Origin: Herbiconiux gentiana
GTDB taxonomy: Bacteria > Actinomycetota > Actinomycetes > Actinomycetales > Microbacteriaceae
Direction of reading: 5' to 3'
NCBI RefSeq assembly: GCF_024978135.1
Contig: NZ_JANTEZ010000004.1
Span: forward strand, 124,001-188,000
Length of the DNA: 64,000 bases
The translations under genes and the position numbers were made by a program. Of this stretch, positions 1 to 64,000 are shown in pieces. The first letter of the stretch is position 1. Every line of letters begins with the position of its first letter. The notes below the pieces were generated by a model, which was not told the DNA's origin, did no database searches, and saw only the letters and a list, made by a program, of their open reading frames with translations.

Positions 1-77
1 CAGCTCGGCGAGCGAGTGCCCGGGCGGGGGCGACGACGCGGGCGACGGCTCGTGCCCGCGCGGCTGCCGGGTGTCGC

Positions 78-809
78 TCACGCCCGGTCGGTGCCGGCGG
101 TCGACACGCGCACGCTGCCGGTGTCGGGGGTGACCTTCCAGACGCTGCCGCGGCCGACGACCCGCAGGGGGCCCTCGCCGATCACCAGGCCCGTGTGCTC
201 GTCGATCGCCACGCCGCCGTCGACGAGCCCGGCCTCGGTCGCCGCGATCAGCCGCGACACCGAACCCCACTGCGCGGCATGCACGTCGACCGCGAGGTCG
301 ATCAGGCCGAGGCCCTCGGCGACGGTGAGCTGCTCGAGGTCTTCCGAGGCCTCCTCGGCGCCGATCTCGACCTCGTCGATCTTCCAGCCGCCGACGATGG
401 CGCGCTCGGCGACGATCGCGGCCCCGGCCGAGAAGCCGAGGTAGGGAACACCCGAGGCGACGAGACGCCGCAGTTCGAGGAAGGAGGGCGCCAGCGACGT
501 GCGGTAGGCGGGGGTCAGCCCGCCCCAGACGACGATGCCGTCGACGTCGGCGAACGCGGCCGGCGCGATGGGGGCGTTCTCGGGCGCCAGCACGGCGACC
601 GGCTCGATCTTGCCGAGCTGCTCGAACACGGTGACGAGCTCGGCGTACTTCTCGGGGGCGTCGCCGTCGCGCACCAGCACGATGGCCAGGCGGGCGCCCT
701 CGAGCTTGCCCGCCGCCTCGGCGTGCGCCGCCAGTTCGTCGAAGAACGGGCGGTAGACCGCCCCGTCGTCCTCGACGGGCCAGCCGCCGCCGATGAGGTG
801 GATGCTCAC
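78..809 (-). CDS. Peptidase S51 / class I glutamine amidotransferase-like protein
   Basis: The 243-residue protein begins SIHLIGGGW and has the fold signature of the dipeptidase E/cyanophycinase group: a nucleophile elbow GFSAGAA near residue 128 and a preceding VVWGGL strand. The family cleaves peptides with a serine nucleophile; the substrate here cannot be read from sequence. I chose the GTG at 809 because it overlaps the stop of the phosphoribosyltransferase gene by 4 bases (GTGA), which implies translational coupling; the longer ATG start would bury 16 codons in the upstream gene. Cytoplasmic, no signal peptide. The two genes form an operon read towards the window edge. The nucleophile motif is clear; the specific function is not. 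Confidence 0.8.
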   Translation of the reverse strand: MSIHLIGGGWPVEDDGAVYRPFFDELAAHAEAAGKLEGARLAIVLVRDGDAPEKYAELVTVFEQLGKIEPVAVLAPENAPIAPAAFADVDGIVVWGGLTPAYRTSLAPSFLELRRLVASGVPYLGFSAGAAIVAERAIVGGWKIDEVEIGAEEASEDLEQLTVAEGLGLIDLAVDVHAAQWGSVSRLIAATEAGLVDGGVAIDEHTGLVIGEGPLRVVGRGSVWKVTPDTGSVRVSTAGTDRA

Positions 810-1357
810 GCTTCGAGCGACCGCTCGTCGCCCACCGGCGGGTGCGCCGACCACGGGAACACGATCCAGCGATCGGTCGTCTTCCAGTGGAAGTCGGGCG
901 CGATCACCGAACGCGGCTTGATGTAGAGGGTGGCCGACTTGACGGTGATGTCGACCTTCTCGAGCAGCTCGACCACGAGGGCGAGCGTGCGCCCGGAGTC
1001 GGCCACGTCGTCGACGAGCAGCACGTTCTTGCCGATCAGCGGCTCGTTGTCGAGCAGCGGCGGCAGGATGATCGGCTCGGGCAGGGTCTCCTCGACGTCG
1101 GAATAGAACTCCACGTTCAGGCTGCCGCAGCTCTTCACGCCGAGCGCGTAGGCGAGAGCTCCGCCCGGGATCAGGCCGCCGCGGGCGATCGCGATCACGA
1201 AGTCGGGCTCGAAGCCGCTCTCGACGATGTCGCGGGCGAGCGAGCGTGACGCGTCGCCGAACTCGAGCCAGCCGAGCACCTCGCGCTCCGGAGCGGCCGG
1301 GGCGGCCGGGGCGGCCGCGGTGTCGTCGAGGGCGAGGTCGTCTGAGGCCGAATTCAT
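806..1357 (-). CDS. Phosphoribosyltransferase family protein
   Basis: A 183-residue protein with the PRPP-binding loop LLVDDVADSGRTL at about residues 118-130, the diagnostic acidic pair plus TL of type I phosphoribosyltransferases. An IAIARGGLIPG segment lies upstream, as in hypoxanthine/xanthine enzymes. It probably salvages a purine or related base with PRPP; the base is unknown because the hood region is not diagnostic to me. The N-terminal 30 residues are acidic and Ala/Pro-rich and probably disordered. First gene of a two-gene operon with the S51-like gene. Transcription probably starts at the ATG itself, since a TAGCGT -10 box ends 8 bases upstream. Confidence 0.85.
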   Translation of the reverse strand: MNSASDDLALDDTAAAPAAPAAPEREVLGWLEFGDASRSLARDIVESGFEPDFVIAIARGGLIPGGALAYALGVKSCGSLNVEFYSDVEETLPEPIILPPLLDNEPLIGKNVLLVDDVADSGRTLALVVELLEKVDITVKSATLYIKPRSVIAPDFHWKTTDRWIVFPWSAHPPVGDERSLEA

Positions 1358-1364
1358 GGAGGCA

Positions 1365-1409
1365 ACGCTATCGGTAATCCGCCCGCGCGGACGACCCGGC
1401 CGCTAGCAT
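1365..1409. promoter_or_regulatory. Divergent promoter pair for two leaderless genes
   Basis: Minus strand: TAGCGT (1365-1370) lies 7 bases before the ATG at 1357. Plus strand: TAGCAT (1404-1409) lies 6 bases before the ATG at 1416. Neither start has a Shine-Dalgarno sequence, so both mRNAs probably begin at the start codon. Confidence 0.6.
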
Positions 1410-1415
1410 CCGTTC

Positions 1416-2891
1416 ATGACCCGAGCCGCCGCCCCCGCCGCCCCGTCCGCCCGCGGCGCGCTCGGCGTCTCGGCGTCGCTGATCGGCTTCCTGTTCGCGG
1501 TCGAGCTGACGAGCGGGGTGCTGCAGGGCTACTACGTGCCGCTCATCTCCGACCTGGTGCAGCACCTCGGCATCCGCGACGCCGACTTCAACTGGTTCGA
1601 GGCGGCTCAGCTGCTGCTCTCGGCCCTCGTCGTGCCGGTGCTGGCGAAGCTCGGCGACATGACGGGGCACAAGCGGATGCTGCTGGTCGCCACTGTGGTC
1701 ACCGCCGGCGCGAGCTGGTGGCTCGTCGTCGCGGGCGACTTCACGAGCTTCCTGGTGGCCTGGGCGCTGCAGGGCTTCTACGTGGTGTGGCTGCCGCTCG
1801 AGGTCGCGCTGATCTTCGACCGCGGGCGCCGCACCGGCCGCGCGGCCTCGCAGACGAGGCGCGCGGCCGGGCTGCTCGTCGTGGCGCTGGAGACCGGCGC
1901 CATCGTCGGCGCGCTGGCGGGCGGGGCCGTCTTCACCGCCCTGGGCGGCGACGTGGGCCTGACGCTGATGATCCCGGCGATCGCCGTCACGCTGGTGTTC
2001 TTCGTCATCCTGTTCGGGGTACCCGAGTCGGTGCCGGAGCCCGGTCGACGCAGCCTCGACGTGGTGGGCTTCACCCTGCTCACGATCGGGCTGCTCCTGA
2101 TCACGAGCGGCCTCACCTTCCTGCGGGTGAACGGCCCGGGCACCTGGTGGGTCTGGGTGCTGATGGCCGCCGGGGTGCTGGCGTTCATCCCGTTCGGCCG
2201 CTGGGAGCTGCGGCAGGATGACCCGGCGATCGATCTGCGGGTGCTCCGTCAGCCCTCGATGTGGCCCGTGCAGCTGACGGCCGGCCTCGTGGGCATCAGC
2301 CTGCTCGGCGCGCAGGCGCCTCTCAGCACCTTCGCCGGCACCGATCCGTCGAACGGCTACGGGCTCGGGCTCGCCGCGACCAGCCGGTCGATCCTGATCG
2401 GGGCGTACCTGCTGGCGATGATCGTCGGAGCCGTGCTGTTCCCAATGGTCTCGCGGCGGTCGAGCCCCCGGGTGGCGCTGATCGCGGCCACCTTCCTGGT
2501 GGCGAGCGGCTACGCCCTGTTCCTGCCGTTCCACCAGGAGACGTGGCAGGTGGTGACGAACATGATCATCGCCGGCCTCGGCTCGGGGGCACTCGTCGGA
2601 GCCCTGCCGGCGGCGGCCGCGGCGGCAGCGCCGGCGGGCCAGACGGGCATCGCCGCCGGGCTCACGAACACGACCAAGACGATCGGCGGATCGTTCGCCT
2701 CGGCCGTGTTCGCCGTGGTGCTGTTCCACGGGGCGTCGACCGCGGTCGGGGCCACCGCCTCGAGCCTCGAGGGTTACCTCGTGGTCTGGGCGATCTGCGC
2801 GGGCGGCGCGCTGGCGGCGGCCGTGCTCCTGTTCTTCGTGCCGAAGCTCGCCTTCGCCGATCCGGTCGCCGCGCCCGTCAGCTCTCCCTGA
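1416..2891 (+). CDS. MFS transporter, drug:H+ antiporter type
   Basis: A 491-residue, strongly hydrophobic protein with about 14 predicted membrane segments, matching DHA2 (EmrB/QacA-like) exporters in length. The loop after the second helix reads LAKLGDMTGHKRM, a version of the MFS motif A. It should sit in the cytoplasmic membrane and export small molecules with proton motive force; the substrate is not predictable. It starts with ATG directly 6 bases after a TAGCAT box and has no ribosome-binding site. It is convergent with the short-chain dehydrogenase gene; the two stops are 3 bases apart inside a 17-base tandem repeat. Confidence 0.88.
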   Translation: MTRAAAPAAPSARGALGVSASLIGFLFAVELTSGVLQGYYVPLISDLVQHLGIRDADFNWFEAAQLLLSALVVPVLAKLGDMTGHKRMLLVATVVTAGASWWLVVAGDFTSFLVAWALQGFYVVWLPLEVALIFDRGRRTGRAASQTRRAAGLLVVALETGAIVGALAGGAVFTALGGDVGLTLMIPAIAVTLVFFVILFGVPESVPEPGRRSLDVVGFTLLTIGLLLITSGLTFLRVNGPGTWWVWVLMAAGVLAFIPFGRWELRQDDPAIDLRVLRQPSMWPVQLTAGLVGISLLGAQAPLSTFAGTDPSNGYGLGLAATSRSILIGAYLLAMIVGAVLFPMVSRRSSPRVALIAATFLVASGYALFLPFHQETWQVVTNMIIAGLGSGALVGALPAAAAAAAPAGQTGIAAGLTNTTKTIGGSFASAVFAVVLFHGASTAVGATASSLEGYLVVWAICAGGALAAAVLLFFVPKLAFADPVAAPVSSP

Positions 2892-2920
2892 CCGTCAGCT
2901 CTTCTTGACCGTCAGCTCGC
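2877..2920. repeat. 17-base tandem repeat across a convergent gene junction
   Basis: Two units (2877-2893 and 2894-2910) and a partial third, each beginning GTCAGCTC and the first two ending TGACC. Each of the first two units contains a stop for the plus-strand MFS gene (TGA), and every copy contains one for the minus-strand dehydrogenase (TCA). Confidence 0.75.
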
Positions 2921-3668
2921 CGCGCGCGATCTTGTGCACCGCCGACTGGGCGACCGGCTTCACGACCACGAGGTCGAGACTGACGTGCGCGGGCATGCCG
3001 AGCATCATCGCGATGGTGGCCGCCACGTCGTCGGCGCTCAGCGGGTCGGGCACGTTCTCGTAGACCGAGTCGGCCCGCTTCTGGTCGCCGCGGAAGCGGT
3101 TCAGCGAGAACTCCTCCGTCTTCACCATCCCGGGCGCGATCTCGAGCACGCGGATCGGCTCCCCGCTCAGCTCCAGCCGCAGCACGTCGACCATCGAGTG
3201 CACCGCGAACTTCGCCGCGTTGTAGCCGCCGCCGCCCTCGTACGACACGTGCCCGGCGATCGAGGACACGGTGAGGATGTCAGCCGAGCCGCCCGGCTCC
3301 ACCGAGGAGCGCAGCAGCGGCAGCAGCGCCGAGGTCAGCCGCTTCACCGCCAGCACGTTGATCTCGAACATCCACCGCCAGTCGTCGGCGTCGCTGTTCT
3401 CGACGCTGTCGAGGCCCATGGCGCCGCCGGCGTTGTTCACGAGGGCGGTCACACCCCCGGTCGAGGCCAGGAAGTCGCGGAGCGCCTCGATGTCGGCCGC
3501 GTCCGTGAGGTCGGCAGTGAACACCTCGCAGCCGGTCTCCGCGGCCAGCTCCTCGAGCCGGTCGGCCCGCCTCGCCACGCCGACGACCTTCCAGCCGTCG
3601 TGCTGCAGCCGACGGACCGTCGCCGCCCCGATCCCCGAACTCGCCCCTGTGACAACCGCGCGCTTCAT
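2895..3668 (-). CDS. SDR family NAD(P)-dependent oxidoreductase
   Basis: A 257-residue classical short-chain dehydrogenase. The Rossmann motif TGASSGIG occupies residues 7-14, NNAG is at about 82-85, the catalytic serine lies in SSIAG near 137, and the Y-x-x-x-K pair is YNAAK at about 150. Sequence style and length resemble the YdfG-type 3-hydroxy acid or serine dehydrogenases. It reduces or oxidises a small alcohol/ketone with NAD(P)H in the cytosol; the substrate is unknown. A GGAGAGG ribosome-binding site precedes the ATG. It diverges from the acyltransferase gene. Confidence 0.9.
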   Translation of the reverse strand: MKRAVVTGASSGIGAATVRRLQHDGWKVVGVARRADRLEELAAETGCEVFTADLTDAADIEALRDFLASTGGVTALVNNAGGAMGLDSVENSDADDWRWMFEINVLAVKRLTSALLPLLRSSVEPGGSADILTVSSIAGHVSYEGGGGYNAAKFAVHSMVDVLRLELSGEPIRVLEIAPGMVKTEEFSLNRFRGDQKRADSVYENVPDPLSADDVAATIAMMLGMPAHVSLDLVVVKPVAQSAVHKIARGELTVKKS

Positions 3669-3724
3669 CAGCGAACCTCTCCGACCGGGACCGCCCCGGT
3701 CCCTTCCGTGCCTACAAAGGTAGT

Positions 3725-4807
3725 GTGACGAGGGTGACTCAGCCCGCCACCCCCGCCGAGACGGCGCCGTCCCGGCCGAAGCGGGTCCCGCTCTGGGACA
3801 ACGCGCGCTTCATCGCCATCCTGCTCGTGGTGGTCGGTCACGCCGTCCTCAAGCTGATCGCCGAGTCCGACACCGCCTACGGCGTCTACCTGTTCATCTA
3901 CGCGTTCCACGTGCCGGTCTTCGTGGCGGTGGCCGGCTACTTCGCCAAGGCGGATGCTCCGGGCCCGAAGCAGCTGCGCCGCATCGTCACCGACCTCGTG
4001 CTGCCGTACCTCATCTTCGAGACGATCTGGTCGGTCATCCACTCGATCGTGGCCGGCTCCCTGCTGTTCGACTACGCGATGCCGTCGTGGACGCTGTGGT
4101 TCCTGCTCGCGCTGATCATCTGGCGGGTCAGCCTGCCCTACCTCGCCCTGCTGAAGCACCCGCTGCTGATCGCCGTCGTCATCTCGGTGGCCTCCGGTTA
4201 CCTGCCCGCCATCGGCGGGGTCTTCGCCCTCGACCGCACCCTCACGCTGCTGCCGTTCTTCGTGCTGGGCTGGCGGCTGCGGCAGCTCCCGCTGACCGCG
4301 ATCTGGCTGCGGGCGTCAGCGCGCACCGTGATCCTGGTGCGGGCGGCGGCGATCGCGGTCTTCGCCGCGGTGGCGCTCGTGATCGCACTGAACGTCCCGG
4401 TGCTCCGCGAGATCAAGCTCAGGCGGTTCCTGCTGTTCCAGGAGGCCTACCCGACCTTCGGCTACGACGAGTGGTGGGCCGGGGCGGTTCGGCTCGGCGT
4501 GATCGCGCTGGCGGGCATCCTGGTGTTCGCCTTCCTGGTGCTGATGCCCCGCAGCGCGACCTGGTTCTCCCCGCTCGGCCAGGCGACCATGTACGTCTAC
4601 CTGCTGCACTCCTTCGTGCTCTACCCGATCCGCGAGTCGGGCGTTCTGAGCGGGCCGCAGAACGACCTGCTGCTGGTCGGGATGATCGTGTTCAGCATCC
4701 TCCTCACCCTCGTGCTGGCATCGAAGCCGGTGCGCCGCGTCACCCGGCCGCTCGTCGAGCCGCGCGCCCGGTGGCTGTTCGTTACGCCCCGCGTCGCCCG
4801 CGATTGA
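3725..4807 (+). CDS. Membrane acyltransferase, fucose 4-O-acetylase-like
   Basis: A 360-residue integral membrane protein with about ten hydrophobic segments. The N-terminal segment reads WDNARFIAILLVVVGH, and FHVPVFVAVAGY follows. These are the conserved His and Arg-containing regions of the acyltransferase-3 (OafA/YrhL; fucose 4-O-acetylase) family, which transfers acetyl groups to extracytoplasmic sugars or cell-envelope polymers. Start: GTG at 3725, 4 bases after AAAGG; a second GTG at 3734 is possible. Monocistronic; the next gene, metY, starts after a 71-base gap. The acceptor is unknown. Confidence 0.82.
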   Translation: MTRVTQPATPAETAPSRPKRVPLWDNARFIAILLVVVGHAVLKLIAESDTAYGVYLFIYAFHVPVFVAVAGYFAKADAPGPKQLRRIVTDLVLPYLIFETIWSVIHSIVAGSLLFDYAMPSWTLWFLLALIIWRVSLPYLALLKHPLLIAVVISVASGYLPAIGGVFALDRTLTLLPFFVLGWRLRQLPLTAIWLRASARTVILVRAAAIAVFAAVALVIALNVPVLREIKLRRFLLFQEAYPTFGYDEWWAGAVRLGVIALAGILVFAFLVLMPRSATWFSPLGQATMYVYLLHSFVLYPIRESGVLSGPQNDLLLVGMIVFSILLTLVLASKPVRRVTRPLVEPRARWLFVTPRVARD

Positions 4808-4878
4808 TCGCCCCGGCGCCCCGGCCGTACTCTCTCAGCAACCAGATCCCCCCGACCTTCGACCTCGAGGAAGACGTC

Positions 4879-6204
4879 ATGAGCGACACCGCAGCGAACT
4901 GGAAGTTCGAGACCAAGCAGATCCACACCGGCGCACAGCCCGACCCGACCACGAACGCCAGGGCCACGCCGATCTACCAGACCACCTCCTACGTCTTCAA
5001 CGACGCCGACCACGCCAAGAACCTGTTCGCCCTGGCCGAGTTCGGCAACATCTACACGCGCATCCACAACCCCACGCAGGACGTGGTGGAGCAGCGGGTG
5101 GCCGCCCTCGAGGGCGGCACCGCAGCCCTGCTCGTCGCCTCGGGCCAGGCCGCCGAGACCTTCGCCGTGCTGAACATCGCCCAGGCGGGCGACCACATCG
5201 TCTCGTCGTCGTCGATCTACGGCGGCACCTACAACCTCTTCAAGTACACCCTCGCGAAGCTCGGCATCGAGACCACCTTCGTGGAGGACCAGGACGACGC
5301 CGAGGAGTGGCGCCGCGCCGTGCGCCCGAACACGAAGCTGTTCTTCGCCGAGACCATCGGCAACCCGAAGATCAACATCCTCGACATCGCCCTCGTCTCG
5401 GGCGTCGCCCACGAGAACGGGGTGCCGCTGATCGTCGACAACACGATCGCCACGCCCTACCTCATCCGCCCGTTCGAGCACGGCGCCGACATCGTCGTGC
5501 ACTCCGCCACCAAGTTCCTCGGCGGGCACGGCACCGTGATCGGCGGCATCATCGTCGACGGCGGGCGGTTCGAGTGGTCGAAGAACACCGAGAAGTTCCC
5601 GGCGCTCACCGAGCCCGACCCCTCGTACCACGGCGTCAGCTACACGGGCGCGCTCGGCGACCCGATCGCCTACATCATCAAGGCGCGCGTGCAGCTGCTC
5701 CGCGACCTCGGCGCGTCGATCGCTCCGGCCAGCGCATGGCAGCTGATCCAGGGCATCGAGACGCTGTCGCTGCGCATCGAGCGGCACGTGCAGAACGCCC
5801 AGGAGATCGCGGAGTGGCTCGACTCGCACCCCGACGTGGCCTCGGTCTACTACGCCGGCCTGCCGTCGAGCCCCTGGTACGCGGCCGCGAACCGCTACGC
5901 GCCGAAGGGTGTCGGCGCGGTGCTCAGCTTCGAGCTGAAGGGCGGCGTCGAGGCGGGCGCGCGTTTCGTGGAGAGCCTGTCGCTGTTCAGCCATCTGGCG
6001 AACATCGGCGACGTGCGCTCGCTCGTCATCCACCCGGCCTCGACCACGCACTCGCAGCTCACGCCCGAGCAGCAGCTCACCGCCGGTGTGACCCCGGGTC
6101 TCGTGCGCCTCTCGGTGGGCCTGGAGAACATCGACGACCTCAAGGCCGACCTCGAGTCGGGCCTCGAGGCCGCGCGCCAGGTGGTCGCGGCGAACGCCGT
6201 CTGA
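4879..6204 (+). CDS. metY: O-acetylhomoserine sulfhydrylase (aminocarboxypropyltransferase)
   Basis: A 441-residue PLP enzyme of the Cys/Met metabolism family. It joins O-acetylhomoserine with sulfide to make homocysteine in direct-sulfhydrylation methionine synthesis. The PLP-binding lysine lies in [11 protein letters not shown] at about residue 210. QTTSYVF near the N terminus and IYTRIHNPT are also characteristic of MetY. Start ATG at 4879 follows a GAGGAAG ribosome-binding site; a longer open frame upstream only overlaps the acyltransferase gene. It precedes metX, which makes its substrate, so the pair forms a pathway module even though a strong hairpin separates them. Confidence 0.95.
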
Positions 6205-6240
6205 CCTGATCGCCCGTCACCGGATGCCCGGTGACCCTCC

Positions 6241-6279
6241 GGGGGCCCGGTGCGCGTAACAATCGCGCACCGGGCCCCC
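6241..6279 (+). terminator. Perfect 16-bp hairpin between metY and metX
   Basis: Arms 6241-6256 and 6264-6279 are exact inverse complements (GGGGGCCCGGTGCGCG) around a 7-base TAACAAT loop. No T-tract follows, as is common for high-GC terminators. It may terminate or attenuate metY transcription 24 bases before metX. Confidence 0.65.
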
Positions 6280-6303
6280 GTCTCGTGCAGAATCGACAGC
6301 GAC

Positions 6304-7539
6304 ATGGACTGGCAGACGAACGAGGACACGGTTCCGAGCGGCTTCGTCACCGACGCCCAGATCCGCTCGGTGCTCGGCAAGCCGCCGGCGTCCGGCGCGT
6401 GGCGGGCCGGTGACCCCGTCGGCCGGCGGTCGTTCGCGGCGATCGGCGACGTCGTCTTCGAGACCGGCGAGACCGTGCCGAACGGGCAGCTCGCCTACGA
6501 GAGCTACGGCACCCTCTCCCCCGCCCGCGACAACGCGGTGCTCGTGCTGCACGCGCTCACCGGCGACAGCAACCTCAACCATCCGGCCGAGCCCGGGCAT
6601 CCGACCGACGGCTGGTGGCCGGGGCTCGTGGGGCCGGGCCTGCCGATCGACACCGACCGCTGGTTCGTCGTCGCGCCGAACATGCTCGGCGGCTGCCAGG
6701 GCAGCACCGGCCCGTCGTCGATGGCGCCCGACGGCGCCGAGTGGGGCGCCCGCTTCCCGTTCACCACCATCGCCGACCAGGTGCGGGCGCAGCACGCGCT
6801 CACCCGGGCGCTCGGCATCGAGCGCTGGGCGGCCGTGGTGGGCGGCTCGATGGGCGGCATGCAGGTGCTCGAGTGGGCGGTGCGCTACCCCGACGCGATG
6901 GAGCGGATCGCGGTGATCGCGGCGCCGGCGTTCAGCTCGGCCGACCAGATCGGGTTGAACTCGGTGCAGGTCCAGGCCATCCGCGCCGATCCCGCCTTCA
7001 ACGGCGGCGACTACTACGACGCCCCCGACGGCGAGGGGCCGCACCACGGGCTGGCGCTAGCACGGCGGATGGCACTGCTGAACTACCGCAGCCCGAGCGA
7101 GCTGAACGACCGTTTCCGGCGCAGCTGGCAGAGCGGGCTCGACCCCCTCGGCGGCGGCGGACGGTTCGCCGTCGAGTCCTACCTCGACTTCCACGGCAAC
7201 AAGTTCACGAGGCGGTTCGACGCGAACAGCTACATCACCTTGGTCGAGGCGATGAACTCCCACGACCTCGGCCGCGGGCGCGCCGGCGTGCAGGCGGCGC
7301 TGGAGTCGGTGCGGGCGACGGCGCTCGTGGTCGGCATCGACAGCGACCGGCTGTTCCCCGTCGCCGACCAGGAGTTGATCGCCGAGCACCTGCCGAACAC
7401 CCTCGACGGCGACCGGCCCGTGGTGATCGAGTCGAAGTTCGGCCACGACGGCTTTTTGATCGAGTTCGACGCGGTCGGGCGCGAGATCGCGCGGCTGCTC
7501 GCGGCGCCCGGCGCCTCGGAACGCACCCGGCCGGAATGA
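6304..7539 (+). CDS. metX: Homoserine O-acetyltransferase
   Basis: A 411-residue alpha/beta hydrolase that acetylates homoserine with acetyl-CoA, giving the substrate of MetY. The nucleophile elbow is GGSMGGM (catalytic Ser at about 180), preceded by the oxyanion motif HALTGD. LGGCQGSTGPSS is a MetX signature. The acid and base are in VGIDSDRLFP and FGHDGF near the C terminus, so the triad is complete. I prefer the ATG at 6304 over upstream starts because those lie inside the 16-bp hairpin. No clear ribosome-binding site is seen. A terminator hairpin follows the stop. Confidence 0.95.
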   Translation: MDWQTNEDTVPSGFVTDAQIRSVLGKPPASGAWRAGDPVGRRSFAAIGDVVFETGETVPNGQLAYESYGTLSPARDNAVLVLHALTGDSNLNHPAEPGHPTDGWWPGLVGPGLPIDTDRWFVVAPNMLGGCQGSTGPSSMAPDGAEWGARFPFTTIADQVRAQHALTRALGIERWAAVVGGSMGGMQVLEWAVRYPDAMERIAVIAAPAFSSADQIGLNSVQVQAIRADPAFNGGDYYDAPDGEGPHHGLALARRMALLNYRSPSELNDRFRRSWQSGLDPLGGGGRFAVESYLDFHGNKFTRRFDANSYITLVEAMNSHDLGRGRAGVQAALESVRATALVVGIDSDRLFPVADQELIAEHLPNTLDGDRPVVIESKFGHDGFLIEFDAVGREIARLLAAPGASERTRPE

Positions 7540-7543
7540 GAAA

Positions 7544-7571
7544 ACCGGGGGCCGCCTCGACGACCCCCGGT
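7544..7571 (+). terminator. Rho-independent-like terminator after metX
   Basis: 8-bp stem ACCGGGGG/CCCCCGGT (7544-7551 and 7564-7571) with a 12-base loop, followed by GCATTT. Placed 4 bases after the metX stop. Confidence 0.65.
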
Positions 7572-7651
7572 GCATTTCCCCCCGGAACTGTGTCCAGCTT
7601 AGCGACAACTGTCGAGCTGCACACCGCCCCCGTTCTGGGGAGGCCCGCCTG

Positions 7652-7657
7652 TACTAT
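7652..7657 (+). promoter_or_regulatory. -10 box of the sensor kinase gene
   Basis: TACTAT lies 7 bases before the GTG at 7665, implying a leaderless transcript. No convincing -35 box. Confidence 0.5.
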
Positions 7658-7664
7658 TCAGACT

Positions 7665-8828
7665 GTGCCCAGGACCGACCGTGAACGGCGAAAGCTCCTC
7701 ACCCGCTCGGCGCGCGACCTGGGCATCCTGTTCACCGGCGCCTCGCTCGGATCGGTCGTGCTGGCGAACCTCGGGCGGCTCGAGCACGTGGCCGCGCCGG
7801 TCGTGCTTCTCGTGCTCACCGGGCTCGGGTTCTACCTCGTCGGCAGCGCCCGCTCCCTGCTCTGGCCCGGCGTCGTCTACGCCTTGAGCCTCGCGACCCT
7901 GGCGAGCTTCGCCTTCTCGGGCAGTCTGATCTCCGACGTGGCCACGACCGGGGCGGTGACCTTCTTCGCCTCCACGGCGATCCCCTCGCTCATCCTCACC
8001 GTGGCCACCACACGGCGGCTGCTCTGGATCGTCGTGCCCGCCTACCTGCCGGTGCTCGTCCTCACCTCCGTCGTGACCTGGCCGACCGGCCGCGGGGTGT
8101 TCGTGATCCTGTCCGTCGTCGCCGGCTGGGTCGCCCTGTTCATCACCGCCACCTGGCTGTCGGCGAGCCTCCGCCGCGCCTTCGGCGGCATGGCCCGGCT
8201 CGGGCGCGCCCACGCCGTGGAACGGCAGGCGAGCGAGTTCGAGGCGCAGCGCCGCCGGAGCGCCCGGCTGCTGCACGATACGGTGCTCGCTACGCTGACC
8301 CTGCTCGCCCACTCCGGCATCGGCGTGCAGCCCGATGCCCTGCGCAAGCAGGCGGCCGAGGACGCGCGGCTGCTGCGCCAGCTGCGGCTCGGCGGCACCC
8401 CGATGCCGCGCTCCTCGGGCGGGTACACGCTCGAGCACGTCGAGACCGGGGACCTCGGGCACACCCTCGAGTCGGTCAAGCAGCGCTTCGGGCGCATGGG
8501 ACTGCAGGTCGCGTGGCACGGCAGCGGACAGATCCTGCTGCCCTCGCACGTGCTCGACGCCTTCCTGCTCTCGCTCTCCGAGTGCCTGGAGAACGTGCGC
8601 CGGCACGCCCAGGTGGGCTCGGCCGACGTCACGATCTCGGAGGACGACAGCTCGGTGCGCGCCATGGTGACGGATGCGGGGGTCGGCTTCGACCTCGACA
8701 CCGTCGACATCGAGCGGCTGGGCCTCGCCGAGTCGGTGATGGCGCGCGTGCGCGACGTCGGCGGCAAGGTGCGACTGTTCTCCTCGCCCGGTGCCGGCAC
8801 GACCGTGGTGCTGGAGGTGCCGAAGTGA
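7665..8828 (+). CDS. Two-component sensor histidine kinase
   Basis: A 387-residue membrane sensor. Residues 15-165 hold about five to six hydrophobic segments. The dimerisation/phosphoacceptor region is RSARLLHDTVLATL (His at about 205), an HD-type box of NarL-partner kinases. The ATPase domain has an N box (SECLENVRRHA), a G box (DAGVGFD) and a C-terminal GAGTTV. It should autophosphorylate in response to an envelope or membrane signal and pass phosphate to the LuxR-type regulator two genes on. I chose GTG 7665 because it sits 7 bases after a -10 box; the open frame extends upstream through the metX terminator. Its stop overlaps the next start (GTGA). Confidence 0.85.
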   Translation: MPRTDRERRKLLTRSARDLGILFTGASLGSVVLANLGRLEHVAAPVVLLVLTGLGFYLVGSARSLLWPGVVYALSLATLASFAFSGSLISDVATTGAVTFFASTAIPSLILTVATTRRLLWIVVPAYLPVLVLTSVVTWPTGRGVFVILSVVAGWVALFITATWLSASLRRAFGGMARLGRAHAVERQASEFEAQRRRSARLLHDTVLATLTLLAHSGIGVQPDALRKQAAEDARLLRQLRLGGTPMPRSSGGYTLEHVETGDLGHTLESVKQRFGRMGLQVAWHGSGQILLPSHVLDAFLLSLSECLENVRRHAQVGSADVTISEDDSSVRAMVTDAGVGFDLDTVDIERLGLAESVMARVRDVGGKVRLFSSPGAGTTVVLEVPK

Positions 8829-10180
8829 GCGGGCGGTCGGAGGGCACCGGGCTGCCGGAGGGCACTGGGCGGCCGGAGGGCACCGGTCGCCCCGAGCATC
8901 CGACCCCCGTCACCTTCACCCCCGGCGCCGGCACCCGCAGCCGCATGCGCAGCGCCGACCCCGACGGGGCGCTGACCCAGCTCGTGCGCGCGCGCCGGCT
9001 GGGCCCCGACGCCGTCGACGCCGTGCGCCAGGGAATCGCCCGCGACTCCCGCCTCGGCATCCGCTACCTGGGCGTCGGAGCCGTGATCATCGGCGCGCTG
9101 CTCGTGCTGCGGGGCCTCGTCTCCTACGGCTGGACCTTCGAGCGCAACGAGCTGGTCGGCCTCAGCACCGCCGGCTGGCTGATGGTGATCTCGGCCTTCG
9201 TCGCCGTCGTGCTGATCGCCCGGCACTCCCGAGGCCGCCTGCCGACCTGGGCCTGGGTGTCGCTGCTCGCCGTCGACGCCGTCGCCCTGACGCTCGACCA
9301 CGTCGCGGTCTGGAACTCCCCCGACACCAACTACGTCTCGGTGCCGATCGGGGTCGGTGCCTCGCTCCTCGCCTGCTCGACGTTCCGCCCGGTGAACCAG
9401 GTGCTGCTGGCCGCGGTGGGCTTGACGGTGGCCGAGCTCGCCTCGATCGTCGTCGTCGGCGCCATCGACCCGTCGGGTGTCGCCTACACCGGCCAGCAGA
9501 TCTCGCTCGCGGTCGGCCCCCTCTTCGCCGGCGTGATCGTCGTGCGCTCCTTCGAGCGTCTGGTGCAGCGCGAGCTCGACCGCACCGTCGCCGAGAGCAC
9601 GATCACCGCACCCCGCTACGGCCTGGGCCTGCTCGCCTCGGCCGAGCTCGCCCGCCTCGACCTCGCCGCCGAGGAGCTGCTGCAGGACGTCGCGAGCGGG
9701 CGCACCACCCTGCCGCTCGACCGCACGGAGGCGGCCACCGCCTCGGGCCTCGCCACCGACCTGCGCCGGCTGCTCGTCGCGGGTCGCCGCGAGACCTGGC
9801 TGCACCACGCGGTCGCCGACTCCGAGTACCTCGCCTCGGCCGTGCGCCTCGTCGACCCCGACGGTCTCGCCGGCTATCTCGAGGCCGGTCAGCGCGACGG
9901 CCTGCTCTCGGCCATCTGGCTGATCGTCGACGGATCGGCCCGCTGGACGCCCACGATCGAAGTCGAGATCGGGCGGCCCGGCTCCCTCAGCGGGCCCGAC
10001 GCTCTGGATAGGATGGTGCTCCCGATAGCCATGTCGGTCGGCGAGGTCCCGAGGCGCCGCATCGATCCGGCTGTCTGGTCGGCACTTTCCCGAGTCGGCC
10101 AGTACTCCGTCGACGGCCGCTCCGGTCGCCTGCGGGTCAGTGTCGACGCCCATGTTGTCGTGCCGGACGCCTCACGGTGA
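8825..10180 (+). CDS. Membrane protein partner of a two-component system, kinase-like remnant
   Basis: A 451-residue protein that I do not assign to a named family. Residues 2-27 are three to four copies of an EGTGRP-like repeat, seen in the DNA as near-identical 18-base units. Residues 75-235 hold about six membrane segments. The last 200 residues are soluble, start with a helical stretch resembling a kinase dimerisation helix (ELARLDLAAEELLQDV), and lack recognisable ATP-binding boxes. Start GTG at 8825 overlaps the kinase stop by 4 bases, and the response regulator follows 22 bases later, so the three genes are one operon. It may be a co-sensor or a degenerate second kinase that modulates the first. 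Confidence 0.6.
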   Translation: MSGRSEGTGLPEGTGRPEGTGRPEHPTPVTFTPGAGTRSRMRSADPDGALTQLVRARRLGPDAVDAVRQGIARDSRLGIRYLGVGAVIIGALLVLRGLVSYGWTFERNELVGLSTAGWLMVISAFVAVVLIARHSRGRLPTWAWVSLLAVDAVALTLDHVAVWNSPDTNYVSVPIGVGASLLACSTFRPVNQVLLAAVGLTVAELASIVVVGAIDPSGVAYTGQQISLAVGPLFAGVIVVRSFERLVQRELDRTVAESTITAPRYGLGLLASAELARLDLAAEELLQDVASGRTTLPLDRTEAATASGLATDLRRLLVAGRRETWLHHAVADSEYLASAVRLVDPDGLAGYLEAGQRDGLLSAIWLIVDGSARWTPTIEVEIGRPGSLSGPDALDRMVLPIAMSVGEVPRRRIDPAVWSALSRVGQYSVDGRSGRLRVSVDAHVVVPDASR

Positions 10181-10202
10181 GCCGGACAGAAGGAGACCTG
10201 TG

Positions 10203-10910
10203 GTGACGATCACACGCGAACCCATCCGACTGGCCATCGTCGACGACCACCGGATGCTCCTCGGCGCCCTGACCGAGTGGATCCGCGGCGCCGCCGACGA
10301 CATCTCCATGGTCGCGGCCGTGACCACCTGGCCCGACCTGCTCACCCACCCGGAGTTCCCCGTCGACGTCGTGCTGCTCGACCTCGACCTGAAGGACAAC
10401 CTGCCGGTCTCGGTGAAGCTGCGCGCCCTCAAGTCGGCGGGCGTCAAGACCGTGCTGATGAGCACCTATTCCGAGCCCGTCGTCGTGCGCGAGGCGATCG
10501 CCGCCGGCGCCCTCGGCTACCTCGTCAAGAGCGAGGAGGCCGACATGATCGTCGAGGCCATCCGTGCCGCCTCGGCCGGCGACAGCTTCATCTCCACCGA
10601 GCTCGACCTCGCGCTCGCCGCCGACGACCTCGACTCCTCCCCCCGCCTCTCGGCCCAGGAGCGCCGCGTGATGGCGCTCTACGGTGGCGGCGAGCCGGTG
10701 AAGCAGGTCGCGAAGGCGCTCGACATCTCCGAGGAGACGGCGAAGTCGTACCTCAAGCGCATCCGCGAGAAGTACCGCCTGGTGGGCATCGACGTCGGCA
10801 CCAAGGTCGCTCTGCGCAAGCGCGCGATCCATGACGGGTTGCTGCCGCGCGACGAGTACCTCGGCAACCAGACGGCCGAGGACTTCGAGGACGACGTCCT
10901 GCCGAGCTGA
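10203..10910 (+). CDS. LuxR/NarL-family response regulator
   Basis: A 235-residue regulator. The receiver domain opens with LAIVDDHRMLL, has its phospho-acceptor Asp in VVLLDLDLKD, the switch Thr in LMSTYSE and the invariant Lys in YLVKSEE. The C-terminal helix-turn-helix reads LSAQERRVMALYGGGEPVKQVAKALDIS..., a slightly divergent GerE/LuxR domain at about 155-215. It should be phosphorylated by the kinase of the same operon and bind DNA as a dimer. Two tandem GTG codons (10200, 10203) are possible starts; the second is 7 bases after AAGGAG and preferred. Confidence 0.88.
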   Translation: MTITREPIRLAIVDDHRMLLGALTEWIRGAADDISMVAAVTTWPDLLTHPEFPVDVVLLDLDLKDNLPVSVKLRALKSAGVKTVLMSTYSEPVVVREAIAAGALGYLVKSEEADMIVEAIRAASAGDSFISTELDLALAADDLDSSPRLSAQERRVMALYGGGEPVKQVAKALDISEETAKSYLKRIREKYRLVGIDVGTKVALRKRAIHDGLLPRDEYLGNQTAEDFEDDVLPS

Positions 10911-10922
10911 GCGCTGCTCTTG

Positions 10923-10976
10923 TCGCTGGTGCGGCGCTGCTCGCCGGTGCGGCGTTACTCGCCCGTGCGGCGCTCG
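10923..10976. repeat. Three 18-base tandem units at a convergent junction
   Basis: Units 10923-10940, 10941-10958 and 10959-10976 share the form TCGCyGGTGCGGCGyT, with 2-4 changes between copies. The third and part of the second encode the last codons of the thiamine-binding protein; the first lies in the spacer. Confidence 0.75.
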
Positions 10977-11284
10977 AGAGCCGCTTCGAGGCGCTCGACC
11001 TTGCCGGTCAGCTCCCCCGTGTGCCCGGGGCGGATGTCGGCCTTCAGCACGAGCGAGACCCGCGAGCCGTAGGCGCCGACGGCCTCGGTCGCCCGCTTGA
11101 CGACGTCGAACACCTCGTCCCACTCGCCCTCGATGGTCGTGAACATCGAGTCGGTCGAGTTCGGCAGACCGGATGCCCGGACCACCTCGACCGCGGCGGC
11201 GACGGCGTCGTGCACGCTCGCCCCGTCGCCCTCACCCGCGGGAGACGCCCCGCCCGACGGTGCCACCGAAAACGCCACGAGCAT
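10955..11284 (-). CDS. Thiamine-binding / MTH1187-YkoF family protein
   Basis: A 109-residue single-domain protein beginning MLVAFSVAPSGG, with the typical STDSMFTTIEGEWDEVFDVV segment of the MTH1187 (DUF77) family in the middle. Members are small ferredoxin-like tetramers, some of which bind thiamine or its pyrimidine. The ATG follows a GGAAGGG ribosome-binding site. Its first 53 bases overlap the end of the glycosyltransferase gene, so the two are probably co-transcribed. Cytoplasmic; precise role unknown. Confidence 0.8.
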   Translation of the reverse strand: MLVAFSVAPSGGASPAGEGDGASVHDAVAAAVEVVRASGLPNSTDSMFTTIEGEWDEVFDVVKRATEAVGAYGSRVSLVLKADIRPGHTGELTGKVERLEAALERRTGE

Positions 11285-12536
11285 GCTGATCCGCCCTTCC
11301 TGATCCGTTTCTACTCTGCCACAGCATCATCACGGCGATCACGAGCATCGTGATGCTCAGCAGATTGCGCAGCGTGAGCACGGTGAGCATCACCGGGTCG
11401 AGCCCGAGGATGGCGTCGTAGGCGATCGGGTAGATCAGCTGGGTCAGCCCGCCCATCACGAACGCGAGCACGGCGGGCCAGAAGAACCGGCGCCCCTGCG
11501 TGACGATGCCCAGGATGATCGGGGCCGACAGCCACACCATGAACTGGGGCGACCCCACCTTGTTGAAGACGATCAGGGCCATCACGAGCGCGAGCGCGAG
11601 CGGCGGCAGCACGTGGGTCGCCGGAGCGCCCTTGCGCACGACGTAGACGGCGAACAGCAGGACGGCGGCCACGGCCACGACCAGCAGCGGGGTCATCAGC
11701 ATCGCGGCGACGTCGCTGCCCGGACCCGTCACCTGGAAGGTGAGGATCTCCATGTCGTAGTAGACCTGCGATCCGCCACCCGCGAAGGCCGACCAGAGCC
11801 AGAACACCGAGGCCGGCGCCTCGACCTGCATGCCGCGTCCGGTCTGCTCGGTGACGAAGCTGAAGGCGTTCATGCCCGCCCCGAGCACGAGCGCCCCGGC
11901 CAGCACCGCGACGAGGGTGACGGCCGCGGCGACGGCGGCGCGCATCCGTCGACGCAGCGTGATGACGACGGCCGCGATCATGGCGGCGGGCCAGACCTTG
12001 ACCCAGGTGGCGATCGCGAGCAGCACCCCGGCGAGCACCGGACGGTTGCGCGCCACCAGCAGGCCGGCGATCACGAGGTCGACGGTGATGATGTCGATGC
12101 GCCCGAGGGCGACCGGGCCGAGCAGCAGCAGGAAGAGCAGCCACCACCAGGCCGCGGCGAGCTTCAGGCGTTCGCCGGTCTCGAGCTCCCGGCCGTCCCG
12201 GCGACCCCGTGTGGTCAGGTAGGCGAAGATCGCCGCGTCCGCGATGCCGACCACGATCATCCACCCGATGCCGTAGAGGCCGGGGCCGAGCCCCATGGCC
12301 GCGAGCATCGGCACGAAGGCGAGGATCGGGTAGACCCACGGGCCGTCGATGCCGAGCCGGTAGCCGTCGAGCGATTGCTCGACCCAGCCCTTGTACACAC
12401 TGGTGACGTCGCCGAACGGCTGGTTGGGGTGCGTCAGCCCGTCGTAGCCGAGCCAGACGTGGAGGGCGAGGAAGGCCGCCCAGAGCACGAGGGGGTTGGC
12501 CGCGAGGCGGTGGAGGCGTGTCAGCACGAGGGTCAT
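11232..12536 (-). CDS. GT87-like membrane glycosyltransferase (DUF2029)
   Basis: A 434-residue membrane protein with about ten hydrophobic segments and an extracytoplasmic loop after the first, containing LGYDGLTHPN and DVTSVYKGWVEQ. The aspartate in the first loop and the general layout fit the polyprenol-phosphate-mannose dependent GT87/DUF2029 mannosyltransferases of actinobacteria, which elongate lipomannan-like glycolipids. I set the start at the ATG at 12536 (TLVLTRLHRL) rather than 22 codons upstream, where codons look non-coding. The C terminus is a basic hydrophilic tail. Substrate not determined. Confidence 0.7.
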   Translation of the reverse strand: MTLVLTRLHRLAANPLVLWAAFLALHVWLGYDGLTHPNQPFGDVTSVYKGWVEQSLDGYRLGIDGPWVYPILAFVPMLAAMGLGPGLYGIGWMIVVGIADAAIFAYLTTRGRRDGRELETGERLKLAAAWWWLLFLLLLGPVALGRIDIITVDLVIAGLLVARNRPVLAGVLLAIATWVKVWPAAMIAAVVITLRRRMRAAVAAAVTLVAVLAGALVLGAGMNAFSFVTEQTGRGMQVEAPASVFWLWSAFAGGGSQVYYDMEILTFQVTGPGSDVAAMLMTPLLVVAVAAVLLFAVYVVRKGAPATHVLPPLALALVMALIVFNKVGSPQFMVWLSAPIILGIVTQGRRFFWPAVLAFVMGGLTQLIYPIAYDAILGLDPVMLTVLTLRNLLSITMLVIAVMMLWQSRNGSGRADQHARGVFGGTVGRGVSRG

Positions 12537-12673
12537 CCTAGGGTGTGCCGTGTGGGTGGGCCCTGATGTCCAGGCCTGCCGCCGGTGGCCCAGGCCGCGC
12601 ACCGGTCGTTCTCAGCCCGCAACCACCTTTCCTTGGTTCACTGATACCACTGCCACCGAACCGGAAGCCCTTC

Positions 12674-13363
12674 GTGAACAGACCCGCCAAGACCGCCGTC
12701 GCCCTGATGGCCTCCGTCGCCGCCATCGGCGCCGTCGCCCTGGTCGCCGTTCCGATCCTCGCGCGCAGCATGACGCTCGACTCCAGTGCCACGGTGCAGG
12801 CCGTCATGCCCACCGTCTTCGGCACCCCAGACGACCAGCTCGACAGCTCGGTCGAGTCGACGAGCTACTCGATCGACCGCTCCTCCACCATCGGCTACCG
12901 CATGCAGAGCACCGCGGGCGACGACGTCGTCTCGGCGGAGACCAGTCAGATCTCGGGCGTGATCGCCCGCACCGGCGACACCATCACCACGGCCGAATTC
13001 ATGGTCGACCTCGCCACGCTCGCGGGCGACGGCGGGCCGCGGAACGCCGTGCTGAGCGCGCTCATCGCGGCGACGGGCGGCAACTCCACCGCGTCGTTCG
13101 TGCTCGCCGACCCGGTGGCGCTGCCCGAGGCAGGCGGCGATCCCGTCGAGACGACCATCACGGGCACGCTCACGGTGCGCGGCATCAGCCATCAGGTCGA
13201 GGCGGAGGCCGAGATCGGCTTCGACGGCCGATCGGGAACGCTGACCGGCAGCATCCCGATCGCGCTGTCCGACTACGGGTTCTCGAGCACCGCGCTGGCC
13301 GTGGTGGGGGCGTCCGACACCGCACACATCGACATCGACCTCGTGGCGGAGCCGTCGTCCTGA
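12674..13363 (+). CDS. YceI family protein, membrane-anchored
   Basis: A 229-residue protein with one N-terminal hydrophobic segment (AKTAVALMASVAAIGAVALVAV), so probably membrane-anchored or exported. A YceI lipocalin-like domain follows: SSTIGYRMQSTAG, then TGTLTVRGISHQVEAEAEIGF near the end, which is the hallmark TLHGVTK-like segment. YceI proteins bind isoprenoid lipids in a beta barrel. The GTG at 12674 is the likeliest start because it places the signal-anchor at the N terminus. Convergent with nnrD. Confidence 0.8.
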   Translation: MNRPAKTAVALMASVAAIGAVALVAVPILARSMTLDSSATVQAVMPTVFGTPDDQLDSSVESTSYSIDRSSTIGYRMQSTAGDDVVSAETSQISGVIARTGDTITTAEFMVDLATLAGDGGPRNAVLSALIAATGGNSTASFVLADPVALPEAGGDPVETTITGTLTVRGISHQVEAEAEIGFDGRSGTLTGSIPIALSDYGFSSTALAVVGASDTAHIDIDLVAEPSS

Positions 13364-13428
13364 GGTGATCGCGGTCGCCTCGCTTCGGGCGGCCGGTGGT
13401 GGCCCGGTGTGGCGACCTGAGGCGGCCG

Positions 13429-14337
13429 TCAGTCGGCGACGCCGCTGACCAGGCGGGCGATCACCCGGGGCACGGCCTCGGCGATGTCGAGGGCCGCGAT
13501 GGGTCCGCGATCGGATGCGCGTTCCGCCGCCCAGGCGTGCACGAACGCGCCCGTGGCCGCCAGGGCCACCAACATCTTGGGGTCGGCGAGCACCTCGTCC
13601 GAGTGCGTCGCCACGAGGGATCCGACGATGCCCCCCAGCACGTCGCCGCTGCCCGCGGTGGCCGCCCAGCTCGACGGCGCCTGCACCCGCGCGCCGATCC
13701 GCGGCCCGGCCCCGGCGAGGGGCGCGCAGACGTGCGTGACGCGCCCCTTCAGCAGCACGACGTGCCGCGTCGCATCGGCCGCGCGGGCCGCCCAGCGCTC
13801 GGGGTCGGCGGTCACCGTCGCCCGGTCGACGCCGGTGCCCGCGCTCTTCAGGAGGGTCACGAGCTCGCCGGCGTGCGGGGTGAGCACGGCCGGTGCGCCG
13901 AGGCGTGCGACGAGGTCGAGGGCCCCGGCGTCGACGACGAGGGGCACCCCGTCGGCGATGGCGTGCTCGAGGGCGGCCGAGGTCTCGTCGTCGCGGTTCG
14001 CGACGCTCTGGCCCGAGCCGATCAGCCACGCCTGCACGCGGCCGGGGGCGGTGACCACTTCGGGCCGACGGCGCAGCACGAGGTCGGCCGCGCGAGCCGG
14101 GCCGAGATAGCGCACCATGCCGACACCCGTGTGCACCGCCGCGTCGACGCCGAGCACCGCGGCCCCCGGGAACTCGTCGCCGCCCGTGACCACGCCGAGC
14201 ACGCCGCGGCTGTACTTGTCGTCGTCGGCGCCGGGCACGGCGATGTTCCCCGAGGCGGAGAGCTCCGTCCAGTCGCGCCACTGCACGGGGGCGTCGCGGT
14301 CGTCGCGGTCGTCGGGAATAGCGGCGGGGTCGGACAT
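13429..14337 (-). CDS. nnrD: ADP-dependent (S)-NAD(P)H-hydrate dehydratase
   Basis: A 302-residue ribokinase-fold enzyme that repairs hydrated NADH/NADPH using ADP. Diagnostic segments are KYSRGVLGVVTGG near residue 40, VDAGALDL and LTPHAGELVTLL in the middle, and the anion-hole/catalytic motif ATAGSGDVLGGIVG at about 225. Stand-alone NnrD without the NnrE epimerase domain; the epimerase is not in this window. The ATG at 14337 lies 6 bases after a TATCGT box, so a leaderless start is likely. The coding start abuts the divergent old yellow enzyme gene. Confidence 0.92.
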   Translation of the reverse strand: MSDPAAIPDDRDDRDAPVQWRDWTELSASGNIAVPGADDDKYSRGVLGVVTGGDEFPGAAVLGVDAAVHTGVGMVRYLGPARAADLVLRRRPEVVTAPGRVQAWLIGSGQSVANRDDETSAALEHAIADGVPLVVDAGALDLVARLGAPAVLTPHAGELVTLLKSAGTGVDRATVTADPERWAARAADATRHVVLLKGRVTHVCAPLAGAGPRIGARVQAPSSWAATAGSGDVLGGIVGSLVATHSDEVLADPKMLVALAATGAFVHAWAAERASDRGPIAALDIAEAVPRVIARLVSGVAD

Positions 14338-14343
14338 GGTTCC

Positions 14344-14349
14344 ACGATA
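14344..14349 (-). promoter_or_regulatory. -10 box of nnrD
   Basis: TATCGT on the minus strand, 6 bases before the nnrD ATG at 14337. It overlaps the proposed start region of the divergent oxidoreductase. Confidence 0.5.
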
Positions 14350-14350
14350 C

Positions 14351-15436
14351 GTGCCCCAGACCGCTCTGTTCCGTCCGTTCACCCTGCGCTCCGTCACCAC
14401 CCGCAACCGGGTTTGGGTGGCGCCGATGTGCCAGTACTCGGTGGAGGAGCGTGACGGCGTCGCCACCGACTGGCACCTGATGCACCTCGGCCAGTTCGCC
14501 GCCGGCGGGGCGGGCCTCGTCATGACCGAGGCCACCGCGGTCGTCCCCGAGGGCCGGATCAGCCCGCAGGACCTCGGGCTGTGGAACGACGAGCAGCGCG
14601 ACGCCCTCGCCCGGATCGCCGCGTTCATCCGCGCCCAGGGCGCCGTGCCCGCCATCCAGCTCGCCCACGCCGGGCGGAAGGCCTCGGTGTTCCGCCCCTG
14701 GGACGCCCGCCGCGGCTCCGTGCCTGTCGAGGAGGGCGGCTGGCCGACCGTGGCCCCGTCGGAGATCGCGTTCGGCGACTACGCCGTGCCGCGCGCGCTC
14801 GACGCCGCCGAGCTGCCCGCGCTCGTGGCCGCGTTCGGCGACGCCGCCCGCCGGGCCGTCGAGGCGGGCTTCGAGGTGCTCGAGGTGCACGCCGCCCACG
14901 GCTACCTGCTGCACCAGTTCCTGTCCCCGCTGTCGAACACCCGCACCGACGCCTACGGCGGCTCCCTGGAGAACCGTGCGCGGCTCGTGCTCGAGATCGT
15001 GCGGGCCGTGCGCGCCGCCGTGGGTGAGGACCTCGTCGTCTTCGTGCGCTTCTCCGCCACCGACTGGGCCGAGGGCGGCTGGAACGAGGACGACACGGCG
15101 ACCGTCTCGGGCTGGGTGCGCGACGCGGGCGGAGACCTGGTCGACGTCTCCAGCGGCGGGAACGTGCGGCATCAGAGCATCCCGCTCGGGCCGCTCTACC
15201 AGGTGCCCCTCGCCGAGGCCGTCAAGGACGGCTCGGGGGTGCCGGTCTCGGCCGTCGGCCTGATCACGACCCCGCAGCAGGCCGAGGACGTGGTGGCCTC
15301 GGGGCGGGCCGACGCCGTGATGCTCGCCCGCGAGCTGCTGCGCGACCCGCACTTCGCGCTGCGCGCCGCCGACGAGCTCGACGCCGACATCGACTACTGG
15401 GCGCCGCAGTACGTGCGGGCGCGGCCGACCCGCTGA
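14351..15436 (+). CDS. NADH:flavin oxidoreductase, old yellow enzyme family
   Basis: A 361-residue FMN-dependent TIM-barrel ene-reductase. NRVWVAPMCQYS is the N-terminal flavin contact, with the Cys found in YqjM-type (class III) enzymes. QLAHAGRKAS and the pair HAAHGYLLHQFLSP follow, the latter holding the substrate-binding His-x-x-His. RTDAYGGSLENR and the C-terminal DAVMLARELLRDP are also typical. It reduces activated C=C bonds with NAD(P)H. Start choice is uncertain: GTG 14351 is given here, but the ATG at 14336 (5 codons longer, overlapping the nnrD ATG) is an alternative. Confidence 0.92.
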   Translation: MPQTALFRPFTLRSVTTRNRVWVAPMCQYSVEERDGVATDWHLMHLGQFAAGGAGLVMTEATAVVPEGRISPQDLGLWNDEQRDALARIAAFIRAQGAVPAIQLAHAGRKASVFRPWDARRGSVPVEEGGWPTVAPSEIAFGDYAVPRALDAAELPALVAAFGDAARRAVEAGFEVLEVHAAHGYLLHQFLSPLSNTRTDAYGGSLENRARLVLEIVRAVRAAVGEDLVVFVRFSATDWAEGGWNEDDTATVSGWVRDAGGDLVDVSSGGNVRHQSIPLGPLYQVPLAEAVKDGSGVPVSAVGLITTPQQAEDVVASGRADAVMLARELLRDPHFALRAADELDADIDYWAPQYVRARPTR

Positions 15437-15472
15437 GCCCGGCCGCCGCGCCGGCGGACGGGCGACCCGCCG

Positions 15473-16513
15473 CTAGCGCACGCGCCGGGTGGCGTCGTGA
15501 ACCTCGCCCACGAGCTCCTCGATGATGTCCTCGAGGAACAGCACACCCGTGGTGACCCCCGACTCGGTGAACGAGCGCGCGAGGTGCGCCCCCGACTTGC
15601 GCATGTTCGCGAGCGCGTCCTCGAGCTCGGTCTTCTCGAACAGCGACGGCAGCTGGCGCACGCGCTTCGCCGGGATCGGGTCGTCGAACTCGTCGTCGTC
15701 GAGGTCGATGACGTCCTTCAGATGCACGTAGCCCGCGGGCATCCCCTCGTCGTCGAGCAGCACGTAGCGGGAGAAGCCGTACTTGGCCACGGCCCGTTCG
15801 ACGTCGGCGGGGGTCGCCTCGGGCGGCAGGCTCACCAGGGAGTCGAGAGGCACCGCCACGTCGGCCACGGTCTTCGCCGTGAACTCGAACGCCGCGGTGA
15901 GCGTGCCCGCCGTGTCGGAGAGCACGCCCTCCTTCTGCGACTGGGCGACGATCGTCGAGACCTCGTCGAGGGTGAACGCGCTGGCGGCCTCGCTCTTCGG
16001 CTCGACCCGGAACAGCCGCAGCACCCCGTTCGCCGTGGCGTTCAGCGCGACGATCGCGAAGCGCAGCACGCGGGCGATGGCCACGAGCGGCGTCGCGAGC
16101 AGCAGCACCGCGCGGTCGGGCACCGAGAACGAGATGTTCTTCGGCACCATCTCGCCGAGCACGACGTGCAGGAACGACACGAGCACGAGGGTGATGACGA
16201 AGGCGACGGCGCCACTCGCCTCCTCGGGCAGCCCGACGAGGTGCAGCGGCCCTTCGAGCAGGTGATGGATGGCCGGCTCGGACACGTTCAGGATGAGCAG
16301 CGAGCACACCGTGATGCCGAGCTGCGTGGTCGCGAGCATCAGCGTGGCGTGCTCCATCGCCCAGAGCGCGGTCTTGGCGCTCGCCCGGCCCTGCTCGGCC
16401 AGCGGCTCGATCTGCGAGCGGCGCGCCGAGATCACGGCGAACTCGGCCGCGACGAAGAAGGCGTTGCCGGCCAGCAGTACGATCAGCCAGACGATCCCCA
16501 GCCAGTCAGCCAT
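15473..16513 (-). CDS. CorC/HlyC-family (CNNM-like) membrane protein
   Basis: A 346-residue protein with an N-terminal DUF21/CNNM membrane domain (about four helices, LLAGNAFFVAAEFAVISARRSQIE then GEMVPKNISFS) and a C-terminal CBS pair (VPLDSLVSLPP..., GYVHLKDVIDL, TTGVLFLEDIIEELVGEV). The family includes Mg2+/Co2+ transport-associated proteins. It lacks the CorC_HlyC C-terminal domain of its upstream neighbour and so is the shorter paralogue of the pair. Its ATG lies within the end of that neighbour (8-base overlap), so the two are translationally coupled and may work as a heteromer. Confidence 0.87.
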   Translation of the reverse strand: MADWLGIVWLIVLLAGNAFFVAAEFAVISARRSQIEPLAEQGRASAKTALWAMEHATLMLATTQLGITVCSLLILNVSEPAIHHLLEGPLHLVGLPEEASGAVAFVITLVLVSFLHVVLGEMVPKNISFSVPDRAVLLLATPLVAIARVLRFAIVALNATANGVLRLFRVEPKSEAASAFTLDEVSTIVAQSQKEGVLSDTAGTLTAAFEFTAKTVADVAVPLDSLVSLPPEATPADVERAVAKYGFSRYVLLDDEGMPAGYVHLKDVIDLDDDEFDDPIPAKRVRQLPSLFEKTELEDALANMRKSGAHLARSFTESGVTTGVLFLEDIIEELVGEVHDATRRVR

Positions 16514-17828
16514 GGGTCGCCTCCTGGCTCTCGGCCGGAGACGGCACGAAGCGCAGGCGGTCGACACGGCGGCCGTCGAGCCGCTCGACCCGCAGCACGC
16601 CGTCGGGCAGCGCCACCGTGTCTCCCACCTCGGGCAGTCGCCCGAGCACGCTCATCACGTAGCCGGCGACCGTTTCGTAGGGACCGTCCTCCGGCACCGC
16701 GATGCCCGCCTGATCGGCCAGCTCGTCGGGCCGCAGCATGCCGGGGAAGGTGGTGCCGGCGCGCGTGCGCACGACCCCGGCGCGGGAGCGGTCGTGCTCG
16801 TCGACGAGCTCGCCCACGAGCTCCTCCACCAGGTCTTCCAAGGTGACGACCCCGGCGGTGCCGCCGTACTCGTCGATCACGACGGCCATCTGGTACCCCT
16901 GCCCGCGCAGCTCGCCGAGCAGCAGGTCGAGGGTCATCGTCTCGGGCACACGCACCGTCTCCGTCATGATCGCGACGGCCGGCACGTCGCCGCGCCGGTC
17001 ACGCGGGATCGACACCGCCTGCTTCACGTGCACGAGCCCCACGATGTCGTCGATGTCGTCGTCGACCACCGGGAAGCGCGAGTGGCCGGTCGTGCGGGCC
17101 AGTTCCAGCACGGCCGACGCCGACTCGTCACGCTTGACGCTGACGATGCGCGGCCGCGGCGTCATCACCTCGGAGGCGTCGCGCGAGGAGAACAGCAGCG
17201 TGCGGTTAAGGAGTGTGGCCGTGTCGACGTCGAGGCTGCCCTGCACCGCCGAGCGGCGCACCAGCGACGACAGCTCCTCCGCCGTCCGGGCGCCCGAGAG
17301 CTCCTCCTTCGGCTCGATGCCGACGAGCCGCAGCAGACCGTTCGCACTGTTGTTCAGCAGGGCGACCGCCGGCCGGAACACCATCGTGAAGACGAGCTGG
17401 AACGGCACGACGATGCGCGCGGTCTTGAGCGGCAGGGCCAGCGCGAAGTTCTTCGGCACGAGCTCGCCGACGATCATCGACAGCAGGGTGGCGAACAGGA
17501 TGCCCACGGTGGCGCTGATGGCGGGCACGACGGCCTCGGGGATGCCCACACCCGTCAGCGGCGCCTCGAGCAGGCTCGAGACGGCCGGCTCCATCGTGTA
17601 ACCCGTCAGCAGCGTCGTCAGCGTGATGCCGAGCTGGGCGCTGGAGAGGTGGGTCGAGGTGTGCCGCAGGGCGGTGATCGCCGGCTGCAGACCCTTCTCC
17701 CCGCGGGAGGCGCGCGCCTCGAGATCGGAGCGGTCGAGATTGACGAGCGAGAACTCGCTGGCCACGAAGAACCCCGTGCCGACCGTGAGCAGCAGCCCGA
17801 CACCGAGCAGAATCCATTCGAGAGCCAT
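16506..17828 (-). CDS. Hemolysin/CorC family protein with CNNM, CBS and CorC domains
   Basis: A 440-residue paralogue of the next gene. The DUF21/CNNM membrane domain (residues 1-190) contains SEFSLVNLDRSDLEARAS and GELVPKNFALALP. The CBS pair contains VMTPRPRIVSV and GLVHVKQAV. The QMAVVIDEYGGTAGVVTLEDLVEELVGEL block precedes a C-terminal CorC_HlyC domain (PDGVLRVERLDGRRVDRLRF). Likely an ion-transport or ion-sensing membrane protein. Start at ATG 17828 places the first helix at the N terminus; an upstream TAGAGT box and GTGGAGAC are present. Upstream lies kgd, divergently oriented. Confidence 0.88.
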   Translation of the reverse strand: MALEWILLGVGLLLTVGTGFFVASEFSLVNLDRSDLEARASRGEKGLQPAITALRHTSTHLSSAQLGITLTTLLTGYTMEPAVSSLLEAPLTGVGIPEAVVPAISATVGILFATLLSMIVGELVPKNFALALPLKTARIVVPFQLVFTMVFRPAVALLNNSANGLLRLVGIEPKEELSGARTAEELSSLVRRSAVQGSLDVDTATLLNRTLLFSSRDASEVMTPRPRIVSVKRDESASAVLELARTTGHSRFPVVDDDIDDIVGLVHVKQAVSIPRDRRGDVPAVAIMTETVRVPETMTLDLLLGELRGQGYQMAVVIDEYGGTAGVVTLEDLVEELVGELVDEHDRSRAGVVRTRAGTTFPGMLRPDELADQAGIAVPEDGPYETVAGYVMSVLGRLPEVGDTVALPDGVLRVERLDGRRVDRLRFVPSPAESQEATHG

Positions 17829-17967
17829 TGTCTCCACGACTCTACAGCCGCCCGAACGGCACCGGGAAAGGTTTAGGGTTGAGGGTGCACGTGTCCGCGC
17901 GTGAACACGCAGCGAAGCAGACACCGGCACGTGCCATCACGAGGCAACGGGAAGTGGGCGATCGGCT

Positions 17968-20900
17968 TTGGCTAGCCAATTGACGGGTACGAATACGGAC
18001 GAGGGCGCGTCGGGAGAGTTCGGCGCCAACGAGTGGCTCGTCGACGAGCTGTACGAGCAGTACCTCGCCGACAAGGATTCGGTGGACAAGTCGTGGTGGC
18101 CGGTGCTGGAGAGCTACCGCTCGCATCAGCAGGCGAAGACGCCGGCCGCTGCGGAGTCCCCTGCCCCGGCGCAGTCTCCCGCTCCGGCGCAGTCGGCCGC
18201 GCCGGCCCAGCCCGCCCAGGCCGAGACGAGCGCCCCCGTGCCGCAGACGGAGTCGGCGCAGATCGCCGAAGCCTCGGGCGCCCGACCGGCCACGACCCCG
18301 GTCGCGAGAACCACGAGCGTCGAGGCGAAGCCGCAGCCCATCCCCGCCGAGGCGCCCTCGACCCGAACCAGCACCGCCGAAGAGGCGGCGAAGGACGCCG
18401 CCGCCGACGCCGAGAAGGACTCGGTCAGCCCGCTCCGCGGCATGGCCAAGTCGCTCGCCACGAACATGGACGCCAGCCTCACGGTGCCCACGGCCACCAG
18501 CGTCCGCTCCATCCCGGCCAAGCTGCTGATCGACAACCGCATCGTCATCAACAACCACCTGCGTCGCGCCCGCGGCGGCAAGGTCTCCTTCACCCACCTC
18601 ATCGGCTGGGCGCTCGTGCAGGCGCTGAAGGAGTTCCCGAGCCAGAACGTCTACTACGACGAGGTCGACGGCAAGCCCTCGGTCGTCGCCCCCGCCCACG
18701 TGGGCCTCGGCATCGCCATCGACATCCCGAAGCCCGACGGCACCCGCGCCCTCCTGGTCCCGGGCATCAAGCGCGCCGACACCATGTCGTTCAACGAGTT
18801 CCTGGCGGCCTACGAAGACCTCGTGCGCCGCGCCCGGGGCAACAAGCTCACCGCCACCGACTTCCAGGGCACCACCATCTCGCTCACCAACCCGGGCGGG
18901 ATCGGCACGGTGCACTCCGTGCCCCGCCTGATGAAGGGCCAGGGCGCCATCATCGGTGCCGGCGCCCTCGAGTACCCGGCCGAGTTCCAGGGCGCCTCGC
19001 CCCGCGTGCTCTCCGACCTCGGCATCGGCAAGGTCATCACGCTCACGAGCACCTACGACCACCGCGTCATCCAGGGTGCCGGCTCCGGCGAGTTCCTGAA
19101 GAAGGTGCACGAGCTCCTGCTCGGGGAGCGCGGCTTCTACGAGAACATCTTCGCCGAGCTGCGCATCCCCTACGAGCCCATCCACTGGGCCGCCGACATC
19201 TCGGTCGACGAGGCCAGCGCGATCGACAAGACCGCCCGCGTGCAGGAGCTGATCAACGCCTACCGCGTGCGCGGCCACCTGATGGCCGACATCGACCCGC
19301 TCGAGTACCGCCAGCGCACCCACCCCGACCTCGACATCGCGACCCACGGGCTCACCTTCTGGGATCTCGACCGCGAGTTCGTCACCGGTGAGTTCGGCAT
19401 GACCCGCCAGGCCTACCTCCGCGACATCCTCGGTGTGCTGCGCGACTCCTACTGCCGCAAGATCGGCATCGAGTACATGCACATCCAAGACCCGGCGCAG
19501 CGTCGCTGGATCCAGGAGAAGGTCGAGCGCCCGTACGCCAAGCCGGGCCACGACGAGCAGATGCGCATCCTCGAGAAGCTCAACGAGGCCGAGGCCTTCG
19601 AGACCTTCCTGCAGACCAAGTACGTCGGCCAGAAGCGCTTCTCGCTCGAGGGCGGCGAGTCGACCATCGCCCTGCTCGACGCCATCATCCAGGGTGCCGC
19701 CGAGGAGGGCCTCGACGAGGTCGCCATCGGCATGGCCCACCGCGGCCGCCTGAACGTGCTGACGAACATCGCCGGCAAGACCTACGGCCAGATCTTCCGC
19801 GAGTTCGAGGGCACGCAAGACCCGCGCACCGTGCAGGGCTCGGGCGACGTGAAGTACCACCTCGGCACGGAGGGCACCTTCACCGCCTCCGACGGCAAGG
19901 AGATCCCGGTCTACCTCGCCGCGAACCCCTCGCACCTCGAGGCCGCCGACGGCGTGCTCGAGGGCGTCGTGCGGGCGAAGCAAGACCGCAAGCCGATCGG
20001 CACCTTCTCCACGCTGCCGATCCTGATCCACGGCGACGCGGCCCTCGCCGGCCAGGGCGTCGTGGTCGAGACGCTGCAGATGTCGCAGCTCCGGGGCTAC
20101 CGCACGGGCGGCACCATCCACGTGAACATCAACAACCAGGTCGGCTTCACCACGCCGCCGAGCGAGTCCCGCAGCTCGGTGTACTCCACCGACGTGGCGA
20201 AGACCATCCAGGCCCCGATCTTCCACGTGAACGGCGACGACCCCGAGTCGGTCGTGCGCGTGGCGCAGCTGGCGTTCGAGTACCGCCAGAAGTTCCACCG
20301 CGACGTCTTCATCGACCTCATCTGCTACCGCCGCCGCGGGCACAACGAGGGCGACGACCCCTCGATGACCCAGCCGCTGATGTACAACCTGATCGAGGCG
20401 AAGCGCTCGGTGCGCAAGCTCTACACCGAGGCGCTCGTCGGCCGCGGCGACATCACCGAGGAGGAGTACGAGGCCGCCCACCGCGACTTCCAGGACCGCC
20501 TCGAGCGCGCCTTCGCAGAGACGCACGCCGCGCAGACCGCGTCGATCCCGGTGATCACGGCCGACACCGAGTCGGCCTCCGACCTCGAGCGGCCGGAGGC
20601 CCAGCGCGACGACAGCACCACCGCGCCGTTCGAGACCGCCGTGTCGCTCGAGGCGCTGCACTCCATCGGCGACGCGTTCGACAACAAGCCGGCCGGCTTC
20701 ACCGTGCATCCGAAGCTGCAGCAGCTGCTCACCAAGCGGGTCGACATGAGCCGCAACGGCGGCATCGACTGGGCCTTCGGCGAGCTGCTTGCGCTGGGCT
20801 CGCTGCTCAACGAGGGCACCCCGGTTCGCCTGGCGGGTCAGGATGCGCGTCGCGGAACCTTCGTGCAGCGCCACGCCGTGCTTCACGACCGCGAGAACGG

Positions 20901-21783
20901 GCAGGAGTGGCTGCCGCTCGCGAACCTCAGCGACAAGCAGGCCCGCTTCTGGATCTACGACTCGCTGCTCAGCGAGTACGCGGCCATGGGCTTCGAGTAC
21001 GGGTACTCGGTGGAGCGCCCCGACGCGCTCGTGCTCTGGGAGGCCCAGTTCGGCGACTTCGCCAACGGCGCCCAGATCATCATCGACGAATTCATCTCCT
21101 CGGCCGAGCAGAAGTGGGGCCAGCGCTCGTCGCTCGTGCTGCTGCTGCCGCACGGCTACGAGGGTCAGGGCCCCGACCACTCCTCCGCCCGCATCGAGCG
21201 CTACCTGCAGCTGTGCGCCGAGGACAACATGACGGTCGCCCGTCCCTCGACCCCGGCCTCGTACTTCCACCTGCTGCGCCGCCAGGCCTACGCCCGTCCG
21301 CGCAAGCCCCTCATCGTCTTCACCCCGAAGGCGATGCTGCGGCTGCGCGGGGCGACCAGCTCGGTGGAGGACCTGACGAACGGTCGCTTCGAGCCGGTGA
21401 TCGACGACGCGCGCATCAGCGACAAGGGCGCCGTGCGCAAGGTGCTGCTGCACTCGGGCAAGATCCACTACGACCTCGCCAGCGAGCTGCAGAAGAACCC
21501 GAACGACTCGATCGCCCTGGTTCGCCTGGAGCAGTTCTACCCGCTGCCGATCGAGGAGATCACGGCGACGCTCGCGGGCTGTCCCGACGCCGAGCTGGTC
21601 TGGGTGCAGGACGAACCCCAGAACCAGGGCGCCTGGCCGTTCATCCTCACCGAACTGGCCCGTCACCTCGACGGTCGCACCATCTCGGTGGTGTCGCGGC
21701 CCGCAGCGGCCTCGCCCGCGGCCGGCAGCGCGAAGCGCCACGCCACGGAGCAGGCGGCCCTGATCGCCCGCGCACTGAGCTAG
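17968..21783 (+). CDS. kgd: Multifunctional 2-oxoglutarate metabolism enzyme (SucB-SucA fusion)
   Basis: A 1271-residue fusion typical of actinobacteria. Residues 14-48 are an SucA N-terminal segment (EWLVDELYEQYLADKDS), 52-140 a Pro/Ala-rich linker, 150-370 an E2 acyltransferase catalytic domain with the DHRVIQGAGSGEF motif near 362, and 400-1270 the ThDP-dependent E1. The E1 contains GMAHRGRLNVL near 590, RRRGHNEGDDPSMTQP and the transketolase-like C-terminal half. It lacks a lipoyl domain, so it depends on the separate lipoylated E2. It decarboxylates 2-oxoglutarate in the TCA cycle. TTG at 17968 is the likely start because the conserved N-terminal segment begins just after it. In other species the family is controlled by GarA/OdhI; no such gene is here. 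Confidence 0.95.
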   Translation: MASQLTGTNTDEGASGEFGANEWLVDELYEQYLADKDSVDKSWWPVLESYRSHQQAKTPAAAESPAPAQSPAPAQSAAPAQPAQAETSAPVPQTESAQIAEASGARPATTPVARTTSVEAKPQPIPAEAPSTRTSTAEEAAKDAAADAEKDSVSPLRGMAKSLATNMDASLTVPTATSVRSIPAKLLIDNRIVINNHLRRARGGKVSFTHLIGWALVQALKEFPSQNVYYDEVDGKPSVVAPAHVGLGIAIDIPKPDGTRALLVPGIKRADTMSFNEFLAAYEDLVRRARGNKLTATDFQGTTISLTNPGGIGTVHSVPRLMKGQGAIIGAGALEYPAEFQGASPRVLSDLGIGKVITLTSTYDHRVIQGAGSGEFLKKVHELLLGERGFYENIFAELRIPYEPIHWAADISVDEASAIDKTARVQELINAYRVRGHLMADIDPLEYRQRTHPDLDIATHGLTFWDLDREFVTGEFGMTRQAYLRDILGVLRDSYCRKIGIEYMHIQDPAQRRWIQEKVERPYAKPGHDEQMRILEKLNEAEAFETFLQTKYVGQKRFSLEGGESTIALLDAIIQGAAEEGLDEVAIGMAHRGRLNVLTNIAGKTYGQIFREFEGTQDPRTVQGSGDVKYHLGTEGTFTASDGKEIPVYLAANPSHLEAADGVLEGVVRAKQDRKPIGTFSTLPILIHGDAALAGQGVVVETLQMSQLRGYRTGGTIHVNINNQVGFTTPPSESRSSVYSTDVAKTIQAPIFHVNGDDPESVVRVAQLAFEYRQKFHRDVFIDLICYRRRGHNEGDDPSMTQPLMYNLIEAKRSVRKLYTEALVGRGDITEEEYEAAHRDFQDRLERAFAETHAAQTASIPVITADTESASDLERPEAQRDDSTTAPFETAVSLEALHSIGDAFDNKPAGFTVHPKLQQLLTKRVDMSRNGGIDWAFGELLALGSLLNEGTPVRLAGQDARRGTFVQRHAVLHDRENGQEWLPLANLSDKQARFWIYDSLLSEYAAMGFEYGYSVERPDALVLWEAQFGDFANGAQIIIDEFISSAEQKWGQRSSLVLLLPHGYEGQGPDHSSARIERYLQLCAEDNMTVARPSTPASYFHLLRRQAYARPRKPLIVFTPKAMLRLRGATSSVEDLTNGRFEPVIDDARISDKGAVRKVLLHSGKIHYDLASELQKNPNDSIALVRLEQFYPLPIEEITATLAGCPDAELVWVQDEPQNQGAWPFILTELARHLDGRTISVVSRPAAASPAAGSAKRHATEQAALIARALS

Positions 21784-21809
21784 CGGCCCCGAGCCGGCCG
21801 CACAGGCAG

Positions 21810-21844
21810 AAGGGCCCCGCCGACGAGAGTCGTGCGGGGCCCTT
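21810..21844. terminator. Bidirectional hairpin between kgd and rsrA
   Basis: An 11-bp perfect stem AAGGGCCCCGC/GCGGGGCCCTT (21810-21820 and 21834-21844), with further pairing inside the 13-base loop. It sits between two convergent genes and can serve both. Confidence 0.8.
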
Positions 21845-21855
21845 GCGTGTGACCG

Positions 21856-22095
21856 CTAGTGCGTCTGAACCTCGCGGAGGCGCGCCATGAGCTGGTCGCG
21901 CAGCTCCTCGGGGGCGGTCTCCTTGCAGGCCCGCTGCACCGTCTGCGTCAGCACCACGCCGATGTGCAGCTCGGACTGGCAGCCCTCGCACGTCTCGAGA
22001 TGGTCGCGGATGTCCTCCGCGTCGGTCGAGCAGATCTCGTTGCGCAGATACTCCTCGAGCTCGGCACGCGCCTTGTCGCAGCCGCAGTCACTCAT
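21856..22095 (-). CDS. rsrA: Zinc-binding redox-sensitive anti-sigma factor
   Basis: A 79-residue ZAS-family anti-sigma factor. The zinc motif HLETCEGC (H-x3-C-x2-C) at residues 32-39 and two Cys at the N terminus (DCGC) are the thiol switch: on disulphide stress zinc is lost and SigR is released. It starts with ATGA overlapping the sigR stop, so the two are made together in stoichiometric amounts. The family members bind the sigma factor directly in the cytosol. Confidence 0.92.
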
Positions 22096-22742
22096 TTCTT
22101 GCTCCCTTTGGCGGTGGCGGTGGCGACCTCGAGGCCGCGGGACCGCGCGTAATCGGTCAGTAGTCCACGAAGCAGCCGTCGGCCTCGGTGCAGGCGGCTC
22201 ATCACGGTTCCTACGGGGGTCTTCATGATGTCGGCGATCTCCTGGTAGGAGAACCCCTCGACGTCGGCGAGGTAGACGGCCAGCCGGAAGTCCTCCGGGA
22301 TCGACTGCAGCGCCTCCTTGACGTCGCTGTCGGGCAGGTGGTCGATGGCCTCGGCCTCCGCCGAGCGGCTCGACATGCTCGCGGTCACCGACTCGGCGGT
22401 GCCGAGCTGCCAGTCCTCCATCTCGCTGGTGGAGCCCTGGTAGGGGTCGCGCTGCTTCTTGCGGTACGTGTTGATGAAGGTGTTCGTGAGGATGCGGTAG
22501 AGCCACGCCTTGAGGTTCGTGCCCTGCTCGAACTGACCGAACGCCGCATAGGCCTTGACGAAGGTCTCCTGAACCAGGTCTTGGGCGTCGCTCGGGTTGC
22601 GCGTCATGCGCAGGGCAGCACCGTAGAGCTGATCGAGGAACGGGATGGCCTGCTCTTCGAAGAGCGCGCGCGGATCAGGGGTGGTCTCACTCATCACCCG
22701 CCAGTCTACGACCGGGCGCTCCAACACGGCTGTCGCGGTCAC
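22092..22742 (-). CDS. sigR: ECF sigma factor of the SigR/SigH oxidative-stress type
   Basis: A 216-residue group IV sigma factor. Region 2 holds [14 protein letters not shown] and FNQ-like [28 protein letters not shown]. Region 4 holds [45 protein letters not shown], a close match to SigR/SigH. It directs thiol-stress genes recognised by GGAAT and GTT boxes. Two starts are plausible: GTG at 22742, 4 bases after AAGGAG, and ATG at 22694 (MSETTPD), 8 bases after a TAGACT box. The pair recalls the long and short SigR forms of Streptomyces. No GGAAT/GTT promoter is visible upstream. Confidence 0.92.
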
Positions 22743-22819
22743 ATCACTCCTTCACTGTGCGAGGCACGATGCGCCTGCACTGTGCTCGTGCCGCCCCGGC
22801 AGCCGATGCTGCAGGCGAC

Positions 22820-22825
22820 TATTCT
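22820..22825 (+). promoter_or_regulatory. -10 box of the aroA-rsgA operon
   Basis: TATTCT 8 bases before the aroA ATG at 22834; no ribosome-binding site is present, so a leaderless start is likely. Confidence 0.45.
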
Positions 22826-22833
22826 GATAACCG

Positions 22834-24222
22834 ATGCCTGTCCAGAGATATTCCGCCCCGCAGTTCAACCCCTACGGCGACGACTCGCCGCAGTCGGTGG
22901 TCGAGCACTGGCCCGCGCCGCGCGCCTCGGGCCCGGTCTCGGCCGTGCTCTCTCTGCCCGGCTCGAAGTCGCTCACCAATCGCGAGCTGGTGCTCTCGGC
23001 CCTGGCCGACGGCCCGTCGCGGCTGCGCGCTCCCCTGCACTCCCGTGACAGCGCCCTGATGACGGATGCTCTGCGAGCCCTCGGCACCACCATCGTCGAG
23101 GTACCGGGCGAGGGCGCCTTCGGCCCCGACCTCGTCGTCACCCCCGCCGCGGAGCTCCTCGGCAGCACCACCATCGACTGCGGACTCGCCGGCACCGTGA
23201 TGCGCTTCCTCCCCCCGGTCGCCGCCCTGGCGCTCGGCCCCGTCACCTTCGACGGCGACGAGGGCGCCCGCCGCCGGCCGATGGCCACCACGATCAGCTC
23301 GCTCCGCGCGCTCGGCGCCGACATCGCCGACGACGGCCGCGCCGCACTCCCGTTCACCCTGCACGGCTCCGGCCGCGTCGAGGGCGGAGCGCTCACCATC
23401 GACGCCTCCTCCTCGAGCCAGTTCGTCAGCGGGCTGCTGCTCGCCGCCGCGCGCTTCGAGAACGGCCTCGAGCTGCAGCACGAGGGCGCCCGGCTGCCCA
23501 GCCAGCCGCACATCGACATGACCGTCGCCGCGCTGGTGCGCCGCGGCGTCGACGCCGAGTCCGAGGAGACCGGCCGCTGGCGGGTGGCTCCCGGGCCGAT
23601 CGCGGGCATCGAGATCGACATCGAGCCCGACCTGTCCAACGCGGCTCCGTTCCTGGCCGCCGCGCTCGTCACCGGCGGCAGCGTCACGATCTCCGGCTGG
23701 CCGGAGTCCACCACCCAGGTCGGGGCCGACCTGGAGCAGCTGCTGCCCCTGTTCGGCGCCACTGTGGAGCGCCACGGAGACCGGCTGACGGTCACCGGCG
23801 GCACGAGCATCCGGGGCGTGTCGATCGACCTGTCGACCGGGGGCGAGCTCGCGCCGCCGTTGGTCGCCCTCGCCGCGCTGGCCGACGAGCCCAGCCGCAT
23901 CACGGGCATCGGCCACATCCGGCACCACGAGACCGACCGGCTCGCTGCCCTCGCCACCGAGATCAACAACCTCGGAGGTCAGGTGATCGAGCTCGAGGAC
24001 GGTCTGGAGATCACCCCGCGCCCGCTGCACGGCGGCCTCTGGTCGAGCTACGAGGACCACCGCATGGCGACCGCGGGCGCCCTCATCGGACTGGCCGTCG
24101 ACGGGGTGCTGGTCGACGACATCGCCACCACCGCGAAGACGCTGCCCCAGTTCCCCGAGCTCTGGGCGTCGATGCTCGGCCACGCCTCCCCCGAGCAGCC
24201 CACGGTCGTGGGTGGCCTGTGA
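22834..24222 (+). CDS. aroA: 3-phosphoshikimate 1-carboxyvinyltransferase (EPSP synthase)
   Basis: A 462-residue enzyme of the shikimate pathway that transfers the enolpyruvyl group of PEP to shikimate 3-phosphate. The ligand-binding motifs LPGSKSLTNRELVLSALA, LHSRDSALMTDALRALG, CGLAGTVMRF, RRRPM and SSSSQFVSGLL are all present. The late motifs are RHHETDRLAALATEIN and SYEDHRMATAGALIGL. Complete and intact. ATG at 22834 lies 8 bases after a -10 box. The stop overlaps rsgA by 4 bases. Confidence 0.97.
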   Translation: MPVQRYSAPQFNPYGDDSPQSVVEHWPAPRASGPVSAVLSLPGSKSLTNRELVLSALADGPSRLRAPLHSRDSALMTDALRALGTTIVEVPGEGAFGPDLVVTPAAELLGSTTIDCGLAGTVMRFLPPVAALALGPVTFDGDEGARRRPMATTISSLRALGADIADDGRAALPFTLHGSGRVEGGALTIDASSSSQFVSGLLLAAARFENGLELQHEGARLPSQPHIDMTVAALVRRGVDAESEETGRWRVAPGPIAGIEIDIEPDLSNAAPFLAAALVTGGSVTISGWPESTTQVGADLEQLLPLFGATVERHGDRLTVTGGTSIRGVSIDLSTGGELAPPLVALAALADEPSRITGIGHIRHHETDRLAALATEINNLGGQVIELEDGLEITPRPLHGGLWSSYEDHRMATAGALIGLAVDGVLVDDIATTAKTLPQFPELWASMLGHASPEQPTVVGGL

Positions 24223-25262
24223 GCTGGTGGGACTCGGCCGACGACGATGACGACGACCCCGACTTCGACGAGTCGGCCGTCCGCATCCGCCCGAACCCCA
24301 AGGGCAACCGCCCGCGCACGAAACAGCGCCCCGACCACAAGGACGCGGTCACAGGCCGCATCATGACGGTTGACCGCGGCCGCTTCGCCGTGCTGATCGG
24401 TGAGGACACCGCCGAGGAGCACGAGATCACCGCCTCCCGCGCCCGAGAGCTCGGCCGCACACCCATCGTCACGGGCGACCTGGTCGACCTCGTGGGCGAC
24501 GTGAGCGGCGAACCGGGCAGCCTCGCCCGCGTCGTGCGGGTGCAGGAGCGCTCGACGCTGCTGCGCCGGAGCGCCGACGACTCCGACGCGGTCGAACGGG
24601 TGATCGTCGCGAACGCCGATCAGATGCTGATCGTGGTCGCCGCGGCGAATCCCGAGCCCAGGGCCCGCCTGATCGACCGCTACCTGGTGGCGGCGTTCGA
24701 CGCCGGCATCACGCCCATCCTCTGCATCACCAAGACCGACCTCGCCGACCCGAGCGAGCTGCTGGCCGAGTTCGCCTGCCTCGACATCCGGGTGATCACC
24801 CTCTCCCGCGACGAGGTGCCGCTGGAGGAGCTGACCGATCTGCTCGTCGGCCACACGACGGTGACGGTAGGCCACTCGGGCGTCGGCAAGTCGACACTGG
24901 TGAACGAGCTGGTGCCGGGCGCCGACCGTGCGACCGGCGTCGTGAACACCGTCACGGGCCGCGGCCGGCACACCTCGTCGTCCACTCTGTGCCTCCGGCT
25001 GCGTTCGTCCGACGGCCGCACCGGGTGGATCATCGACACACCCGGGGTGCGATCGTTCGGTCTCGGCCACGTCGACCCGGCGAACATCCTGCGCTCGTTC
25101 GCGCAGACCGCCCGGGTGCCCGAGGGCGAGCCGCCCGGCGGCATCCCGCTCACCGAGGCGCACGACTGGGAGATCGTCGACCGCGTCGAGGCCGGTGAAC
25201 TCGGCGAGAGCGGGCGCGCCCGCCTGGAGTCGCTGCAGAAGCTGCTGCAGACCACCGCCTGA
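24219..25262 (+). CDS. rsgA: Ribosome small subunit-dependent GTPase A
   Basis: A 347-residue circularly permuted GTPase that assists late 30S assembly. An acidic leader (residues 5-18, mostly Asp) precedes an OB-like domain. The GTPase motifs appear in the permuted order: G4 ITKTD near 170, G1 GHSGVGKST near 222, G3 DTPGV near 270. The C-terminal region that usually holds a zinc knuckle has no cysteines here. The GTG start overlaps the aroA stop (GTGA), so expression is coupled. Confidence 0.94.
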   Translation: MSWWDSADDDDDDPDFDESAVRIRPNPKGNRPRTKQRPDHKDAVTGRIMTVDRGRFAVLIGEDTAEEHEITASRARELGRTPIVTGDLVDLVGDVSGEPGSLARVVRVQERSTLLRRSADDSDAVERVIVANADQMLIVVAAANPEPRARLIDRYLVAAFDAGITPILCITKTDLADPSELLAEFACLDIRVITLSRDEVPLEELTDLLVGHTTVTVGHSGVGKSTLVNELVPGADRATGVVNTVTGRGRHTSSSTLCLRLRSSDGRTGWIIDTPGVRSFGLGHVDPANILRSFAQTARVPEGEPPGGIPLTEAHDWEIVDRVEAGELGESGRARLESLQKLLQTTA

Positions 25263-25331
25263 GCGCGGCTCGTGCATGTCCTTGGGTCGCGGCAGAAGCC
25301 CGCTCGCGAGGCGCTTGAGCGTCGCTCCCGC

Positions 25332-25337
25332 TAGCCT
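25332..25337 (+). promoter_or_regulatory. -10 box of hisN
   Basis: TAGCCT 6 bases before the GTG at 25344; leaderless start likely. Confidence 0.5.
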
Positions 25338-25343
25338 GGTCGC

Positions 25344-26231
25344 GTGAGCTCCGCGACGCCCCGCCCCGAGTCCCTGACCGACCTCTCCGACGACCTGGCC
25401 CTCGCCCTGAAGCTGGCCGATGCCGCCGACCTGCTGTCGCAGCAGCGCTTCCGCGCGCACGACCTGCACGTCACCACGAAGCCCGACCGCACGCCGGTGA
25501 CGGATGCCGACCAGGCCGTCGAGCGGTCGATCCGCGACGGTCTCGCGAACGCGCGCCCGGGCGACTCGATCCTCGGCGAGGAGTACGGCGAGACCGAGGG
25601 CGAGGCCGACCCCGACGAGAGTGCCGACGAGGGCGGGGGCCGCGCATCCGGAGCCCACCCGCACCGCCAGTGGATCGTCGACCCGATCGACGGAACCGCG
25701 AACTTCCTGCGCGGGGTGCCGGTCTGGGCGACGCTGATCGCGCTGGCGATCGACGGGGTGCCCGTGGTCGGCGTGGTCTCGGCCCCCGCCCTCGGCCGCC
25801 GCTGGTGGGCGGCCACGGGGCTCGGCGCCTTCACCACCGATCGGCTGGATGCCCGGGGCGACGGTGCCCGGGCGATCCGCACCTCCGGCATCTCCTCACT
25901 CGAGGACGCCTCGCTCAGCTACAACAGCCTCAAGGGGTGGGACGATGAGGGCCGGCTCGACGAGCTCGTCGCCCTCTCTCGCTCCGTCTGGCGCACGCGC
26001 GCCTACGGCGAGATGTGGTCGTACATGATGGTCGCCGAGGGGCAGCTCGAGCTCGCCGCCGAGTTCGACCTCAAGCCCTACGACATGGCCGCCCTCGCGC
26101 CGATCGTCGAGGAGGCCGGCGGACGGTTCAGCTCGGCCGACGGCGTCGAGGGCCCCTGGGGCGGGAGCGCCCTGGCGAGCAACGGGCTGCTGCACGAGAA
26201 GGCGCTGTCGCTGATCGCGCGAGGCGCCTGA
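25344..26231 (+). CDS. hisN: Histidinol-phosphatase, inositol monophosphatase family
   Basis: A 295-residue metal-dependent phosphatase. The Li+-sensitive phosphatase motifs are present: GEEYGE near 80, WIVDPIDGTANFLRG at about 110-124 (metal ligands), and the C-terminal DLKPYDMAALAPIVEEAGG. In actinobacteria this branch dephosphorylates histidinol phosphate. A low-complexity acidic insert (TEGEADPDESADEGGGRASG) lies between the first two motifs and is probably a surface loop. It is not next to other his genes, so assignment rests on family similarity; a general inositol-phosphate phosphatase is the alternative. Confidence 0.82.
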   Translation: MSSATPRPESLTDLSDDLALALKLADAADLLSQQRFRAHDLHVTTKPDRTPVTDADQAVERSIRDGLANARPGDSILGEEYGETEGEADPDESADEGGGRASGAHPHRQWIVDPIDGTANFLRGVPVWATLIALAIDGVPVVGVVSAPALGRRWWAATGLGAFTTDRLDARGDGARAIRTSGISSLEDASLSYNSLKGWDDEGRLDELVALSRSVWRTRAYGEMWSYMMVAEGQLELAAEFDLKPYDMAALAPIVEEAGGRFSSADGVEGPWGGSALASNGLLHEKALSLIARGA

Positions 26232-26363
26232 CGTCGTCGTCGCCCGCCCCCGAATTGGTCACGTCGGGGCCATAATGGTCTCGCGGGGGCCTGCACAGCC
26301 GTTTCCCAGGTGCTGATGCCGGGGGCGGGGTTCCCGGCGTCCATCCCTACGCTCGGAGGCCTC

Positions 26364-26867
26364 ATGAAGCTCTCATCGTCCACCCGCTCGCTCGCCGCAG
26401 CCGCCGTGCTCCTCGCCGGCCTCTCGCTGTCGGGCTGCACCGCGCTGTTCCCGAGCTCGGCCCCGCCGGCCACCGACTCCACCACGGGTGAGGAGATCGA
26501 GCAGACCGACACCGACGTGTTCGCGCTGAGCGTGGGCGAGTGCCTGAACGACACCGACGGCACCGAGGTGAGCGAGGTGCCGCTGGTCGACTGCGCCGAC
26601 GAGCACGACTTCGAGGTCTACGCCGACTTCGAGCTCACCGGAGACGAGTTCCCCGGCACCGACGCGATCAACACCCAGGCCGACGAGCAGTGCCTGACCG
26701 AGTTCGAGAGCTTCGTCGGCATCTCCTACGACGACTCGACGCTCGGCTACACGTATTTCACGCCCACCGAGGGCTCGTGGACCGACGGCGACGACCGCCT
26801 GGTCTCGTGCCTGATCGGCGACCCGAACGGCAAGGTCGCCGGAACGCTCAAGGGCGCCGCCAAGTAG
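26364..26867 (+). CDS. Septum formation family lipoprotein
   Basis: A 167-residue putative lipoprotein. The signal peptide ends in the lipobox LSLSGC (Cys at 25). Four Cys and the segments FALSVGECLND, VPLVDCADEHDFEVYADFEL and DEQCLTEFESFVG follow, as in the septum-formation domain family (PF13845 type) of actinobacteria. It should be anchored on the outer face of the membrane. The ATG at 26364 follows a GGAGG site. Its function in this organism is unknown. A strong hairpin follows the stop. Confidence 0.8.
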   Translation: MKLSSSTRSLAAAAVLLAGLSLSGCTALFPSSAPPATDSTTGEEIEQTDTDVFALSVGECLNDTDGTEVSEVPLVDCADEHDFEVYADFELTGDEFPGTDAINTQADEQCLTEFESFVGISYDDSTLGYTYFTPTEGSWTDGDDRLVSCLIGDPNGKVAGTLKGAAK

Positions 26868-26897
26868 CTCCCGCGACCCACGGCACTACCCCCTCCG

Positions 26898-26939
26898 CGT
26901 CCGCGGCGCCAGGCCCTCCCGGCCCAGGCGCCGCGGACG
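26898..26939 (+). terminator. 13-bp hairpin after the lipoprotein gene
   Basis: Perfect arms CGTCCGCGGCGCC (26898-26910) and its complement (26927-26939) around a 16-base loop; no T-tract. It abuts the next promoter box. Confidence 0.65.
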
Positions 26940-26945
26940 TATCGT
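26940..26945 (+). promoter_or_regulatory. -10 box of the DUF72 gene
   Basis: TATCGT immediately after the terminator hairpin, 7 bases before the GTG at 26953. Confidence 0.5.
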
Positions 26946-26952
26946 CTGCAGG

Positions 26953-27825
26953 GTGGACAGCCGCGCATCCGGAACCCGGGCCCTGGTGGGGATCTCGGGC
27001 TGGCGCTACCCGCGCTGGCGCGGCGACTACTACCCCACCGGGCTGACGCAGCGAAGAGAGCTCGCCTACGTGGCCGAGCGGATGGACAGCGTGGAGCTGA
27101 ACGGCTCGTTCTACTCGCTGCAGCGGCCGGAGAGCTACCGGCGCTGGCGCTCGGAGGTGCCGCCCGGTTTCGTCTTCGCCGTCAAGGGCGGCCGGTTCAT
27201 CACGCACATGAAGCGGCTGGCGGGGGTCGAGACCGCTCTGGCGAACTTCTTCGCCTCGGGCGTGCTGGCCCTCGGCCCGCAGCTCGGCCCGGTGCTCTGG
27301 CAGCTGCCCGAGCGGCAGGATTTCGACGGCCCGCTGCTCGAGAGCTTCTTCGATCAGCTGCCCCGCAGCACCAGCCAGGCGCTGACGCTCGCCCGCGGTC
27401 ACGACGACCGGCTGCAGGGTCGTGTGCACCTGGAGATCGAGGCAGACCTGCCGCTCCGGCATAGCCTGGAGGTGCGGCACCCGTCGTTCCTCGGCGACGG
27501 CCCCACCGCGCTGCTGCGCTCCCACGGCATCGGCCTGGTGATCGCCGACACCGCCGGGCGCTGGGTGGAGCCGCGGGCGATCACGTCGAGCCTCGTCTAC
27601 GTGCGGCTGCACGGATCCCGGGAGCTCTACACGAGCGGCTACACCGACGAGGAGCTCGACGACTGGGCCGCCCGGATCGGGCGCTGGCTCGACGGGAGCG
27701 GCACCCCCGACGGCGACCCGCGCGACGTGGTGGTGTACTTCGACAACGACGCGGCCGGTCACGCACCCTTCGACGCGGAGCGCCTGCGCGATCGGCTGCG
27801 GGCGCTGACCGGTGGGCAGCCGTAG
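26953..27825 (+). CDS. DUF72 domain-containing protein (YecE-like)
   Basis: A 290-residue TIM-barrel-like protein. It begins with VGISGWRYPRWRGDYYP and continues with VELNGSFYSLQRPESYRRW and FVFAVKGGRFITH, the core motifs of DUF72/YecE. The C-terminal segment VVVYFDNDAAGHAPFDAERLRD is also conserved. The biochemical role of the family is not settled. GTG at 26953, leaderless. The next gene starts 10 bases after the stop, with its own -10 box inside the end of this gene. Confidence 0.87.
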   Translation: MDSRASGTRALVGISGWRYPRWRGDYYPTGLTQRRELAYVAERMDSVELNGSFYSLQRPESYRRWRSEVPPGFVFAVKGGRFITHMKRLAGVETALANFFASGVLALGPQLGPVLWQLPERQDFDGPLLESFFDQLPRSTSQALTLARGHDDRLQGRVHLEIEADLPLRHSLEVRHPSFLGDGPTALLRSHGIGLVIADTAGRWVEPRAITSSLVYVRLHGSRELYTSGYTDEELDDWAARIGRWLDGSGTPDGDPRDVVVYFDNDAAGHAPFDAERLRDRLRALTGGQP

Positions 27826-27828
27826 GCT
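27823..27828 (+). promoter_or_regulatory. -10 box of the histidine phosphatase gene
   Basis: TAGGCT overlapping the DUF72 stop codon, 7 bases before the ATG at 27836. Confidence 0.45.
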
Positions 27829-27835
27829 GGGCGGG

Positions 27836-28495
27836 ATGCGACTCCTCCTGATCAGACACGGCCAGACCATCGACAACGTCAACGGCGAGATCGGCACGGT
27901 CGTGCCCGGCCCCGGCCTGACGGAGCTCGGCCGGGAGCAGGCGACCGCCGTGCCGGCCGCGCTCGTCGCCGAGTCGATCGATGCGATCGCCGTCTCGACG
28001 ATGCGGCGCACGCAGGAGACCGCGGCACCGCTCGCCGCCGCCCTGGGGCTCGATCCCGTCGTGCTCGAGGGCCTGCAGGAGATCTCCGCCGGAGACCTCG
28101 AGGGCCGGAGCGACCGGCCATCGGTCACGAGCTACATGCGCACGCTGCTGTCGTGGTGGACCGACATCGAGGCACGCATCCCCGGCGGGGAGAACGGCAC
28201 CGAGTTCGTGGCACGGTACTCGGCGGCCATCGCCGAGCTCGCCGCCGCGCATCCGGAGGGAACGGTGGCGGTGTTCAGCCACGGCGCCGCCATCCGCACC
28301 TGGGCGGCGTGGTTCTCGCAGAACATCGACGAGTCGACGAGCATCTCGCTCGAACTGGCCAACACCGCCGTGGTCGTGCTCGAGGGCTCCCCCGACGACG
28401 GGTGGACCTGCGTGGAGTGGGCGGGCGAACCGCTCGGCGGCACCGCCCTCGACGACCCCACCGCCCCCGACCCGACGGGCGAGCCCGCCGTCTGA
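27836..28495 (+). CDS. Histidine phosphatase family protein
   Basis: A 219-residue phosphoglycerate-mutase-fold enzyme. The catalytic RHG motif is LLLIRHGQT at residues 3-11, the acidic/basic partner is in STMRRTQETAAPL, and the second His is FSHGAAIR near 145. It hydrolyses a phosphate ester through a phosphohistidine; substrate unknown. ATG at 27836 rather than the GTG 8 codons upstream, which lies in the DUF72 gene. The 3' end is a 13-base tandem duplication that contains the stop codon. Confidence 0.87.
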   Translation: MRLLLIRHGQTIDNVNGEIGTVVPGPGLTELGREQATAVPAALVAESIDAIAVSTMRRTQETAAPLAAALGLDPVVLEGLQEISAGDLEGRSDRPSVTSYMRTLLSWWTDIEARIPGGENGTEFVARYSAAIAELAAAHPEGTVAVFSHGAAIRTWAAWFSQNIDESTSISLELANTAVVVLEGSPDDGWTCVEWAGEPLGGTALDDPTAPDPTGEPAV

Positions 28496-28506
28496 GCCCG
28501 CCGTCT
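28481..28506. repeat. 13-base tandem duplication over a stop codon
   Basis: GAGCCCGCCGTCT occurs at 28481-28493 and again at 28494-28506, followed by GAG; the phosphatase stop TGA is created at the unit boundary and is regenerated in the second copy. Confidence 0.75.
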
Positions 28507-28515
28507 GAGCCGGGG

Positions 28516-30036
28516 TCACTCGAACGTGGCCGCGAAGCTCCCCATGATGTGCTCGATGGCGGGGAGGTCGCCCGGGTCGGCGATGGCGACCGAGACGACC
28601 ATGACGTACGAGGCGTCGCTCGGCTGCGCCACCACGATGACGTAGTCGCTGACGCCCCCGCAGCCCGTGTAGTACTGGTACTGCCCGGTGTAGACCCCGT
28701 CGGAGTACCCGTCGGTCTCTTTCAGGGTGCACTGAGCCGTGTACCCGCCGAACGAGGCGAAGATGCTCTCCGGCGTGAGATCGACCGCCGCCTCGGCCGC
28801 CGAGACGGTGACGCCCGACGTGCCCCACGAGGAAGCGAAAGCCTCGAGGTCGGTGCTCGCTCGAACATCGAGGAACTCGTGCCCACCCGGACCCGTGAAC
28901 GACGCTCCGTCGACGTCGGCCCACTCGACGGGCACGTCGACGCTCAGCACACCCGTGTCGTCGGTGATCGTCGCGTACTCCCGGCCGTCGTCGGTCGGCG
29001 CCGACCCCGCGTCGGCACCTGGCACCACCACGGCGGTGAGAGCGGTTCCGTTGAACTGGCCCCGGTAGAAGGTGTCGTCACCCGGACGGTACACGTCGAC
29101 GTCGATCGTGTCGTCGGCGCCCTGAGTGGTGAGGACGTCGCAGTACTGCTCGAGCGTGCCCTCGGTGGCGAGGGTCGTGCCGGCCATGCGCAACAGCACG
29201 TCGCCCGGGAGGACTCCCGCAGCATCGGCCGGCGAACCGGCATCGACCGAGCTGACCCAGACGCCCAGCGGTTCGCCCTGGTCGTCGACCGGGAGGGCCT
29301 GGGCGTTCACTCCGAGACTCTGGACGTCGGTGCCGTCGATCAGGCGGTCGAGCACCGCCTGCGCCTCGTCGCGGTGGATCGCGAAGTTGTAGTCGAGTTC
29401 GCCGATGCTCGCGTAGTTGATCCCGACCACCGCGCCGTCTTTGTTGACGAGGGGGCCACCCGAGTTGCCGGGCCTGATCTTCGCGTCGTGCTCGATGACG
29501 TGATCGAGAGATGCCCAGGCCGACTCACCGGATGTGTCGTTCTTCGACACGATGCCCTGGGTGAGCGTGAAGTCGGGGTCGCCGAGCGGGAAGCCCGCCG
29601 CGTAGACCTGCTCGCCGGTGGTGATGTCGCCCTTCTGCCAGCCGAGGAACGGGAAGGACTCGCCGTCGACCTGCAGCACGGCGATGTCGAGGCACTCCGA
29701 GGCACCCAGCACCCGGGCGTCGTACTCCTTGCCGTCGTCTCCACCGACCCGAACCGAGATGGTGCCCGCACCGGCGACGACGTGGTTGTTGGTGACCGCG
29801 AGGCCCCCGGAGGAGATGAAGAACCCCGAGCCCGCCCCCGGCTGCTCGCCGCTCTGCCCGTTCTCGGGATCGGCGAACGTGCCCTCGGCCTCGATCTGCA
29901 GCGTGGCCGACTGCACCCGGTCGAACGACGCCGGGCCTGCGCCGGCCGAGCATCCGCTCAAGGCCGAGGTGACGACGGCGACGACGGCGACCAGGCCGAC
30001 GGCTGCGACTGAACGACGTGGGCTGATGGTCTCCAT
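28516..30036 (-). CDS. HtrA-like trypsin-family serine protease, lipoprotein
   Basis: A 506-residue exported protease. A hydrophobic leader ends in LSGC, a lipobox, so it is likely tethered outside the membrane. The chymotrypsin-fold triad is visible: His in VTNNHVV near 87, Asp in CLDIAVLQVDGE near 118 and Ser in IRPGNSGGPLV near 195. A PDZ domain (about 260-340) contains AGVLPGDVLLRMAG. A further C-terminal domain of about 160 residues with two Cys is not recognised. It probably degrades or processes envelope proteins under stress. ATG at 30036 is 6 bases after a TATCCT box, next to a 12-bp palindrome. Confidence 0.88.
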   Translation of the reverse strand: METISPRRSVAAVGLVAVVAVVTSALSGCSAGAGPASFDRVQSATLQIEAEGTFADPENGQSGEQPGAGSGFFISSGGLAVTNNHVVAGAGTISVRVGGDDGKEYDARVLGASECLDIAVLQVDGESFPFLGWQKGDITTGEQVYAAGFPLGDPDFTLTQGIVSKNDTSGESAWASLDHVIEHDAKIRPGNSGGPLVNKDGAVVGINYASIGELDYNFAIHRDEAQAVLDRLIDGTDVQSLGVNAQALPVDDQGEPLGVWVSSVDAGSPADAAGVLPGDVLLRMAGTTLATEGTLEQYCDVLTTQGADDTIDVDVYRPGDDTFYRGQFNGTALTAVVVPGADAGSAPTDDGREYATITDDTGVLSVDVPVEWADVDGASFTGPGGHEFLDVRASTDLEAFASSWGTSGVTVSAAEAAVDLTPESIFASFGGYTAQCTLKETDGYSDGVYTGQYQYYTGCGGVSDYVIVVAQPSDASYVMVVSVAIADPGDLPAIEHIMGSFAATFE

Positions 30037-30042
30037 GACCCG

Positions 30043-30060
30043 AGGATAGCTCAGCTGAGC
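30043..30060 (-). promoter_or_regulatory. -10 box and adjoining palindrome of the protease promoter
   Basis: TATCCT (30043-30048, minus strand) lies 6 bases before the ATG. Directly upstream is the perfect 12-base palindrome GCTCAGCTGAGC (30049-30060), placed between -10 and -35, where a repressor could act. Confidence 0.5.
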
Positions 30061-30113
30061 ATTCGTCGACAAGACGGATTGCCCGACCGCCCGGATGGGC
30101 GAGGGCCGGAAAA

Positions 30114-30156
30114 CAACAACGTACGACAACGGCGCTGGTGGAGATGGGGGGAATTG
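30114..30156. repeat. att site, left copy (43-bp direct repeat)
   Basis: Identical over 43 bases to 45374-45416. It contains the T-arm and acceptor end of tmRNA (GGTGGAGATGGGGGGAATTG), i.e. the displaced 3' end of ssrA left by integration. Confidence 0.95.
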
Positions 30157-30189
30157 CGCTCTCAGCCATTACAGGCCAGTGATCACGCG

Positions 30190-30220
30190 GGACTAGGCCG
30201 CTTCAGTCCGCGCCTAGTCC
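30190..30220 (-). terminator. Hairpin overlapping the integrase stop
   Basis: 9-bp arms GGACTAGGC (30190-30198) and GCCTAGTCC (30212-30220) with a 13-base loop. The right arm includes the int stop codon. Could terminate int or be an arm-type integrase site. Confidence 0.4.
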
Positions 30221-31392
30221 GCAAGAGTGTCGGCCATGAGTCGCGAGAGAGCATCTTTCGCCCGCGAGTCGGGGCCACGGAACTGGGCCGCATAGACGTC
30301 GAGGGTGAGGCTCGGATTCTTGTGTCCGAGCTGGCGCTGCACGGTGACGACGTCGCATCCGGCTGCGATCATTCCGCCCGCCGCGTAGTGGCGGAGGTTG
30401 TGGAACTTGGTGTCGACGCCGGCTGCTCGGCGGGTGCGTGTCCACTCGGTCTCGAAAGCTCGGGGCCACATCGGTCCGACGCCACCGGGAGCTATGGGGA
30501 ACGCGACGTCGGCGAGCCCCGCCGGAAGCACCCGCCCGGGCAGCAGCCATCCAACCTCACCGTACGTGCCGTGCACGCAGATGTGCTCGCGGATGCGTTC
30601 GACGAGCTGCTCGGGAACGAGCACGTCTCGGACGGATCCGTACTTGGGCGGGCGGATCTCGATCGCTGTCGAGACTGAGGCGTCGCGCTGCACTTGCCGG
30701 CGGACACGGAGCACTCCCCCGGCCTGGTCAACGTCGGCGGCGGTGAGGCCGCAGATCTCACCTAGCCTGAGGCCAGCGAACGCGGCAATTGCAATGGCGA
30801 TGGCGAACGGGGTCCCCTCGGCGGTCGCGAGAAGCGCTGAGACGTCGTCAGAGGACGGGAAGGTTGGCCCGATCGAGTCGGGGGCGTCAGCGGCCGTTGA
30901 GCGGTTCCTGGTGAGCGCTGGACCTTTGACTCCGGTGGCGGGGTTGGAGGCGATGCGCTTGTCCAGCACGGCACCGTTGAAGATTGCCCCGAGGTGCATT
31001 AGCCGCGTCTTGACCGTTCGAGGCGCGAGCTTCCGGTCGACCATTGCCCGGACATAGGTCTCGACGTCGGCGCGGTGTATGGACTGAAGACGACGTCCGC
31101 GCATACCGCTGTCGTCGACCGCCAGACGCATCTGGCGATGTGTGGAGCTCTCCCAGTCCTTTCGAGCGGCCATCTCGTCGAAGTAGTCCCCGAGGGTGAG
31201 CCGTCCACGGTCGGGCGTGACGTACTGCCCAGTATGAACGGCAGTCGTGACCTGATCGAGCCAGTGCTGTGCGGAGTTCTCAGGGTCGCGTGGGTTGTTC
31301 TTGAACTTGAAGTGCCGGGCGTGTTCTTTGCCGTCCGCATCACGGTATCGGGCACGCCACTTACCGTCAGGGCGTTTCTGAATGCTCGACAC
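30214..31392 (-). CDS. int: Tyrosine-type site-specific integrase
   Basis: A 392-residue tyrosine recombinase. The N-terminal arm-binding-like domain (SIQKRPDGKWRARYRDADGK) is followed by a SAM-like core-binding domain at about 65-160 and the catalytic domain. Catalytic residues: Arg in GLRLGEICGL near 212, His/Arg in HNLRHYA near 335, His in LGHKNPSLT and the nucleophile Tyr in LDVYAAQF near 367. It lies 58 bases inside the left att copy, as expected for an element inserted in tmRNA. It starts within the end of the repressor gene (26-base overlap), so int is expressed from the repressor transcript. Confidence 0.95.
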   Translation of the reverse strand: MSSIQKRPDGKWRARYRDADGKEHARHFKFKNNPRDPENSAQHWLDQVTTAVHTGQYVTPDRGRLTLGDYFDEMAARKDWESSTHRQMRLAVDDSGMRGRRLQSIHRADVETYVRAMVDRKLAPRTVKTRLMHLGAIFNGAVLDKRIASNPATGVKGPALTRNRSTAADAPDSIGPTFPSSDDVSALLATAEGTPFAIAIAIAAFAGLRLGEICGLTAADVDQAGGVLRVRRQVQRDASVSTAIEIRPPKYGSVRDVLVPEQLVERIREHICVHGTYGEVGWLLPGRVLPAGLADVAFPIAPGGVGPMWPRAFETEWTRTRRAAGVDTKFHNLRHYAAGGMIAAGCDVVTVQRQLGHKNPSLTLDVYAAQFRGPDSRAKDALSRLMADTLAD

Positions 31393-31915
31393 GCCTTTTT
31401 CTCACCGCCTCGATGATCTCGGTGGTCTCAGCTATCGGGTCTATCGCCACGAACCGAGTCATGTTGTGACGAAGCATTTCCAAGATCGGCCGCGAGTCTT
31501 CATGGAGCGTTGACCCGTCGCCGAACAACTCTTCAAGGCGTTCTAGATCGTTCGAGACGCGCGCTTGCGCCTCGGCCATCTCTCGCGCTCCCTCTTTCAG
31601 CTTCACGTACGACCCCCTGCCGTGCTTGTGGTTCGACGCGGCAATCTGAATAAATTTCTCTCTCGAGTCTGGATGAATCAACAGACTGGTGCTTCTCCCG
31701 AAGATTTGGGCGAAGGCCTGCGCTTCCATCATGCGAACAGGGCGAGTTGCCTTCTCGATCCGCGAAATCGTGGATTGCGTGACATAGGCCAGGGACTGCT
31801 GCTGCATACGCTCGGCCAGGTCGGCTTGCGTCCACCCATTTTCCTCTCGCAATATCCGCACCTGCTCGGCAAAGCGGCGCTCGTCTCTGGACAGGGTGTT
31901 TTCTTCGGAAGGCAC
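31367..31915 (-). CDS. XRE-family repressor of the element
   Basis: A 182-residue regulator with an XRE helix-turn-helix at about 15-75 (RFAEQVRILREENGWTQADLAERM, TQSTISRIEKATRPVRMMEAQAFAQIFG). A helical C-terminal half of unknown type follows. As the first gene of the leftward operon, divergent from the excisionase, it is the probable lysogeny-type repressor of the element. I place the start at GTG 31915, 6 bases after TATGAT (leaderless); a TTG at 31948 would add 11 residues. Confidence 0.85.
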   Translation of the reverse strand: MPSEENTLSRDERRFAEQVRILREENGWTQADLAERMQQQSLAYVTQSTISRIEKATRPVRMMEAQAFAQIFGRSTSLLIHPDSREKFIQIAASNHKHGRGSYVKLKEGAREMAEAQARVSNDLERLEELFGDGSTLHEDSRPILEMLRHNMTRFVAIDPIAETTEIIEAVRKRRVEHSETP

Positions 31916-31996
31916 GCCGCAATCATATTCGCTAGAGATCCCAATCAAAATCGGCTATGCTCGATTGCGTACAGTCAATCTCAATCCTGAATGGAG
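31916..31996. promoter_or_regulatory. Divergent switch region between repressor and excisionase
   Basis: Leftward: TATGAT (31922-31927 on the minus strand), 6 bases before the GTG at 31915. Rightward: TATGCT at 31955-31960, and a GGAG ribosome-binding site at 31993-31996 for the gene at 32002. An inverted repeat GATTG-N8-CAATC lies downstream of the rightward box and could be an operator. Confidence 0.5.
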
Positions 31997-32001
31997 ATGT
32001 T

Positions 32002-32184
32002 GTGACCAAGCTCCTCACCTTGGCGGAAGCAGCCGAACGGCTGCGCAAATCGGAGGCTCAGATCCGATGGATGATTCACCGCGGGACCGCACCCGGTTCG
32101 GCACTGATCGGCGGGAGACGGATGTTCCGTGAAGATCAGATCGACGCCTGGATCGAGGCTCAGTTCGCCCGGGAGGCCTCTTAG
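32002..32184 (+). CDS. Excisionase-family DNA-binding protein
   Basis: A 60-residue winged-helix protein of the MerR/excisionase class: LLTLAEAAERLRKSEAQIRWMIHRGTAPGSALIGGRRMFREDQIDAWIEA. The family bends DNA at att sites to favour excision, or acts as a small activator (AlpA-like). GTG at 32002 has a GGAG site 5 bases upstream; the upstream ATG at 31957 lies in the promoter. First gene of the long rightward operon. Confidence 0.82.
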   Translation: MTKLLTLAEAAERLRKSEAQIRWMIHRGTAPGSALIGGRRMFREDQIDAWIEAQFAREAS

Positions 32185-32186
32185 AC

Positions 32187-32486
32187 ATGAGCTCCCCAAT
32201 CCGAGCTGGCGAAGCCCTCGGATTCAACCCGCTGACTTACGCGGACCCGACGGGGGATGAGGTAGTGCGACGCCTTGACGGCGAAGTTCTCATCTCGTGG
32301 CCCGACGGATTCACGATCCGCCTCAACCAGTCCGACTCGGGGCCGCTCGTGCGAATCCTGACAAGTCTTTACACCTTCAGACAGTCCCGGCGCGGGCTCG
32401 TCTGGGGCTCAAAAAAGAAGGCCCCCGCGGACGAGGCGGGGGCTCAGTTCGAATCCAACAACCACGAGGGAGTCCGAAATGCTTGA
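32187..32486 (+). CDS. Hypothetical protein of the element, early region
   Basis: A 99-residue protein without a family I recognise. The first 75 residues look like a compact domain (DEVVRRLDGEVLISWPDGFTIRLNQS), and the tail SKKKAPADEAGAQFESNN is low in structure because it is encoded by a strong hairpin. It starts 2 bases after the excisionase stop and overlaps the next gene by 8 bases, so it is co-translated with both. Confidence 0.6.
   Translation: MSSPIRAGEALGFNPLTYADPTGDEVVRRLDGEVLISWPDGFTIRLNQSDSGPLVRILTSLYTFRQSRRGLVWGSKKKAPADEAGAQFESNNHEGVRNA
32415..32443 (-). terminator. Minus-strand intrinsic terminator inside a plus-strand gene
   Basis: 8-bp stem GCCCCCGC/GCGGGGGC (32421-32428, 32436-32443). 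On the minus strand it is followed by CTTCTTTTTT, a proper U-tract; on the plus strand there is none. It would stop antisense transcription before it reaches excisionase and repressor. Confidence 0.6.
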
Positions 32487-32892
32487 CACCATTGTCCCAC
32501 AAGCGAAGAGCTCATTAAGTCTGCGCCAGGCGATTGCGGCTCAGATCCGCAATGAGTGCGGTGCGCATGGATGGAGCTGCATAGTTCTGGCTGAGATCCT
32601 GCAGGTTTCGGTCGGACGAGCTCGTGACCTTTACGCCGGGAGACGTCCAGCGTTACTGGAAGAGCTCGCGACGCTGTCGACGGCCGCCGACACGACCGTT
32701 GGTGAATTCGTGGAGGCAGCAGTCGACCGCAACGCAACTCCGCGACGTCGAATCTTTGCCGACACCACGATGACCGAGTTGGCGCAGATCGCCGGCTCTC
32801 TCGGCGTCACACCTGCCAGCCTGCTGAAGCAGCAAGGCTGGTGTGACGCCCCGTCAGCGTCGGTCCCGGCTTACCTCCGAGGCGACGCCTGA
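32479..32892 (+). CDS. Helix-turn-helix-like regulator of the element
   Basis: A 137-residue protein with two possible DNA-binding segments: WSCIVLAEILQVSVGRARDLYAGRRP near the N terminus and MTELAQIAGSLGVTPASLLKQ near the C terminus, both shaped like XRE helix-turn-helix units. GAGGGAG precedes the ATG. Its stop overlaps the next ATG by 1 base. Likely an early regulator; partner and targets unknown. Confidence 0.6.
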   Translation: MLDTIVPQAKSSLSLRQAIAAQIRNECGAHGWSCIVLAEILQVSVGRARDLYAGRRPALLEELATLSTAADTTVGEFVEAAVDRNATPRRRIFADTTMTELAQIAGSLGVTPASLLKQQGWCDAPSASVPAYLRGDA

Positions 32893-33116
32893 TGTCCCTC
32901 TACGTGACGCGAGTCGAATTCGCGCCCAGGCTGATGACGCGCGAGCAGGCTGCCTATTACCTCAGCCTCAGCCTCCGTGATCTCGACGCACTGCGAGAGC
33001 AGAAGGATATTACGCCGAAGGGGCGCGGCCGCCGGGTGCTGTACGACAAGCAGGACTTAGACCGGATCGCCGACAGGATGCCCGAACGACCCGCTACGAG
33101 AGGACAGCGATCATGA
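32892..33116 (+). CDS. Small winged-helix (excisionase-like) protein
   Basis: A 74-residue protein with a helix-turn-helix of the excisionase class: LMTREQAAYYLSLSLRDLDALREQKDITPKGRGRRVLYDKQDLDRIADRM. Together with the protein at 32002 it makes two such proteins in the element; one may be the true excisionase and the other a transcriptional activator. Coupled on both sides (TGATG upstream, ATGA downstream). Confidence 0.7.
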   Translation: MSLYVTRVEFAPRLMTREQAAYYLSLSLRDLDALREQKDITPKGRGRRVLYDKQDLDRIADRMPERPATRGQRS

Positions 33117-33310
33117 CGACGATCGAGACGAGAGCAGCAGGCGCGATCACCACGGAGACGGGGGCGCTCGAGGAGACGTCCCCTGTCGTCATCGTCAACC
33201 TATGCGGTGTTCAGGCTGACCTTTTCCCTGACGAGGCAGTCCGCCTCGCCGTGCGACTCATAGAGGCTGCAGCTCGCACGGAGCGGGAGGGCGAATCCGA
33301 ATGGCCGTAG
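33113..33310 (+). CDS. Hypothetical small acidic protein
   Basis: 65 residues, no family recognised. The C-terminal half SPVVIVNLCGVQADLFPDEAVRLAVRLIEAAART looks like one strand-helix unit. Coupled to the preceding gene by ATGA. A terminator follows, so it ends the early operon. Confidence 0.55.
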   Translation: MTTIETRAAGAITTETGALEETSPVVIVNLCGVQADLFPDEAVRLAVRLIEAAARTEREGESEWP

Positions 33311-33334
33311 GTGCGGCGACGACTACTTGACCCC

Positions 33335-33369
33335 GAGGGGCCAGCGCGGAGCGATCCCGCTGGCCCCTC
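33335..33369 (+). terminator. Terminator of the early operon
   Basis: 12-bp perfect stem GAGGGGCCAGCG/CGCTGGCCCCTC (33335-33346, 33358-33369), 11-base loop, followed by TCCT. It lies just before the strong ribosome-binding site of the next gene. Confidence 0.7.
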
Positions 33370-33393
33370 TCCTATGAAAGGAGGTGACTCCGA

Positions 33394-33906
33394 TTGACAG
33401 ATACACGACTACCCGCCCGGTGGCTCACTGACCCCATCATGGACGGCCTTAGTGACAAAGCGTGGCGGACCTTCACCGGCTCGCTTATGTGGTCGAACGA
33501 GGCGGGAACCGATGGGTCTATTCCAAGACGCGCGATGCGGTTTCTGCACCCTGAAGGGGTAGACGCTCGAACACTGGGTGAGCTCGTGGAGGCCGATCTC
33601 TGGCGACCCAATGGCGACGCGATCGTCGTACCCGATTGGGAACGGCGCATGGGTCAGGAGCTTGCGACCGTCGTCGAGGCGAGGCGAGAGAACAACAGAC
33701 TCCGGCAACGGAAGGCGAGAGCCAAAGCCAAACCCTCCTTCCCTGTACCGGGTGACGTAACGCGTGACGTAACGGGCTCGACGGAGGACAGGACAGGCGA
33801 GGAAAGGACAGGACAGGACAGGCAATTAGGCGAGCGCGAAGAAGCAAACGATGGGCGGGTAATCGACTGGCCAACGGCGACGCCCGGAAGGAAGGAAGCC
33901 AGTTGA
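33394..33906 (+). CDS. Phage-type replication organiser-like protein
   Basis: 170 residues. The first 90 (LPARWLTDPIMDGLSDKAWRTFTGSLMWSNEAG...IPRRAMRFLHPEGVDARTLGELVEADLW) have the winged-helix plan of phage replication initiators/organisers, with a basic helical stretch (NNRLRQRKARAKAK) after it. The tail is encoded by a pentanucleotide repeat. The TTG start is justified by an extended ribosome-binding site, AAAGGAGGTGA, 6 bases upstream. It may recognise the direct repeats within its own gene as an origin. Assignment rests on layout, not on a named motif. Confidence 0.55.
   Translation: MTDTRLPARWLTDPIMDGLSDKAWRTFTGSLMWSNEAGTDGSIPRRAMRFLHPEGVDARTLGELVEADLWRPNGDAIVVPDWERRMGQELATVVEARRENNRLRQRKARAKAKPSFPVPGDVTRDVTGSTEDRTGEERTGQDRQLGEREEANDGRVIDWPTATPGRKEAS
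33752..33773 (+). repeat. Direct repeat GTGACGTAAC, iteron-like
   Basis: GTGACGTAAC at 33752-33761 and 33764-33773 (12-base period) inside the replication-like gene; a possible replication-origin element. Confidence 0.5.
33786..33825 (+). repeat. Pentanucleotide tandem array
   Basis: Eight 5-base units: GGACA, GGACA, GGCGA, GGAAA, GGACA, GGACA, GGACA, GGCAA. Unit length is not a multiple of three, so slippage would shift the reading frame of the gene's C terminus. Confidence 0.75.
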
Positions 33907-33937
33907 TGCCTAGTGCGTGGGCGGGAGGACATCGACG

Positions 33938-34342
33938 ATGCCAGCGCGGGAACCAGAGTCATACCTTCACGGCGGCTCAGCCCCGGTAGTGGTGGTCCCT
34001 GCACGAGTCGCAGCCTGGCTCTACCGGACGTGCGACCTCGACCGCCACCGCATAGATGTGCGGGGCGCTGACGCGGAGATCAGCAACGTGCTCGTCGCGC
34101 TGAAGGTCGCCGGCCTCAGCTGGGTCGCTTCCGCAACCGGAACCCAGCCTGCAACCAAGGCGGAAGCCGAGCGAACATCAACATCAGTAGGCACCGCAAC
34201 CGCAGCTCAACTGCTCCACATCACACCCCGAGCAGTACGACTCGCGATCGCAGAACACCGCCTCACCGCAACACAGATCGACGGGAGATGGACTATCGCC
34301 CGCGAAGACCTCGAACACTACCGACAAAGGAGAACACCATGA
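33938..34342 (+). CDS. Helix-turn-helix protein of the element
   Basis: 134 residues. The C-terminal third (TATAAQLLHITPRAVRLAIAEHRLTATQIDGRWTIAREDLEHYRQRR) is an excisionase/MerR-like helix-turn-helix. The N-terminal two thirds (APVVVVPARVAAWLYRTCDLDRHRIDVRGADAEISNVLVALKVAG) is an unidentified domain. ATG at 33938 is 9 bases after GGGAGG; the GTG at 33917 is less likely. Its stop overlaps the next start (ATGA). Confidence 0.65.
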   Translation: MPAREPESYLHGGSAPVVVVPARVAAWLYRTCDLDRHRIDVRGADAEISNVLVALKVAGLSWVASATGTQPATKAEAERTSTSVGTATAAQLLHITPRAVRLAIAEHRLTATQIDGRWTIAREDLEHYRQRRTP

Positions 34343-34875
34343 GCCTTGAAGCACTTGACCAGCAGATCGAAGCAGTGCGAGCTCGAGCTAAGAGCCTTCA
34401 GAAGACCATCGGGGATGACCAGAAGGCGATCGAGAACAACCCCAACCTCTCACCCGAGGGCCGCAAAGCCGACCTCGCAGAGATGAAGGAAGCAGCGCGG
34501 TCGCGAATGGCATCGATTCGAGCCGAAGAGAACAAGCTCGCGACTGACAGGCGTGACTCGCTGCGCCGCACCGTGATGGGAACAGTCGGCTACGACTCGA
34601 GTTCCATCATCAGCTACCGAGACGCCCAGGACCGCGCCGCGAAGCTCGCCGACCGAGACGACGCCGCCCGAGTCATGGAACGCGCACTCACCAGCGGTGA
34701 CAAGGCGCTCGCATCGGCAGTCGCCGAGGTCGCACTCGACCGCGGCTACCGCGACGTCTACAACTCCTACGCATCCGCCAACCCGGCCATCGCGGAAGCG
34801 GCGAAAGACCTCGCAGTCATGGAGCACTACTTCACATCCGGTGGCATGGCACGAGCCCTCGCCTACATGGTGTGA
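34339..34875 (+). CDS. Hypothetical coiled-coil protein, scaffold-like
   Basis: 178 residues. Residues 1-80 are highly charged and helical (LDQQIEAVRARAKSLQKTIGDDQKAIENN...), a likely coiled coil. The rest is alanine-rich helical. The size and position before terminase-like genes resemble scaffolding or head-accessory proteins, but no capsid gene is present, so this is only a hint. AAGGAGA precedes the ATG, which overlaps the previous stop. Confidence 0.5.
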   Translation: MSLEALDQQIEAVRARAKSLQKTIGDDQKAIENNPNLSPEGRKADLAEMKEAARSRMASIRAEENKLATDRRDSLRRTVMGTVGYDSSSIISYRDAQDRAAKLADRDDAARVMERALTSGDKALASAVAEVALDRGYRDVYNSYASANPAIAEAAKDLAVMEHYFTSGGMARALAYMV

Positions 34876-35123
34876 CCGTGACCGGCACAGACAACACAAC
34901 GGGCACCGTGACGATCGGACGGCACACGCTCACCCTTCCCGAGGAGCAGGCTCGAGCGCTGTTCCTCGCCGCCGGCTACGCATCTAAACGATCCGCAGCC
35001 CTCGTCATCAGCCCAGACATCACCACAGTGGTGAAACCCGGCACCGAAGTGAGCATCACCATCACCGGCGGATTCACGGAAGAGCACGACCCAACACGCG
35101 CTGGTGTGATGAGACGCATGTGA
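34872..35123 (+). CDS. Hypothetical small protein of the element
   Basis: 83 residues, not recognised. Alternating strand-forming residues (GTVTIGRHTLTLPEEQARALFLAAGY, GTEVSITITGG) suggest a small mixed alpha/beta fold. GTG start overlaps the previous stop by 4 bases. It is followed by 155 bases without a gene, up to the terminase small subunit. Confidence 0.5.
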   Translation: MTVTGTDNTTGTVTIGRHTLTLPEEQARALFLAAGYASKRSAALVISPDITTVVKPGTEVSITITGGFTEEHDPTRAGVMRRM

Positions 35124-35278
35124 CCACCAATCACGACGATGCAGGCACCCAGGGGGGACCCACCCCAAACCGGCTCCTCCCGCCCCTCCGGGTGTAGGCG
35201 ACGTACGTCTCCGGAGGCTGGATCAATCGCCCTATTGGGTCGTGAGGGCCTGTATGAGCCCCGGAAAGGATAGGAACA

Positions 35279-35626
35279 ATGACGAAGGCGAAGCCCCCTG
35301 TGGGGCTCAGGCTGGGCGGCAGACGCCTCTGGAAGCAGGTGATGGATGACTTCGAGCTGGACGAGCACGAGAGGTCTGTACTGCTGCAGGCTTGCCGCAT
35401 TGCGGACACGCTTGATCGTTTGCAGAAGGTAATAGATGACGGTGATGTGGTCGTTGCCTCCCCTCAAGGTATGAAGGCAAACCCCGCAATTGTTGAGTTT
35501 CGGCAGCAGGCCGTGACTCTCGCGAAATGCATGGCATCGCTTCGCATCCCGATGGGTGAGGAGGAGTCGGCCGGCAGGAAGCCTCAGCAGCGTGTGGGTG
35601 TTCGGCGGGCGAGCGCGGCGACATGA
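35279..35626 (+). CDS. Phage terminase small subunit, P27 family
   Basis: 115 residues. LGGRRLWKQVMDDFELDEHERSVLLQACRIADTLDRLQKVIDDG and the following NPAIVEFRQQAVTLAKCMASLRIP match the helical P27-type TerS of actinobacteriophages, which recognises the packaging site. The partner large subunit is absent here, as in satellites that redirect a helper's packaging. An AGGA-containing region precedes the ATG. The stop overlaps the next ATG (ATGA). Confidence 0.75.
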   Translation: MTKAKPPVGLRLGGRRLWKQVMDDFELDEHERSVLLQACRIADTLDRLQKVIDDGDVVVASPQGMKANPAIVEFRQQAVTLAKCMASLRIPMGEEESAGRKPQQRVGVRRASAAT

Positions 35627-35844
35627 GGCGGCGCGAGAAGGTCGCGAAGAACGGCGGTCTGCCGGCTCGTCTGGCTGTGTTCGATCAGGAGCGGTGGGAG
35701 GGCCGCGACGACGCCGAACGTTACGCCCAGTGGATGCGCGCCCGCAACGCGTGGGCTGAGGCCCGCGGCATTGAAGTTCTGCCTGGCGATGATGAGGCGT
35801 GGGCTGCCTTCCCGGATGGGGTGTTCCGCCCAGAGGACATCTAG
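35623..35844 (+). CDS. Hypothetical small protein after TerS
   Basis: 73 residues, charged and Trp/Ala-rich (RDDAERYAQWMRARNAWAEARGIEVLP). No family recognised. Coupled to TerS by ATGA, so it may act with it; in phages this position often holds HNH or small packaging accessory proteins, but no HNH motif is visible. Confidence 0.5.
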   Translation: MRRREKVAKNGGLPARLAVFDQERWEGRDDAERYAQWMRARNAWAEARGIEVLPGDDEAWAAFPDGVFRPEDI

Positions 35845-35899
35845 CCCACAATCCTGGTGAGTCAAACGACTCACCTGCCCCGGCGAGACAAGGAGAGAC

Positions 35900-36265
35900 G
35901 TGACAGACCAAGACCAACCGGACAAGCCGCTTACGTGGATCGTGGGGAGCGATGGTGAAGAGATCCTGATCGACAAGGAGCGCTTTGATGCGGACGTGAA
36001 ACGGATCTCGGCCGGCTTGCTGCTTGCCTTCGATGAAAGCAAGCGCAAGCACCTTGCGAGCCAGTATTTGGCGGAGATTCACGTCGCGCAGAAGTCGCCT
36101 GACTACACGCGGGTTGTCCTGCATGAGTCGTTGAAGTTGATGTCTTTCTACCTCGCGGAGGAGGCGAATACGTTCCAGATGCCGATCATCCTCAAGAACA
36201 TCAACCACCTCCTACTCATGTACCGGCGAGTCCGCCCCGACGAGAACGGCGTTATTCCTCAGTAG
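35900..36265 (+). CDS. Hypothetical protein upstream of the tape measure gene
   Basis: 121 residues, mostly helical (ADVKRISAGLLLAFDESKRKHLASQYLAEIHVAQKS). Not assigned. The position directly before the tape measure gene is that of tail assembly chaperones, but no frameshift extension exists and a terminator separates the two genes, so I do not call it one. GTG at 35900 with AAGGAG 4 bases upstream. Confidence 0.5.
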   Translation: MTDQDQPDKPLTWIVGSDGEEILIDKERFDADVKRISAGLLLAFDESKRKHLASQYLAEIHVAQKSPDYTRVVLHESLKLMSFYLAEEANTFQMPIILKNINHLLLMYRRVRPDENGVIPQ

Positions 36266-36309
36266 GTAACCCTCGCCGCTCTGAGAGTGGGGAATTTCCC
36301 CATTCTTCC

Positions 36310-36347
36310 GCCCCGACACCCAACACCGGGTGTTGGGGCTTTCTTTT
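36310..36347 (+). terminator. Canonical intrinsic terminator before the tape measure gene
   Basis: 12-bp stem GCCCCGACACCC/GGGTGTTGGGGC with one G-T pair (36310-36321, 36328-36339), followed by TTTCTTTT. It isolates the tape measure gene from the upstream operon. Confidence 0.85.
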
Positions 36348-36408
36348 GCCCATCCGATGTATTCAAACCCGTATTTCAAAACGAATTCAAACACAAGGAG
36401 TGACCCCC

Positions 36409-39192
36409 ATGGCCGATCGCGTCGTGAAAGTAACCCTCTCCGCTCAGGTGAGCAACTACCTGGCTGCTATGGAGCAGGCCCGAAAGAAGACTGTCGACTT
36501 CGCCGATTCAGCAAACAAGGAGATCGGAAAAAGCTCCACAAGTATTCGCGAGCTGAGCGGCGGCATGCTCGCCATCGGTGCTGCTGCGGGCGCTGGCGTC
36601 GCCCTGGCCGTGAAGAAGTTCGCTGACTTTGATCAGCAGCTCTCAGCGGTGAAGGCCGCAACACACGAGTCCGCCGAAAACATGGATCTACTGCGCGACG
36701 CCGCGCTCAGAGCGGGGGCATCGACGGTCTATTCCGCGACGGAGGCCGCTCAGTCGATCGAGGAACTTTCGAAGGCTGGTATCTCAACCGCTGACGTTCT
36801 TGACGGAGGGCTGACCGGAGCGCTCGACCTCGCGGCAGCGGGAAACCTGGAAGTTGCTGACGCTGCGGGTATCGCGGCGACGGCTCTGCAGACCTTCGGG
36901 CTGAAGGGTTCGGACGTCTCTCACGTCGCCGACTTACTTGCCGCCGGTGCGGGCAAGGCGATGGGTGACGTAACCGATCTCGCCGCCGCGCTAAACCAGG
37001 GCGGTTTGGTTGCCCAGCAGACGGGCCTCTCGATCGAAGAGACTACCGCCGCGCTTGCTGCATTCGCCTCTAAGGGCCTGCTGGGGTCTGACGCTGGTAC
37101 GTCGTTCAAGACGATGCTGCAGTCTCTTACGCCGTCGTCCGCGGAGGCGCGAGAGGCGATGGAAAAGTACAACCTGACCGCCTACGACGCACAGGGCCAG
37201 TTCATCGGGCTCGAGGCGTATGCCGGGAAGCTCAAGGACGGTCTCAGCGGTCTGACGACTGAGCAGCAGAACGCGACCCTCAAGACGATCTTTGGAGCGG
37301 ATGCGGTTCGGGCGGCGTCGGTTCTGTACCAAGAGGGTTCCGAAGGCATCAGAGAGTGGACGGAGGCCGTCAATGATCAGGGCTATGCCGCGGAGACTGC
37401 CGCGACACGACTCGACAACCTGAACGGTGACATTGAGGCTCTGGGCGGTGCCCTCGATACTGCGCTCATCGAAACGGGGTCGAGCGCGAACGACGTTCTC
37501 CGTGATCTCGTGCAGAACGTCACTGACGCCGTCGACGGGTTCAACGACCTCCCCGACCCGGTCAAGGACGCCATTCTCGGCGTTGCCGGCTTCACCGCGG
37601 GAGCCGGGCTGCTGGCCGGCGCTGCAGGGTTCGGTGTCGTCAAGCTGGCCGAGCTCCGCGACGCATTCACCACGATCACCACCCAGATGCCGATCACCGG
37701 GCGGGCACTGTCTGGGGTCGCGAATGTCCTCACCGGCCCGTGGGGACTCGCCATCGCCGCCGCAAGCGTTATCGGCCTTCAGTTCCTGCAGATCAACGCC
37801 GACCAGCAGCAGGCCGTAGATGACCTGTCCGCGTCTTTGGACGAGAACACCGGGGCGTTCACGAAGAACACCCGCCAGCTCGTCATCAACCAGCTTGAGG
37901 CAGACGGCACCTTCAACCTGGCCCGCAAAGCAGGAATCGGCCTGGACATCGCAACTGACGCTGCGCTCGGGAACCGTGACGCCATGGCCCAAGTGGATGC
38001 CATCGCACAGAAGTACGCCGCCACAGTCAAAGACGGCGATTTCGACATCTTGGGAGACATCAACCAGGACCAGTACCAGACCCTCACGGATCGGCTGAGC
38101 GGTCAGAACGAGAAGCTGTCCGAGGCTCAGGCGCAGTGGCGGGACAACAAGGAGGCAATGGGTGACGCCGGCGAAACCGCCGACGACACCGCCATAGCGA
38201 TCGAGGGTGTCGGAACCGTTTCGCAGAAGGCCGCGGACGACATCAACGCCCTCGCCGATCAGATCCTAGGGTTCGGAAAAGCGAACCTCGATACTCGCGA
38301 TGCGACCCGGCAGTTCGAGCAGGCAATTGATGACATCGAAGAGGCGATGGGTGCAGAGGGCTGGACCGCGACCCTTGACGACTCGGAAGCAGCCGGACGT
38401 GCCAATAACGAGATGCTGGACAGCCTCGCATCATCCACGCTGGCCCTGTCGTCAGCGATCGTCACTCAGACCGGAGACACCGAGGCAGCGCGGGACGCGA
38501 TGGAGAAGGGTCGAGCGGAATTCATTAGCACCGCCACCGAGATGGGGCTCACCGAGGACGCGGCCAAGGCACTCGCCGATCAGGTTGGGCTCATCCCGAC
38601 CGACGTCGTGACAAACGTGACCCTGACCGGTGCCGAAACGATGAGCGACAGGATCGCCTCCATCGTTTCGTTCTGGGAGGCCCGCGGAATCAACATCCCC
38701 GCCTATGTCATCCGACAGGACGAAGCTGCAGCGAATCGAGGTCCAGACGGGTACGCGACGGGCGGGCCGATTTATGGCCCCGGTTCCGGCACCTCCGACG
38801 ACATCATCATTCGCGCATCCAACGGCGAGTACATGATTCGAGCGTCTGAGGCTAGTTCTCACCGAGCTCTGCTTGATGGGATCAATGGAGGCTTGGGAGC
38901 TGTCGGGTTGGCTTCCCTCGCCGCCCAGGACGCCGCGACGAATGGTCTTTACCCGTCCACCTCGATGGACCTGGCCTCAGCCGCCGAGATCTACGGCGTC
39001 AACGACGCCGCACTCAGGTACGGAACGCCAGTGCAGCCCACCTACGTGACTGCGGGAGGTGCGGCCGCGGGCAGTGGTAGCAACGTCACGTTCAATCAGA
39101 CGATCAATCCATCTACGGCGATGTCGGAGGAACTAATTGGCCGGTCGGCCGCCGCCTATGCAACCAGGAAACTGCGGGGACGGATGGCATGA
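36409..39192 (+). CDS. Phage tail tape measure protein
   Basis: A 927-residue TP901-type tape measure protein. The conserved core is at about 120-310 (LQTFGLKGSDVSHVADLLAAGA, EETTAALAAFASKGLLGSDAGTSFKTML, FGADAVRAASVLYQEG), followed by hydrophobic segments near 400-460 and a long helical stretch. The C terminus (GGPIYGPGSGTSDDIIIRASNGEYMIRASE) is typical of actinophages. In a phage it sets tail length and takes part in DNA ejection. ATG at 36409 follows ACAAGGAGTGA. It is the only tail gene in the element and is bounded by terminators on both sides, an unusual state. Confidence 0.9.
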   Translation: MADRVVKVTLSAQVSNYLAAMEQARKKTVDFADSANKEIGKSSTSIRELSGGMLAIGAAAGAGVALAVKKFADFDQQLSAVKAATHESAENMDLLRDAALRAGASTVYSATEAAQSIEELSKAGISTADVLDGGLTGALDLAAAGNLEVADAAGIAATALQTFGLKGSDVSHVADLLAAGAGKAMGDVTDLAAALNQGGLVAQQTGLSIEETTAALAAFASKGLLGSDAGTSFKTMLQSLTPSSAEAREAMEKYNLTAYDAQGQFIGLEAYAGKLKDGLSGLTTEQQNATLKTIFGADAVRAASVLYQEGSEGIREWTEAVNDQGYAAETAATRLDNLNGDIEALGGALDTALIETGSSANDVLRDLVQNVTDAVDGFNDLPDPVKDAILGVAGFTAGAGLLAGAAGFGVVKLAELRDAFTTITTQMPITGRALSGVANVLTGPWGLAIAAASVIGLQFLQINADQQQAVDDLSASLDENTGAFTKNTRQLVINQLEADGTFNLARKAGIGLDIATDAALGNRDAMAQVDAIAQKYAATVKDGDFDILGDINQDQYQTLTDRLSGQNEKLSEAQAQWRDNKEAMGDAGETADDTAIAIEGVGTVSQKAADDINALADQILGFGKANLDTRDATRQFEQAIDDIEEAMGAEGWTATLDDSEAAGRANNEMLDSLASSTLALSSAIVTQTGDTEAARDAMEKGRAEFISTATEMGLTEDAAKALADQVGLIPTDVVTNVTLTGAETMSDRIASIVSFWEARGINIPAYVIRQDEAAANRGPDGYATGGPIYGPGSGTSDDIIIRASNGEYMIRASEASSHRALLDGINGGLGAVGLASLAAQDAATNGLYPSTSMDLASAAEIYGVNDAALRYGTPVQPTYVTAGGAAAGSGSNVTFNQTINPSTAMSEELIGRSAAAYATRKLRGRMA

Positions 39193-39207
39193 AATCAGGC
39201 GGGGGGT

Positions 39208-39228
39208 GTGTCCACCTTGGGCGGACAC
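39208..39228 (+). terminator. Hairpin after the tape measure gene
   Basis: Arms GTGTCCACC and GGCGGACAC (one mismatch) with a 3-base loop, 15 bases after the stop; followed by TTCTCCC. The rest of 39193-39395 holds no gene I can support. Confidence 0.55.
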
Positions 39229-39395
39229 TTCTCCCGACCTGCATGCCGCAATCCCTCTGCCACTGCTTGCACAATCGGGTCATGCGATGAGTACGGCCCA
39301 TCTCTTTAGGACAAGCAGAGTCGTCAGTTCAAGCTGAGCGGCCGTCGCGCCCGCGATGTGGGAGTTGAAGTGTTAGCTCGCAGTAGGATCCCCTC

Positions 39396-39866
39396 ATGCG
39401 CATCGCGAACGCTCTAGCAGCGGAATCCGTGAACGTAGCGGTGCCGCCGGAGTTCTGGTGGGGTCTCATCGGATCACTTCTCGTTGGCCTCGCAGGGTCG
39501 CGAGTTATCAGTGCCCTAGTCAACAACTCGTGGAAGTCCAGTTCCAGGCGGAGAACTAACAACCGCAAAGATGCGAGTGCCACCCTGGAAGCTTTGCGCC
39601 GTGGTCGAAACGCGTATCGAAAGTACGGCAGCGGGGGTAAGGCTGTGGATTCCAAGAGGGATGCGCATTTAGATGAGATCTACACCGACATCATCATCTC
39701 GGCCGCTCGCACTACCGACGCAGAGGTAGTGGAGCTCGCCAAAAAATACATCGAGGTCGGCCAAAAGTACGCCTCAAAGGACGTCTTCACCAGCACCGAA
39801 CACGAGGAAGTTGCATTCATCGCGGTGGTGGAACGTATCCGCGAATTCTCACGGAAGAAAAACTAG
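39396..39866 (+). CDS. Membrane-anchored hypothetical cargo protein
   Basis: 156 residues. A single hydrophobic segment near the N terminus (FWWGLIGSLLVGLAGSRVISALV) is followed by a strongly basic stretch (KSSSRRRTNNRKD) and a soluble helical domain of about 100 residues. No family recognised. Its last 4 bases overlap the end of the convergent STAS-like gene. One-helix membrane proteins are common effectors in defence cassettes, but that role is inferred from position only. Confidence 0.6.
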   Translation: MRIANALAAESVNVAVPPEFWWGLIGSLLVGLAGSRVISALVNNSWKSSSRRRTNNRKDASATLEALRRGRNAYRKYGSGGKAVDSKRDAHLDEIYTDIIISAARTTDAEVVELAKKYIEVGQKYASKDVFTSTEHEEVAFIAVVERIREFSRKKN

Positions 39867-40165
39867 AACAGAGCGACGTCTTGCTGCGTTCCCAGCCGAA
39901 CGCTGTCAAGCTTCCGACGGGCCGCTGCGTTCTTGATGTCGTTCTCGAAACGGCCGGGTGTTCCGACCAGGATAATGTCCCCGGCATGACGAGCAGAGAG
40001 CTGCTTCAGCAACTCATCGGCGAATGAGATCGTCGATGTCGCGAGGCTTCGGCCAAGGATGTATACGTCTGCGCCAGCGAGTTCCACTGGAATCTGCTTT
40101 TGCTCGAGTAGCTCAGTTGCAGCTTCCCGGGTTCCCACAAGGCGCGGTAGCTCAATCTTGAACAT
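39863..40165 (-). CDS. STAS-like domain protein (DUF4325 type)
   Basis: 100 residues. The central segment STISFADELLKQLSARHAGDIILVGTP fits the STAS-like DUF4325 fold (S-x-S-F-A-D-E-L core). Such proteins resemble anti-sigma antagonists but usually pair with a GHKL ATPase, as here with the gene at 40254. ATG at 40165 is preferred (AAGGG upstream); a start at 40186 would add 7 residues. It may have its own promoter in the 88-base spacer. It probably acts as the partner or switch of the ATPase. Confidence 0.7.
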   Translation of the reverse strand: MFKIELPRLVGTREAATELLEQKQIPVELAGADVYILGRSLATSTISFADELLKQLSARHAGDIILVGTPGRFENDIKNAAARRKLDSVRLGTQQDVALF

Positions 40166-40191
40166 GATCACGACCCTTACCAACAAATAAA

Positions 40192-40238
40192 GGCACTGTC
40201 AAATAGTGCCACGTTTATTATCTCACACCATAGTGTGA
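40192..40238 (-). promoter_or_regulatory. Palindromes and possible promoter of the STAS-like gene
   Basis: In the spacer: TCACAC-CATA-GTGTGA (40223-40238), then an extended -10-like TGAGATAAT read on the minus strand, then the hairpin GGCACT-N7-AGTGCC (40192-40210) followed by TTTATTTGTT. This suggests an operator, a promoter and an attenuator between the two genes. Confidence 0.45.
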
Positions 40239-40253
40239 CGCCTTCCCTGGACG

Positions 40254-41042
40254 CTACTTGATTGGAACGAACCCGTGGATGAGCACTCCTTGCACTGACC
40301 GTTCGAAGTCTCTCCTGACCGGCCCGGTGGGACTCTCTATGTGAAACCCCGTGCCGGAGGTTATCGCGATGTTGCCACCAATAGCGACTAGCCCATCGGT
40401 CATGTCTCGAACGCCATAGCCCCTGCCGTCTTCGTCGATGGCTGACACGCCCTCTTCGAGTGCCAGCTGGATTGCGGAAAGATCGTCTGTCGCACCCTTA
40501 TGCGCGAGAGATGCTCGGAGCCCCCGTCCCGCATCTCCAATTGCGAACCGAAATCTAGTCTTGTTGTGCGTCATTTGGGCGGCGAAGTAGCCGACGTTGC
40601 GTCCAGAGTGATACTGAACGTTGTTTCCCGCTTCGCATACGCAGACGTAGAGCGACGCCGCCAGGTCTTCGTCGATGCGTTCGCACAATCCGTGAAGTTG
40701 TGCTCCAAGATCTGCCACTTCCGCGGAGTTAGAAAATAGGGTCAGCTCAGCTAAGGCGTTCCCAACATTGTGCTCGCGCACGTGAGGCAGGTCGTGAGGT
40801 ACTCCGAGGTCAGTCAGGAACTGTCCGAGTCGCATGCGGGCAAGGTAATTCGATACATCACCGCTCTGGGGACGGATGAACACGGGATCGACACCCTGCT
40901 GCACTATTCGATCAATTTCCATGGCGACTAGAACGGTCGACCCAGGGGTAATGAATGTCACGCGAGTCAGGTCGACGATGTTGGAGTCATCTAAGTAGGA
41001 AGGGCCGGAGTGTGTTCCGTTGCCAAAGAGCTTGATGCCCAA
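40254..41042 (-). CDS. GHKL-type ATPase with N-terminal STAS-like region
   Basis: 262 residues. The C-terminal half is a Bergerat-fold ATP-binding domain: N box E137-x3-N141-x3-H145 (EAGNNVQYH), G1 box DAGRG at 170-174 and G2 box GRGYG at 206-210. There is no kinase His domain, so it resembles anti-sigma kinases rather than sensor kinases. Residues 20-100 (NIVDLTRVTFITPGSTVLVAMEIDRIVQQG) look like a STAS-like fold. TTG start with an excellent AGGAGGTGG site 5 bases upstream. Likely to phosphorylate or hold the STAS-like protein in a partner switch; biological target unknown. Confidence 0.75.
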   Translation of the reverse strand: MGIKLFGNGTHSGPSYLDDSNIVDLTRVTFITPGSTVLVAMEIDRIVQQGVDPVFIRPQSGDVSNYLARMRLGQFLTDLGVPHDLPHVREHNVGNALAELTLFSNSAEVADLGAQLHGLCERIDEDLAASLYVCVCEAGNNVQYHSGRNVGYFAAQMTHNKTRFRFAIGDAGRGLRASLAHKGATDDLSAIQLALEEGVSAIDEDGRGYGVRDMTDGLVAIGGNIAITSGTGFHIESPTGPVRRDFERSVQGVLIHGFVPIK

Positions 41043-41167
41043 CTTCCCACCTCCTGAATTTATTCGACAACTATGGCATCCAGCGGCATCCGCGAGCGTC
41101 GCTAGTCGTGTTTGGCGCGAGTGAAACCGCCAATGAGTCCGCAGCGAAGGCGTGCCACACTTGCACC

Positions 41168-42982
41168 GTGATTAGTGGCTTGGGTCTGCGTGGGTACCGG
41201 AGTTTCCGCAGGGAAGACATTCAGCGGGTGGGGCCAATGTCGAAGCTCCACCTCCTGGTGGGGCAGAACAATAGCGGCAAGTCAAATGTTCTAAGAGTTG
41301 CCCAGAGGTATCTACCACTACTCCGGAAACAGGAGTTTCGCCGTCCGACTGATCTTGATCTGCCGAACGACTACGACGGCAGCGTTGAATTCGCGCTCTC
41401 TATCTCTGCTGATGTTCGAGGTGCTTTGGAAACCAAGCTCAGAAGCGAAGAGATACCCGACCACCAATTACTGCAGCAGCTTCTGGAGCTTGATGCCTTG
41501 CTGTCGCTGCCGGCATTCCGACCTGTGGGCCCGCGGGGAGACCCTTGGTTCGACTTCGAGTCGGGCCCGGGGATGGGTAAGGAGCCTCTGGTTTCGTCAG
41601 CGCAGATGCAAACGGCCGCAGAGCAGTACAGCGCATATTGGAGTGAGCTCGACTACTCGGAGCGGCAAATGCGCCACGGCCTTGCTGCCCTGCTCGCTTC
41701 GTACAACGTCGGCACGAATCTCAACCAGGCCGCAAAGTTTCGAGCGTTGATTAGCCAGATCGCACGATCAATTCCTGTGCCGGCAGTTTCGACGATCGCC
41801 GCATTTCGCCAGATTCGCGACGCCGACGACGGGGTCATTGATCACAGCGGGATCGGCTTAATCAAGCGCTTGGCGCGCCTAGAGAACCCCCTCCTCGATG
41901 GTTACGAGGAAAACGCCGAAAAGTTTGAAGCTATAAATCGCTTCACGCGTATAGTCCTCGAGGATCCGACGGCCCGACTCCGCGTACCAGCTACTCAGGA
42001 CGACATCCTGGTCCAAAGCCGAGGCCGGGTCCTGCCCTTGGACAGTCTAGGAACGGGCGTTCACGAGGTCATCATTCTGGCAGTTGCGGCCACGATTCTT
42101 GATGGCGAACTGGTCTGTATTGAGGAGCCGGAGGTCCACCTGCACCCTCTGATGCAGAAACGTCTTCTGCGTTACTTAGCGACCGAAACCTCGAATCACT
42201 ACCTGATCGCCACCCACTCGGCTCACATACTCGATTCGAGCATCGCCTCTATATCTCACGTGCAACTCGAATCTGGCGGCTCGACTATTGACGCAGCAGT
42301 TTCGCCGACGGATGTTTGGAAGATTGCCACCGATCTCGGGTTCCGAGCCTCGGACATTGTGCAATCGAACGCCGTCATCTGGGTCGAGGGGCCCTCGGAT
42401 CGGATCTACTTGGAGTTCTGGCTGCGCACCGTCGATCCACACCTAACTGAAGGTGTGCACTACTCGATCATGTTTTACGGAGGCAGGTTGCTTTCCCAGC
42501 TCGACGCAAGCCAGCGCGAAATTACCGAATTCATCTCTCTACGACGGTTGAATCGCAATCTGGTCGTTCTAATCGACAGCGACAAGAAGTCTCCCCGAGC
42601 GCCGCTAAACGCAACGAAGCGTCGGATCGTTGAGGAGTTCGAGGATTCTGCCGGCGGTTTCGCCTGGGTTACCGCTGGCCGTGAGATCGAGAATTATGTG
42701 CCGGCCGAATTGCTGAACGCGGCGTTTGAAGCCACTCACCCATCCAGGGCGGCCACTTGGGATGGTGGGCGGTACTCGAAGCCCCTCGAGGGTGCGCCAA
42801 TTCTCAGCGGTTCGCCGGACAAGAACGCAATTGCGCACTTTGCAGTCGAGCACTGGAGTTATCGAGAGCCGACATTAGATCTGAAGAAGCAGATCCGCCG
42901 TCTAGCGTCCGAGCTGCGAAGAGTGAATGATCTGCCGAAGGTCGATTACAAAGGACCTTTCGTCGCCGTGCCAACTTCGTGA
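41168..42982 (+). CDS. OLD-family ATPase/TOPRIM nuclease
   Basis: About 605 residues. N-terminal ABC-like ATPase: GLRGYRSFRR, Walker A GQNNSGKSN (32-40), a signature-like LDSLGTGVHEV, Walker B CIEEPEVHLHP near 317 and the H-loop ATHSAH. A C-terminal TOPRIM domain has its Glu at 406 (WVEGPSD) and Asp pair at 470/472 (LIDSDK). OLD proteins of phage P2 and related defence proteins cut DNA and block phage growth. No adjacent helicase is present, so this is the stand-alone class rather than a Gabija pair. GTG 41168 is preferred; GTG 41108 would add 20 residues. Confidence 0.87.
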   Translation: MISGLGLRGYRSFRREDIQRVGPMSKLHLLVGQNNSGKSNVLRVAQRYLPLLRKQEFRRPTDLDLPNDYDGSVEFALSISADVRGALETKLRSEEIPDHQLLQQLLELDALLSLPAFRPVGPRGDPWFDFESGPGMGKEPLVSSAQMQTAAEQYSAYWSELDYSERQMRHGLAALLASYNVGTNLNQAAKFRALISQIARSIPVPAVSTIAAFRQIRDADDGVIDHSGIGLIKRLARLENPLLDGYEENAEKFEAINRFTRIVLEDPTARLRVPATQDDILVQSRGRVLPLDSLGTGVHEVIILAVAATILDGELVCIEEPEVHLHPLMQKRLLRYLATETSNHYLIATHSAHILDSSIASISHVQLESGGSTIDAAVSPTDVWKIATDLGFRASDIVQSNAVIWVEGPSDRIYLEFWLRTVDPHLTEGVHYSIMFYGGRLLSQLDASQREITEFISLRRLNRNLVVLIDSDKKSPRAPLNATKRRIVEEFEDSAGGFAWVTAGREIENYVPAELLNAAFEATHPSRAATWDGGRYSKPLEGAPILSGSPDKNAIAHFAVEHWSYREPTLDLKKQIRRLASELRRVNDLPKVDYKGPFVAVPTS

Positions 42983-43644
42983 TCGGAACTGGAGAGCCGT
43001 GCCGCCTTCTGCCTTATCGCCCGGTGTTAGTCCCAGATAGACGGTTCTGGTGGGCGCGTCTCGCTGACCCGCGACTGACGCAATTTTCCCAGGCGAGATC
43101 GGCCAGCACCTTCGGATCCTGGTGGTATCCGACCAGCCTGCGTCCGCTCGAGCTTGGCGACCAGGTAACCAGTCGGTACCAAATGACCGTGTGTTTGTCG
43201 GCACCGAATGTGAGTTCGCGAATGACACCGTACGGCTGGTCGCCTTCCCGATCGTAGGCAGCGCCTCCGACAACCCGCCAAAATGCCTATACGGTCACTG
43301 ACAGTCGGTGCCGAGGGAGACGACAGTGCGGCATTCGATGGAAGGTATGACACCGGGGACATCTGGGCGTACCGAACAGGCGCGCGAGCCGCGCTAACAC
43401 CGGCCTACCTACGAGCGATCGTCAACAAAAGGGTCGAGATTGAACATCTCGCGGAAGCGGCAAGGTCTCATGGGTGCCAGCAGGCCGGCTCAGATGCCAC
43501 TGGACGGAGCGAGACGTCTTCCTGCAACGAAAGCTTCGCTGGGATGCGCTGGAGGCGGACGGCCCTGAGTCCCCGACGGGTAGACGATTTGCGTCCACGG
43601 GCAGCGCCGACTGACCCGAGTGCCCGGGACCGGTTGCGACTCGA
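42983..43644. other. Gene-poor spacer in the cargo region
   Basis: 662 bases with several overlapping open frames, none with good codon bias or a ribosome-binding site. The only protein-like frame is the start-less minus-strand fragment listed separately. Confidence 0.55.
43014..43286 (-). pseudogene. Start-less remnant of a small hypothetical protein
   Basis: One minus-strand frame is open for 90 codons between TAG (43287-43289) and TAA (43014-43016) and reads like a real protein (AYDREGDQPYGVIRELTFG, then RRLVGYHQDPKVLADLAWEN). It has no ATG, GTG or TTG near its start. This could be the 3' part of a gene cut off by rearrangement. Low confidence. Confidence 0.35.
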
Positions 43645-44127
43645 TTAGAGCAGCGGGAGGCTGCCAGAGACTGACGAATAGCCCGAAGCCGACATAGTCA
43701 GGGTCGCTACCGGTGGTGGCGACTGGTCGGGGTCGTTCTTACCGAGGATGAGCAGAAGTGGTCCGGCCGTGTCCCCTGCTGGGACCGATGCGTTGTAGAC
43801 GAAGGTGTAGGACTCACCGGTGGGATCGTCAGGGCCGTAGTTCCAGGCGATGTCGCCGCTGAACCCGCTGAACCAGAACCCGTTCAACGGAAGGTAAGCC
43901 GTCAAAGCTCCGGCCGGGATAGCGGCAGCACCCTCGTTGGTCGCTCGGATCACGAAGCTGGTGCGGTTCTCGTAGGGGGACGGCGGGGATACCTCGAGCG
44001 ACAACTGAGAGAGCGGGGCGCTCGCTGCCATCGCCGGCACTGCTGTGGCGGCGACGATGACCGGTGTTGCCCAGACAGCTCCGATCACAGTTCGACGGTT
44101 GATCGCGCGGGGCTCGTGCTTGGCCAT
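43645..44127 (-). CDS. Tat-exported secreted protein of unknown function
   Basis: 160 residues. The N terminus has a twin-arginine signal: INRRTVIGAVWATPVIVAATAVPAMAAS, with likely cleavage after AMA near 33. The mature part is strand-rich, about 125 residues, with SQLSLEVSPPSPYENRTSFVIRATNEG resembling an Ig-like/conserved-repeat surface domain. No catalytic motif. ATG lies 6 bases after TAGTCT, so leaderless. As element cargo it would alter the host's surface. Confidence 0.65.
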   Translation of the reverse strand: MAKHEPRAINRRTVIGAVWATPVIVAATAVPAMAASAPLSQLSLEVSPPSPYENRTSFVIRATNEGAAAIPAGALTAYLPLNGFWFSGFSGDIAWNYGPDDPTGESYTFVYNASVPAGDTAGPLLLILGKNDPDQSPPPVATLTMSASGYSSVSGSLPLL

Positions 44128-44133
44128 GTTGGC

Positions 44134-44139
44134 AGACTA
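44134..44139 (-). promoter_or_regulatory. -10 box of the secreted-protein gene
   Basis: TAGTCT on the minus strand, 6 bases before the ATG at 44127. Confidence 0.45.
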
Positions 44140-44235
44140 CCTGTGATGGGCGGTCTCAGCGCGGACGCGTCCAGGTCAGGATGCTGTCGTCGTACCCCCA
44201 GAAATAGGGCCCTCCGGGTAGTGACGCTTCGGGTC

Positions 44236-44241
44236 TAGCCT
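44236..44241 (+). promoter_or_regulatory. -10 box of the small hypothetical gene
   Basis: TAGCCT, 7 bases before the ATG at 44249; no ribosome-binding site. Confidence 0.45.
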
Positions 44242-44248
44242 GACCATC

Positions 44249-44464
44249 ATGATCATGTTGGCCAGGGGCATCGAGGACGACCACTTCTGGGTTGTTCGAG
44301 AGCTGGATGGGGTCCTCGTCGAGACTCCCTGGAGGATCGAGCGTGAGACCGATGGGTATCGCCTTGGCCACGCGGATGACGCGGACTGGTCGCAGTTCGG
44401 TTACGAACTCGGTGCCTTTGAGACTCCGAATGAGGCAATCGAGCGGCTACAAGCGTTTGTTTAG
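44249..44464 (+). CDS. Small hypothetical protein
   Basis: 71 residues with a clear codon bias and a compact look (GIEDDHFWVVRELDGVLVETPWRIERETDGYRLGH). Not recognised. Leaderless start; a 12-bp terminator hairpin follows immediately, which supports a real monocistronic gene. Confidence 0.6.
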   Translation: MIMLARGIEDDHFWVVRELDGVLVETPWRIERETDGYRLGHADDADWSQFGYELGAFETPNEAIERLQAFV

Positions 44465-44465
44465 A

Positions 44466-44506
44466 CGGGGACCGCGGCGCATTGTGGGGATGCACCGCGG
44501 TCCCCG
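44466..44506 (+). terminator. 12-bp terminator hairpin
   Basis: Perfect arms CGGGGACCGCGG (44466-44477) and complement (44495-44506), 17-base loop, directly after the stop at 44464. Confidence 0.7.
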
Positions 44507-44870
44507 CTGCGTCAGAGCCTAGTGGTCAGTCGGGTGTGCACTCGGTGAGGCATGAGGCTTGGGAGGCACTTCTCTCAGGAGCTCCGACAATTGTTCGAGT
44601 TGGGAAAGCGGCACGATCAACCTGGGCGGGCCACTCCGTCCTCACGGATAGCGTGGCCTGTCGCCGAATCTGCCCACCTAGCGCTTAGGCTCCAACTGCG
44701 AAGGTCACGACGGGTCCCCTGCTCGGTCGTGACCTTCGTGCAAGTCGGTTCGGCCGCCGGGATCACTCTTCGCCCGACGGACGCCTTTAGGGCGTCTCAG
44801 CCAACTCACCCCGGATCTCTCCCACCACCCAAAAGTATCCGTCCTCGATTCCTCGGGCTAAGAACAGCAC
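44507..44870. other. Non-coding stretch with one strong hairpin
   Basis: No gene I can support. It contains the perfect 13-bp hairpin CGAAGGTCACGAC (44699-44711 and 44726-44738), probably the terminator of the minus-strand YegP-like gene. Confidence 0.55.
44699..44738 (-). terminator. 13-bp hairpin downstream of the YegP-like gene
   Basis: Perfect inverted repeat with a 14-base loop; on the minus strand it lies 130 bases past the YegP-like stop. Confidence 0.5.
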
Positions 44871-45188
44871 CTACGCGCCCGTGGCGTACCTGGCATTGTC
44901 GCGGACGTTGTCGGCTGCCCGTTGGGCCGAATATTGACTGCTGAAATCTTCCCCCGAACTGGCTACTTTGTCGCTTGATCGCCAAGCGACCCATCGCCAG
45001 TTCTGACCCGAGTCTTGATAGATCTCATATCGCGCAGTAGATGCTCCTGCCTTGAAGGCCGAGGCGGCTCGCTCCGCGTTACTTTTAGAGGCGAAGGTCT
45101 CGCCAGACCATGCGACCATCTCGCCATTACCCCCGTGGAGCCACCAAGAATTGCTCCCAGCTTGGTTCTCGCCTACTACAAATCGCAT
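44871..45188 (-). CDS. YegP family protein (tandem DUF1508)
   Basis: 105 residues made of two about 50-residue DUF1508 repeats: NQAGSNSWWLHGGNGEMVAWSGETFASKSNAERA, then YQDSGQNWRWVAWRSSDKVASSGEDFSSQYSAQRA. Each holds the W-x-A/G-x-N-G-x-x-x-A-x-S-x-x-F plan. Function of the family is unknown. The ATG follows GGGGGAG. It is the last gene before the right att copy. Confidence 0.8.
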   Translation of the reverse strand: MRFVVGENQAGSNSWWLHGGNGEMVAWSGETFASKSNAERAASAFKAGASTARYEIYQDSGQNWRWVAWRSSDKVASSGEDFSSQYSAQRAADNVRDNARYATGA

Positions 45189-45373
45189 GCCCGTGATCTC
45201 CCCCTTGTATCGAGCATCGTTGCTCTGTGTCAGTCAGGGTAGGGCACTGCCGGGAGGCAACGAAAGTGGAACTTTGCTCGGTCCGCAGACAGTCCGCAGC
45301 GAAGGCAATACGACTCATATTGCTACAACTGCAGACAACCATTGTTCCGCGTGATTTAGAGGATCTCAATGGT

Positions 45374-45416
45374 CAACAACGTACGACAACGGCGCTGGTG
45401 GAGATGGGGGGAATTG
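45374..45416. repeat. att site, right copy (43-bp direct repeat)
   Basis: Identical to 30114-30156. Positions 45396-45416 are the CCA end, acceptor strand and T-arm part of tmRNA, so integration restores a full ssrA gene. Confidence 0.95.
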
Positions 45417-45794
45417 AACCCCCGTCCACTACTGTGATTCCGCGCCTTCTACGGGTGTAGCCAGTACAGGCGTTCTGCTCGGCCCCGACCTTTGCTACTG
45501 GCACCTAGGTCGACGGGCCCAGTCACAGTTGAAGTCCCACGTGACCCTGAGACACAGTCACGCAGCAATCTCTCTAGATAATGCCGGAACCCGGGTAGAG
45601 AGCATTCCCGGACCGACAGTTGCTATTTAGCTAGGAAGGAAGACCTAGGCCGCGAGGGCGAAGGTGGCCTTCTTGGCCGCAACAGTGCTGTTTGAATTGG
45701 CACTTATGTTTTGCGGAGGGCGTTAACGAGATAACCCCGCATCCTCGGCCCGCTTCTCGCAGTTTCGCAGGCAGTGTCGAAACCGATCATCCCC
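45396..45794 (-). ncRNA. ssrA: Transfer-messenger RNA
   Basis: A 399-base tmRNA. The 5' end GGGGATG (from 45794) pairs with 3' CATCTCC next to ACCA (45396), giving the 7-bp acceptor stem. The T-arm GGGGGTTCAATTCCCCC is intact. The tag frame at 45645-45701 encodes ANSNSTVAAKKATFALAA and ends in TAG. tmRNA rescues stalled ribosomes with SmpB, whose gene lies 2 kb away. The CCA is encoded. The 3' end is the attachment site of the 15-kb element. Confidence 0.97.
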
Positions 45795-45906
45795 GCGATG
45801 GGCCGTTGTCGTACGCTGTTGAGTTTCCAAATGCACCGGATGCTCATCCGCTGCAGCCCTCTAGTATACGTCGCCCTCGGCACGGTGCGCCACCAGGGTG
45901 ATGGGC

Positions 45907-45912
45907 TAGCGT
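45907..45912 (+). promoter_or_regulatory. -10 box of the SIMPL gene
   Basis: TAGCGT 6 bases before the ATG at 45919. Confidence 0.5.
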
Positions 45913-45918
45913 GAGGTC

Positions 45919-46602
45919 ATGCCAGAGACCATCATCACCGTCGCCGGCACCGGCCGGCTGCGCCGCACCCCCGAGCGCGCGAAGGTGCGCATCGGCATCG
46001 GCTTCGAGGGCTCCAAGCGCGACAGCGTGCTCGCCGCCACCCGCGCCGCCCACGAGTCGGTGACCGGGTCGCTCGTGACCCTGCTGCACCCCGACGGCGG
46101 CCCCGTGATCGACTGGACGTCGGAGGACATCCGGGTCTGGGGCCAGCGCCCCTACAGCCCCGACGGCTCGCGGCTGCCCGTGGAGTTCCACAGCGCCGTG
46201 TTCGTCGACGCCGAGTTCGGCGACTTCGAGGCGCTGTCGGAGTGGATCGACGTCGTCTCGGCCGGCGACGGCATCGCGGTCGACGGCATCGAGTGGCGGC
46301 TCGCTCCCGAGACCGAGGCGGTGCTGCAGCGCGAGGTGCGCCAGGCGGCGATCCAGGATGCGCTGACCAAGGCCCGCGAGTACGCCGACGCCCTGGGCCT
46401 CGGCACGGTCACCGCGCTCTCGCTGAGCGACCCGGGCCTGCTGGACGACCCGGGAGCCGGCCCCTCGGGCGGCGGCCAGCCGCGCATGCTCGCCATGGCG
46501 AAGTCCGCCGGCGGCGGCGGCATCGAGCTTCGGCCGAGCGCCATCGTGATCGAGGCCTCGGTGCACGCGCGGTTCAGCGCCGCTTCCCCGGTCGCCCGAT
46601 GA
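45919..46602 (+). CDS. SIMPL domain protein (DUF541)
   Basis: 227 residues. It opens with the SIMPL signature ITVAGTGRLRRTPERAKVRIGIGFEG and continues with VREVRQ-like QREVRQAAIQDALTKAREYADALGLG. Other members are periplasmic or interact with signalling proteins, but no signal peptide is visible here, so it may be cytoplasmic. Leaderless start. Its stop overlaps the next start (ATGA). Confidence 0.85.
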   Translation: MPETIITVAGTGRLRRTPERAKVRIGIGFEGSKRDSVLAATRAAHESVTGSLVTLLHPDGGPVIDWTSEDIRVWGQRPYSPDGSRLPVEFHSAVFVDAEFGDFEALSEWIDVVSAGDGIAVDGIEWRLAPETEAVLQREVRQAAIQDALTKAREYADALGLGTVTALSLSDPGLLDDPGAGPSGGGQPRMLAMAKSAGGGGIELRPSAIVIEASVHARFSAASPVAR

Positions 46603-47525
46603 CCGATGACCTCCGCGGCCGCCACGTCGTCGTCACCGGCGGCACCGGCGGGCTGGGCTACTGGGCGAGCGAGCAGCTCGCCGCGCGGGGCGCGAGCGTC
46701 GTCATCGCGGCCCGCTCGCCCGAGAAGGGGCAGGCCGCCCTGGCGTCGCTCGCCCGGCACGTTCCCGGAGCCGACGCGCGCTTCGTGCGCCTCGACCTCG
46801 CCGACCTCGCCTCGGTGGAGGCGGCCGCGGCCGAGCTGGCCGACCTCGCCCCGATCGACGCCCTGATCGCCAATGCGGGGGTGCTCTCGAGCGACGGCCG
46901 GCAGCTCACTGCCGACGGCTTCGAGTCGATGCTCGGCACCAACCTGCTCGGGCACGCCGCCCTCATCGGTCGGCTGCTGCCCCGGATGCTCGAGCAGCCC
47001 CGTTCGCCCGAGCACGGTGCGCCCCGCATCGTGAGCCTCGGATCGATCAGCCACGAGTTCTTCCGGCTCGACCTCGACGACCTGCAGAGCGAGCGCGGCC
47101 GGTTCCGGCAGTTCCGCACCTACGGGCGGTCGAAGCTCGCCGTGATGACGTTCGCCTTCGAGCTCGACCGGCGGCTGCGCGCGGCGGGGGCCGACGTGGT
47201 GAGCCTGGTCGCGCATCCGGGCTTCGCGCTCGACGAGCTCAGCCCGCGCCGCGACATCCTCCCGACGCCGAAGACCGCCGCAGCTCCGCTGCGCGCGGCT
47301 TACCGCTTGGGCGCACAGGGCAAGGACGCCGGGTCCCTGCCACTCGTGGCGGCGGCCGTCGATCCGTGGGCGGCCGGTGGCCAGTACTGGGGGCCCGACG
47401 GGTGGCGCCAGCTGAAGGGCCGCCCCGCGATCGTGGCCGCGAAGCCGTACGCGCGCGACCGTGCCGTCGCCGAACGGCTGTGGGCCGCCACGGAGGAGCT
47501 CACGGGCATCCGCTACCCGGTGTGA
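46599..47525 (+). CDS. SDR family oxidoreductase, protochlorophyllide reductase/WWOX-like
   Basis: 308 residues. Rossmann motif VTGGTGGLGYWASEQLAARG (13-32), IANAGV near 88, SLGSIS near 145 and catalytic YGRSK near 175. The long C-terminal part (PLRAAYRLG, GQYWGPDGWRQLKG) matches the extended SDRs annotated as protochlorophyllide-reductase-like. Start overlaps the SIMPL stop. Substrate unknown. Confidence 0.88.
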   Translation: MTDDLRGRHVVVTGGTGGLGYWASEQLAARGASVVIAARSPEKGQAALASLARHVPGADARFVRLDLADLASVEAAAAELADLAPIDALIANAGVLSSDGRQLTADGFESMLGTNLLGHAALIGRLLPRMLEQPRSPEHGAPRIVSLGSISHEFFRLDLDDLQSERGRFRQFRTYGRSKLAVMTFAFELDRRLRAAGADVVSLVAHPGFALDELSPRRDILPTPKTAAAPLRAAYRLGAQGKDAGSLPLVAAAVDPWAAGGQYWGPDGWRQLKGRPAIVAAKPYARDRAVAERLWAATEELTGIRYPV

Positions 47526-47538
47526 GCCGCGTGGCGCC

Positions 47539-47588
47539 GCACCCGAGGGCGCCGCGGGCACCCCGCACCCGGAGGGCGCCGCGAGGGG
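47539..47588. repeat. Imperfect 20-base direct repeat at a convergent junction
   Basis: GCACCCGAGGGCGCCGCG at 47539-47556 and GCACCCGGAGGGCGCCGCG at 47565-47583, between the SDR and smpB stops; each copy contains GGCGCC and may pair as a hairpin. Confidence 0.55.
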
Positions 47589-48065
47589 TCAGTCGCCGAG
47601 GTTGCGGCGGCCGGAGATGGCGCGGTCGGCCTCGCGCTTGTCCTGGCGCTCGCGCAGGGCCTGGCGCTTGTCGTACTCGCGCTTTCCCTTGGCGACCGCG
47701 ATCTCGACCTTCGCGCGCCCGTCGAGGAAGTAGAGGCGCAGGGGCACGAGAGTGTACCCGCCCTCTTTGGTCTTGTGCGAGATCTTGATGATCTGCTCCT
47801 TGTGCAGGAGCAGCTTGCGCTTGCGCCGGGGCGGGTGGTTGTTCCAGGTGCCCTCGTTGTACTCGGGGATGTGCACCGCGTCGAGCCAGGCTTCCCCACC
47901 GTCGATGAAGGCGTAGCCGTCGACGAGCGAGGCGCGCCCGGCCCGCAGCGACTTGACCTCGGTGCCGGTGAGCACGAGGCCGGCCTCATAGGTGTCTTCG
48001 ACGGTGTAGTCGTGGCGCGCCTTGCGGTTGGTCGCGACGACCTTCTCTCCGCGTTCGCGGGGCAC
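47589..48065 (-). CDS. smpB: SsrA-binding protein
   Basis: 158 residues. The OB-fold motifs are [45 protein letters not shown], then the positively charged tail [25 protein letters not shown], which enters the decoding centre. It binds tmRNA and delivers it to stalled ribosomes. GTG start with AGGAG upstream. Positioned next to ftsX, as in many actinobacteria. Confidence 0.96.
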
Positions 48066-48130
48066 GGGATCTCCTGGGGATCGAGGGACGTGGGGGTGTG
48101 CCGCACGCGGCAGCCCACCAGTCTACGCGG

Positions 48131-49045
48131 TCAGACCTTGAGGTAGCGCGTGATCGCGAACTTGGCCGAGAAGGCGGCCAGGATCGCGCCGAGCAGCAGC
48201 AGGATCGGGGCGACCAGGAGGGCGTCGCCGAGGCCGACGAACGAGGTGAACGGCAGCGCCGGAACCAGGAAGTCGCGCACGAAGAACTGCACGATCGCCA
48301 CGATCGCGCCGGCCGCGAGAACCGATCCGATGAGCGCGGCGATCACCCCCTCGAGGATGAACGGCGTCTGGATGAACCTGTTCGACGCACCCACCAAACG
48401 CATGATGCCGAGCTCCCGGCGCCGCGAGAAGGCCGACAGCCGGATCGTCGTGGCGATCAGGAGCACCGCCGCCACGAGCATCAGCGCCGCGATGCCGATC
48501 GCGGTGTAGCTCGCCGCACTCAGGATAGAGAAGATCTGCTCGAGGTAGCTGCGCTGATCGGTCACGCTCTCGACACCCGGCAGCCCCGACAGGCTCTCGA
48601 CCAGCACGTCGGACTGCGTCGGGTCGACCAGGTTCACCCAGTAGGTCTGGTTCAGGAGGTCGGCCGTGACGTATTCGGTGACCGGGTTGCCCGCGAACTG
48701 CTTCTGGAAGTTCTCGAAGGCCTGCTCGTGGTCCTCGAAGTAGAAGCGGTCGATGAAGGGCGCGAGCGTGGGCGACTCGAGCTGGCCCTGCACCGCGGCG
48801 ATCTGATCGGGGGTCGCCTCGCCGCCGGCGCAGTTGTCGCCGCCGGAGGTGGCCGTGCACATGTAGACGGCGACCTGCGCCTTGTCGTACCAGAAGTTCT
48901 TCATCTGGCCGATCTGCATGTGCAGCAGGATGGCCACGCCCACGAAGGTGAGCGAGATGAAGGTCACCAGGATGACCGAGACGACCATCGAGACGTTGCG
49001 TCGGAGGCCGGTGCCGACCTCTCCGAGGATGAGTGCGAATCTCAC
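48131..49045 (-). CDS. ftsX: Cell-division protein FtsX
   Basis: 304 residues with four membrane segments and a large extracytoplasmic loop after the first ([29 protein letters not shown], two Cys). The C-terminal MacB-like permease part reads [35 protein letters not shown]. It pairs with FtsE to activate peptidoglycan hydrolases at the septum. Its ATG overlaps the ftsE stop (ATGA). Confidence 0.95.
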
Positions 49046-50265
49046 GTCGTCGGCCCCACGTTCTGGTCGTTGGCCGGGTCGGCTGCGGCGCCGGGCGCCC
49101 GGAGGCCGAGCTTCTCGGCGAGGGTGAGCGACTCGGTGGCCGGGTCGCGGGGGTCGGGCTGGGCCGGTTGCGCGGCCAGCGACTGCGGAGGCATGGGCGG
49201 CGCGGCCTGGGCCGCCGGGGTCTGAGCCGACGGCGCGGCCGGGGCCGCCGGGCCGGCCGCGGCGGCGGCACGGTTCTGCCGCACCTGCTGGAGGGCCGCG
49301 GCCTGCTGGGCGGCCGCCTGCTGCTGGGCGGTGGCGCGCTGCTGACGGGCGGCCTGGTCCCGCGCATCCGTCGCCTGCTCGGGTGCGGGCGGAACCGTGA
49401 CGCGCTCGCGCACCGGCTCGGCCTCGTCGGGACGCACCACGTGGGTGGCCGCGGTCGAGGGCATGGGCGGAACCTGACGCACCGGCGCCGTGTGCGGCTG
49501 GGCCGGACCGGTCGGGCGCACGAGCCCCTCCGAGAGGGCGATCTCGGCGGTGAGCCCGGAGTCCTGGAGGGCGATCTCGGCGGTCATGCCGTAGCCGCCC
49601 TGATCTTCGTCGCGCACGATCTGCCCGGTGACGAGCTCGACGACGCGGCGCTTCATGTGGTCGACGATCGCGTTGTCGTGGGTGGCCATGACCACCGTGG
49701 TGCCACCGGCGTTGATTCGCTCGAGCACGGTCATGATGCCGGCGCTGGTCGAGGGGTCGAGGTTTCCGGTGGGCTCGTCGGCCAGCAGGATGGCGGGCTT
49801 GTTCACCACCGCGCGGGCGATGGCCACACGCTGCTGCTCACCGCCCGAGAGCTCGTGCGGGAGGCGGTTCGCCTTCTCGGCGAGACCGACCATCTGCAGC
49901 ACGTCGGGCACGGCCTCCTGGATGAACCCGCGGGACTTGCCGATGACCTGCAGCGTGAAGGCCACGTTGTCGAACACGTTCTTGCCGGGCAGCAGGCGGA
50001 AGTCCTGGAAGACGACGCCGAGGTTGCGACGGAAGTAGGGCACCTTACGGTTCGAGATGGCGTTCAGGTCCTGCCCGAGCACGTGGATGTTGCCACCCGT
50101 CGGCCGGTCCTCCTTCAGCACGAGGCGCAGGAAGCTGGACTTGCCCGAGCCCGAGGCGCCGACCAGGAACACGAACTCGCCCCGAAGGATTTCGAGGTCG
50201 ATCGAGTCGAGTGCCGGTCGCTTGGTGCCCCGGTAGGTTTTGGATACGTGATCAAACCGAATCAT
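49042..50265 (-). CDS. ftsE: Cell-division ATP-binding protein FtsE, long form
   Basis: 407 residues. The first 225 are a standard FtsE ABC domain: Walker [10 protein letters not shown] near 38, signature LSGGEQQR near 139, Walker [13 protein letters not shown] near 160 and the H-loop ATHD. The remaining about 180 residues are a low-complexity Gln/Ala/Pro-rich extension ([15 protein letters not shown]...), well beyond the usual 230-residue length. The ABC domain drives FtsX. The extension is presumably disordered and may scaffold partners. A TAGAGT box lies 9 bases before the ATG. Confidence 0.94.
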
Positions 50266-50384
50266 GACGTGATGACTCTAAGCAGAGCCCCCGGTGATCG
50301 GTCGCCGCGACGCGCTGGACGCGCCGATTCATAGAATCCACACGAAGCGGGCGGGCGGACCCGCTCCGCCCGGCCCTCGGCGGC

Positions 50385-51491
50385 CTAGTCCTGCTTGCGC
50401 TTGCGCCAGCGGATGCCCGCATTGATGAACCCGTCGAGGTCGCCGTCGAACACCGCCGAGGGGTTGTTGACCTCGTGGTCGGTGCGCAGGTCTTTGACCA
50501 TCTGGTAGGGCGCGAGCACGTAGCTGCGCATCTGGTCGCCCCAGCTCGCCGTGATGGTGCCGGCGAGCTCCTTCTTCTGGGCCGCCTCCTGCTCGCGCTG
50601 GATGAGCATCAGGCGCGACTGCAGCACGCGCATCGCGGCGGCGCGGTTCTGGATCTGGCTCTTCTCGTTCTGCATCGACACCACGGTGCCCGTGGGGAGG
50701 TGGGTGATGCGCACGGCGGAGTCGGTGGTGTTCACCGACTGGCCGCCGGGGCCGCTGGAACGGAAGACGTCGACGCGGATGTCGTTCTCGGGGATCTCGA
50801 TCACCGCCGCCTCCTCCATCAGCGGGATGACCTCGACCGCGGCGAAGCTGGTCTGGCGCTTGCCGGCGGCACCGAACGGGCTCATCCGCACCAGGCGGTG
50901 CGTTCCGGCCTCGACGCTCAGCGTGCCGAAGGCGTAGGGGGCGTCGATCTCGAAGGTGGCCGACTTGATGCCCGCCTCCTCGGCGTAGCTCGTCTCCATC
51001 ACGGTGCTCGAGTAGCCGTGCTTCTCGGCCCAGCGGAGGTACATGCGCATCAGCATCTCGGCGAAGTCAGAGGCGTCGACGCCACCCGCCCCGGCGCGGA
51101 TGGTGATGACCGCGGGCCGCGGGTCGAACTCGCCGTTCAGCAGGGTCTGCACCTCGAGGTCGCCGAGCACTTTCTGCAGCGAGACGAGCTCGACCCGGGC
51201 CTCCTCGGCCGACTCCTCGTCGCCGGCCTCGTTCGCCAGCTCGATCAGCACCTCGAGGTCGTCGAGCCGCGAGTCGATCGACTCGATCTTCGCCAGCTCG
51301 CCCTGGCGGTGGCTGAGGGCGCTGGTGACCTTCTGCGCCTTCTCCGTGTCGTCCCAGAGATCGGGCGCCCCGGCCTCCTCACTGAGGCGGGCGATCTCGG
51401 TGCGGAGGCCGTCGACGTCGACAACCGTCCGGATGTCGGCGAAGGTGCTTCGCAGCTGGTTGATCTGGTCACTGAGGTCTAAGTCGAGCAT
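50385..51491 (-). CDS. prfB: Peptide chain release factor 2
   Basis: 368 residues. The SPF motif ([16 protein letters not shown]) that reads UGA/UAA and the GGQ motif ([17 protein letters not shown]) that triggers peptide release are both present. The frame is continuous, so there is no programmed frameshift as in E. coli. Start ATG CTC GAC at 51491. A TAGACT box lies 9 bases upstream. First gene of a possible prfB-ftsE-ftsX-smpB cluster, a common actinobacterial order. Confidence 0.97.
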
Positions 51492-51532
51492 TATGCCGCC
51501 AGTCTACCGGGCGGCCCGATCGTTAGCCGGGG

Positions 51533-51538
51533 TAAACT
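51533..51538 (+). promoter_or_regulatory. -10 box of the second MFS gene
   Basis: TAAACT, 7 bases before the ATG at 51546. Confidence 0.45.
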
Positions 51539-51545
51539 AACGAGG

Positions 51546-52814
51546 ATGACCCAGGCACGCGGTGACGACACCTTCCGTTTCCGCTCGATCGCGCTCCCGG
51601 CCCTGCTCCCTTCCCTGCTGTTCGCGATCGGCGAGGGGGCCGTCATCCCGATCATCCCCGGCATCGCCCACTCCCTCGGCGCCGGCCTCGCGGGCGCCGG
51701 CCTGATCGCGGCCATGATCGTCGTCGGCCAGCTGGTCGGCGACATCCCGAGCGGCTGGCTGGTGTCGAGGATCGGCGAGCGACGCTCGATGATCGCCGCG
51801 GCCGGGCTCTCGCTCGTCTCGACGGTGCTGGCGCTGCTCGCACCGGGCACCGTGCTGTTCGGCATCGCCATCTTCCTGCTCGGGCTCTCGGCCGCGGTGT
51901 TCGCGCTCGCCAGGCAGGCGTTCATGACGAGCTTCGTCCCGGTGCGCATCCGGGCCCGTGCCCTGTCGACCCTCGGCGGCGCCTTCCGCGCGGGCTGGTT
52001 CGTCGGGCCGTTCATCGGCGGGGCCGTGATCGCGCTCACCGGCAGCGTCTGGTGGGCCTTCGCGGTGCACATCTCGTGCCTCGTGGCCGTCGTGGTCATC
52101 CTGCTCCGGATGCCCGACCCGACCGCTCACCTCACGCAGCCCGACGCCGGCCGAGTGCTCGTCGGCGCCGAGACGACGGGCCTGTTCCGCACCATCGCCG
52201 ACAACCGCGGCGTGCTGCTGCGGGTGGGATCGGGAGCCGGCGTCGTGGGCGCCCTCCGGGCCAGCCGCATGGCCATCCTGCCGCTCTGGGCCGTGAGCAT
52301 CGGCCTCTCCCCCTCCACCACCGCGCTCGTGATCGGCATCGGCGGCGCCGCCGACTTCGCGCTGTTCTACACCAGCGGCTGGATCATGGACCGCTTCGGC
52401 CGGCTGTGGAGCGTGGTGCCGTCGATACTCGGCATGGCTCTGGCACTCATCACCCTCTCGTTCACGCACGATCTCGGCAGTGCCGCGCAGTGGTTCGTCG
52501 TCATCGCCATCGTGATGGGTGTCGCGAACGGCGTCGGCAGCGGTATCATCATGACGCTCAGCGCCGATCTCGCGCCGCGCGAGAACCCGGCGCCCTTCCT
52601 CGGCGCCTTCCGATTCACCGCCGACGCCGGGGCGGCGCTCGCCCCGCTCGGGGTCTCGGCCGTGGTGGCCGTCGCGTCGCTGCCGCTCGCCACCGGGCTC
52701 GTCGGCGTGGTCGGCATCCTCGGCGCGGGGCTGCTCATCCGCGCCATCCCCCGCTACCTGCCCGCCGCCGGCCGCGCCGCGGCGCTCGAGGACGCACCGC
52801 CCGCCGCACGCTGA
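51546..52814 (+). CDS. MFS transporter, 12-TM
   Basis: 422 residues with about 12 membrane segments. GWLVSRIGERRSM after helix 2 is the MFS motif A and GALRASRMAILPLW sits in the middle loop. The plan resembles the drug-efflux DHA1 group. Substrate unknown. Leaderless start; divergent from prfB. The tRNA-Leu gene follows 41 bases later. Confidence 0.87.
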   Translation: MTQARGDDTFRFRSIALPALLPSLLFAIGEGAVIPIIPGIAHSLGAGLAGAGLIAAMIVVGQLVGDIPSGWLVSRIGERRSMIAAAGLSLVSTVLALLAPGTVLFGIAIFLLGLSAAVFALARQAFMTSFVPVRIRARALSTLGGAFRAGWFVGPFIGGAVIALTGSVWWAFAVHISCLVAVVVILLRMPDPTAHLTQPDAGRVLVGAETTGLFRTIADNRGVLLRVGSGAGVVGALRASRMAILPLWAVSIGLSPSTTALVIGIGGAADFALFYTSGWIMDRFGRLWSVVPSILGMALALITLSFTHDLGSAAQWFVVIAIVMGVANGVGSGIIMTLSADLAPRENPAPFLGAFRFTADAGAALAPLGVSAVVAVASLPLATGLVGVVGILGAGLLIRAIPRYLPAAGRAAALEDAPPAAR

Positions 52815-52837
52815 CAAGCCGCCGACGACCCACCCCC

Positions 52838-52843
52838 TACACT
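52838..52843 (+). promoter_or_regulatory. -10 box of tRNA-Leu
   Basis: TACACT 12 bases before the mature 5' end of the tRNA. Confidence 0.5.
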
Positions 52844-52855
52844 GGATTTGCGTCT

Positions 52856-52937
52856 GCGGGAGTGGTGGAATTGGCAGACACGCAGGATTTAGGTTCCTGT
52901 GCTTTCGAGCGTGAGGGTTCAAGTCCCTTCTCCCGCA
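52856..52937 (+). tRNA. tRNA-Leu (anticodon UAG)
   Basis: 82 bases with a long variable arm. Acceptor stem GCGGGAG/CTCCCGC, anticodon loop TTTAGGT with anticodon TAG, T-loop GGTTCAAGTCC. The CCA is not encoded. It decodes CUA and probably other CUN codons. Confidence 0.96.
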
Positions 52938-52992
52938 CTCTCATCGATTTGCCGCCGGGCGGAGAGCCGCCCCGACGACTGGAGAACCGACC

Positions 52993-53757
52993 GTGATCGC
53001 CGCCGCACCCGCCGCCCTCATCCCCTGGCTCGACCCCAACACCCTGCTCAGCGGCGTCTTCGGGCCGGTGGCCCTGCTCGTCGTCTGCGCGATCGTGTTC
53101 GCCGAGACCGGCCTGCTCGTCGGCTTCCTGCTGCCGGGCGACACCCTCCTGTTCTTCACCGGCGTGCTCGCGGTGGGCGGCAAGTTCGGCATCGACATCT
53201 GGTGGGTCTGCCTCGCCATCTCGCTCGCCGCGTTCCTCGGCGGCGAGGTGGGCTACCTGATCGGTCACAAGCTCGGCCCGAAGGTCTTCGAGCGCAAGGA
53301 GTCGGGTCTGTTCAGCGTGCGCAACGTCGAGCGCACCAACGCGTTCTTCGAGCGCTTCGGTGCCCTCGCCGTGATCATGGCCCGCTTCGTGCCGATCGTG
53401 CGCACCTTCGCCCCCATCGCCGCCGGCGTCGGGCACATGAACTACAAGAAGTACTCGCTCTACAACGCCATCGGCGCCCTCATCTGGGGTTCCGGCATCG
53501 TGCTGCTCGGCTTCGCGCTCGGCCAGATCGAGCCGGTGCGCGAGTTCACCGAGAAGTACCTCGACGTCGTGCTGATCGCCGTGGTGGTGCTCACGGTCAT
53601 CCCGACCGTGTTCCACTACATCCGCGAGTCCCGCAAGGCCAAGCGCGACGTGCTCGAGGCCGAGGCCGAGGAGGTCGAGATCACCGGGGCCGCCGAGAAG
53701 CTCACCCTCGAGCCCGAGGTCTTCGGCGGCGACGTCGACACGGCACCGAAGAGCTGA
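52993..53757 (+). CDS. DedA family membrane protein
   Basis: 254 residues with about five hydrophobic segments. DedA motifs: FAETGLLVGFLLPGDTLLFFTG, GEVGYLIGHKLGPKVF and FERFGALAVIMARFVPIVRTFAPIAAGVGHMNYKKY. Family members include undecaprenyl-phosphate and phospholipid flippases. The charged tail (RESRKAKRDVLEAEAEEVEI) is cytoplasmic. GTG start. Confidence 0.93.
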   Translation: MIAAAPAALIPWLDPNTLLSGVFGPVALLVVCAIVFAETGLLVGFLLPGDTLLFFTGVLAVGGKFGIDIWWVCLAISLAAFLGGEVGYLIGHKLGPKVFERKESGLFSVRNVERTNAFFERFGALAVIMARFVPIVRTFAPIAAGVGHMNYKKYSLYNAIGALIWGSGIVLLGFALGQIEPVREFTEKYLDVVLIAVVVLTVIPTVFHYIRESRKAKRDVLEAEAEEVEITGAAEKLTLEPEVFGGDVDTAPKS

Positions 53758-53785
53758 CCTGTCGCCTCCCCCGGGGCGACCAGGC

Positions 53786-54727
53786 CTAGCGGTGCGGGTG
53801 CTCCTCGTGCCGGGCGTGCTCGACCGGCTCGAGCTGGAACGTCGAGTGCTCGACGTCGAAGTGCCCCTCGAGGCACTCCCCCAGCGAGTCGAGCAGCAGC
53901 CCGGTCTCGCCGCGCTCGAAGACGGCCGGCTCGACCACCACGTGCGCCGAGAACACGTAGCGACCCGAGGTGATGGCCCAGACGTGCACGTCGTGCACCT
54001 CGACCACCCCGGGCTCCGCCTTGATGTGCGAGCGGATGCCCGCCACGTCCATGCTCGGCGGAGTCGCCTGAGCCAGCACCTGCACCACGTCGCGCAGCAG
54101 CGTCACCGCACGCGGAACGATCATCGCGGCGATCGCGAGCGACGCGATGGCGTCGGCCTTGTCGAAGCCCGTCGTCAGGATGACGACGGCCGCGACGATG
54201 ACGGCGATCGAGCCGAGCAGGTCGCCGAGCACCTCGAGGTACGCCCCGCGCATGTTGATCGAGGTCTTCGCTCCGCCGCGCAGCACCATCAGGGAGGCGA
54301 AATTCGCCACGAGCCCGACGGCCGCGACCGCGAGCATCAGCCCGCCCTGCACCTCCCCGGTCTCGCTCGAGAGCAGCCGGCCCACCGCTTCGACCGTGAC
54401 GAACACCGCCACGACGATGAGGATGAGGCTGTTGATCAGCGCGCCGAACACCTCGGCCCGGTGGTAGCCGTAGCTCAGGCGCTCGTTCGCCGGACGGGCC
54501 GCCACCACCGTGGCGATCAGCGCCACGATCAGGCCGATCAGGTCGGACAGCATGTGCCCGGCGTCGGCGAACAGCGACAGCGACCCGGACAGCAGCGCAC
54601 CGACGGTCTCGAGCACGAGCACCGTCGTGACGATTGCGATGGCGACGGTCAGGCGGCGACGGTTCGCGCCGGCGCCGTGCGAGTGACCGTGGGAGTGGCC
54701 CTCGGCAGTGCTGCGTGCATCCGTCAT
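53786..54727 (-). CDS. Cation diffusion facilitator (CDF) transporter
   Basis: 313 residues. An N-terminal His-rich stretch (EGHSHGHSHG) precedes six membrane segments with the metal-site helices FADAGHMLSDLIG and RGAYLEVLGDLLGSIAVIV, each bearing His/Asp or Asp ligands. A C-terminal metal-binding domain ends in ARHEEHPH. Exports Zn2+ or a similar divalent ion using protons. ATG at 54727 is 7 bases after TACGGT. Confidence 0.93.
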   Translation of the reverse strand: MTDARSTAEGHSHGHSHGAGANRRRLTVAIAIVTTVLVLETVGALLSGSLSLFADAGHMLSDLIGLIVALIATVVAARPANERLSYGYHRAEVFGALINSLILIVVAVFVTVEAVGRLLSSETGEVQGGLMLAVAAVGLVANFASLMVLRGGAKTSINMRGAYLEVLGDLLGSIAVIVAAVVILTTGFDKADAIASLAIAAMIVPRAVTLLRDVVQVLAQATPPSMDVAGIRSHIKAEPGVVEVHDVHVWAITSGRYVFSAHVVVEPAVFERGETGLLLDSLGECLEGHFDVEHSTFQLEPVEHARHEEHPHR

Positions 54728-54734
54728 ACCGACC

Positions 54735-54740
54735 ACCGTA
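54735..54740 (-). promoter_or_regulatory. -10 box of the CDF gene
   Basis: TACGGT on the minus strand, 7 bases before the ATG at 54727. Confidence 0.4.
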
Positions 54741-54773
54741 ACCGCCCGGGAGCGGCCCGCGGGCGTGTTCGGG

Positions 54774-55370
54774 CTAGTCGGGAATGACGTTCATTCTCAA
54801 CACGGGGATGGCCGCCTCGAAGGCCCGGGCGCGGTGGCTGACCGCGTTCTTCTCGTCGGCCGTCAGTTCGGCCGCCGAGACCTCGAGACCCTCGGGGAGG
54901 AAGATCGGGTCGTAGCCGAAGCCGCCGACGCCGGCCGCCTCGCGCGCCAACCGGCCGGGCCAACGGCCGGATACGACCTGCTCGAAGCCCGTCTCGGGAA
55001 CCACGACGGCGATGTGGCAGGCGAAGCTCGCCGCGCGGTGCTCGTCGCGCACGTCGGAGAGCTGGTCGAGGAGCAGCTCGAGGTTGGCGCGGTCGCCCTT
55101 GCCGTGGCCGGCCCAGCGGGCCGAGAAGATGCCGGGCGCACCCTGCAGCACGTCGACGCAGATGCCGGAGTCGTCGGCGAGGGCCGGCAGCCCGGTGTGC
55201 TCGGCCGCCGTGCGCGCCTTGATCAGCGCGTTCTCGGCGAAGGTCACGCCGTCCTCCACGGGCTCGGGGCCGTCGTAGGCGACGATCTCGAGCTCGGGCA
55301 GGGCCTGACCGAGGATGTTCTGGAACTCCTGCACCTTGTGGGCGTTGTGGGTCGCGAGCACGACCCGCAT
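54774..55370 (-). CDS. rdgB: RdgB/HAM1 non-canonical purine NTP pyrophosphatase
   Basis: 198 residues. The N-terminal strand-turn VVLATHNAHKVQEFQNIL, ENALIKARTAAEHTGLPALADDSGICVDVL and GVGGFGYDPIF(L)P are the family hallmarks. It hydrolyses ITP, dITP and XTP to monophosphates. The start overlaps the rph stop by one base (TGATG). Confidence 0.97.
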   Translation of the reverse strand: MRVVLATHNAHKVQEFQNILGQALPELEIVAYDGPEPVEDGVTFAENALIKARTAAEHTGLPALADDSGICVDVLQGAPGIFSARWAGHGKGDRANLELLLDQLSDVRDEHRAASFACHIAVVVPETGFEQVVSGRWPGRLAREAAGVGGFGYDPIFLPEGLEVSAAELTADEKNAVSHRARAFEAAIPVLRMNVIPD

Positions 55371-56137
55371 CAGGCCGACTCCCCCGCCGCGTCGGCGGTG
55401 AGCACGGCGGTCTGCAGCGTCGCCAGCTCGGCGGTGCCGTGCAGCGCGAGGTCGAGCAGCGCGTTCAGCTCGGTGCGGTCGAACGGGGCGCCCTCGGCGG
55501 TGCCCTGCACCTCGACGAACAGGCCGCGGCCCGTGACGACGACGTTCATGTCGGTCTCGGCGCGCACGTCCTCGACGTAGGCCAGGTCGAGCATCGGCTC
55601 GCCGTCGATGATGCCCACCGAGACGGCCGAGACGGAGTCGATCAGCGGCTGCGACTTCTGGCCGATGAACTTCTTCTGGCGGGCCCACTCGATGGCGTCG
55701 GCCATGGCCACGTACGCGCCGGTGATCGCGGCCGTGCGGGTGCCGCCGTCGGCCTGCAGCACGTCGCAGTCGATCACGATGGTGTTCTCTCCGAGCGCCT
55801 TCAGGTCGACCACCGCGCGGAGCGACCGGCCGATCAGCCGCGAGATCTCGTGGGTGCGGCCGCCGATGCGGCCCTTGACCGACTCGCGGTCGGTGCGCGA
55901 GTTCGTGGCGCGGGGCAGCATCGAGTACTCCGCCGTCACCCAGCCCTTGCCCGAGCCCGACTTCCAGCGCGGCACGCCGTTGGTGAAGGATGCGGTGCAG
56001 AGCACCTTGGTCTTGCCGAACGACACGAGGGCCGACCCCTCGGCCTGCTCGCTCCAGCCGCGCTCGATCGTGACGCGACGCAGCTGGTCTGCCGTGCGGC
56101 CGTCCTTGCGGGGGCCGGTGGTCGGGGAATCGGTCAC
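55370..56137 (-). CDS. rph: Ribonuclease PH
   Basis: 255 residues. It trims tRNA 3' ends phosphorolytically. Motifs: [54 protein letters not shown]-like block and [25 protein letters not shown] at 56137 has AAGGAG 6 bases upstream and overlaps the murI stop by 4 bases. Confidence 0.97.
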
Positions 56138-56970
56138 GGTGCTCTCCTTGCGGGATGGGGGATGGGGATGACGCCGGTCTCGACGAGTTCGACCCGGGAG
56201 ACCTCGGGGCCGAGGAACATCTCGGCCAGCCGCAGGAACTCCTGGGCGCTGCCGCCGGTGGCCTCGTAGCGGTACTCGGGCGGCTCGGAGCTCGTCCGCT
56301 CCATTCCGGTGCGCACGAGGGTGCGGTAGACGTCGTTGGCGGTCTCGGTGTCGCTCGAGACGAGTCGCACGCCCTCCCCCACGACGTAGGAGATGGCGCC
56401 CTTCAGGAACGGGTAGTGGGTGCAACCGAGCACGAGGGTGTCGATGCCCTGCTCGACCAGGGGCGCGAGGTAGCGCTCGGCGAGGGCGACGAGCTCGCGG
56501 CTCGTGGTGTCGCCGGCCTCGACGTGCTCGACGAACTCGGGACACGCCTGGGTGAACAGCTCGAGGTGCGGGGCCGCGGCGAAGGCGTCGTTGTAGGCGC
56601 GGGAGGTGATCGTCGCCTCGGTGCCGATCACGCCGACGCGGTTGTTGCGGGTCGTGGTCACCGCGGTGCGGACGGCCGGTTGGATCACCTCGATCACGGG
56701 GACGTCGTAGCGCTCCCGGGCGTCGCGGAGCATCGCCGCCGAGGCGGTGTTGCAGGCGATCACGAGCAGCTTCACGTCTTGGGCGACCAGGTCGTCGAGC
56801 ACGTCGAGGGCATAGCGACGCACATCGGCGAGCGGCTTGGGGCCGTAGGGCGAGTGGGCGGTGTCGCCCACGTAGAGGATCGACTCGCGCGGGAGCTGGT
56901 CGCGCACGGACCGGGCGACCGTCAGCCCGCCGACTCCGGAGTCGAAGATCCCGATCGGCGCGTCACTCAC
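56134..56970 (-). CDS. murI: Glutamate racemase
   Basis: 278 residues. It makes D-glutamate for peptidoglycan. Motifs: [38 protein letters not shown] (catalytic Cys) and [11 protein letters not shown] (second catalytic Cys). All active-site residues are present. GTG start at 56970. First gene of murI-rph-rdgB, divergent from pncB. Confidence 0.97.
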
Positions 56971-56978
56971 GATAGACC

Positions 56979-57003
56979 AGCCTAACCCCGCCCGTTCTAA
57001 GCT
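56979..57003. promoter_or_regulatory. Divergent promoter pair, murI and pncB
   Basis: Minus strand: TAGGCT (56979-56984), 8 bases before the murI GTG. Plus strand: TAAGCT (56998-57003), 6 bases before the pncB GTG at 57010. Confidence 0.5.
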
Positions 57004-57009
57004 CGAGCC

Positions 57010-58320
57010 GTGACCTCGACTGCGCTGCTGACCGACCGCTACGAACTGACGATGGTGGACGCGGCCCTGCGCGCCGGCACCCACGACCGGCCGAGCGTCT
57101 TCGAGGCCTTCGGCCGCTCCCTCCCGCGAGGCCGCCGCTACGGGGTCGTCGCCGGCACCGGGCGGCTGCTCGAACTGATCGAGCGCTTCCGGTTCACCGA
57201 CGCCGAGCTGGAGTGGCTGCGCGCGAACGACGTGGTCGGAGCACCCACCCTCGACTGGCTCGCCGACTACCGTTTCACCGGCACCATCACCGGGTACCGG
57301 GAGGGCGAGGTCTACTTCCCCGGCTCGCCGCTGCTCGTGGTGGAGTCGAGCTTCGCGGAGGGCGTCGTGCTCGAGACGCTCATCCTGAGCGTGCTGAACT
57401 ACGACTCGTCGGTGGCCGGGGCGGCCGCCCGCATGGTCTCCGCGGCCCGCGGACGGCCGCTAGCCGAGATGGGGTCGCGACGCACCGGGGAGCGCTCGGC
57501 CGTCGCCGCCGCCCGCGCCGCCTACATCGCCGGCTTCGGCGCGAGCTCCAACCTCGAGGCCGGCCGCAGCTGGGGCGTGCCCACCATGGGCACCGCCGCG
57601 CACGCCTTCACGATGCTGCACGACTCCGAGGAGGAGGCGTTCCGCGCGCAGGTCGACGCCCTGGGGCCGTCGACGACGCTGCTCGTCGACACCTACGACG
57701 TGGCGGAGGGGGTCGCGACCGCGGTGCGCGTCGCCGGCACCTCGCTCGGGGCGGTGCGCCTGGACTCCGGCGACCTGCTCACGCTCGTGCACGACGTGCG
57801 GGAGCAGCTCGACTCCCTCGGCGCGACCTCGACGAGGATCACCGTCACGAACGACCTCGACGAGTACGCGATCGCGGCCCTCGCGTCCACACCGGTCGAC
57901 TCCTACGGGGTGGGCACCTCGCTGGTGACGGGCTCCGGGCATCCGGCGGCCGGGATGGTCTACAAGCTGGTGGCCAGGCAGGGGGCGGACGGGGCCTGGG
58001 TGTCGGTGGCCAAGAAGTCGGCCGACAAGGCCACGCACGGGGGGCGGAAGCATCCGGTGCGGGTGCTCGGAGCATCCGGAACCGCCGTCTCGGAGACGAT
58101 CTACGTCGGGGACGAGGCACCGGCCTCGGCCCTCGCCTCGGGCCGGGCACTGCACGTGCCGCTCGTCGTCGACGGGGCCGTGCTGGGCGGGGCGACCGGA
58201 GCCGCAGGAGTGCGGGCCGCGCGGAAGCACCACGCGGCCGCGGTGGCGGAGCTGCCGGCCCAGGCGTTCCGGCTGGCGGCCGGCGAGCCGGTCATCCCGA
58301 CCGTGTACGAGACCGTCTAG
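57010..58320 (+). CDS. pncB: Nicotinate phosphoribosyltransferase
   Basis: 436 residues. First enzyme of nicotinate salvage to NAD. Motifs: [57 protein letters not shown], the conserved [14 protein letters not shown], and [20 protein letters not shown] with the phosphate-binding [12 protein letters not shown]. Leaderless GTG start. Confidence 0.96.
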
Positions 58321-58332
58321 CGGGCGCTGCTG

Positions 58333-58626
58333 CTACTCGTCGAGCAGGCGCTCGTAGATCTCCTTGCAGGTGGGGCAGATCGGGAACTTCTCGGGATCGC
58401 GCCCCGGGGTCCACTTCTTGCCGCAGAGCGCCTTGACGGGCTTGCCGGTCATGGCCGACTCCATGATCTTGTCCTTCTCGACGTAGTGCGAGAAGCGCTC
58501 GTGATCGCCCGGGTCGATGTTCTCGGTGTTCAGCAGCTCCTCGAGCTCGCGATCGAGGGTGGTGGTTCCGCCTCCGCCGTCGGGGAGGTCGCCGGGTTCT
58601 GAGCTGCGCGCGAGTGGGTCGGACAT
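58333..58626 (-). CDS. DUF3039 domain-containing protein
   Basis: 97 residues. Two Cys pairs (VKALCGKKWTP and ICPTCKEIYERLL) suggest a zinc ribbon, preceded by HERFSHYVEKDKIMESAMTGK. DUF3039 is limited to actinobacteria and has no known function. ATG lies 7 bases after TAGAAT. Confidence 0.88.
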   Translation of the reverse strand: MSDPLARSSEPGDLPDGGGGTTTLDRELEELLNTENIDPGDHERFSHYVEKDKIMESAMTGKPVKALCGKKWTPGRDPEKFPICPTCKEIYERLLDE

Positions 58627-58633
58627 GGAGACG

Positions 58634-58639
58634 ATTCTA
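58634..58639 (-). promoter_or_regulatory. -10 box of the DUF3039 gene
   Basis: TAGAAT on the minus strand, 7 bases before the ATG at 58626. Confidence 0.5.
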
Positions 58640-58670
58640 GAACGCTCGGCGGGATGCTCGGCCGGTGCCG

Positions 58671-60254
58671 TCAGTTGCGTTGGGCGGCGGCCAGGATCTC
58701 GGGGCCGCGGCGGTCGAAGATGCGGGCGCCGGCGATGACGCCCGCCACGAGCACCACGACGCCGACACCGAGGCCCGTCCAGAGCGAGACCCAGAGGTAC
58801 GCCGGGTCGCCGAAGACGCCGAGCACGCCGTAGACGATGGCCGGGGTGGAGAGCGCGATCGTGCCGAAGAGCGAGAACAGCTGCGCCAGCACCGAGGTGG
58901 GTCCGGTGGACTGCGGCTGCGTGAACGCGCTGTCGCCCGGGCGGGTGGCCGCGTAGGGGAAGCGCGCCGAGAAGACGCTGCCGAGGCCGAGGCCGGTGAG
59001 CACGAGGCAGGTGCACACGCCCAGGACGGCGGGCAGCGCATCCAGGTCGTCGGCGAAGAGCACGCTGAGGAACGAGCCGATGCCGATCAGCGGAACCGCG
59101 ATCAGCACGATCGGGATCATGCGCCCGATCCGGTCGGCGAGCCCCACCCGGCCGGCCACGAGGTGGAGCCACACCGCGGTGTTGTCGAAAGCGGTGTCGT
59201 TGTGCATCACCCAGCCGAGGAAGACGCACATCATCGGCAGCGGCAGGAGCGCCGTGTACCCGATCGGCACGCCGACGAAGGCGAACACCAGCACCGCGAG
59301 CACCGCCGGTGCGGGCACGATGACGAGCTGGGCGAAGTAGCGGGGGTCGCGCGCCCAGTAGGTGAGCACGCGGGCGGCGATGGCACCCGTGGGGGTGGAC
59401 GGGGTGCGGCCGAACCAGCCGAGGCCGGCCTCGTCGCGCAGCTCGTCGTCGCGCGTGCCGGGCGAGACCAGCATCAGGCCCACGAGACCCCGCCAGGCCA
59501 GCCAGAGCAGCCCCACGGTCGCCAGGGCGATCAGCAGCTTCAGCACCGCGTAGACCCACTGGCCGTTCACGGCCTCGGCGGGCACCGCCCAGGCGGCGCC
59601 GAGCGGCGTCCAGCCCAGGGCGCCGGCGAGGGCCGGCAGCACGCCGTCACCCGCTGACGCGTTGCCGCCCCAGCTCGTGATCATGAGCAGCAGGAGCCCG
59701 GGAACGAGCACCACGACGGCGAGCACACCCACCACGGCGCCGACCTCGCGGGCGCGGCGGCTGGTGAAGGCGAAGGAGGCCAGCGAGACCGAGATTCGGG
59801 CACCGAGCACGCAGGTGACCGCGCCGATGAGGCCGGAGACGATCGCCAGCAGGGTCGACCCGGGCGACTGCGACCAGGTGACGGCGGTGGCGAGCCCGAC
59901 GATCGTGACCACGAGCGCGGGCACTCCGAGGAACGACGCCGCCAGCAGCCCGATCGCGAGGCGGCCGTCGGTGACGCCGAACAGGGCGAACGAGCGCGGA
60001 TCGAGGCGGTCGGTGAGGCCGAACACCACCGGCACCAGCCAGAAGGCGGCGACGACGACGCTGCCGGAGATGACGACGATCGTGCGGGCGAGATCAGGGT
60101 CGGCGTCACGCAGGGTGACGAGCCCGGCCACGAGCGCGATGGTCATGACCGCCGCGTAGGCGAGGCCGATCAGCACCCCCACGAGCTGCGACGTCGGACG
60201 ACGCCCCGCGTTGCCGAGCAGCCGCAGTCTCAGTCGGAGGAACTCAGCAACCAT
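58671..60254 (-). CDS. ABC exporter membrane protein
   Basis: 527 residues with about 12 hydrophobic segments and no ATP-binding motif. It starts MVAEFLRLRLRLLGN and lies directly downstream of, and overlaps by 25 bases, an ABC ATPase gene, so it is its permease. The pair resembles uncharacterised actinobacterial exporters. The open frame extends upstream as a shadow of the ATPase gene; the ATG at 60254 is the sensible start. Confidence 0.82.
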   Translation of the reverse strand: MVAEFLRLRLRLLGNAGRRPTSQLVGVLIGLAYAAVMTIALVAGLVTLRDADPDLARTIVVISGSVVVAAFWLVPVVFGLTDRLDPRSFALFGVTDGRLAIGLLAASFLGVPALVVTIVGLATAVTWSQSPGSTLLAIVSGLIGAVTCVLGARISVSLASFAFTSRRAREVGAVVGVLAVVVLVPGLLLLMITSWGGNASAGDGVLPALAGALGWTPLGAAWAVPAEAVNGQWVYAVLKLLIALATVGLLWLAWRGLVGLMLVSPGTRDDELRDEAGLGWFGRTPSTPTGAIAARVLTYWARDPRYFAQLVIVPAPAVLAVLVFAFVGVPIGYTALLPLPMMCVFLGWVMHNDTAFDNTAVWLHLVAGRVGLADRIGRMIPIVLIAVPLIGIGSFLSVLFADDLDALPAVLGVCTCLVLTGLGLGSVFSARFPYAATRPGDSAFTQPQSTGPTSVLAQLFSLFGTIALSTPAIVYGVLGVFGDPAYLWVSLWTGLGVGVVVLVAGVIAGARIFDRRGPEILAAAQRN

Positions 60255-61528
60255 TCCATGCCTTCCGCGCTCTTGCGGCCGCCGGCCAGCTCGATGAAAC
60301 GCTCCTCGAGCGTGCCGCCCTCGCGCACCTCGTCGACCGTGCCCTTGGCGAGCACCCGGCCCTCGACGATGATGGCGACGCGGTCGCAGACGCGCTGGAT
60401 CATGTCCATGCTGTGGCTGGAGAGCACGACCGTGCCGCCGCCCGCCACGTAGCGCTCGAGGATCTCGACGACATTGGCCGCCGAGACCGGGTCGACCGAC
60501 TCGAACGGCTCGTCGAGCACCAGGATGCGCGGCGAATGGATCATCGAGCTCGCCAGGGCGATCTTCTTCGTCATGCCGACCGAGTAGTCGGAGACGAGGC
60601 GGTTGATCGCGTCCTCCAGCCCGAAGGCCACGGTGAGGTCGTCGGCGCGCTGACGCACGGTGGCCGAATCGAGACCGCGGAGGGTACCCGAGTAGTGCAG
60701 CAGCTGCCGGCCGGTGAGGCGGTCGAACAGGCGCAGCCGGTCGGGCAGCACGCCGATCAGGCGCTTCGCCGCCGCCGGGTCGCGCCAGACGTCGTGGCCG
60801 AAGACCGTGATGGAGCCGCCGCCCGGGCGCAGGAGACCCGTCGCCATGGAGAGCGTGGTGGTCTTGCCGGCGCCGTTCGGGCCGACGATGCCGTAGAACG
60901 AGCCCTGCGGCACGTCGATGTCGATGCCCGCGACGGCCGTGGTGCTGCCGAACTTCTTCGTCAGGCCCGAGATGGAGAGGCTGATGCGGGTGGGGTCGAG
61001 GTCGCGGACGACGGAGGCCGGGGTGGGGCGCTGGGCCGGGCGGCGGGCGGGGGTGCGGGGCTTGGAGGGGGTGCGGGGGGTGGGCTTCGCGGGGGTGGCG
61101 GTGGCGGGTGCGGCTGCGGCTGTCGCGGCTGCTGCTGTTGCACCAGCTGCGGCTGCGGCGGCGGGCTTGCGCTGGACGGGCTTGCGGGGGCTGGCCGGCT
61201 TCTTCACCGGGGCCTTCTCGGCGGGTTCGGGTGCAGCTGCGCCGGTGACGTCCGCGCTGCCTTCCGCGTCGGCGGCGGCGGCAGCGGCCTTCGCCGCGGC
61301 AGCCCGCTTGGCTGCGGCCGTCGTCGCGGCAGCCGTGCGGGGAGCGGCGGTCTTCGCCGCCGCAGTCTTCGCCGCCGGCGTCTTCGCCGCCGCGGGCGTG
61401 CGTTTCACCGGCTTGCGGGGCGCGGCGGAGCTCGTGGTCGCCGCCGAGGTGGTCGGCGACGTGCGTGGTGCGCGCTGTTCGCCCGAGCGCGCTCCTCCAG
61501 TGTCTGGAGTGTCTGACTCTGAGCTCAC
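60230..61528 (-). CDS. ABC transporter ATPase with histone-H1-like N-terminal extension
   Basis: 432 residues. Residues 20-185 are almost only Ala, Lys, Pro, Thr and Arg (PRKPVKRTPAAAKTP...), like a histone H1 tail. The ABC domain follows: Walker A GPNGAGKTT near 222, Walker B ILVLDEPFESVD near 340, and H-loop LSSHSMD. The signature is SVGMTKKI rather than LSGGQ. It energises the permease encoded next. The basic tail is not needed for ATPase function and its role is unknown. GTG start 6 bases after TAGGTT. Confidence 0.87.
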   Translation of the reverse strand: MSSESDTPDTGGARSGEQRAPRTSPTTSAATTSSAAPRKPVKRTPAAAKTPAAKTAAAKTAAPRTAAATTAAAKRAAAAKAAAAAADAEGSADVTGAAAPEPAEKAPVKKPASPRKPVQRKPAAAAAAGATAAAATAAAAPATATPAKPTPRTPSKPRTPARRPAQRPTPASVVRDLDPTRISLSISGLTKKFGSTTAVAGIDIDVPQGSFYGIVGPNGAGKTTTLSMATGLLRPGGGSITVFGHDVWRDPAAAKRLIGVLPDRLRLFDRLTGRQLLHYSGTLRGLDSATVRQRADDLTVAFGLEDAINRLVSDYSVGMTKKIALASSMIHSPRILVLDEPFESVDPVSAANVVEILERYVAGGGTVVLSSHSMDMIQRVCDRVAIIVEGRVLAKGTVDEVREGGTLEERFIELAGGRKSAEGMEWLLSSSD

Positions 61529-61534
61529 CGCACC

Positions 61535-61540
61535 AACCTA
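61535..61540 (-). promoter_or_regulatory. -10 box of the ABC ATPase gene
   Basis: TAGGTT on the minus strand, 6 bases before the GTG at 61528. Confidence 0.4.
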
Positions 61541-61773
61541 TCAATCCCGTCGAGACGCCGCACCGGCCCCAGATGCACGTTCACGAAGCCCCCAGTCTGA
61601 CACCCTCGGCCCCCCACCGGCGCATCACGAAACAGAAACGATACACGCCTTTCCCCTTGCCCCGAAAAGGGGGCATAGTACGCTGTCAGGAGGCATGAAG
61701 ACGTGTCTGGAACATGACCATGAGGTTAACCAGGCCTGAGAACTGGCCGAACCCATCGACCAGAGGAGAAACT

Positions 61774-62466
61774 ATGACCACGCAGGTCGTCATTCTCGCC
61801 GCCGGCATGGGCAGCCGCTTGGGCCGCTCGCTCCCGAAACCGCTCACCGAGCTGAGCGACGGGCGCACCATCATGGGGCAGCAGTTCGACAACATCCGGC
61901 ACACCTTCGGCAGCGCAGCCAAGGTCACCGTCGTCGTCGGCTACAAGCTCGAGCACATCATCGAGGCCTTCCCCGACGCGTCGTTCGTCTACAACGAGGA
62001 GTACGACCAGACGAACACCTCGAAGAGCCTGCTCCGCGCCCTCCAGGCGTCGACGTCGGGCGGGGTGCTGTGGATGAACGGCGACGTCGTCTTCTCCCCC
62101 AGCGTGCTCGACCGCACCGTCGCCCTGATCGCCCGCGACCAGTCGTTCGTCACGGTGAACACCGCGAAGGTCTCCGACGAAGAGGTCAAGTACACCACCA
62201 CCGCCGAGGGCTACATCGACGAGCTGTCGAAGACCGTCGTGGGCGGGCTCGGCGAGGCCGTGGGCATCAACTACATCTCCTCGCGCGACAAGGCGGCGTT
62301 CATCCGCCACCTGCAGCGCGTGAACGACCAGGACTACTTCGAGCGCGGCCTCGAGCTCGCCATCGAGAAAGACGGCGTGCTCGTCGAGCCGATCGACATC
62401 AGCGACCTGTACGCGGTCGAGGTCGACTTCGCCGAAGACCTGGAGCGCGCGAACCTCTTCGTGTGA
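61774..62466 (+). CDS. Sugar/choline-phosphate nucleotidyltransferase family protein
   Basis: 230 residues. The nucleotide-binding motif VVILAAGMGSRLGRSLPKPLTEL (6-28) and WMNGDVVFSPSVL with its metal-binding Asp define the NTP_transferase (LicC/phosphocholine cytidylyltransferase-like) fold. It activates a phospho-sugar or phosphocholine with CTP/UTP for a surface polymer. ATG at 61774 follows AGGAGA. It precedes the export genes and probably belongs to the same locus. Confidence 0.85.
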   Translation: MTTQVVILAAGMGSRLGRSLPKPLTELSDGRTIMGQQFDNIRHTFGSAAKVTVVVGYKLEHIIEAFPDASFVYNEEYDQTNTSKSLLRALQASTSGGVLWMNGDVVFSPSVLDRTVALIARDQSFVTVNTAKVSDEEVKYTTTAEGYIDELSKTVVGGLGEAVGINYISSRDKAAFIRHLQRVNDQDYFERGLELAIEKDGVLVEPIDISDLYAVEVDFAEDLERANLFV

Positions 62467-62525
62467 GCCGGGCGCCCGCGTGGCCGGGCATCCGTGTGAG
62501 CCGGGCATCCGGCTGGGCTCCGCGT
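62467..62525 (+). repeat. GTGAGCCGGGC repeats in the intergenic spacer
   Basis: GTGAGCCGGGC occurs twice (62463-62473 and 62494-62504) and GGGCATCCG twice between the nucleotidyltransferase and permease genes, suggesting a local duplication. Confidence 0.5.
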
Positions 62526-62561
62526 TAGGCTGAGGCGTCAGTCGACGAAAGGGCACCATCC

Positions 62562-63365
62562 GTGAGCGCAGCGACACAGCTGCCGCCGGCGCGCAAGGGC
62601 GGCGGATGGTCGCGCTACCGTCATTCGCTCTGGCTGCTGACCCGCCGAGATCTCCGGGTGCGCTACTCGACGTCCGCGCTCGGCTACGTCTGGTCGATCC
62701 TCGACCCGCTTGTCATGGCGGGCATCTACTGGTTCGTGTTCACGCAGGTGTTCCAGCGCCCCGTCGGAGCCGAGCCCTACATCGTCTTCCTGCTCTCGGC
62801 CCTGCTGCCGTGGATGTGGTTCAACGGCTCCGTCTCCGACTCGACGCGGGCGTTCCTTCGTGAGGCGAAGCTCATCCGCTCGACGAAGATCCCGCGCACC
62901 ATCTGGGTGAACCGCCTCGTGCTCTCCAAGGGCATCGAGTTCGTCGCGAGCATCCCGGTGCTCGCCTTCTTCGCCGTCTTCTCGGGTGCGGCCGTGAACG
63001 TCGACCTCGTCTGGTTCCCGCTCGGCATCCTGCTGCAGGCGGTGCTCACCGTCGGGGTCACCCTCATCGTCGCGCCGCTCGTGGTGTTCTTCCGCGACCT
63101 CGAGCGGGCCGTGAAGCTCGCGCTGCGCTTCCTGTTCTACGCCTCGCCCATCATCTACGGCACCCACGACCTGCCGGCCGAGCTGCAGGGCTGGGCGGCC
63201 TTCAACCCGCTGAGCGGCGTCTTCTCGCTCTACCGGGCGGGCTTTTTCCCCGACCAGCTCGACTGGTACCAGGTGGGCGTCGGCGGCCTGATGTCCCTGG
63301 TGCTGCTCGCGATCGGCGTCCTCGTCTTCCAGCGCTCGGAGCGCTCCGTGCTGAAGGAGATCTGA
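62562..63365 (+). CDS. ABC-2 type polysaccharide exporter permease (Wzm/TagG-like)
   Basis: 267 residues with about six membrane segments. RYRHSLWLLTRRDLRVRYSTSALGYVWSILDPL at the N terminus and FLREAKLIRSTKIPRTIWV after helix 2 are typical of O-antigen/teichoic acid exporters. It forms the transmembrane channel for a lipid-linked glycan. The stop overlaps the ATPase start by one base (TGATG). Confidence 0.93.
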   Translation: MSAATQLPPARKGGGWSRYRHSLWLLTRRDLRVRYSTSALGYVWSILDPLVMAGIYWFVFTQVFQRPVGAEPYIVFLLSALLPWMWFNGSVSDSTRAFLREAKLIRSTKIPRTIWVNRLVLSKGIEFVASIPVLAFFAVFSGAAVNVDLVWFPLGILLQAVLTVGVTLIVAPLVVFFRDLERAVKLALRFLFYASPIIYGTHDLPAELQGWAAFNPLSGVFSLYRAGFFPDQLDWYQVGVGGLMSLVLLAIGVLVFQRSERSVLKEI

Positions 63366-64000
63366 TGGGCGACGTCGGTTCGGGGGCGGCGCGGCAGGTG
63401 GCGGCGGGTCACGACGTCATCGCCGTGGAGAAGGTGGGCATCCGCTTCAAACGCAACCGCCGGGCCCGCCGCAGCTTCAAGGACCTGTTCGCCGGGCGCA
63501 CCCGTCGCTCGCGCCCCGACGAGTTCTGGGCGCTGCGCGACGTGAGTTTCACGGTGAAGCAGGGCGAGGCCATCGGCGTGATCGGCCGCAACGGCCAGGG
63601 CAAGTCGACCCTGCTGAAGCTCGTCGCCGAGGTCGTGCTGCCCGACGAGGGGCGTGTCGGCGTGTTCGAGGGCGTGGCGCCGCTGATCGAGATCACCGGC
63701 GGCTTCGTCGACGACCTCTCGGTGCGCGACAACGTCTATCTCACGGCGGGCCTGCACGGCATGACCCGCAAGGAGGTCGACGCCCGCTTCGAGTCGATCA
63801 TCGACTTCGCCGAGATCGGTGACTTCCTCGACACCCCGTACAAGCATCTGTCGAGCGGGATGCGCGTGCGCATCGCCTTCTCGGTCATCGCACAGCTCGA
63901 GGAGCCGATCATCCTGGTCGACGAGGTGTTGGCGGTGGGCGACAAGGGTTTCCGCGAGAAGTGCTACCGGCGCATCGAGGAGCTGCTGGCCGGCGGCCGC
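63365..64000 (+). CDS. ABC polysaccharide exporter ATPase (Wzt/TagH-like), partial
   Basis: The first 212 codons of a gene that runs past the window edge. ABC motifs: Walker A GRNGQGKST near 77, signature LSSGM near 158, Walker B IILVDEVLAVGD near 180. FWALRDVSFTVKQGEAIGVIG is typical of the Wzt/TagH group. It pairs with the permease before it. The C-terminal part, where any glycan-binding domain would be, is off-window. Confidence 0.93.
   Translation, partial: MGDVGSGAARQVAAGHDVIAVEKVGIRFKRNRRARRSFKDLFAGRTRRSRPDEFWALRDVSFTVKQGEAIGVIGRNGQGKSTLLKLVAEVVLPDEGRVGVFEGVAPLIEITGGFVDDLSVRDNVYLTAGLHGMTRKEVDARFESIIDFAEIGDFLDTPYKHLSSGMRVRIAFSVIAQLEEPIILVDEVLAVGDKGFREKCYRRIEELLAGGR

Follow-up and report, generated by a model that had tools for sequence, protein, structure and literature searches.

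How does a bacterial chromosome come to carry an intact phage tape measure gene with no tail-tube gene beside it, and what could such a gene do? The question is raised by a locus in Herbiconiux gentiana, within a stretch of 64,000 nucleotides that was analyzed as a whole and is referred to here as the window. Tape measure proteins (TMPs) determine tail length and assist the passage of DNA across the envelope (PMC5099701; PMC1796659). The gene at 36409..39192 encodes 927 amino acids, and its product matched PF10145 (2.8e-46; 158.4 bits against a cut-off of 33.2, covering the whole 201-position model), the tail tape measure family phrog_1533 (1.1e-109) and the solved tape-measure chain 9g8s_w (2.8e-20), placing it among the phage TMPs. 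The reading frame contains no internal stop and no frameshift, and inspection of the upstream sequence revealed an AAGGAG motif 8 nt before the ATG start. These results bear out the original prediction of a full-length, unshifted TMP of 927 residues with its own ribosome-binding site. The terminator that had been placed before the gene is also real (36310-36339, a 12-bp stem with a T-rich tail; -26.6 kcal/mol, z -6.0). The hairpin that had been placed after it is strong (39196-39241, -31.1 kcal/mol), but it lacks a T run and is not among the terminator-scan predictions. A sigma-70-like promoter was not found in 35800-39500.

An integrated element with a tape measure gene

The TMP gene lies in an element of 15.3 kb integrated at ssrA, the tmRNA gene. 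Direct repeats of 59 nt (30114-30172 and 45374-45432; 88% identical, spacing 15260 bp) bound the element, and their first 43 nt were identical by reading. The features of the element and its boundaries are as follows.

30114..30156, attL, a 43-bp core repeat, left member of the direct repeat pair
30214..31392, minus strand, tyrosine integrase adjoining the left repeat (PF00589 5.7e-19; phrog_1 1.8e-52)
31367..31948, minus strand, HTH repressor-like regulator (PF13560 7.6e-12)
31957..32184, plus strand, HTH_17 excisionase/regulator-like protein (PF12728 2.4e-12; phrog_66 2e-9)
33394..33906, plus strand, replication initiation protein (phrog_2447 6.5e-13)
33938..34342, plus strand, HTH_17 protein g33938, satellite marker 2 (PF12728 8.6e-7; longest ORF from 33917)
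34339..34875, plus strand, g34288, satellite marker 1, all-helical (178 aa from ATG 34339; longest ORF from 34288)
34872..35123, plus strand, g34872, small conserved satellite protein with relatives in loci L067, L068, L097 and L100
35279..35626, plus strand, terminase small subunit, TerS (phrog_1496 5.6e-20; 172 phage records by tblastn)
35900..36265, plus strand, g35900, small helical protein adjoining the TMP gene, candidate TMP partner
36310..36339, plus strand, intrinsic terminator between g35900 and the TMP gene
36409..39192, plus strand, orphan TMP
39196..39241, plus strand, hairpin 3' of the TMP gene (z -4.6)
39396..41042, accessory genes: a membrane-type protein (plus strand), a small protein and an HATPase protein
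39863-40186, minus strand, the small accessory protein, STAS-like by reading
40254-41042, minus strand, the HATPase protein (PF13581 1.8e-5; phrog_3364 1.5e-19)
41108..42982, plus strand, OLD/GajA/AriA-like AAA ATPase (PF13304 1.4e-17; PADLOC AriA 6.8e-20, GajA 7.9e-19)
45374..45416, attR, core repeat overlapping the 3' end of ssrA
45396-45794, minus strand, tmRNA gene ssrA, its 3' end overlapped by attR

The rightward genes follow the order HTH_17 and other small proteins, replication initiator, g33938, g34288, g34872, TerS, g35623, g35900 and TMP. The HTH_17 protein at 31957..32184 shares 73% identity over 62 aa with its counterpart in L068. With an integrase and att repeats at ssrA, its own regulators, a replication initiator and TerS, the element has the general make-up of a phage satellite, a possibility that had been raised. 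Its layout resembles that of TerS-bearing PICIs and SaPIs: about 15 kb, with a terminal integrase, divergent regulators, a replication gene, TerS and integration at a tRNA-like site. SaPI-type elements redirect capsid and packaging (PMC10690885), and the PICI features described in the available text of that paper do not include a TMP. Near-identical DNA was found in neither the phage nor the plasmid collections.

To the right of the TMP, the ATPase at 41108..42982 is probable defence cargo, judged from its domain matches; its TOPRIM match was weak (OLD-like_TOPRIM 0.078, below the cut-off). Such cargo brings up a reading in which the TMP works not in virions but in superinfection control or in the immunity of the host, for instance by baiting a defence that acts at entry. 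During injection, TMPs come into contact with proteins of the inner membrane and with SNIPE, a nuclease that acts through them as DNA enters (PMC13190303); together with the OLD/GajA-like gene, this would fit such a reading. However, the TMP gene adjoins the part containing TerS, outside the cargo block, and no PADLOC model matches its product; we regard a role in immunity as very improbable.

The structural genes of the element were examined using HMMs built from the annotated phages Footloose, Hum25 and ChuckDuck and from full prophages. No match to TerL, portal, capsid, neck, tail terminator, tail tube, chaperone or Dit-like proteins was obtained in the called genes or the six frames, and of all structural HMMs run on the six frames only those for TerS and TMP matched. 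The original claim that the TMP stands without a tail tube or recognisable chaperone was thereby upheld. As TerL, portal, capsid and tail tube are all missing, the element cannot form virions alone, as is expected of a satellite. Neither does it resemble a decaying prophage, in which several structural modules would survive in broken or partial form: TerS and TMP are complete and open, and the other modelled structural genes left no remnant in the six frames. The element has no major capsid, portal or TerL gene of its own, the set that marks a cf-PICI. Elsewhere in the genome, there was no second PF10145 TMP and no match to phrog_2, which we take to be a TerL family; thus, the genome showed no sign of a resident helper of this type. 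The cf-PICIs and the Mulch/Flayer Streptomyces satellites, by contrast with the window element, encode capsid and packaging genes (PMC10690885), and candidate PICIs of Mycobacterium are defined by a major capsid gene (PMC10654092) that the window element does not have.

Tape measure genes outside tail operons

A search of 398 family genomes for the window TMP used a threshold of E<=1e-20 and scored no more than two candidates in each genome. Matches were found in 32 genomes, as 36 rows that represent 34 genes, two of which matched in two rows apiece; the limit on scored candidates makes 34 a lower bound. Reading of the neighbourhoods of all 34 genes divided them evenly: 17 lay in full tail operons, close to genes for a major tail protein and a tail assembly chaperone (12 loci of one phage type and 5 of another), and 17 had no major tail protein. 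The original prediction had pointed to conservation of the gene without other tail genes as its check, and many related loci indeed have no tail-tube gene; the opposing possibility, that the gene always occurs within a full tail operon, is contradicted by the 17 of 34 genes outside such operons.

The 17 loci of the family sample without a major tail protein were combined with L059 and L063, from a search of the genus, and L011 to give a set of 20 orphan-TMP loci. Eighteen of the 20 TMP genes are in one piece; that of L105 is split, and the contig of L059 ends inside the gene. The counts leave out L014, L015 and 33 of 42 viral loci (nine were annotated, and five served as phage rows in the trees described below). 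In a six-frame HMM search, the major tail protein was detected in 0/20 orphan loci and in 17/17 full loci, the latter by construction because the HMMs were trained on those loci. TerL, portal and neck were likewise found in none of the 20. TerS was present in 9/20, a chaperone in two (L103 and L155), a scaffold in two (L099 and L103), a capsid homologue in one (L157) and a fibre-like protein in one (L059). These data confirm the observation of an orphan TMP and show that it goes beyond chance, as a TMP without a tail-tube gene also occurs in 19 other loci.

Many of the orphan-TMP loci are linked by g34288. This protein had no Pfam or PHROG match, and the window sequence matched 0 of 50,697 phage records. 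Its AF2 model (searched and modelled without the first Met) is confident and all-helical, with a mean pLDDT of 91.9, and gave no informative structural match. A scan of viral contigs detected g34288 in six, and a five-sequence profile detected it in 21/398 family genomes, at 22 loci. Both g34288 and g33938 were absent from the 17 full prophage loci (0/17), and relatives of g33938 were found in many satellite loci. Ten of the 22 marker loci hold a one-piece TMP, nine of the window class and one, in L101, of another class (1224 aa; phrog_58 4.1e-57) that occupies the same slot. L105 has the split TMP and L100 only a 169-aa TMP fragment; no TMP was seen in the other 10, as judged by the window-class HMM and reading of large ORFs.

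Beyond the family, a 20-row profile of g34288 matched 16/394 genomes of the class, in families f1 (the family sampled above, probably Microbacteriaceae), f11, f24, f26 and f34, so the marker reaches four other families. Fourteen of the 15 new marker places were fetched, a weak one in G517 being left out. In 7/14 a large TMP follows the marker; all seven lie outside f1, over f11, f24, f26 and f34, and all were confirmed by PHROGs (best families phrog_10780, 934, 3547, 305 and 4197). No TMP was seen in the other seven, among them L190, which has TerS and TerL.

Absence or degradation of the gene in sister elements had been named as evidence against the original prediction. This was found in part: 10 of the 22 marker loci are without a TMP, L100 keeps a fragment and L105 a split gene, and 10 of the 22 hold the gene in one piece. 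That the TMP is missing, fragmentary or split in some marker loci indicates that the gene is an optional cassette open to exchange and does not belong to a fixed core. A similar picture comes from the sister elements L067 and L097. Their shared segments, including a recombinase-like gene (labelled by reading), are 82-96% identical, and the stretch of L067 with the TMP and g35900 (about 6,900-12,457) has no match in L097, so the morphogenesis part behaves as an exchangeable cassette.

The same losses, including the unmatched TMP and g35900 stretch of L067, would also be expected if the TMP were a mere passenger, left over from prophage decay or captured by chance recombination. Set against this is the frequency of intact genes, with a one-piece TMP and no tail-tube gene in 18/20 loci, in L101 and in the seven class-sample loci. 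Moreover, the same slot has received several TMP classes, and the marker genes are found in no prophage locus of the 17, with the window marker absent from all the phage records searched. We therefore consider a passenger unlikely.

In several relatives, other tail genes lie close to the TMP or take its place. L063 carries a tail fibre protein (phrog_4201 5.5e-78), and tail-spike-like proteins were found in L100 and L111 (phrog_7458, 7e-6 and 8e-5). A tail C-terminal-like protein is present in L105, with a weaker match in L115. Fibre-like proteins occur in L059 and also in L107 and L187, both without a TMP. L185 encodes a minor tail protein as well (phrog_7565 8e-168). In L155, a TMP of class 2 is accompanied two genes away by a chaperone of class 2 (3e-54), as expected if the parts must suit one helper type. 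In L068 the TMP is followed by genes of 416 and 303 aa; these two, the 573-aa gene of L106 and the 212-aa gene of L103 had no PHROG match and look tail-fibre-like by eye only.

Relationships of satellite and phage tape measures

The window TMP matched the TMP of prophage L058 at 66% over residues 1-797 and those of Microbacterium phage Footloose and Arthrobacter phages Hum25 and Pitbull at 45-54% over parts. The TMPs of Footloose, Hum25 and L058 thus belong to the same sequence family as that of the window, but they lie inside full tail operons. Two quick maximum-likelihood trees were built with SH-aLRT support only, one of 47 rows and one of 42, from which five long rows were left out. L058, a prophage of the same genus, was the sister of the window TMP with full support (62-63% identity over aligned columns). 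Satellite and phage TMPs were mixed in both trees, with 13 label changes, of which the starred (well-supported) branches force at least 10 and at least 9; shuffling of the satellite and phage labels gave means of 15.4 and 13.8 changes, so the labels are hardly clustered. This scattering of satellite TMPs among phage TMPs shows repeated movement of the gene between phages and satellites. The trees give no direction; since the complete operon resides in phages, the more parsimonious view is that satellites captured the gene.

Comparison of the window TMP with that of L058 gave a dN of 0.33 and a dS of 1.65, values that may reflect constraint on the protein, although the test is weak because dS is near saturation. 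A hydrophobic segment was kept in 20/20 orphan TMPs and in 27/27 phage TMPs, and transglycosylase-type domains (phrog_29757) were present in the TMPs of L184 and L185.

These features bear on a reading in which the satellite TMP is directed chiefly at the helper: it would poison or titrate helper tail assembly and so reduce helper yield, and satellite particles would be made without it. Tail assembly through the TMP is a known weak point, being the target of the tail blockers Tab (PMC10884400) and Rta (PMC12987554), and recombination with phages would keep a satellite TMP similar to its target. Full-length TMPs with hydrophobic segments and, in L184 and L185, transglycosylase-type domains point rather to a working entry device, as do the tail-fibre or tailspike-like genes near the TMP in several relatives. 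A mainly anti-helper role thus seems improbable.

An altered tail length had been proposed as one possible effect of the gene; as its main purpose, this is not supported by the data. The window TMP is longer than its nearest phage relative (927 versus 902 aa), and the medians are 917 aa for satellite TMPs (18 rows) and 984 aa for phage TMPs (27 rows), with wide overlap; the split gene of L105 and the cut gene of L059 were dropped from the comparison. Satellite TMPs were somewhat shorter (Mann-Whitney p 0.025, with rows that are not independent), a difference that is suggestive at most.

Exchange of the C-terminus was also considered as a satellite trait and rejected. Over its last 120 residues, the window TMP shares 23% identity with that of L058, compared with 66% elsewhere, a ratio of 0.34. 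Among hand-picked pairs, this ratio was 0.34-0.98 for nine satellite-phage pairs and 0.47-1.42 for nine phage-phage pairs, ranges that overlap; of five hand-picked satellite-satellite pairs, four gave 0.59-0.67 and one was without an aligned tail.

Possible use of the tape measure in helper tails

A precedent for the use of a satellite TMP exists in the PLEs of Vibrio cholerae, which place their own TMP in chimeric tails and lose most of their transfer when tmp is deleted (PMC12987554, 2026). Putative tmp genes have been mapped in PLE-like elements and cf-PICIs (PMC12987554, Extended Data Fig. 10 legend). What had been called a new form of piracy is therefore not new in principle. PLEs, including PLE11, with their TMP, TAC and BhuB, share with the window element a TMP supplied by the satellite, a tail tube left to the helper and TMPs of different sequence groups (PMC12987554). 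The combination typical of a PLE tail chimera, a satellite TMP without a tail tube, is present in the window element, and the same use of the TMP is the most likely one here.

We consider it reasonably probable that the integrated satellite supplies its own TMP, which would be built into chimeric tails in place of that of the helper. The satellite anatomy, the intact TMP, its recurrence without tail-tube genes and the repeated exchange with phages are evident at the level of sequence; from these we infer that there is a helper, that TerS directs packaging, that the TMP enters particles and that the satellite benefits. Growth of a siphophage helper in the cell would lead to excision and replication of the satellite, whose TerS would steer helper packaging onto satellite DNA. 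The satellite TMP would replace that of the helper in the tails, with tube, tip and capsid coming from the helper. The benefit would probably lie in controlling entry and in not depending on the TMP of the helper, at which assembly blockers and entry-stage defences are directed. The benefit of the chimeric tails of PLEs was left open in the available text of PMC12987554. For the window element, entry control or escape from factors targeting the TMP is favoured over tail length because TMP lengths differ little.

Several observations count against the use of the TMP in chimeric tails. The element has no known helper, and no TMP was seen in 10/22 marker loci of the family and 7/14 of the class. 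PLEs supply a chaperone of their own, and PLE11 a baseplate hub as well; neither is recognisable in the window element. It differs from PLEs further in its hosts (Microbacteriaceae), its siphophage-type TMP and its TerS, and the present family in that the TMP is optional and repeatedly exchanged with phages, with tail-fibre genes in some relatives. The cf-PICIs and Mulch/Flayer satellites, several of them from actinomycetes, rely on helper tails or add tail pieces, and MiniFlayer encodes a tail fibre (PMC10690885).

No actinomycete satellite with its own TMP was found in the literature searched, a body of text outside which most subscription papers and all bioRxiv preprints fall, and no paper in it used the phrase "orphan tape measure" or similar ones. 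The terms actinobacteri-, Mycobacter- and Microbacter- are absent from the main text of PMC12987554. What is new here is an apparently separate and modular satellite family with its own TMP. The 17 of 34 TMP genes outside tail operons, from several phage types, suggest that satellites make general use of tail remodelling. Natural variants with TMP only, with TMP and tail fibre, or with no TMP offer a way to find out how a TMP of its own benefits a satellite and to distinguish between an entry route, escape from TMP-targeting defences and interference with the helper.

More tentatively, and with the odds somewhat against it, actinomycete satellites might practise modular tail remodelling, in which a conserved core of regulators and markers is combined with an exchangeable cassette, repeatedly recaptured from local phages, that holds a TMP either alone or with tailspike, scaffold, TerS or chaperone. 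The entry route of the resulting chimeric virions, and in some cases their adsorption, would be set by the satellite. In this scheme g35900 would be a satellite-only partner of the TMP that helps to exclude the helper TMP. A profile of g35900 has seven members including that of the window, every one at a TMP-bearing locus, and no relatives were found in the viral-contig scan. In the family sample, g35900 occurs in 7/20 orphan-TMP loci versus 0/10 TMP-less marker loci, although the numbers are small. As a tail assembly chaperone, g35900 is no more than a candidate: it matched none of the chaperone HMMs of two phage types and gave no informative fold match. Foldseek returned no match at E<=0.001 in the PDB or viral models. 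The AF2 model of g35900 is a small helical bundle (mean pLDDT 80.5), for which a second structural comparison gave only common helical arrangements, the best with a Z of 9.4 over 81 residues at 2.4 A.

Head-gene homologues and tape measure domains in related loci

Homologues of head proteins were found in related loci that carry an orphan tape measure protein (TMP) gene, that is, a TMP gene in a locus without a tail-tube gene. L157, which also has a terminase small subunit (TerS) gene, encodes a major capsid homologue at 7424-8275 (3e-11); no portal or terminase large subunit (TerL) match was found in this locus, and a capsid homologue without these genes recalls the SaPI capsid homologues that redirect capsid shape. 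Short head-scaffold homologues (phrog_233) were found in two satellites with an orphan TMP, L099 (9423-9788, 1.4e-9) and L103 (10740-11186, 4.2e-10), and are possibly capsid-size factors.

In f11, one of four other families of the class reached by satellite marker g34288, the satellite TMPs of L184 (5485-9471) and L185 (5207-9283) contain a transglycosylase-like domain (phrog_29757), which would be consistent with a role in cell-wall passage.

Marker-bearing loci of other composition

The marker gene, encoding an all-helical protein, occurs as two adjacent copies in L180 (9216-10185) and L179 (9989-10941). L190 carries TerS and TerL (7297-9284), and no TMP was seen there. Likewise, no TMP was seen in a subtype comprising L104, L108, L109, L110, L113, and L114, which has in its stead a resolvase-like gene (214-226 aa) and primase-like genes, as labeled by reading.

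Putative cargo beyond the TMP gene

In the window, a small STAS-like protein (labeled by reading) is paired with a HATPase-type protein (39863-41042), the latter matching phrog_3364. By eye, similar pairs lie at L099 4473-5715 and L100 4593-5776, such that the pair seems common to no fewer than three satellites, where it is found past the TMP. It may represent defence or sensing cargo. A membrane-type protein adjoins it in the window and in L099.

An OLD/GajA/AriA-like AAA ATPase at 41108-42982 (PADLOC AriA match, 6.8e-20) is probably anti-phage cargo; no clear partner gene was seen for it in the window. A further gene (43645-44127) encodes a predicted small secreted-type protein, the N-terminal start of which we take to be twin-arginine-like.
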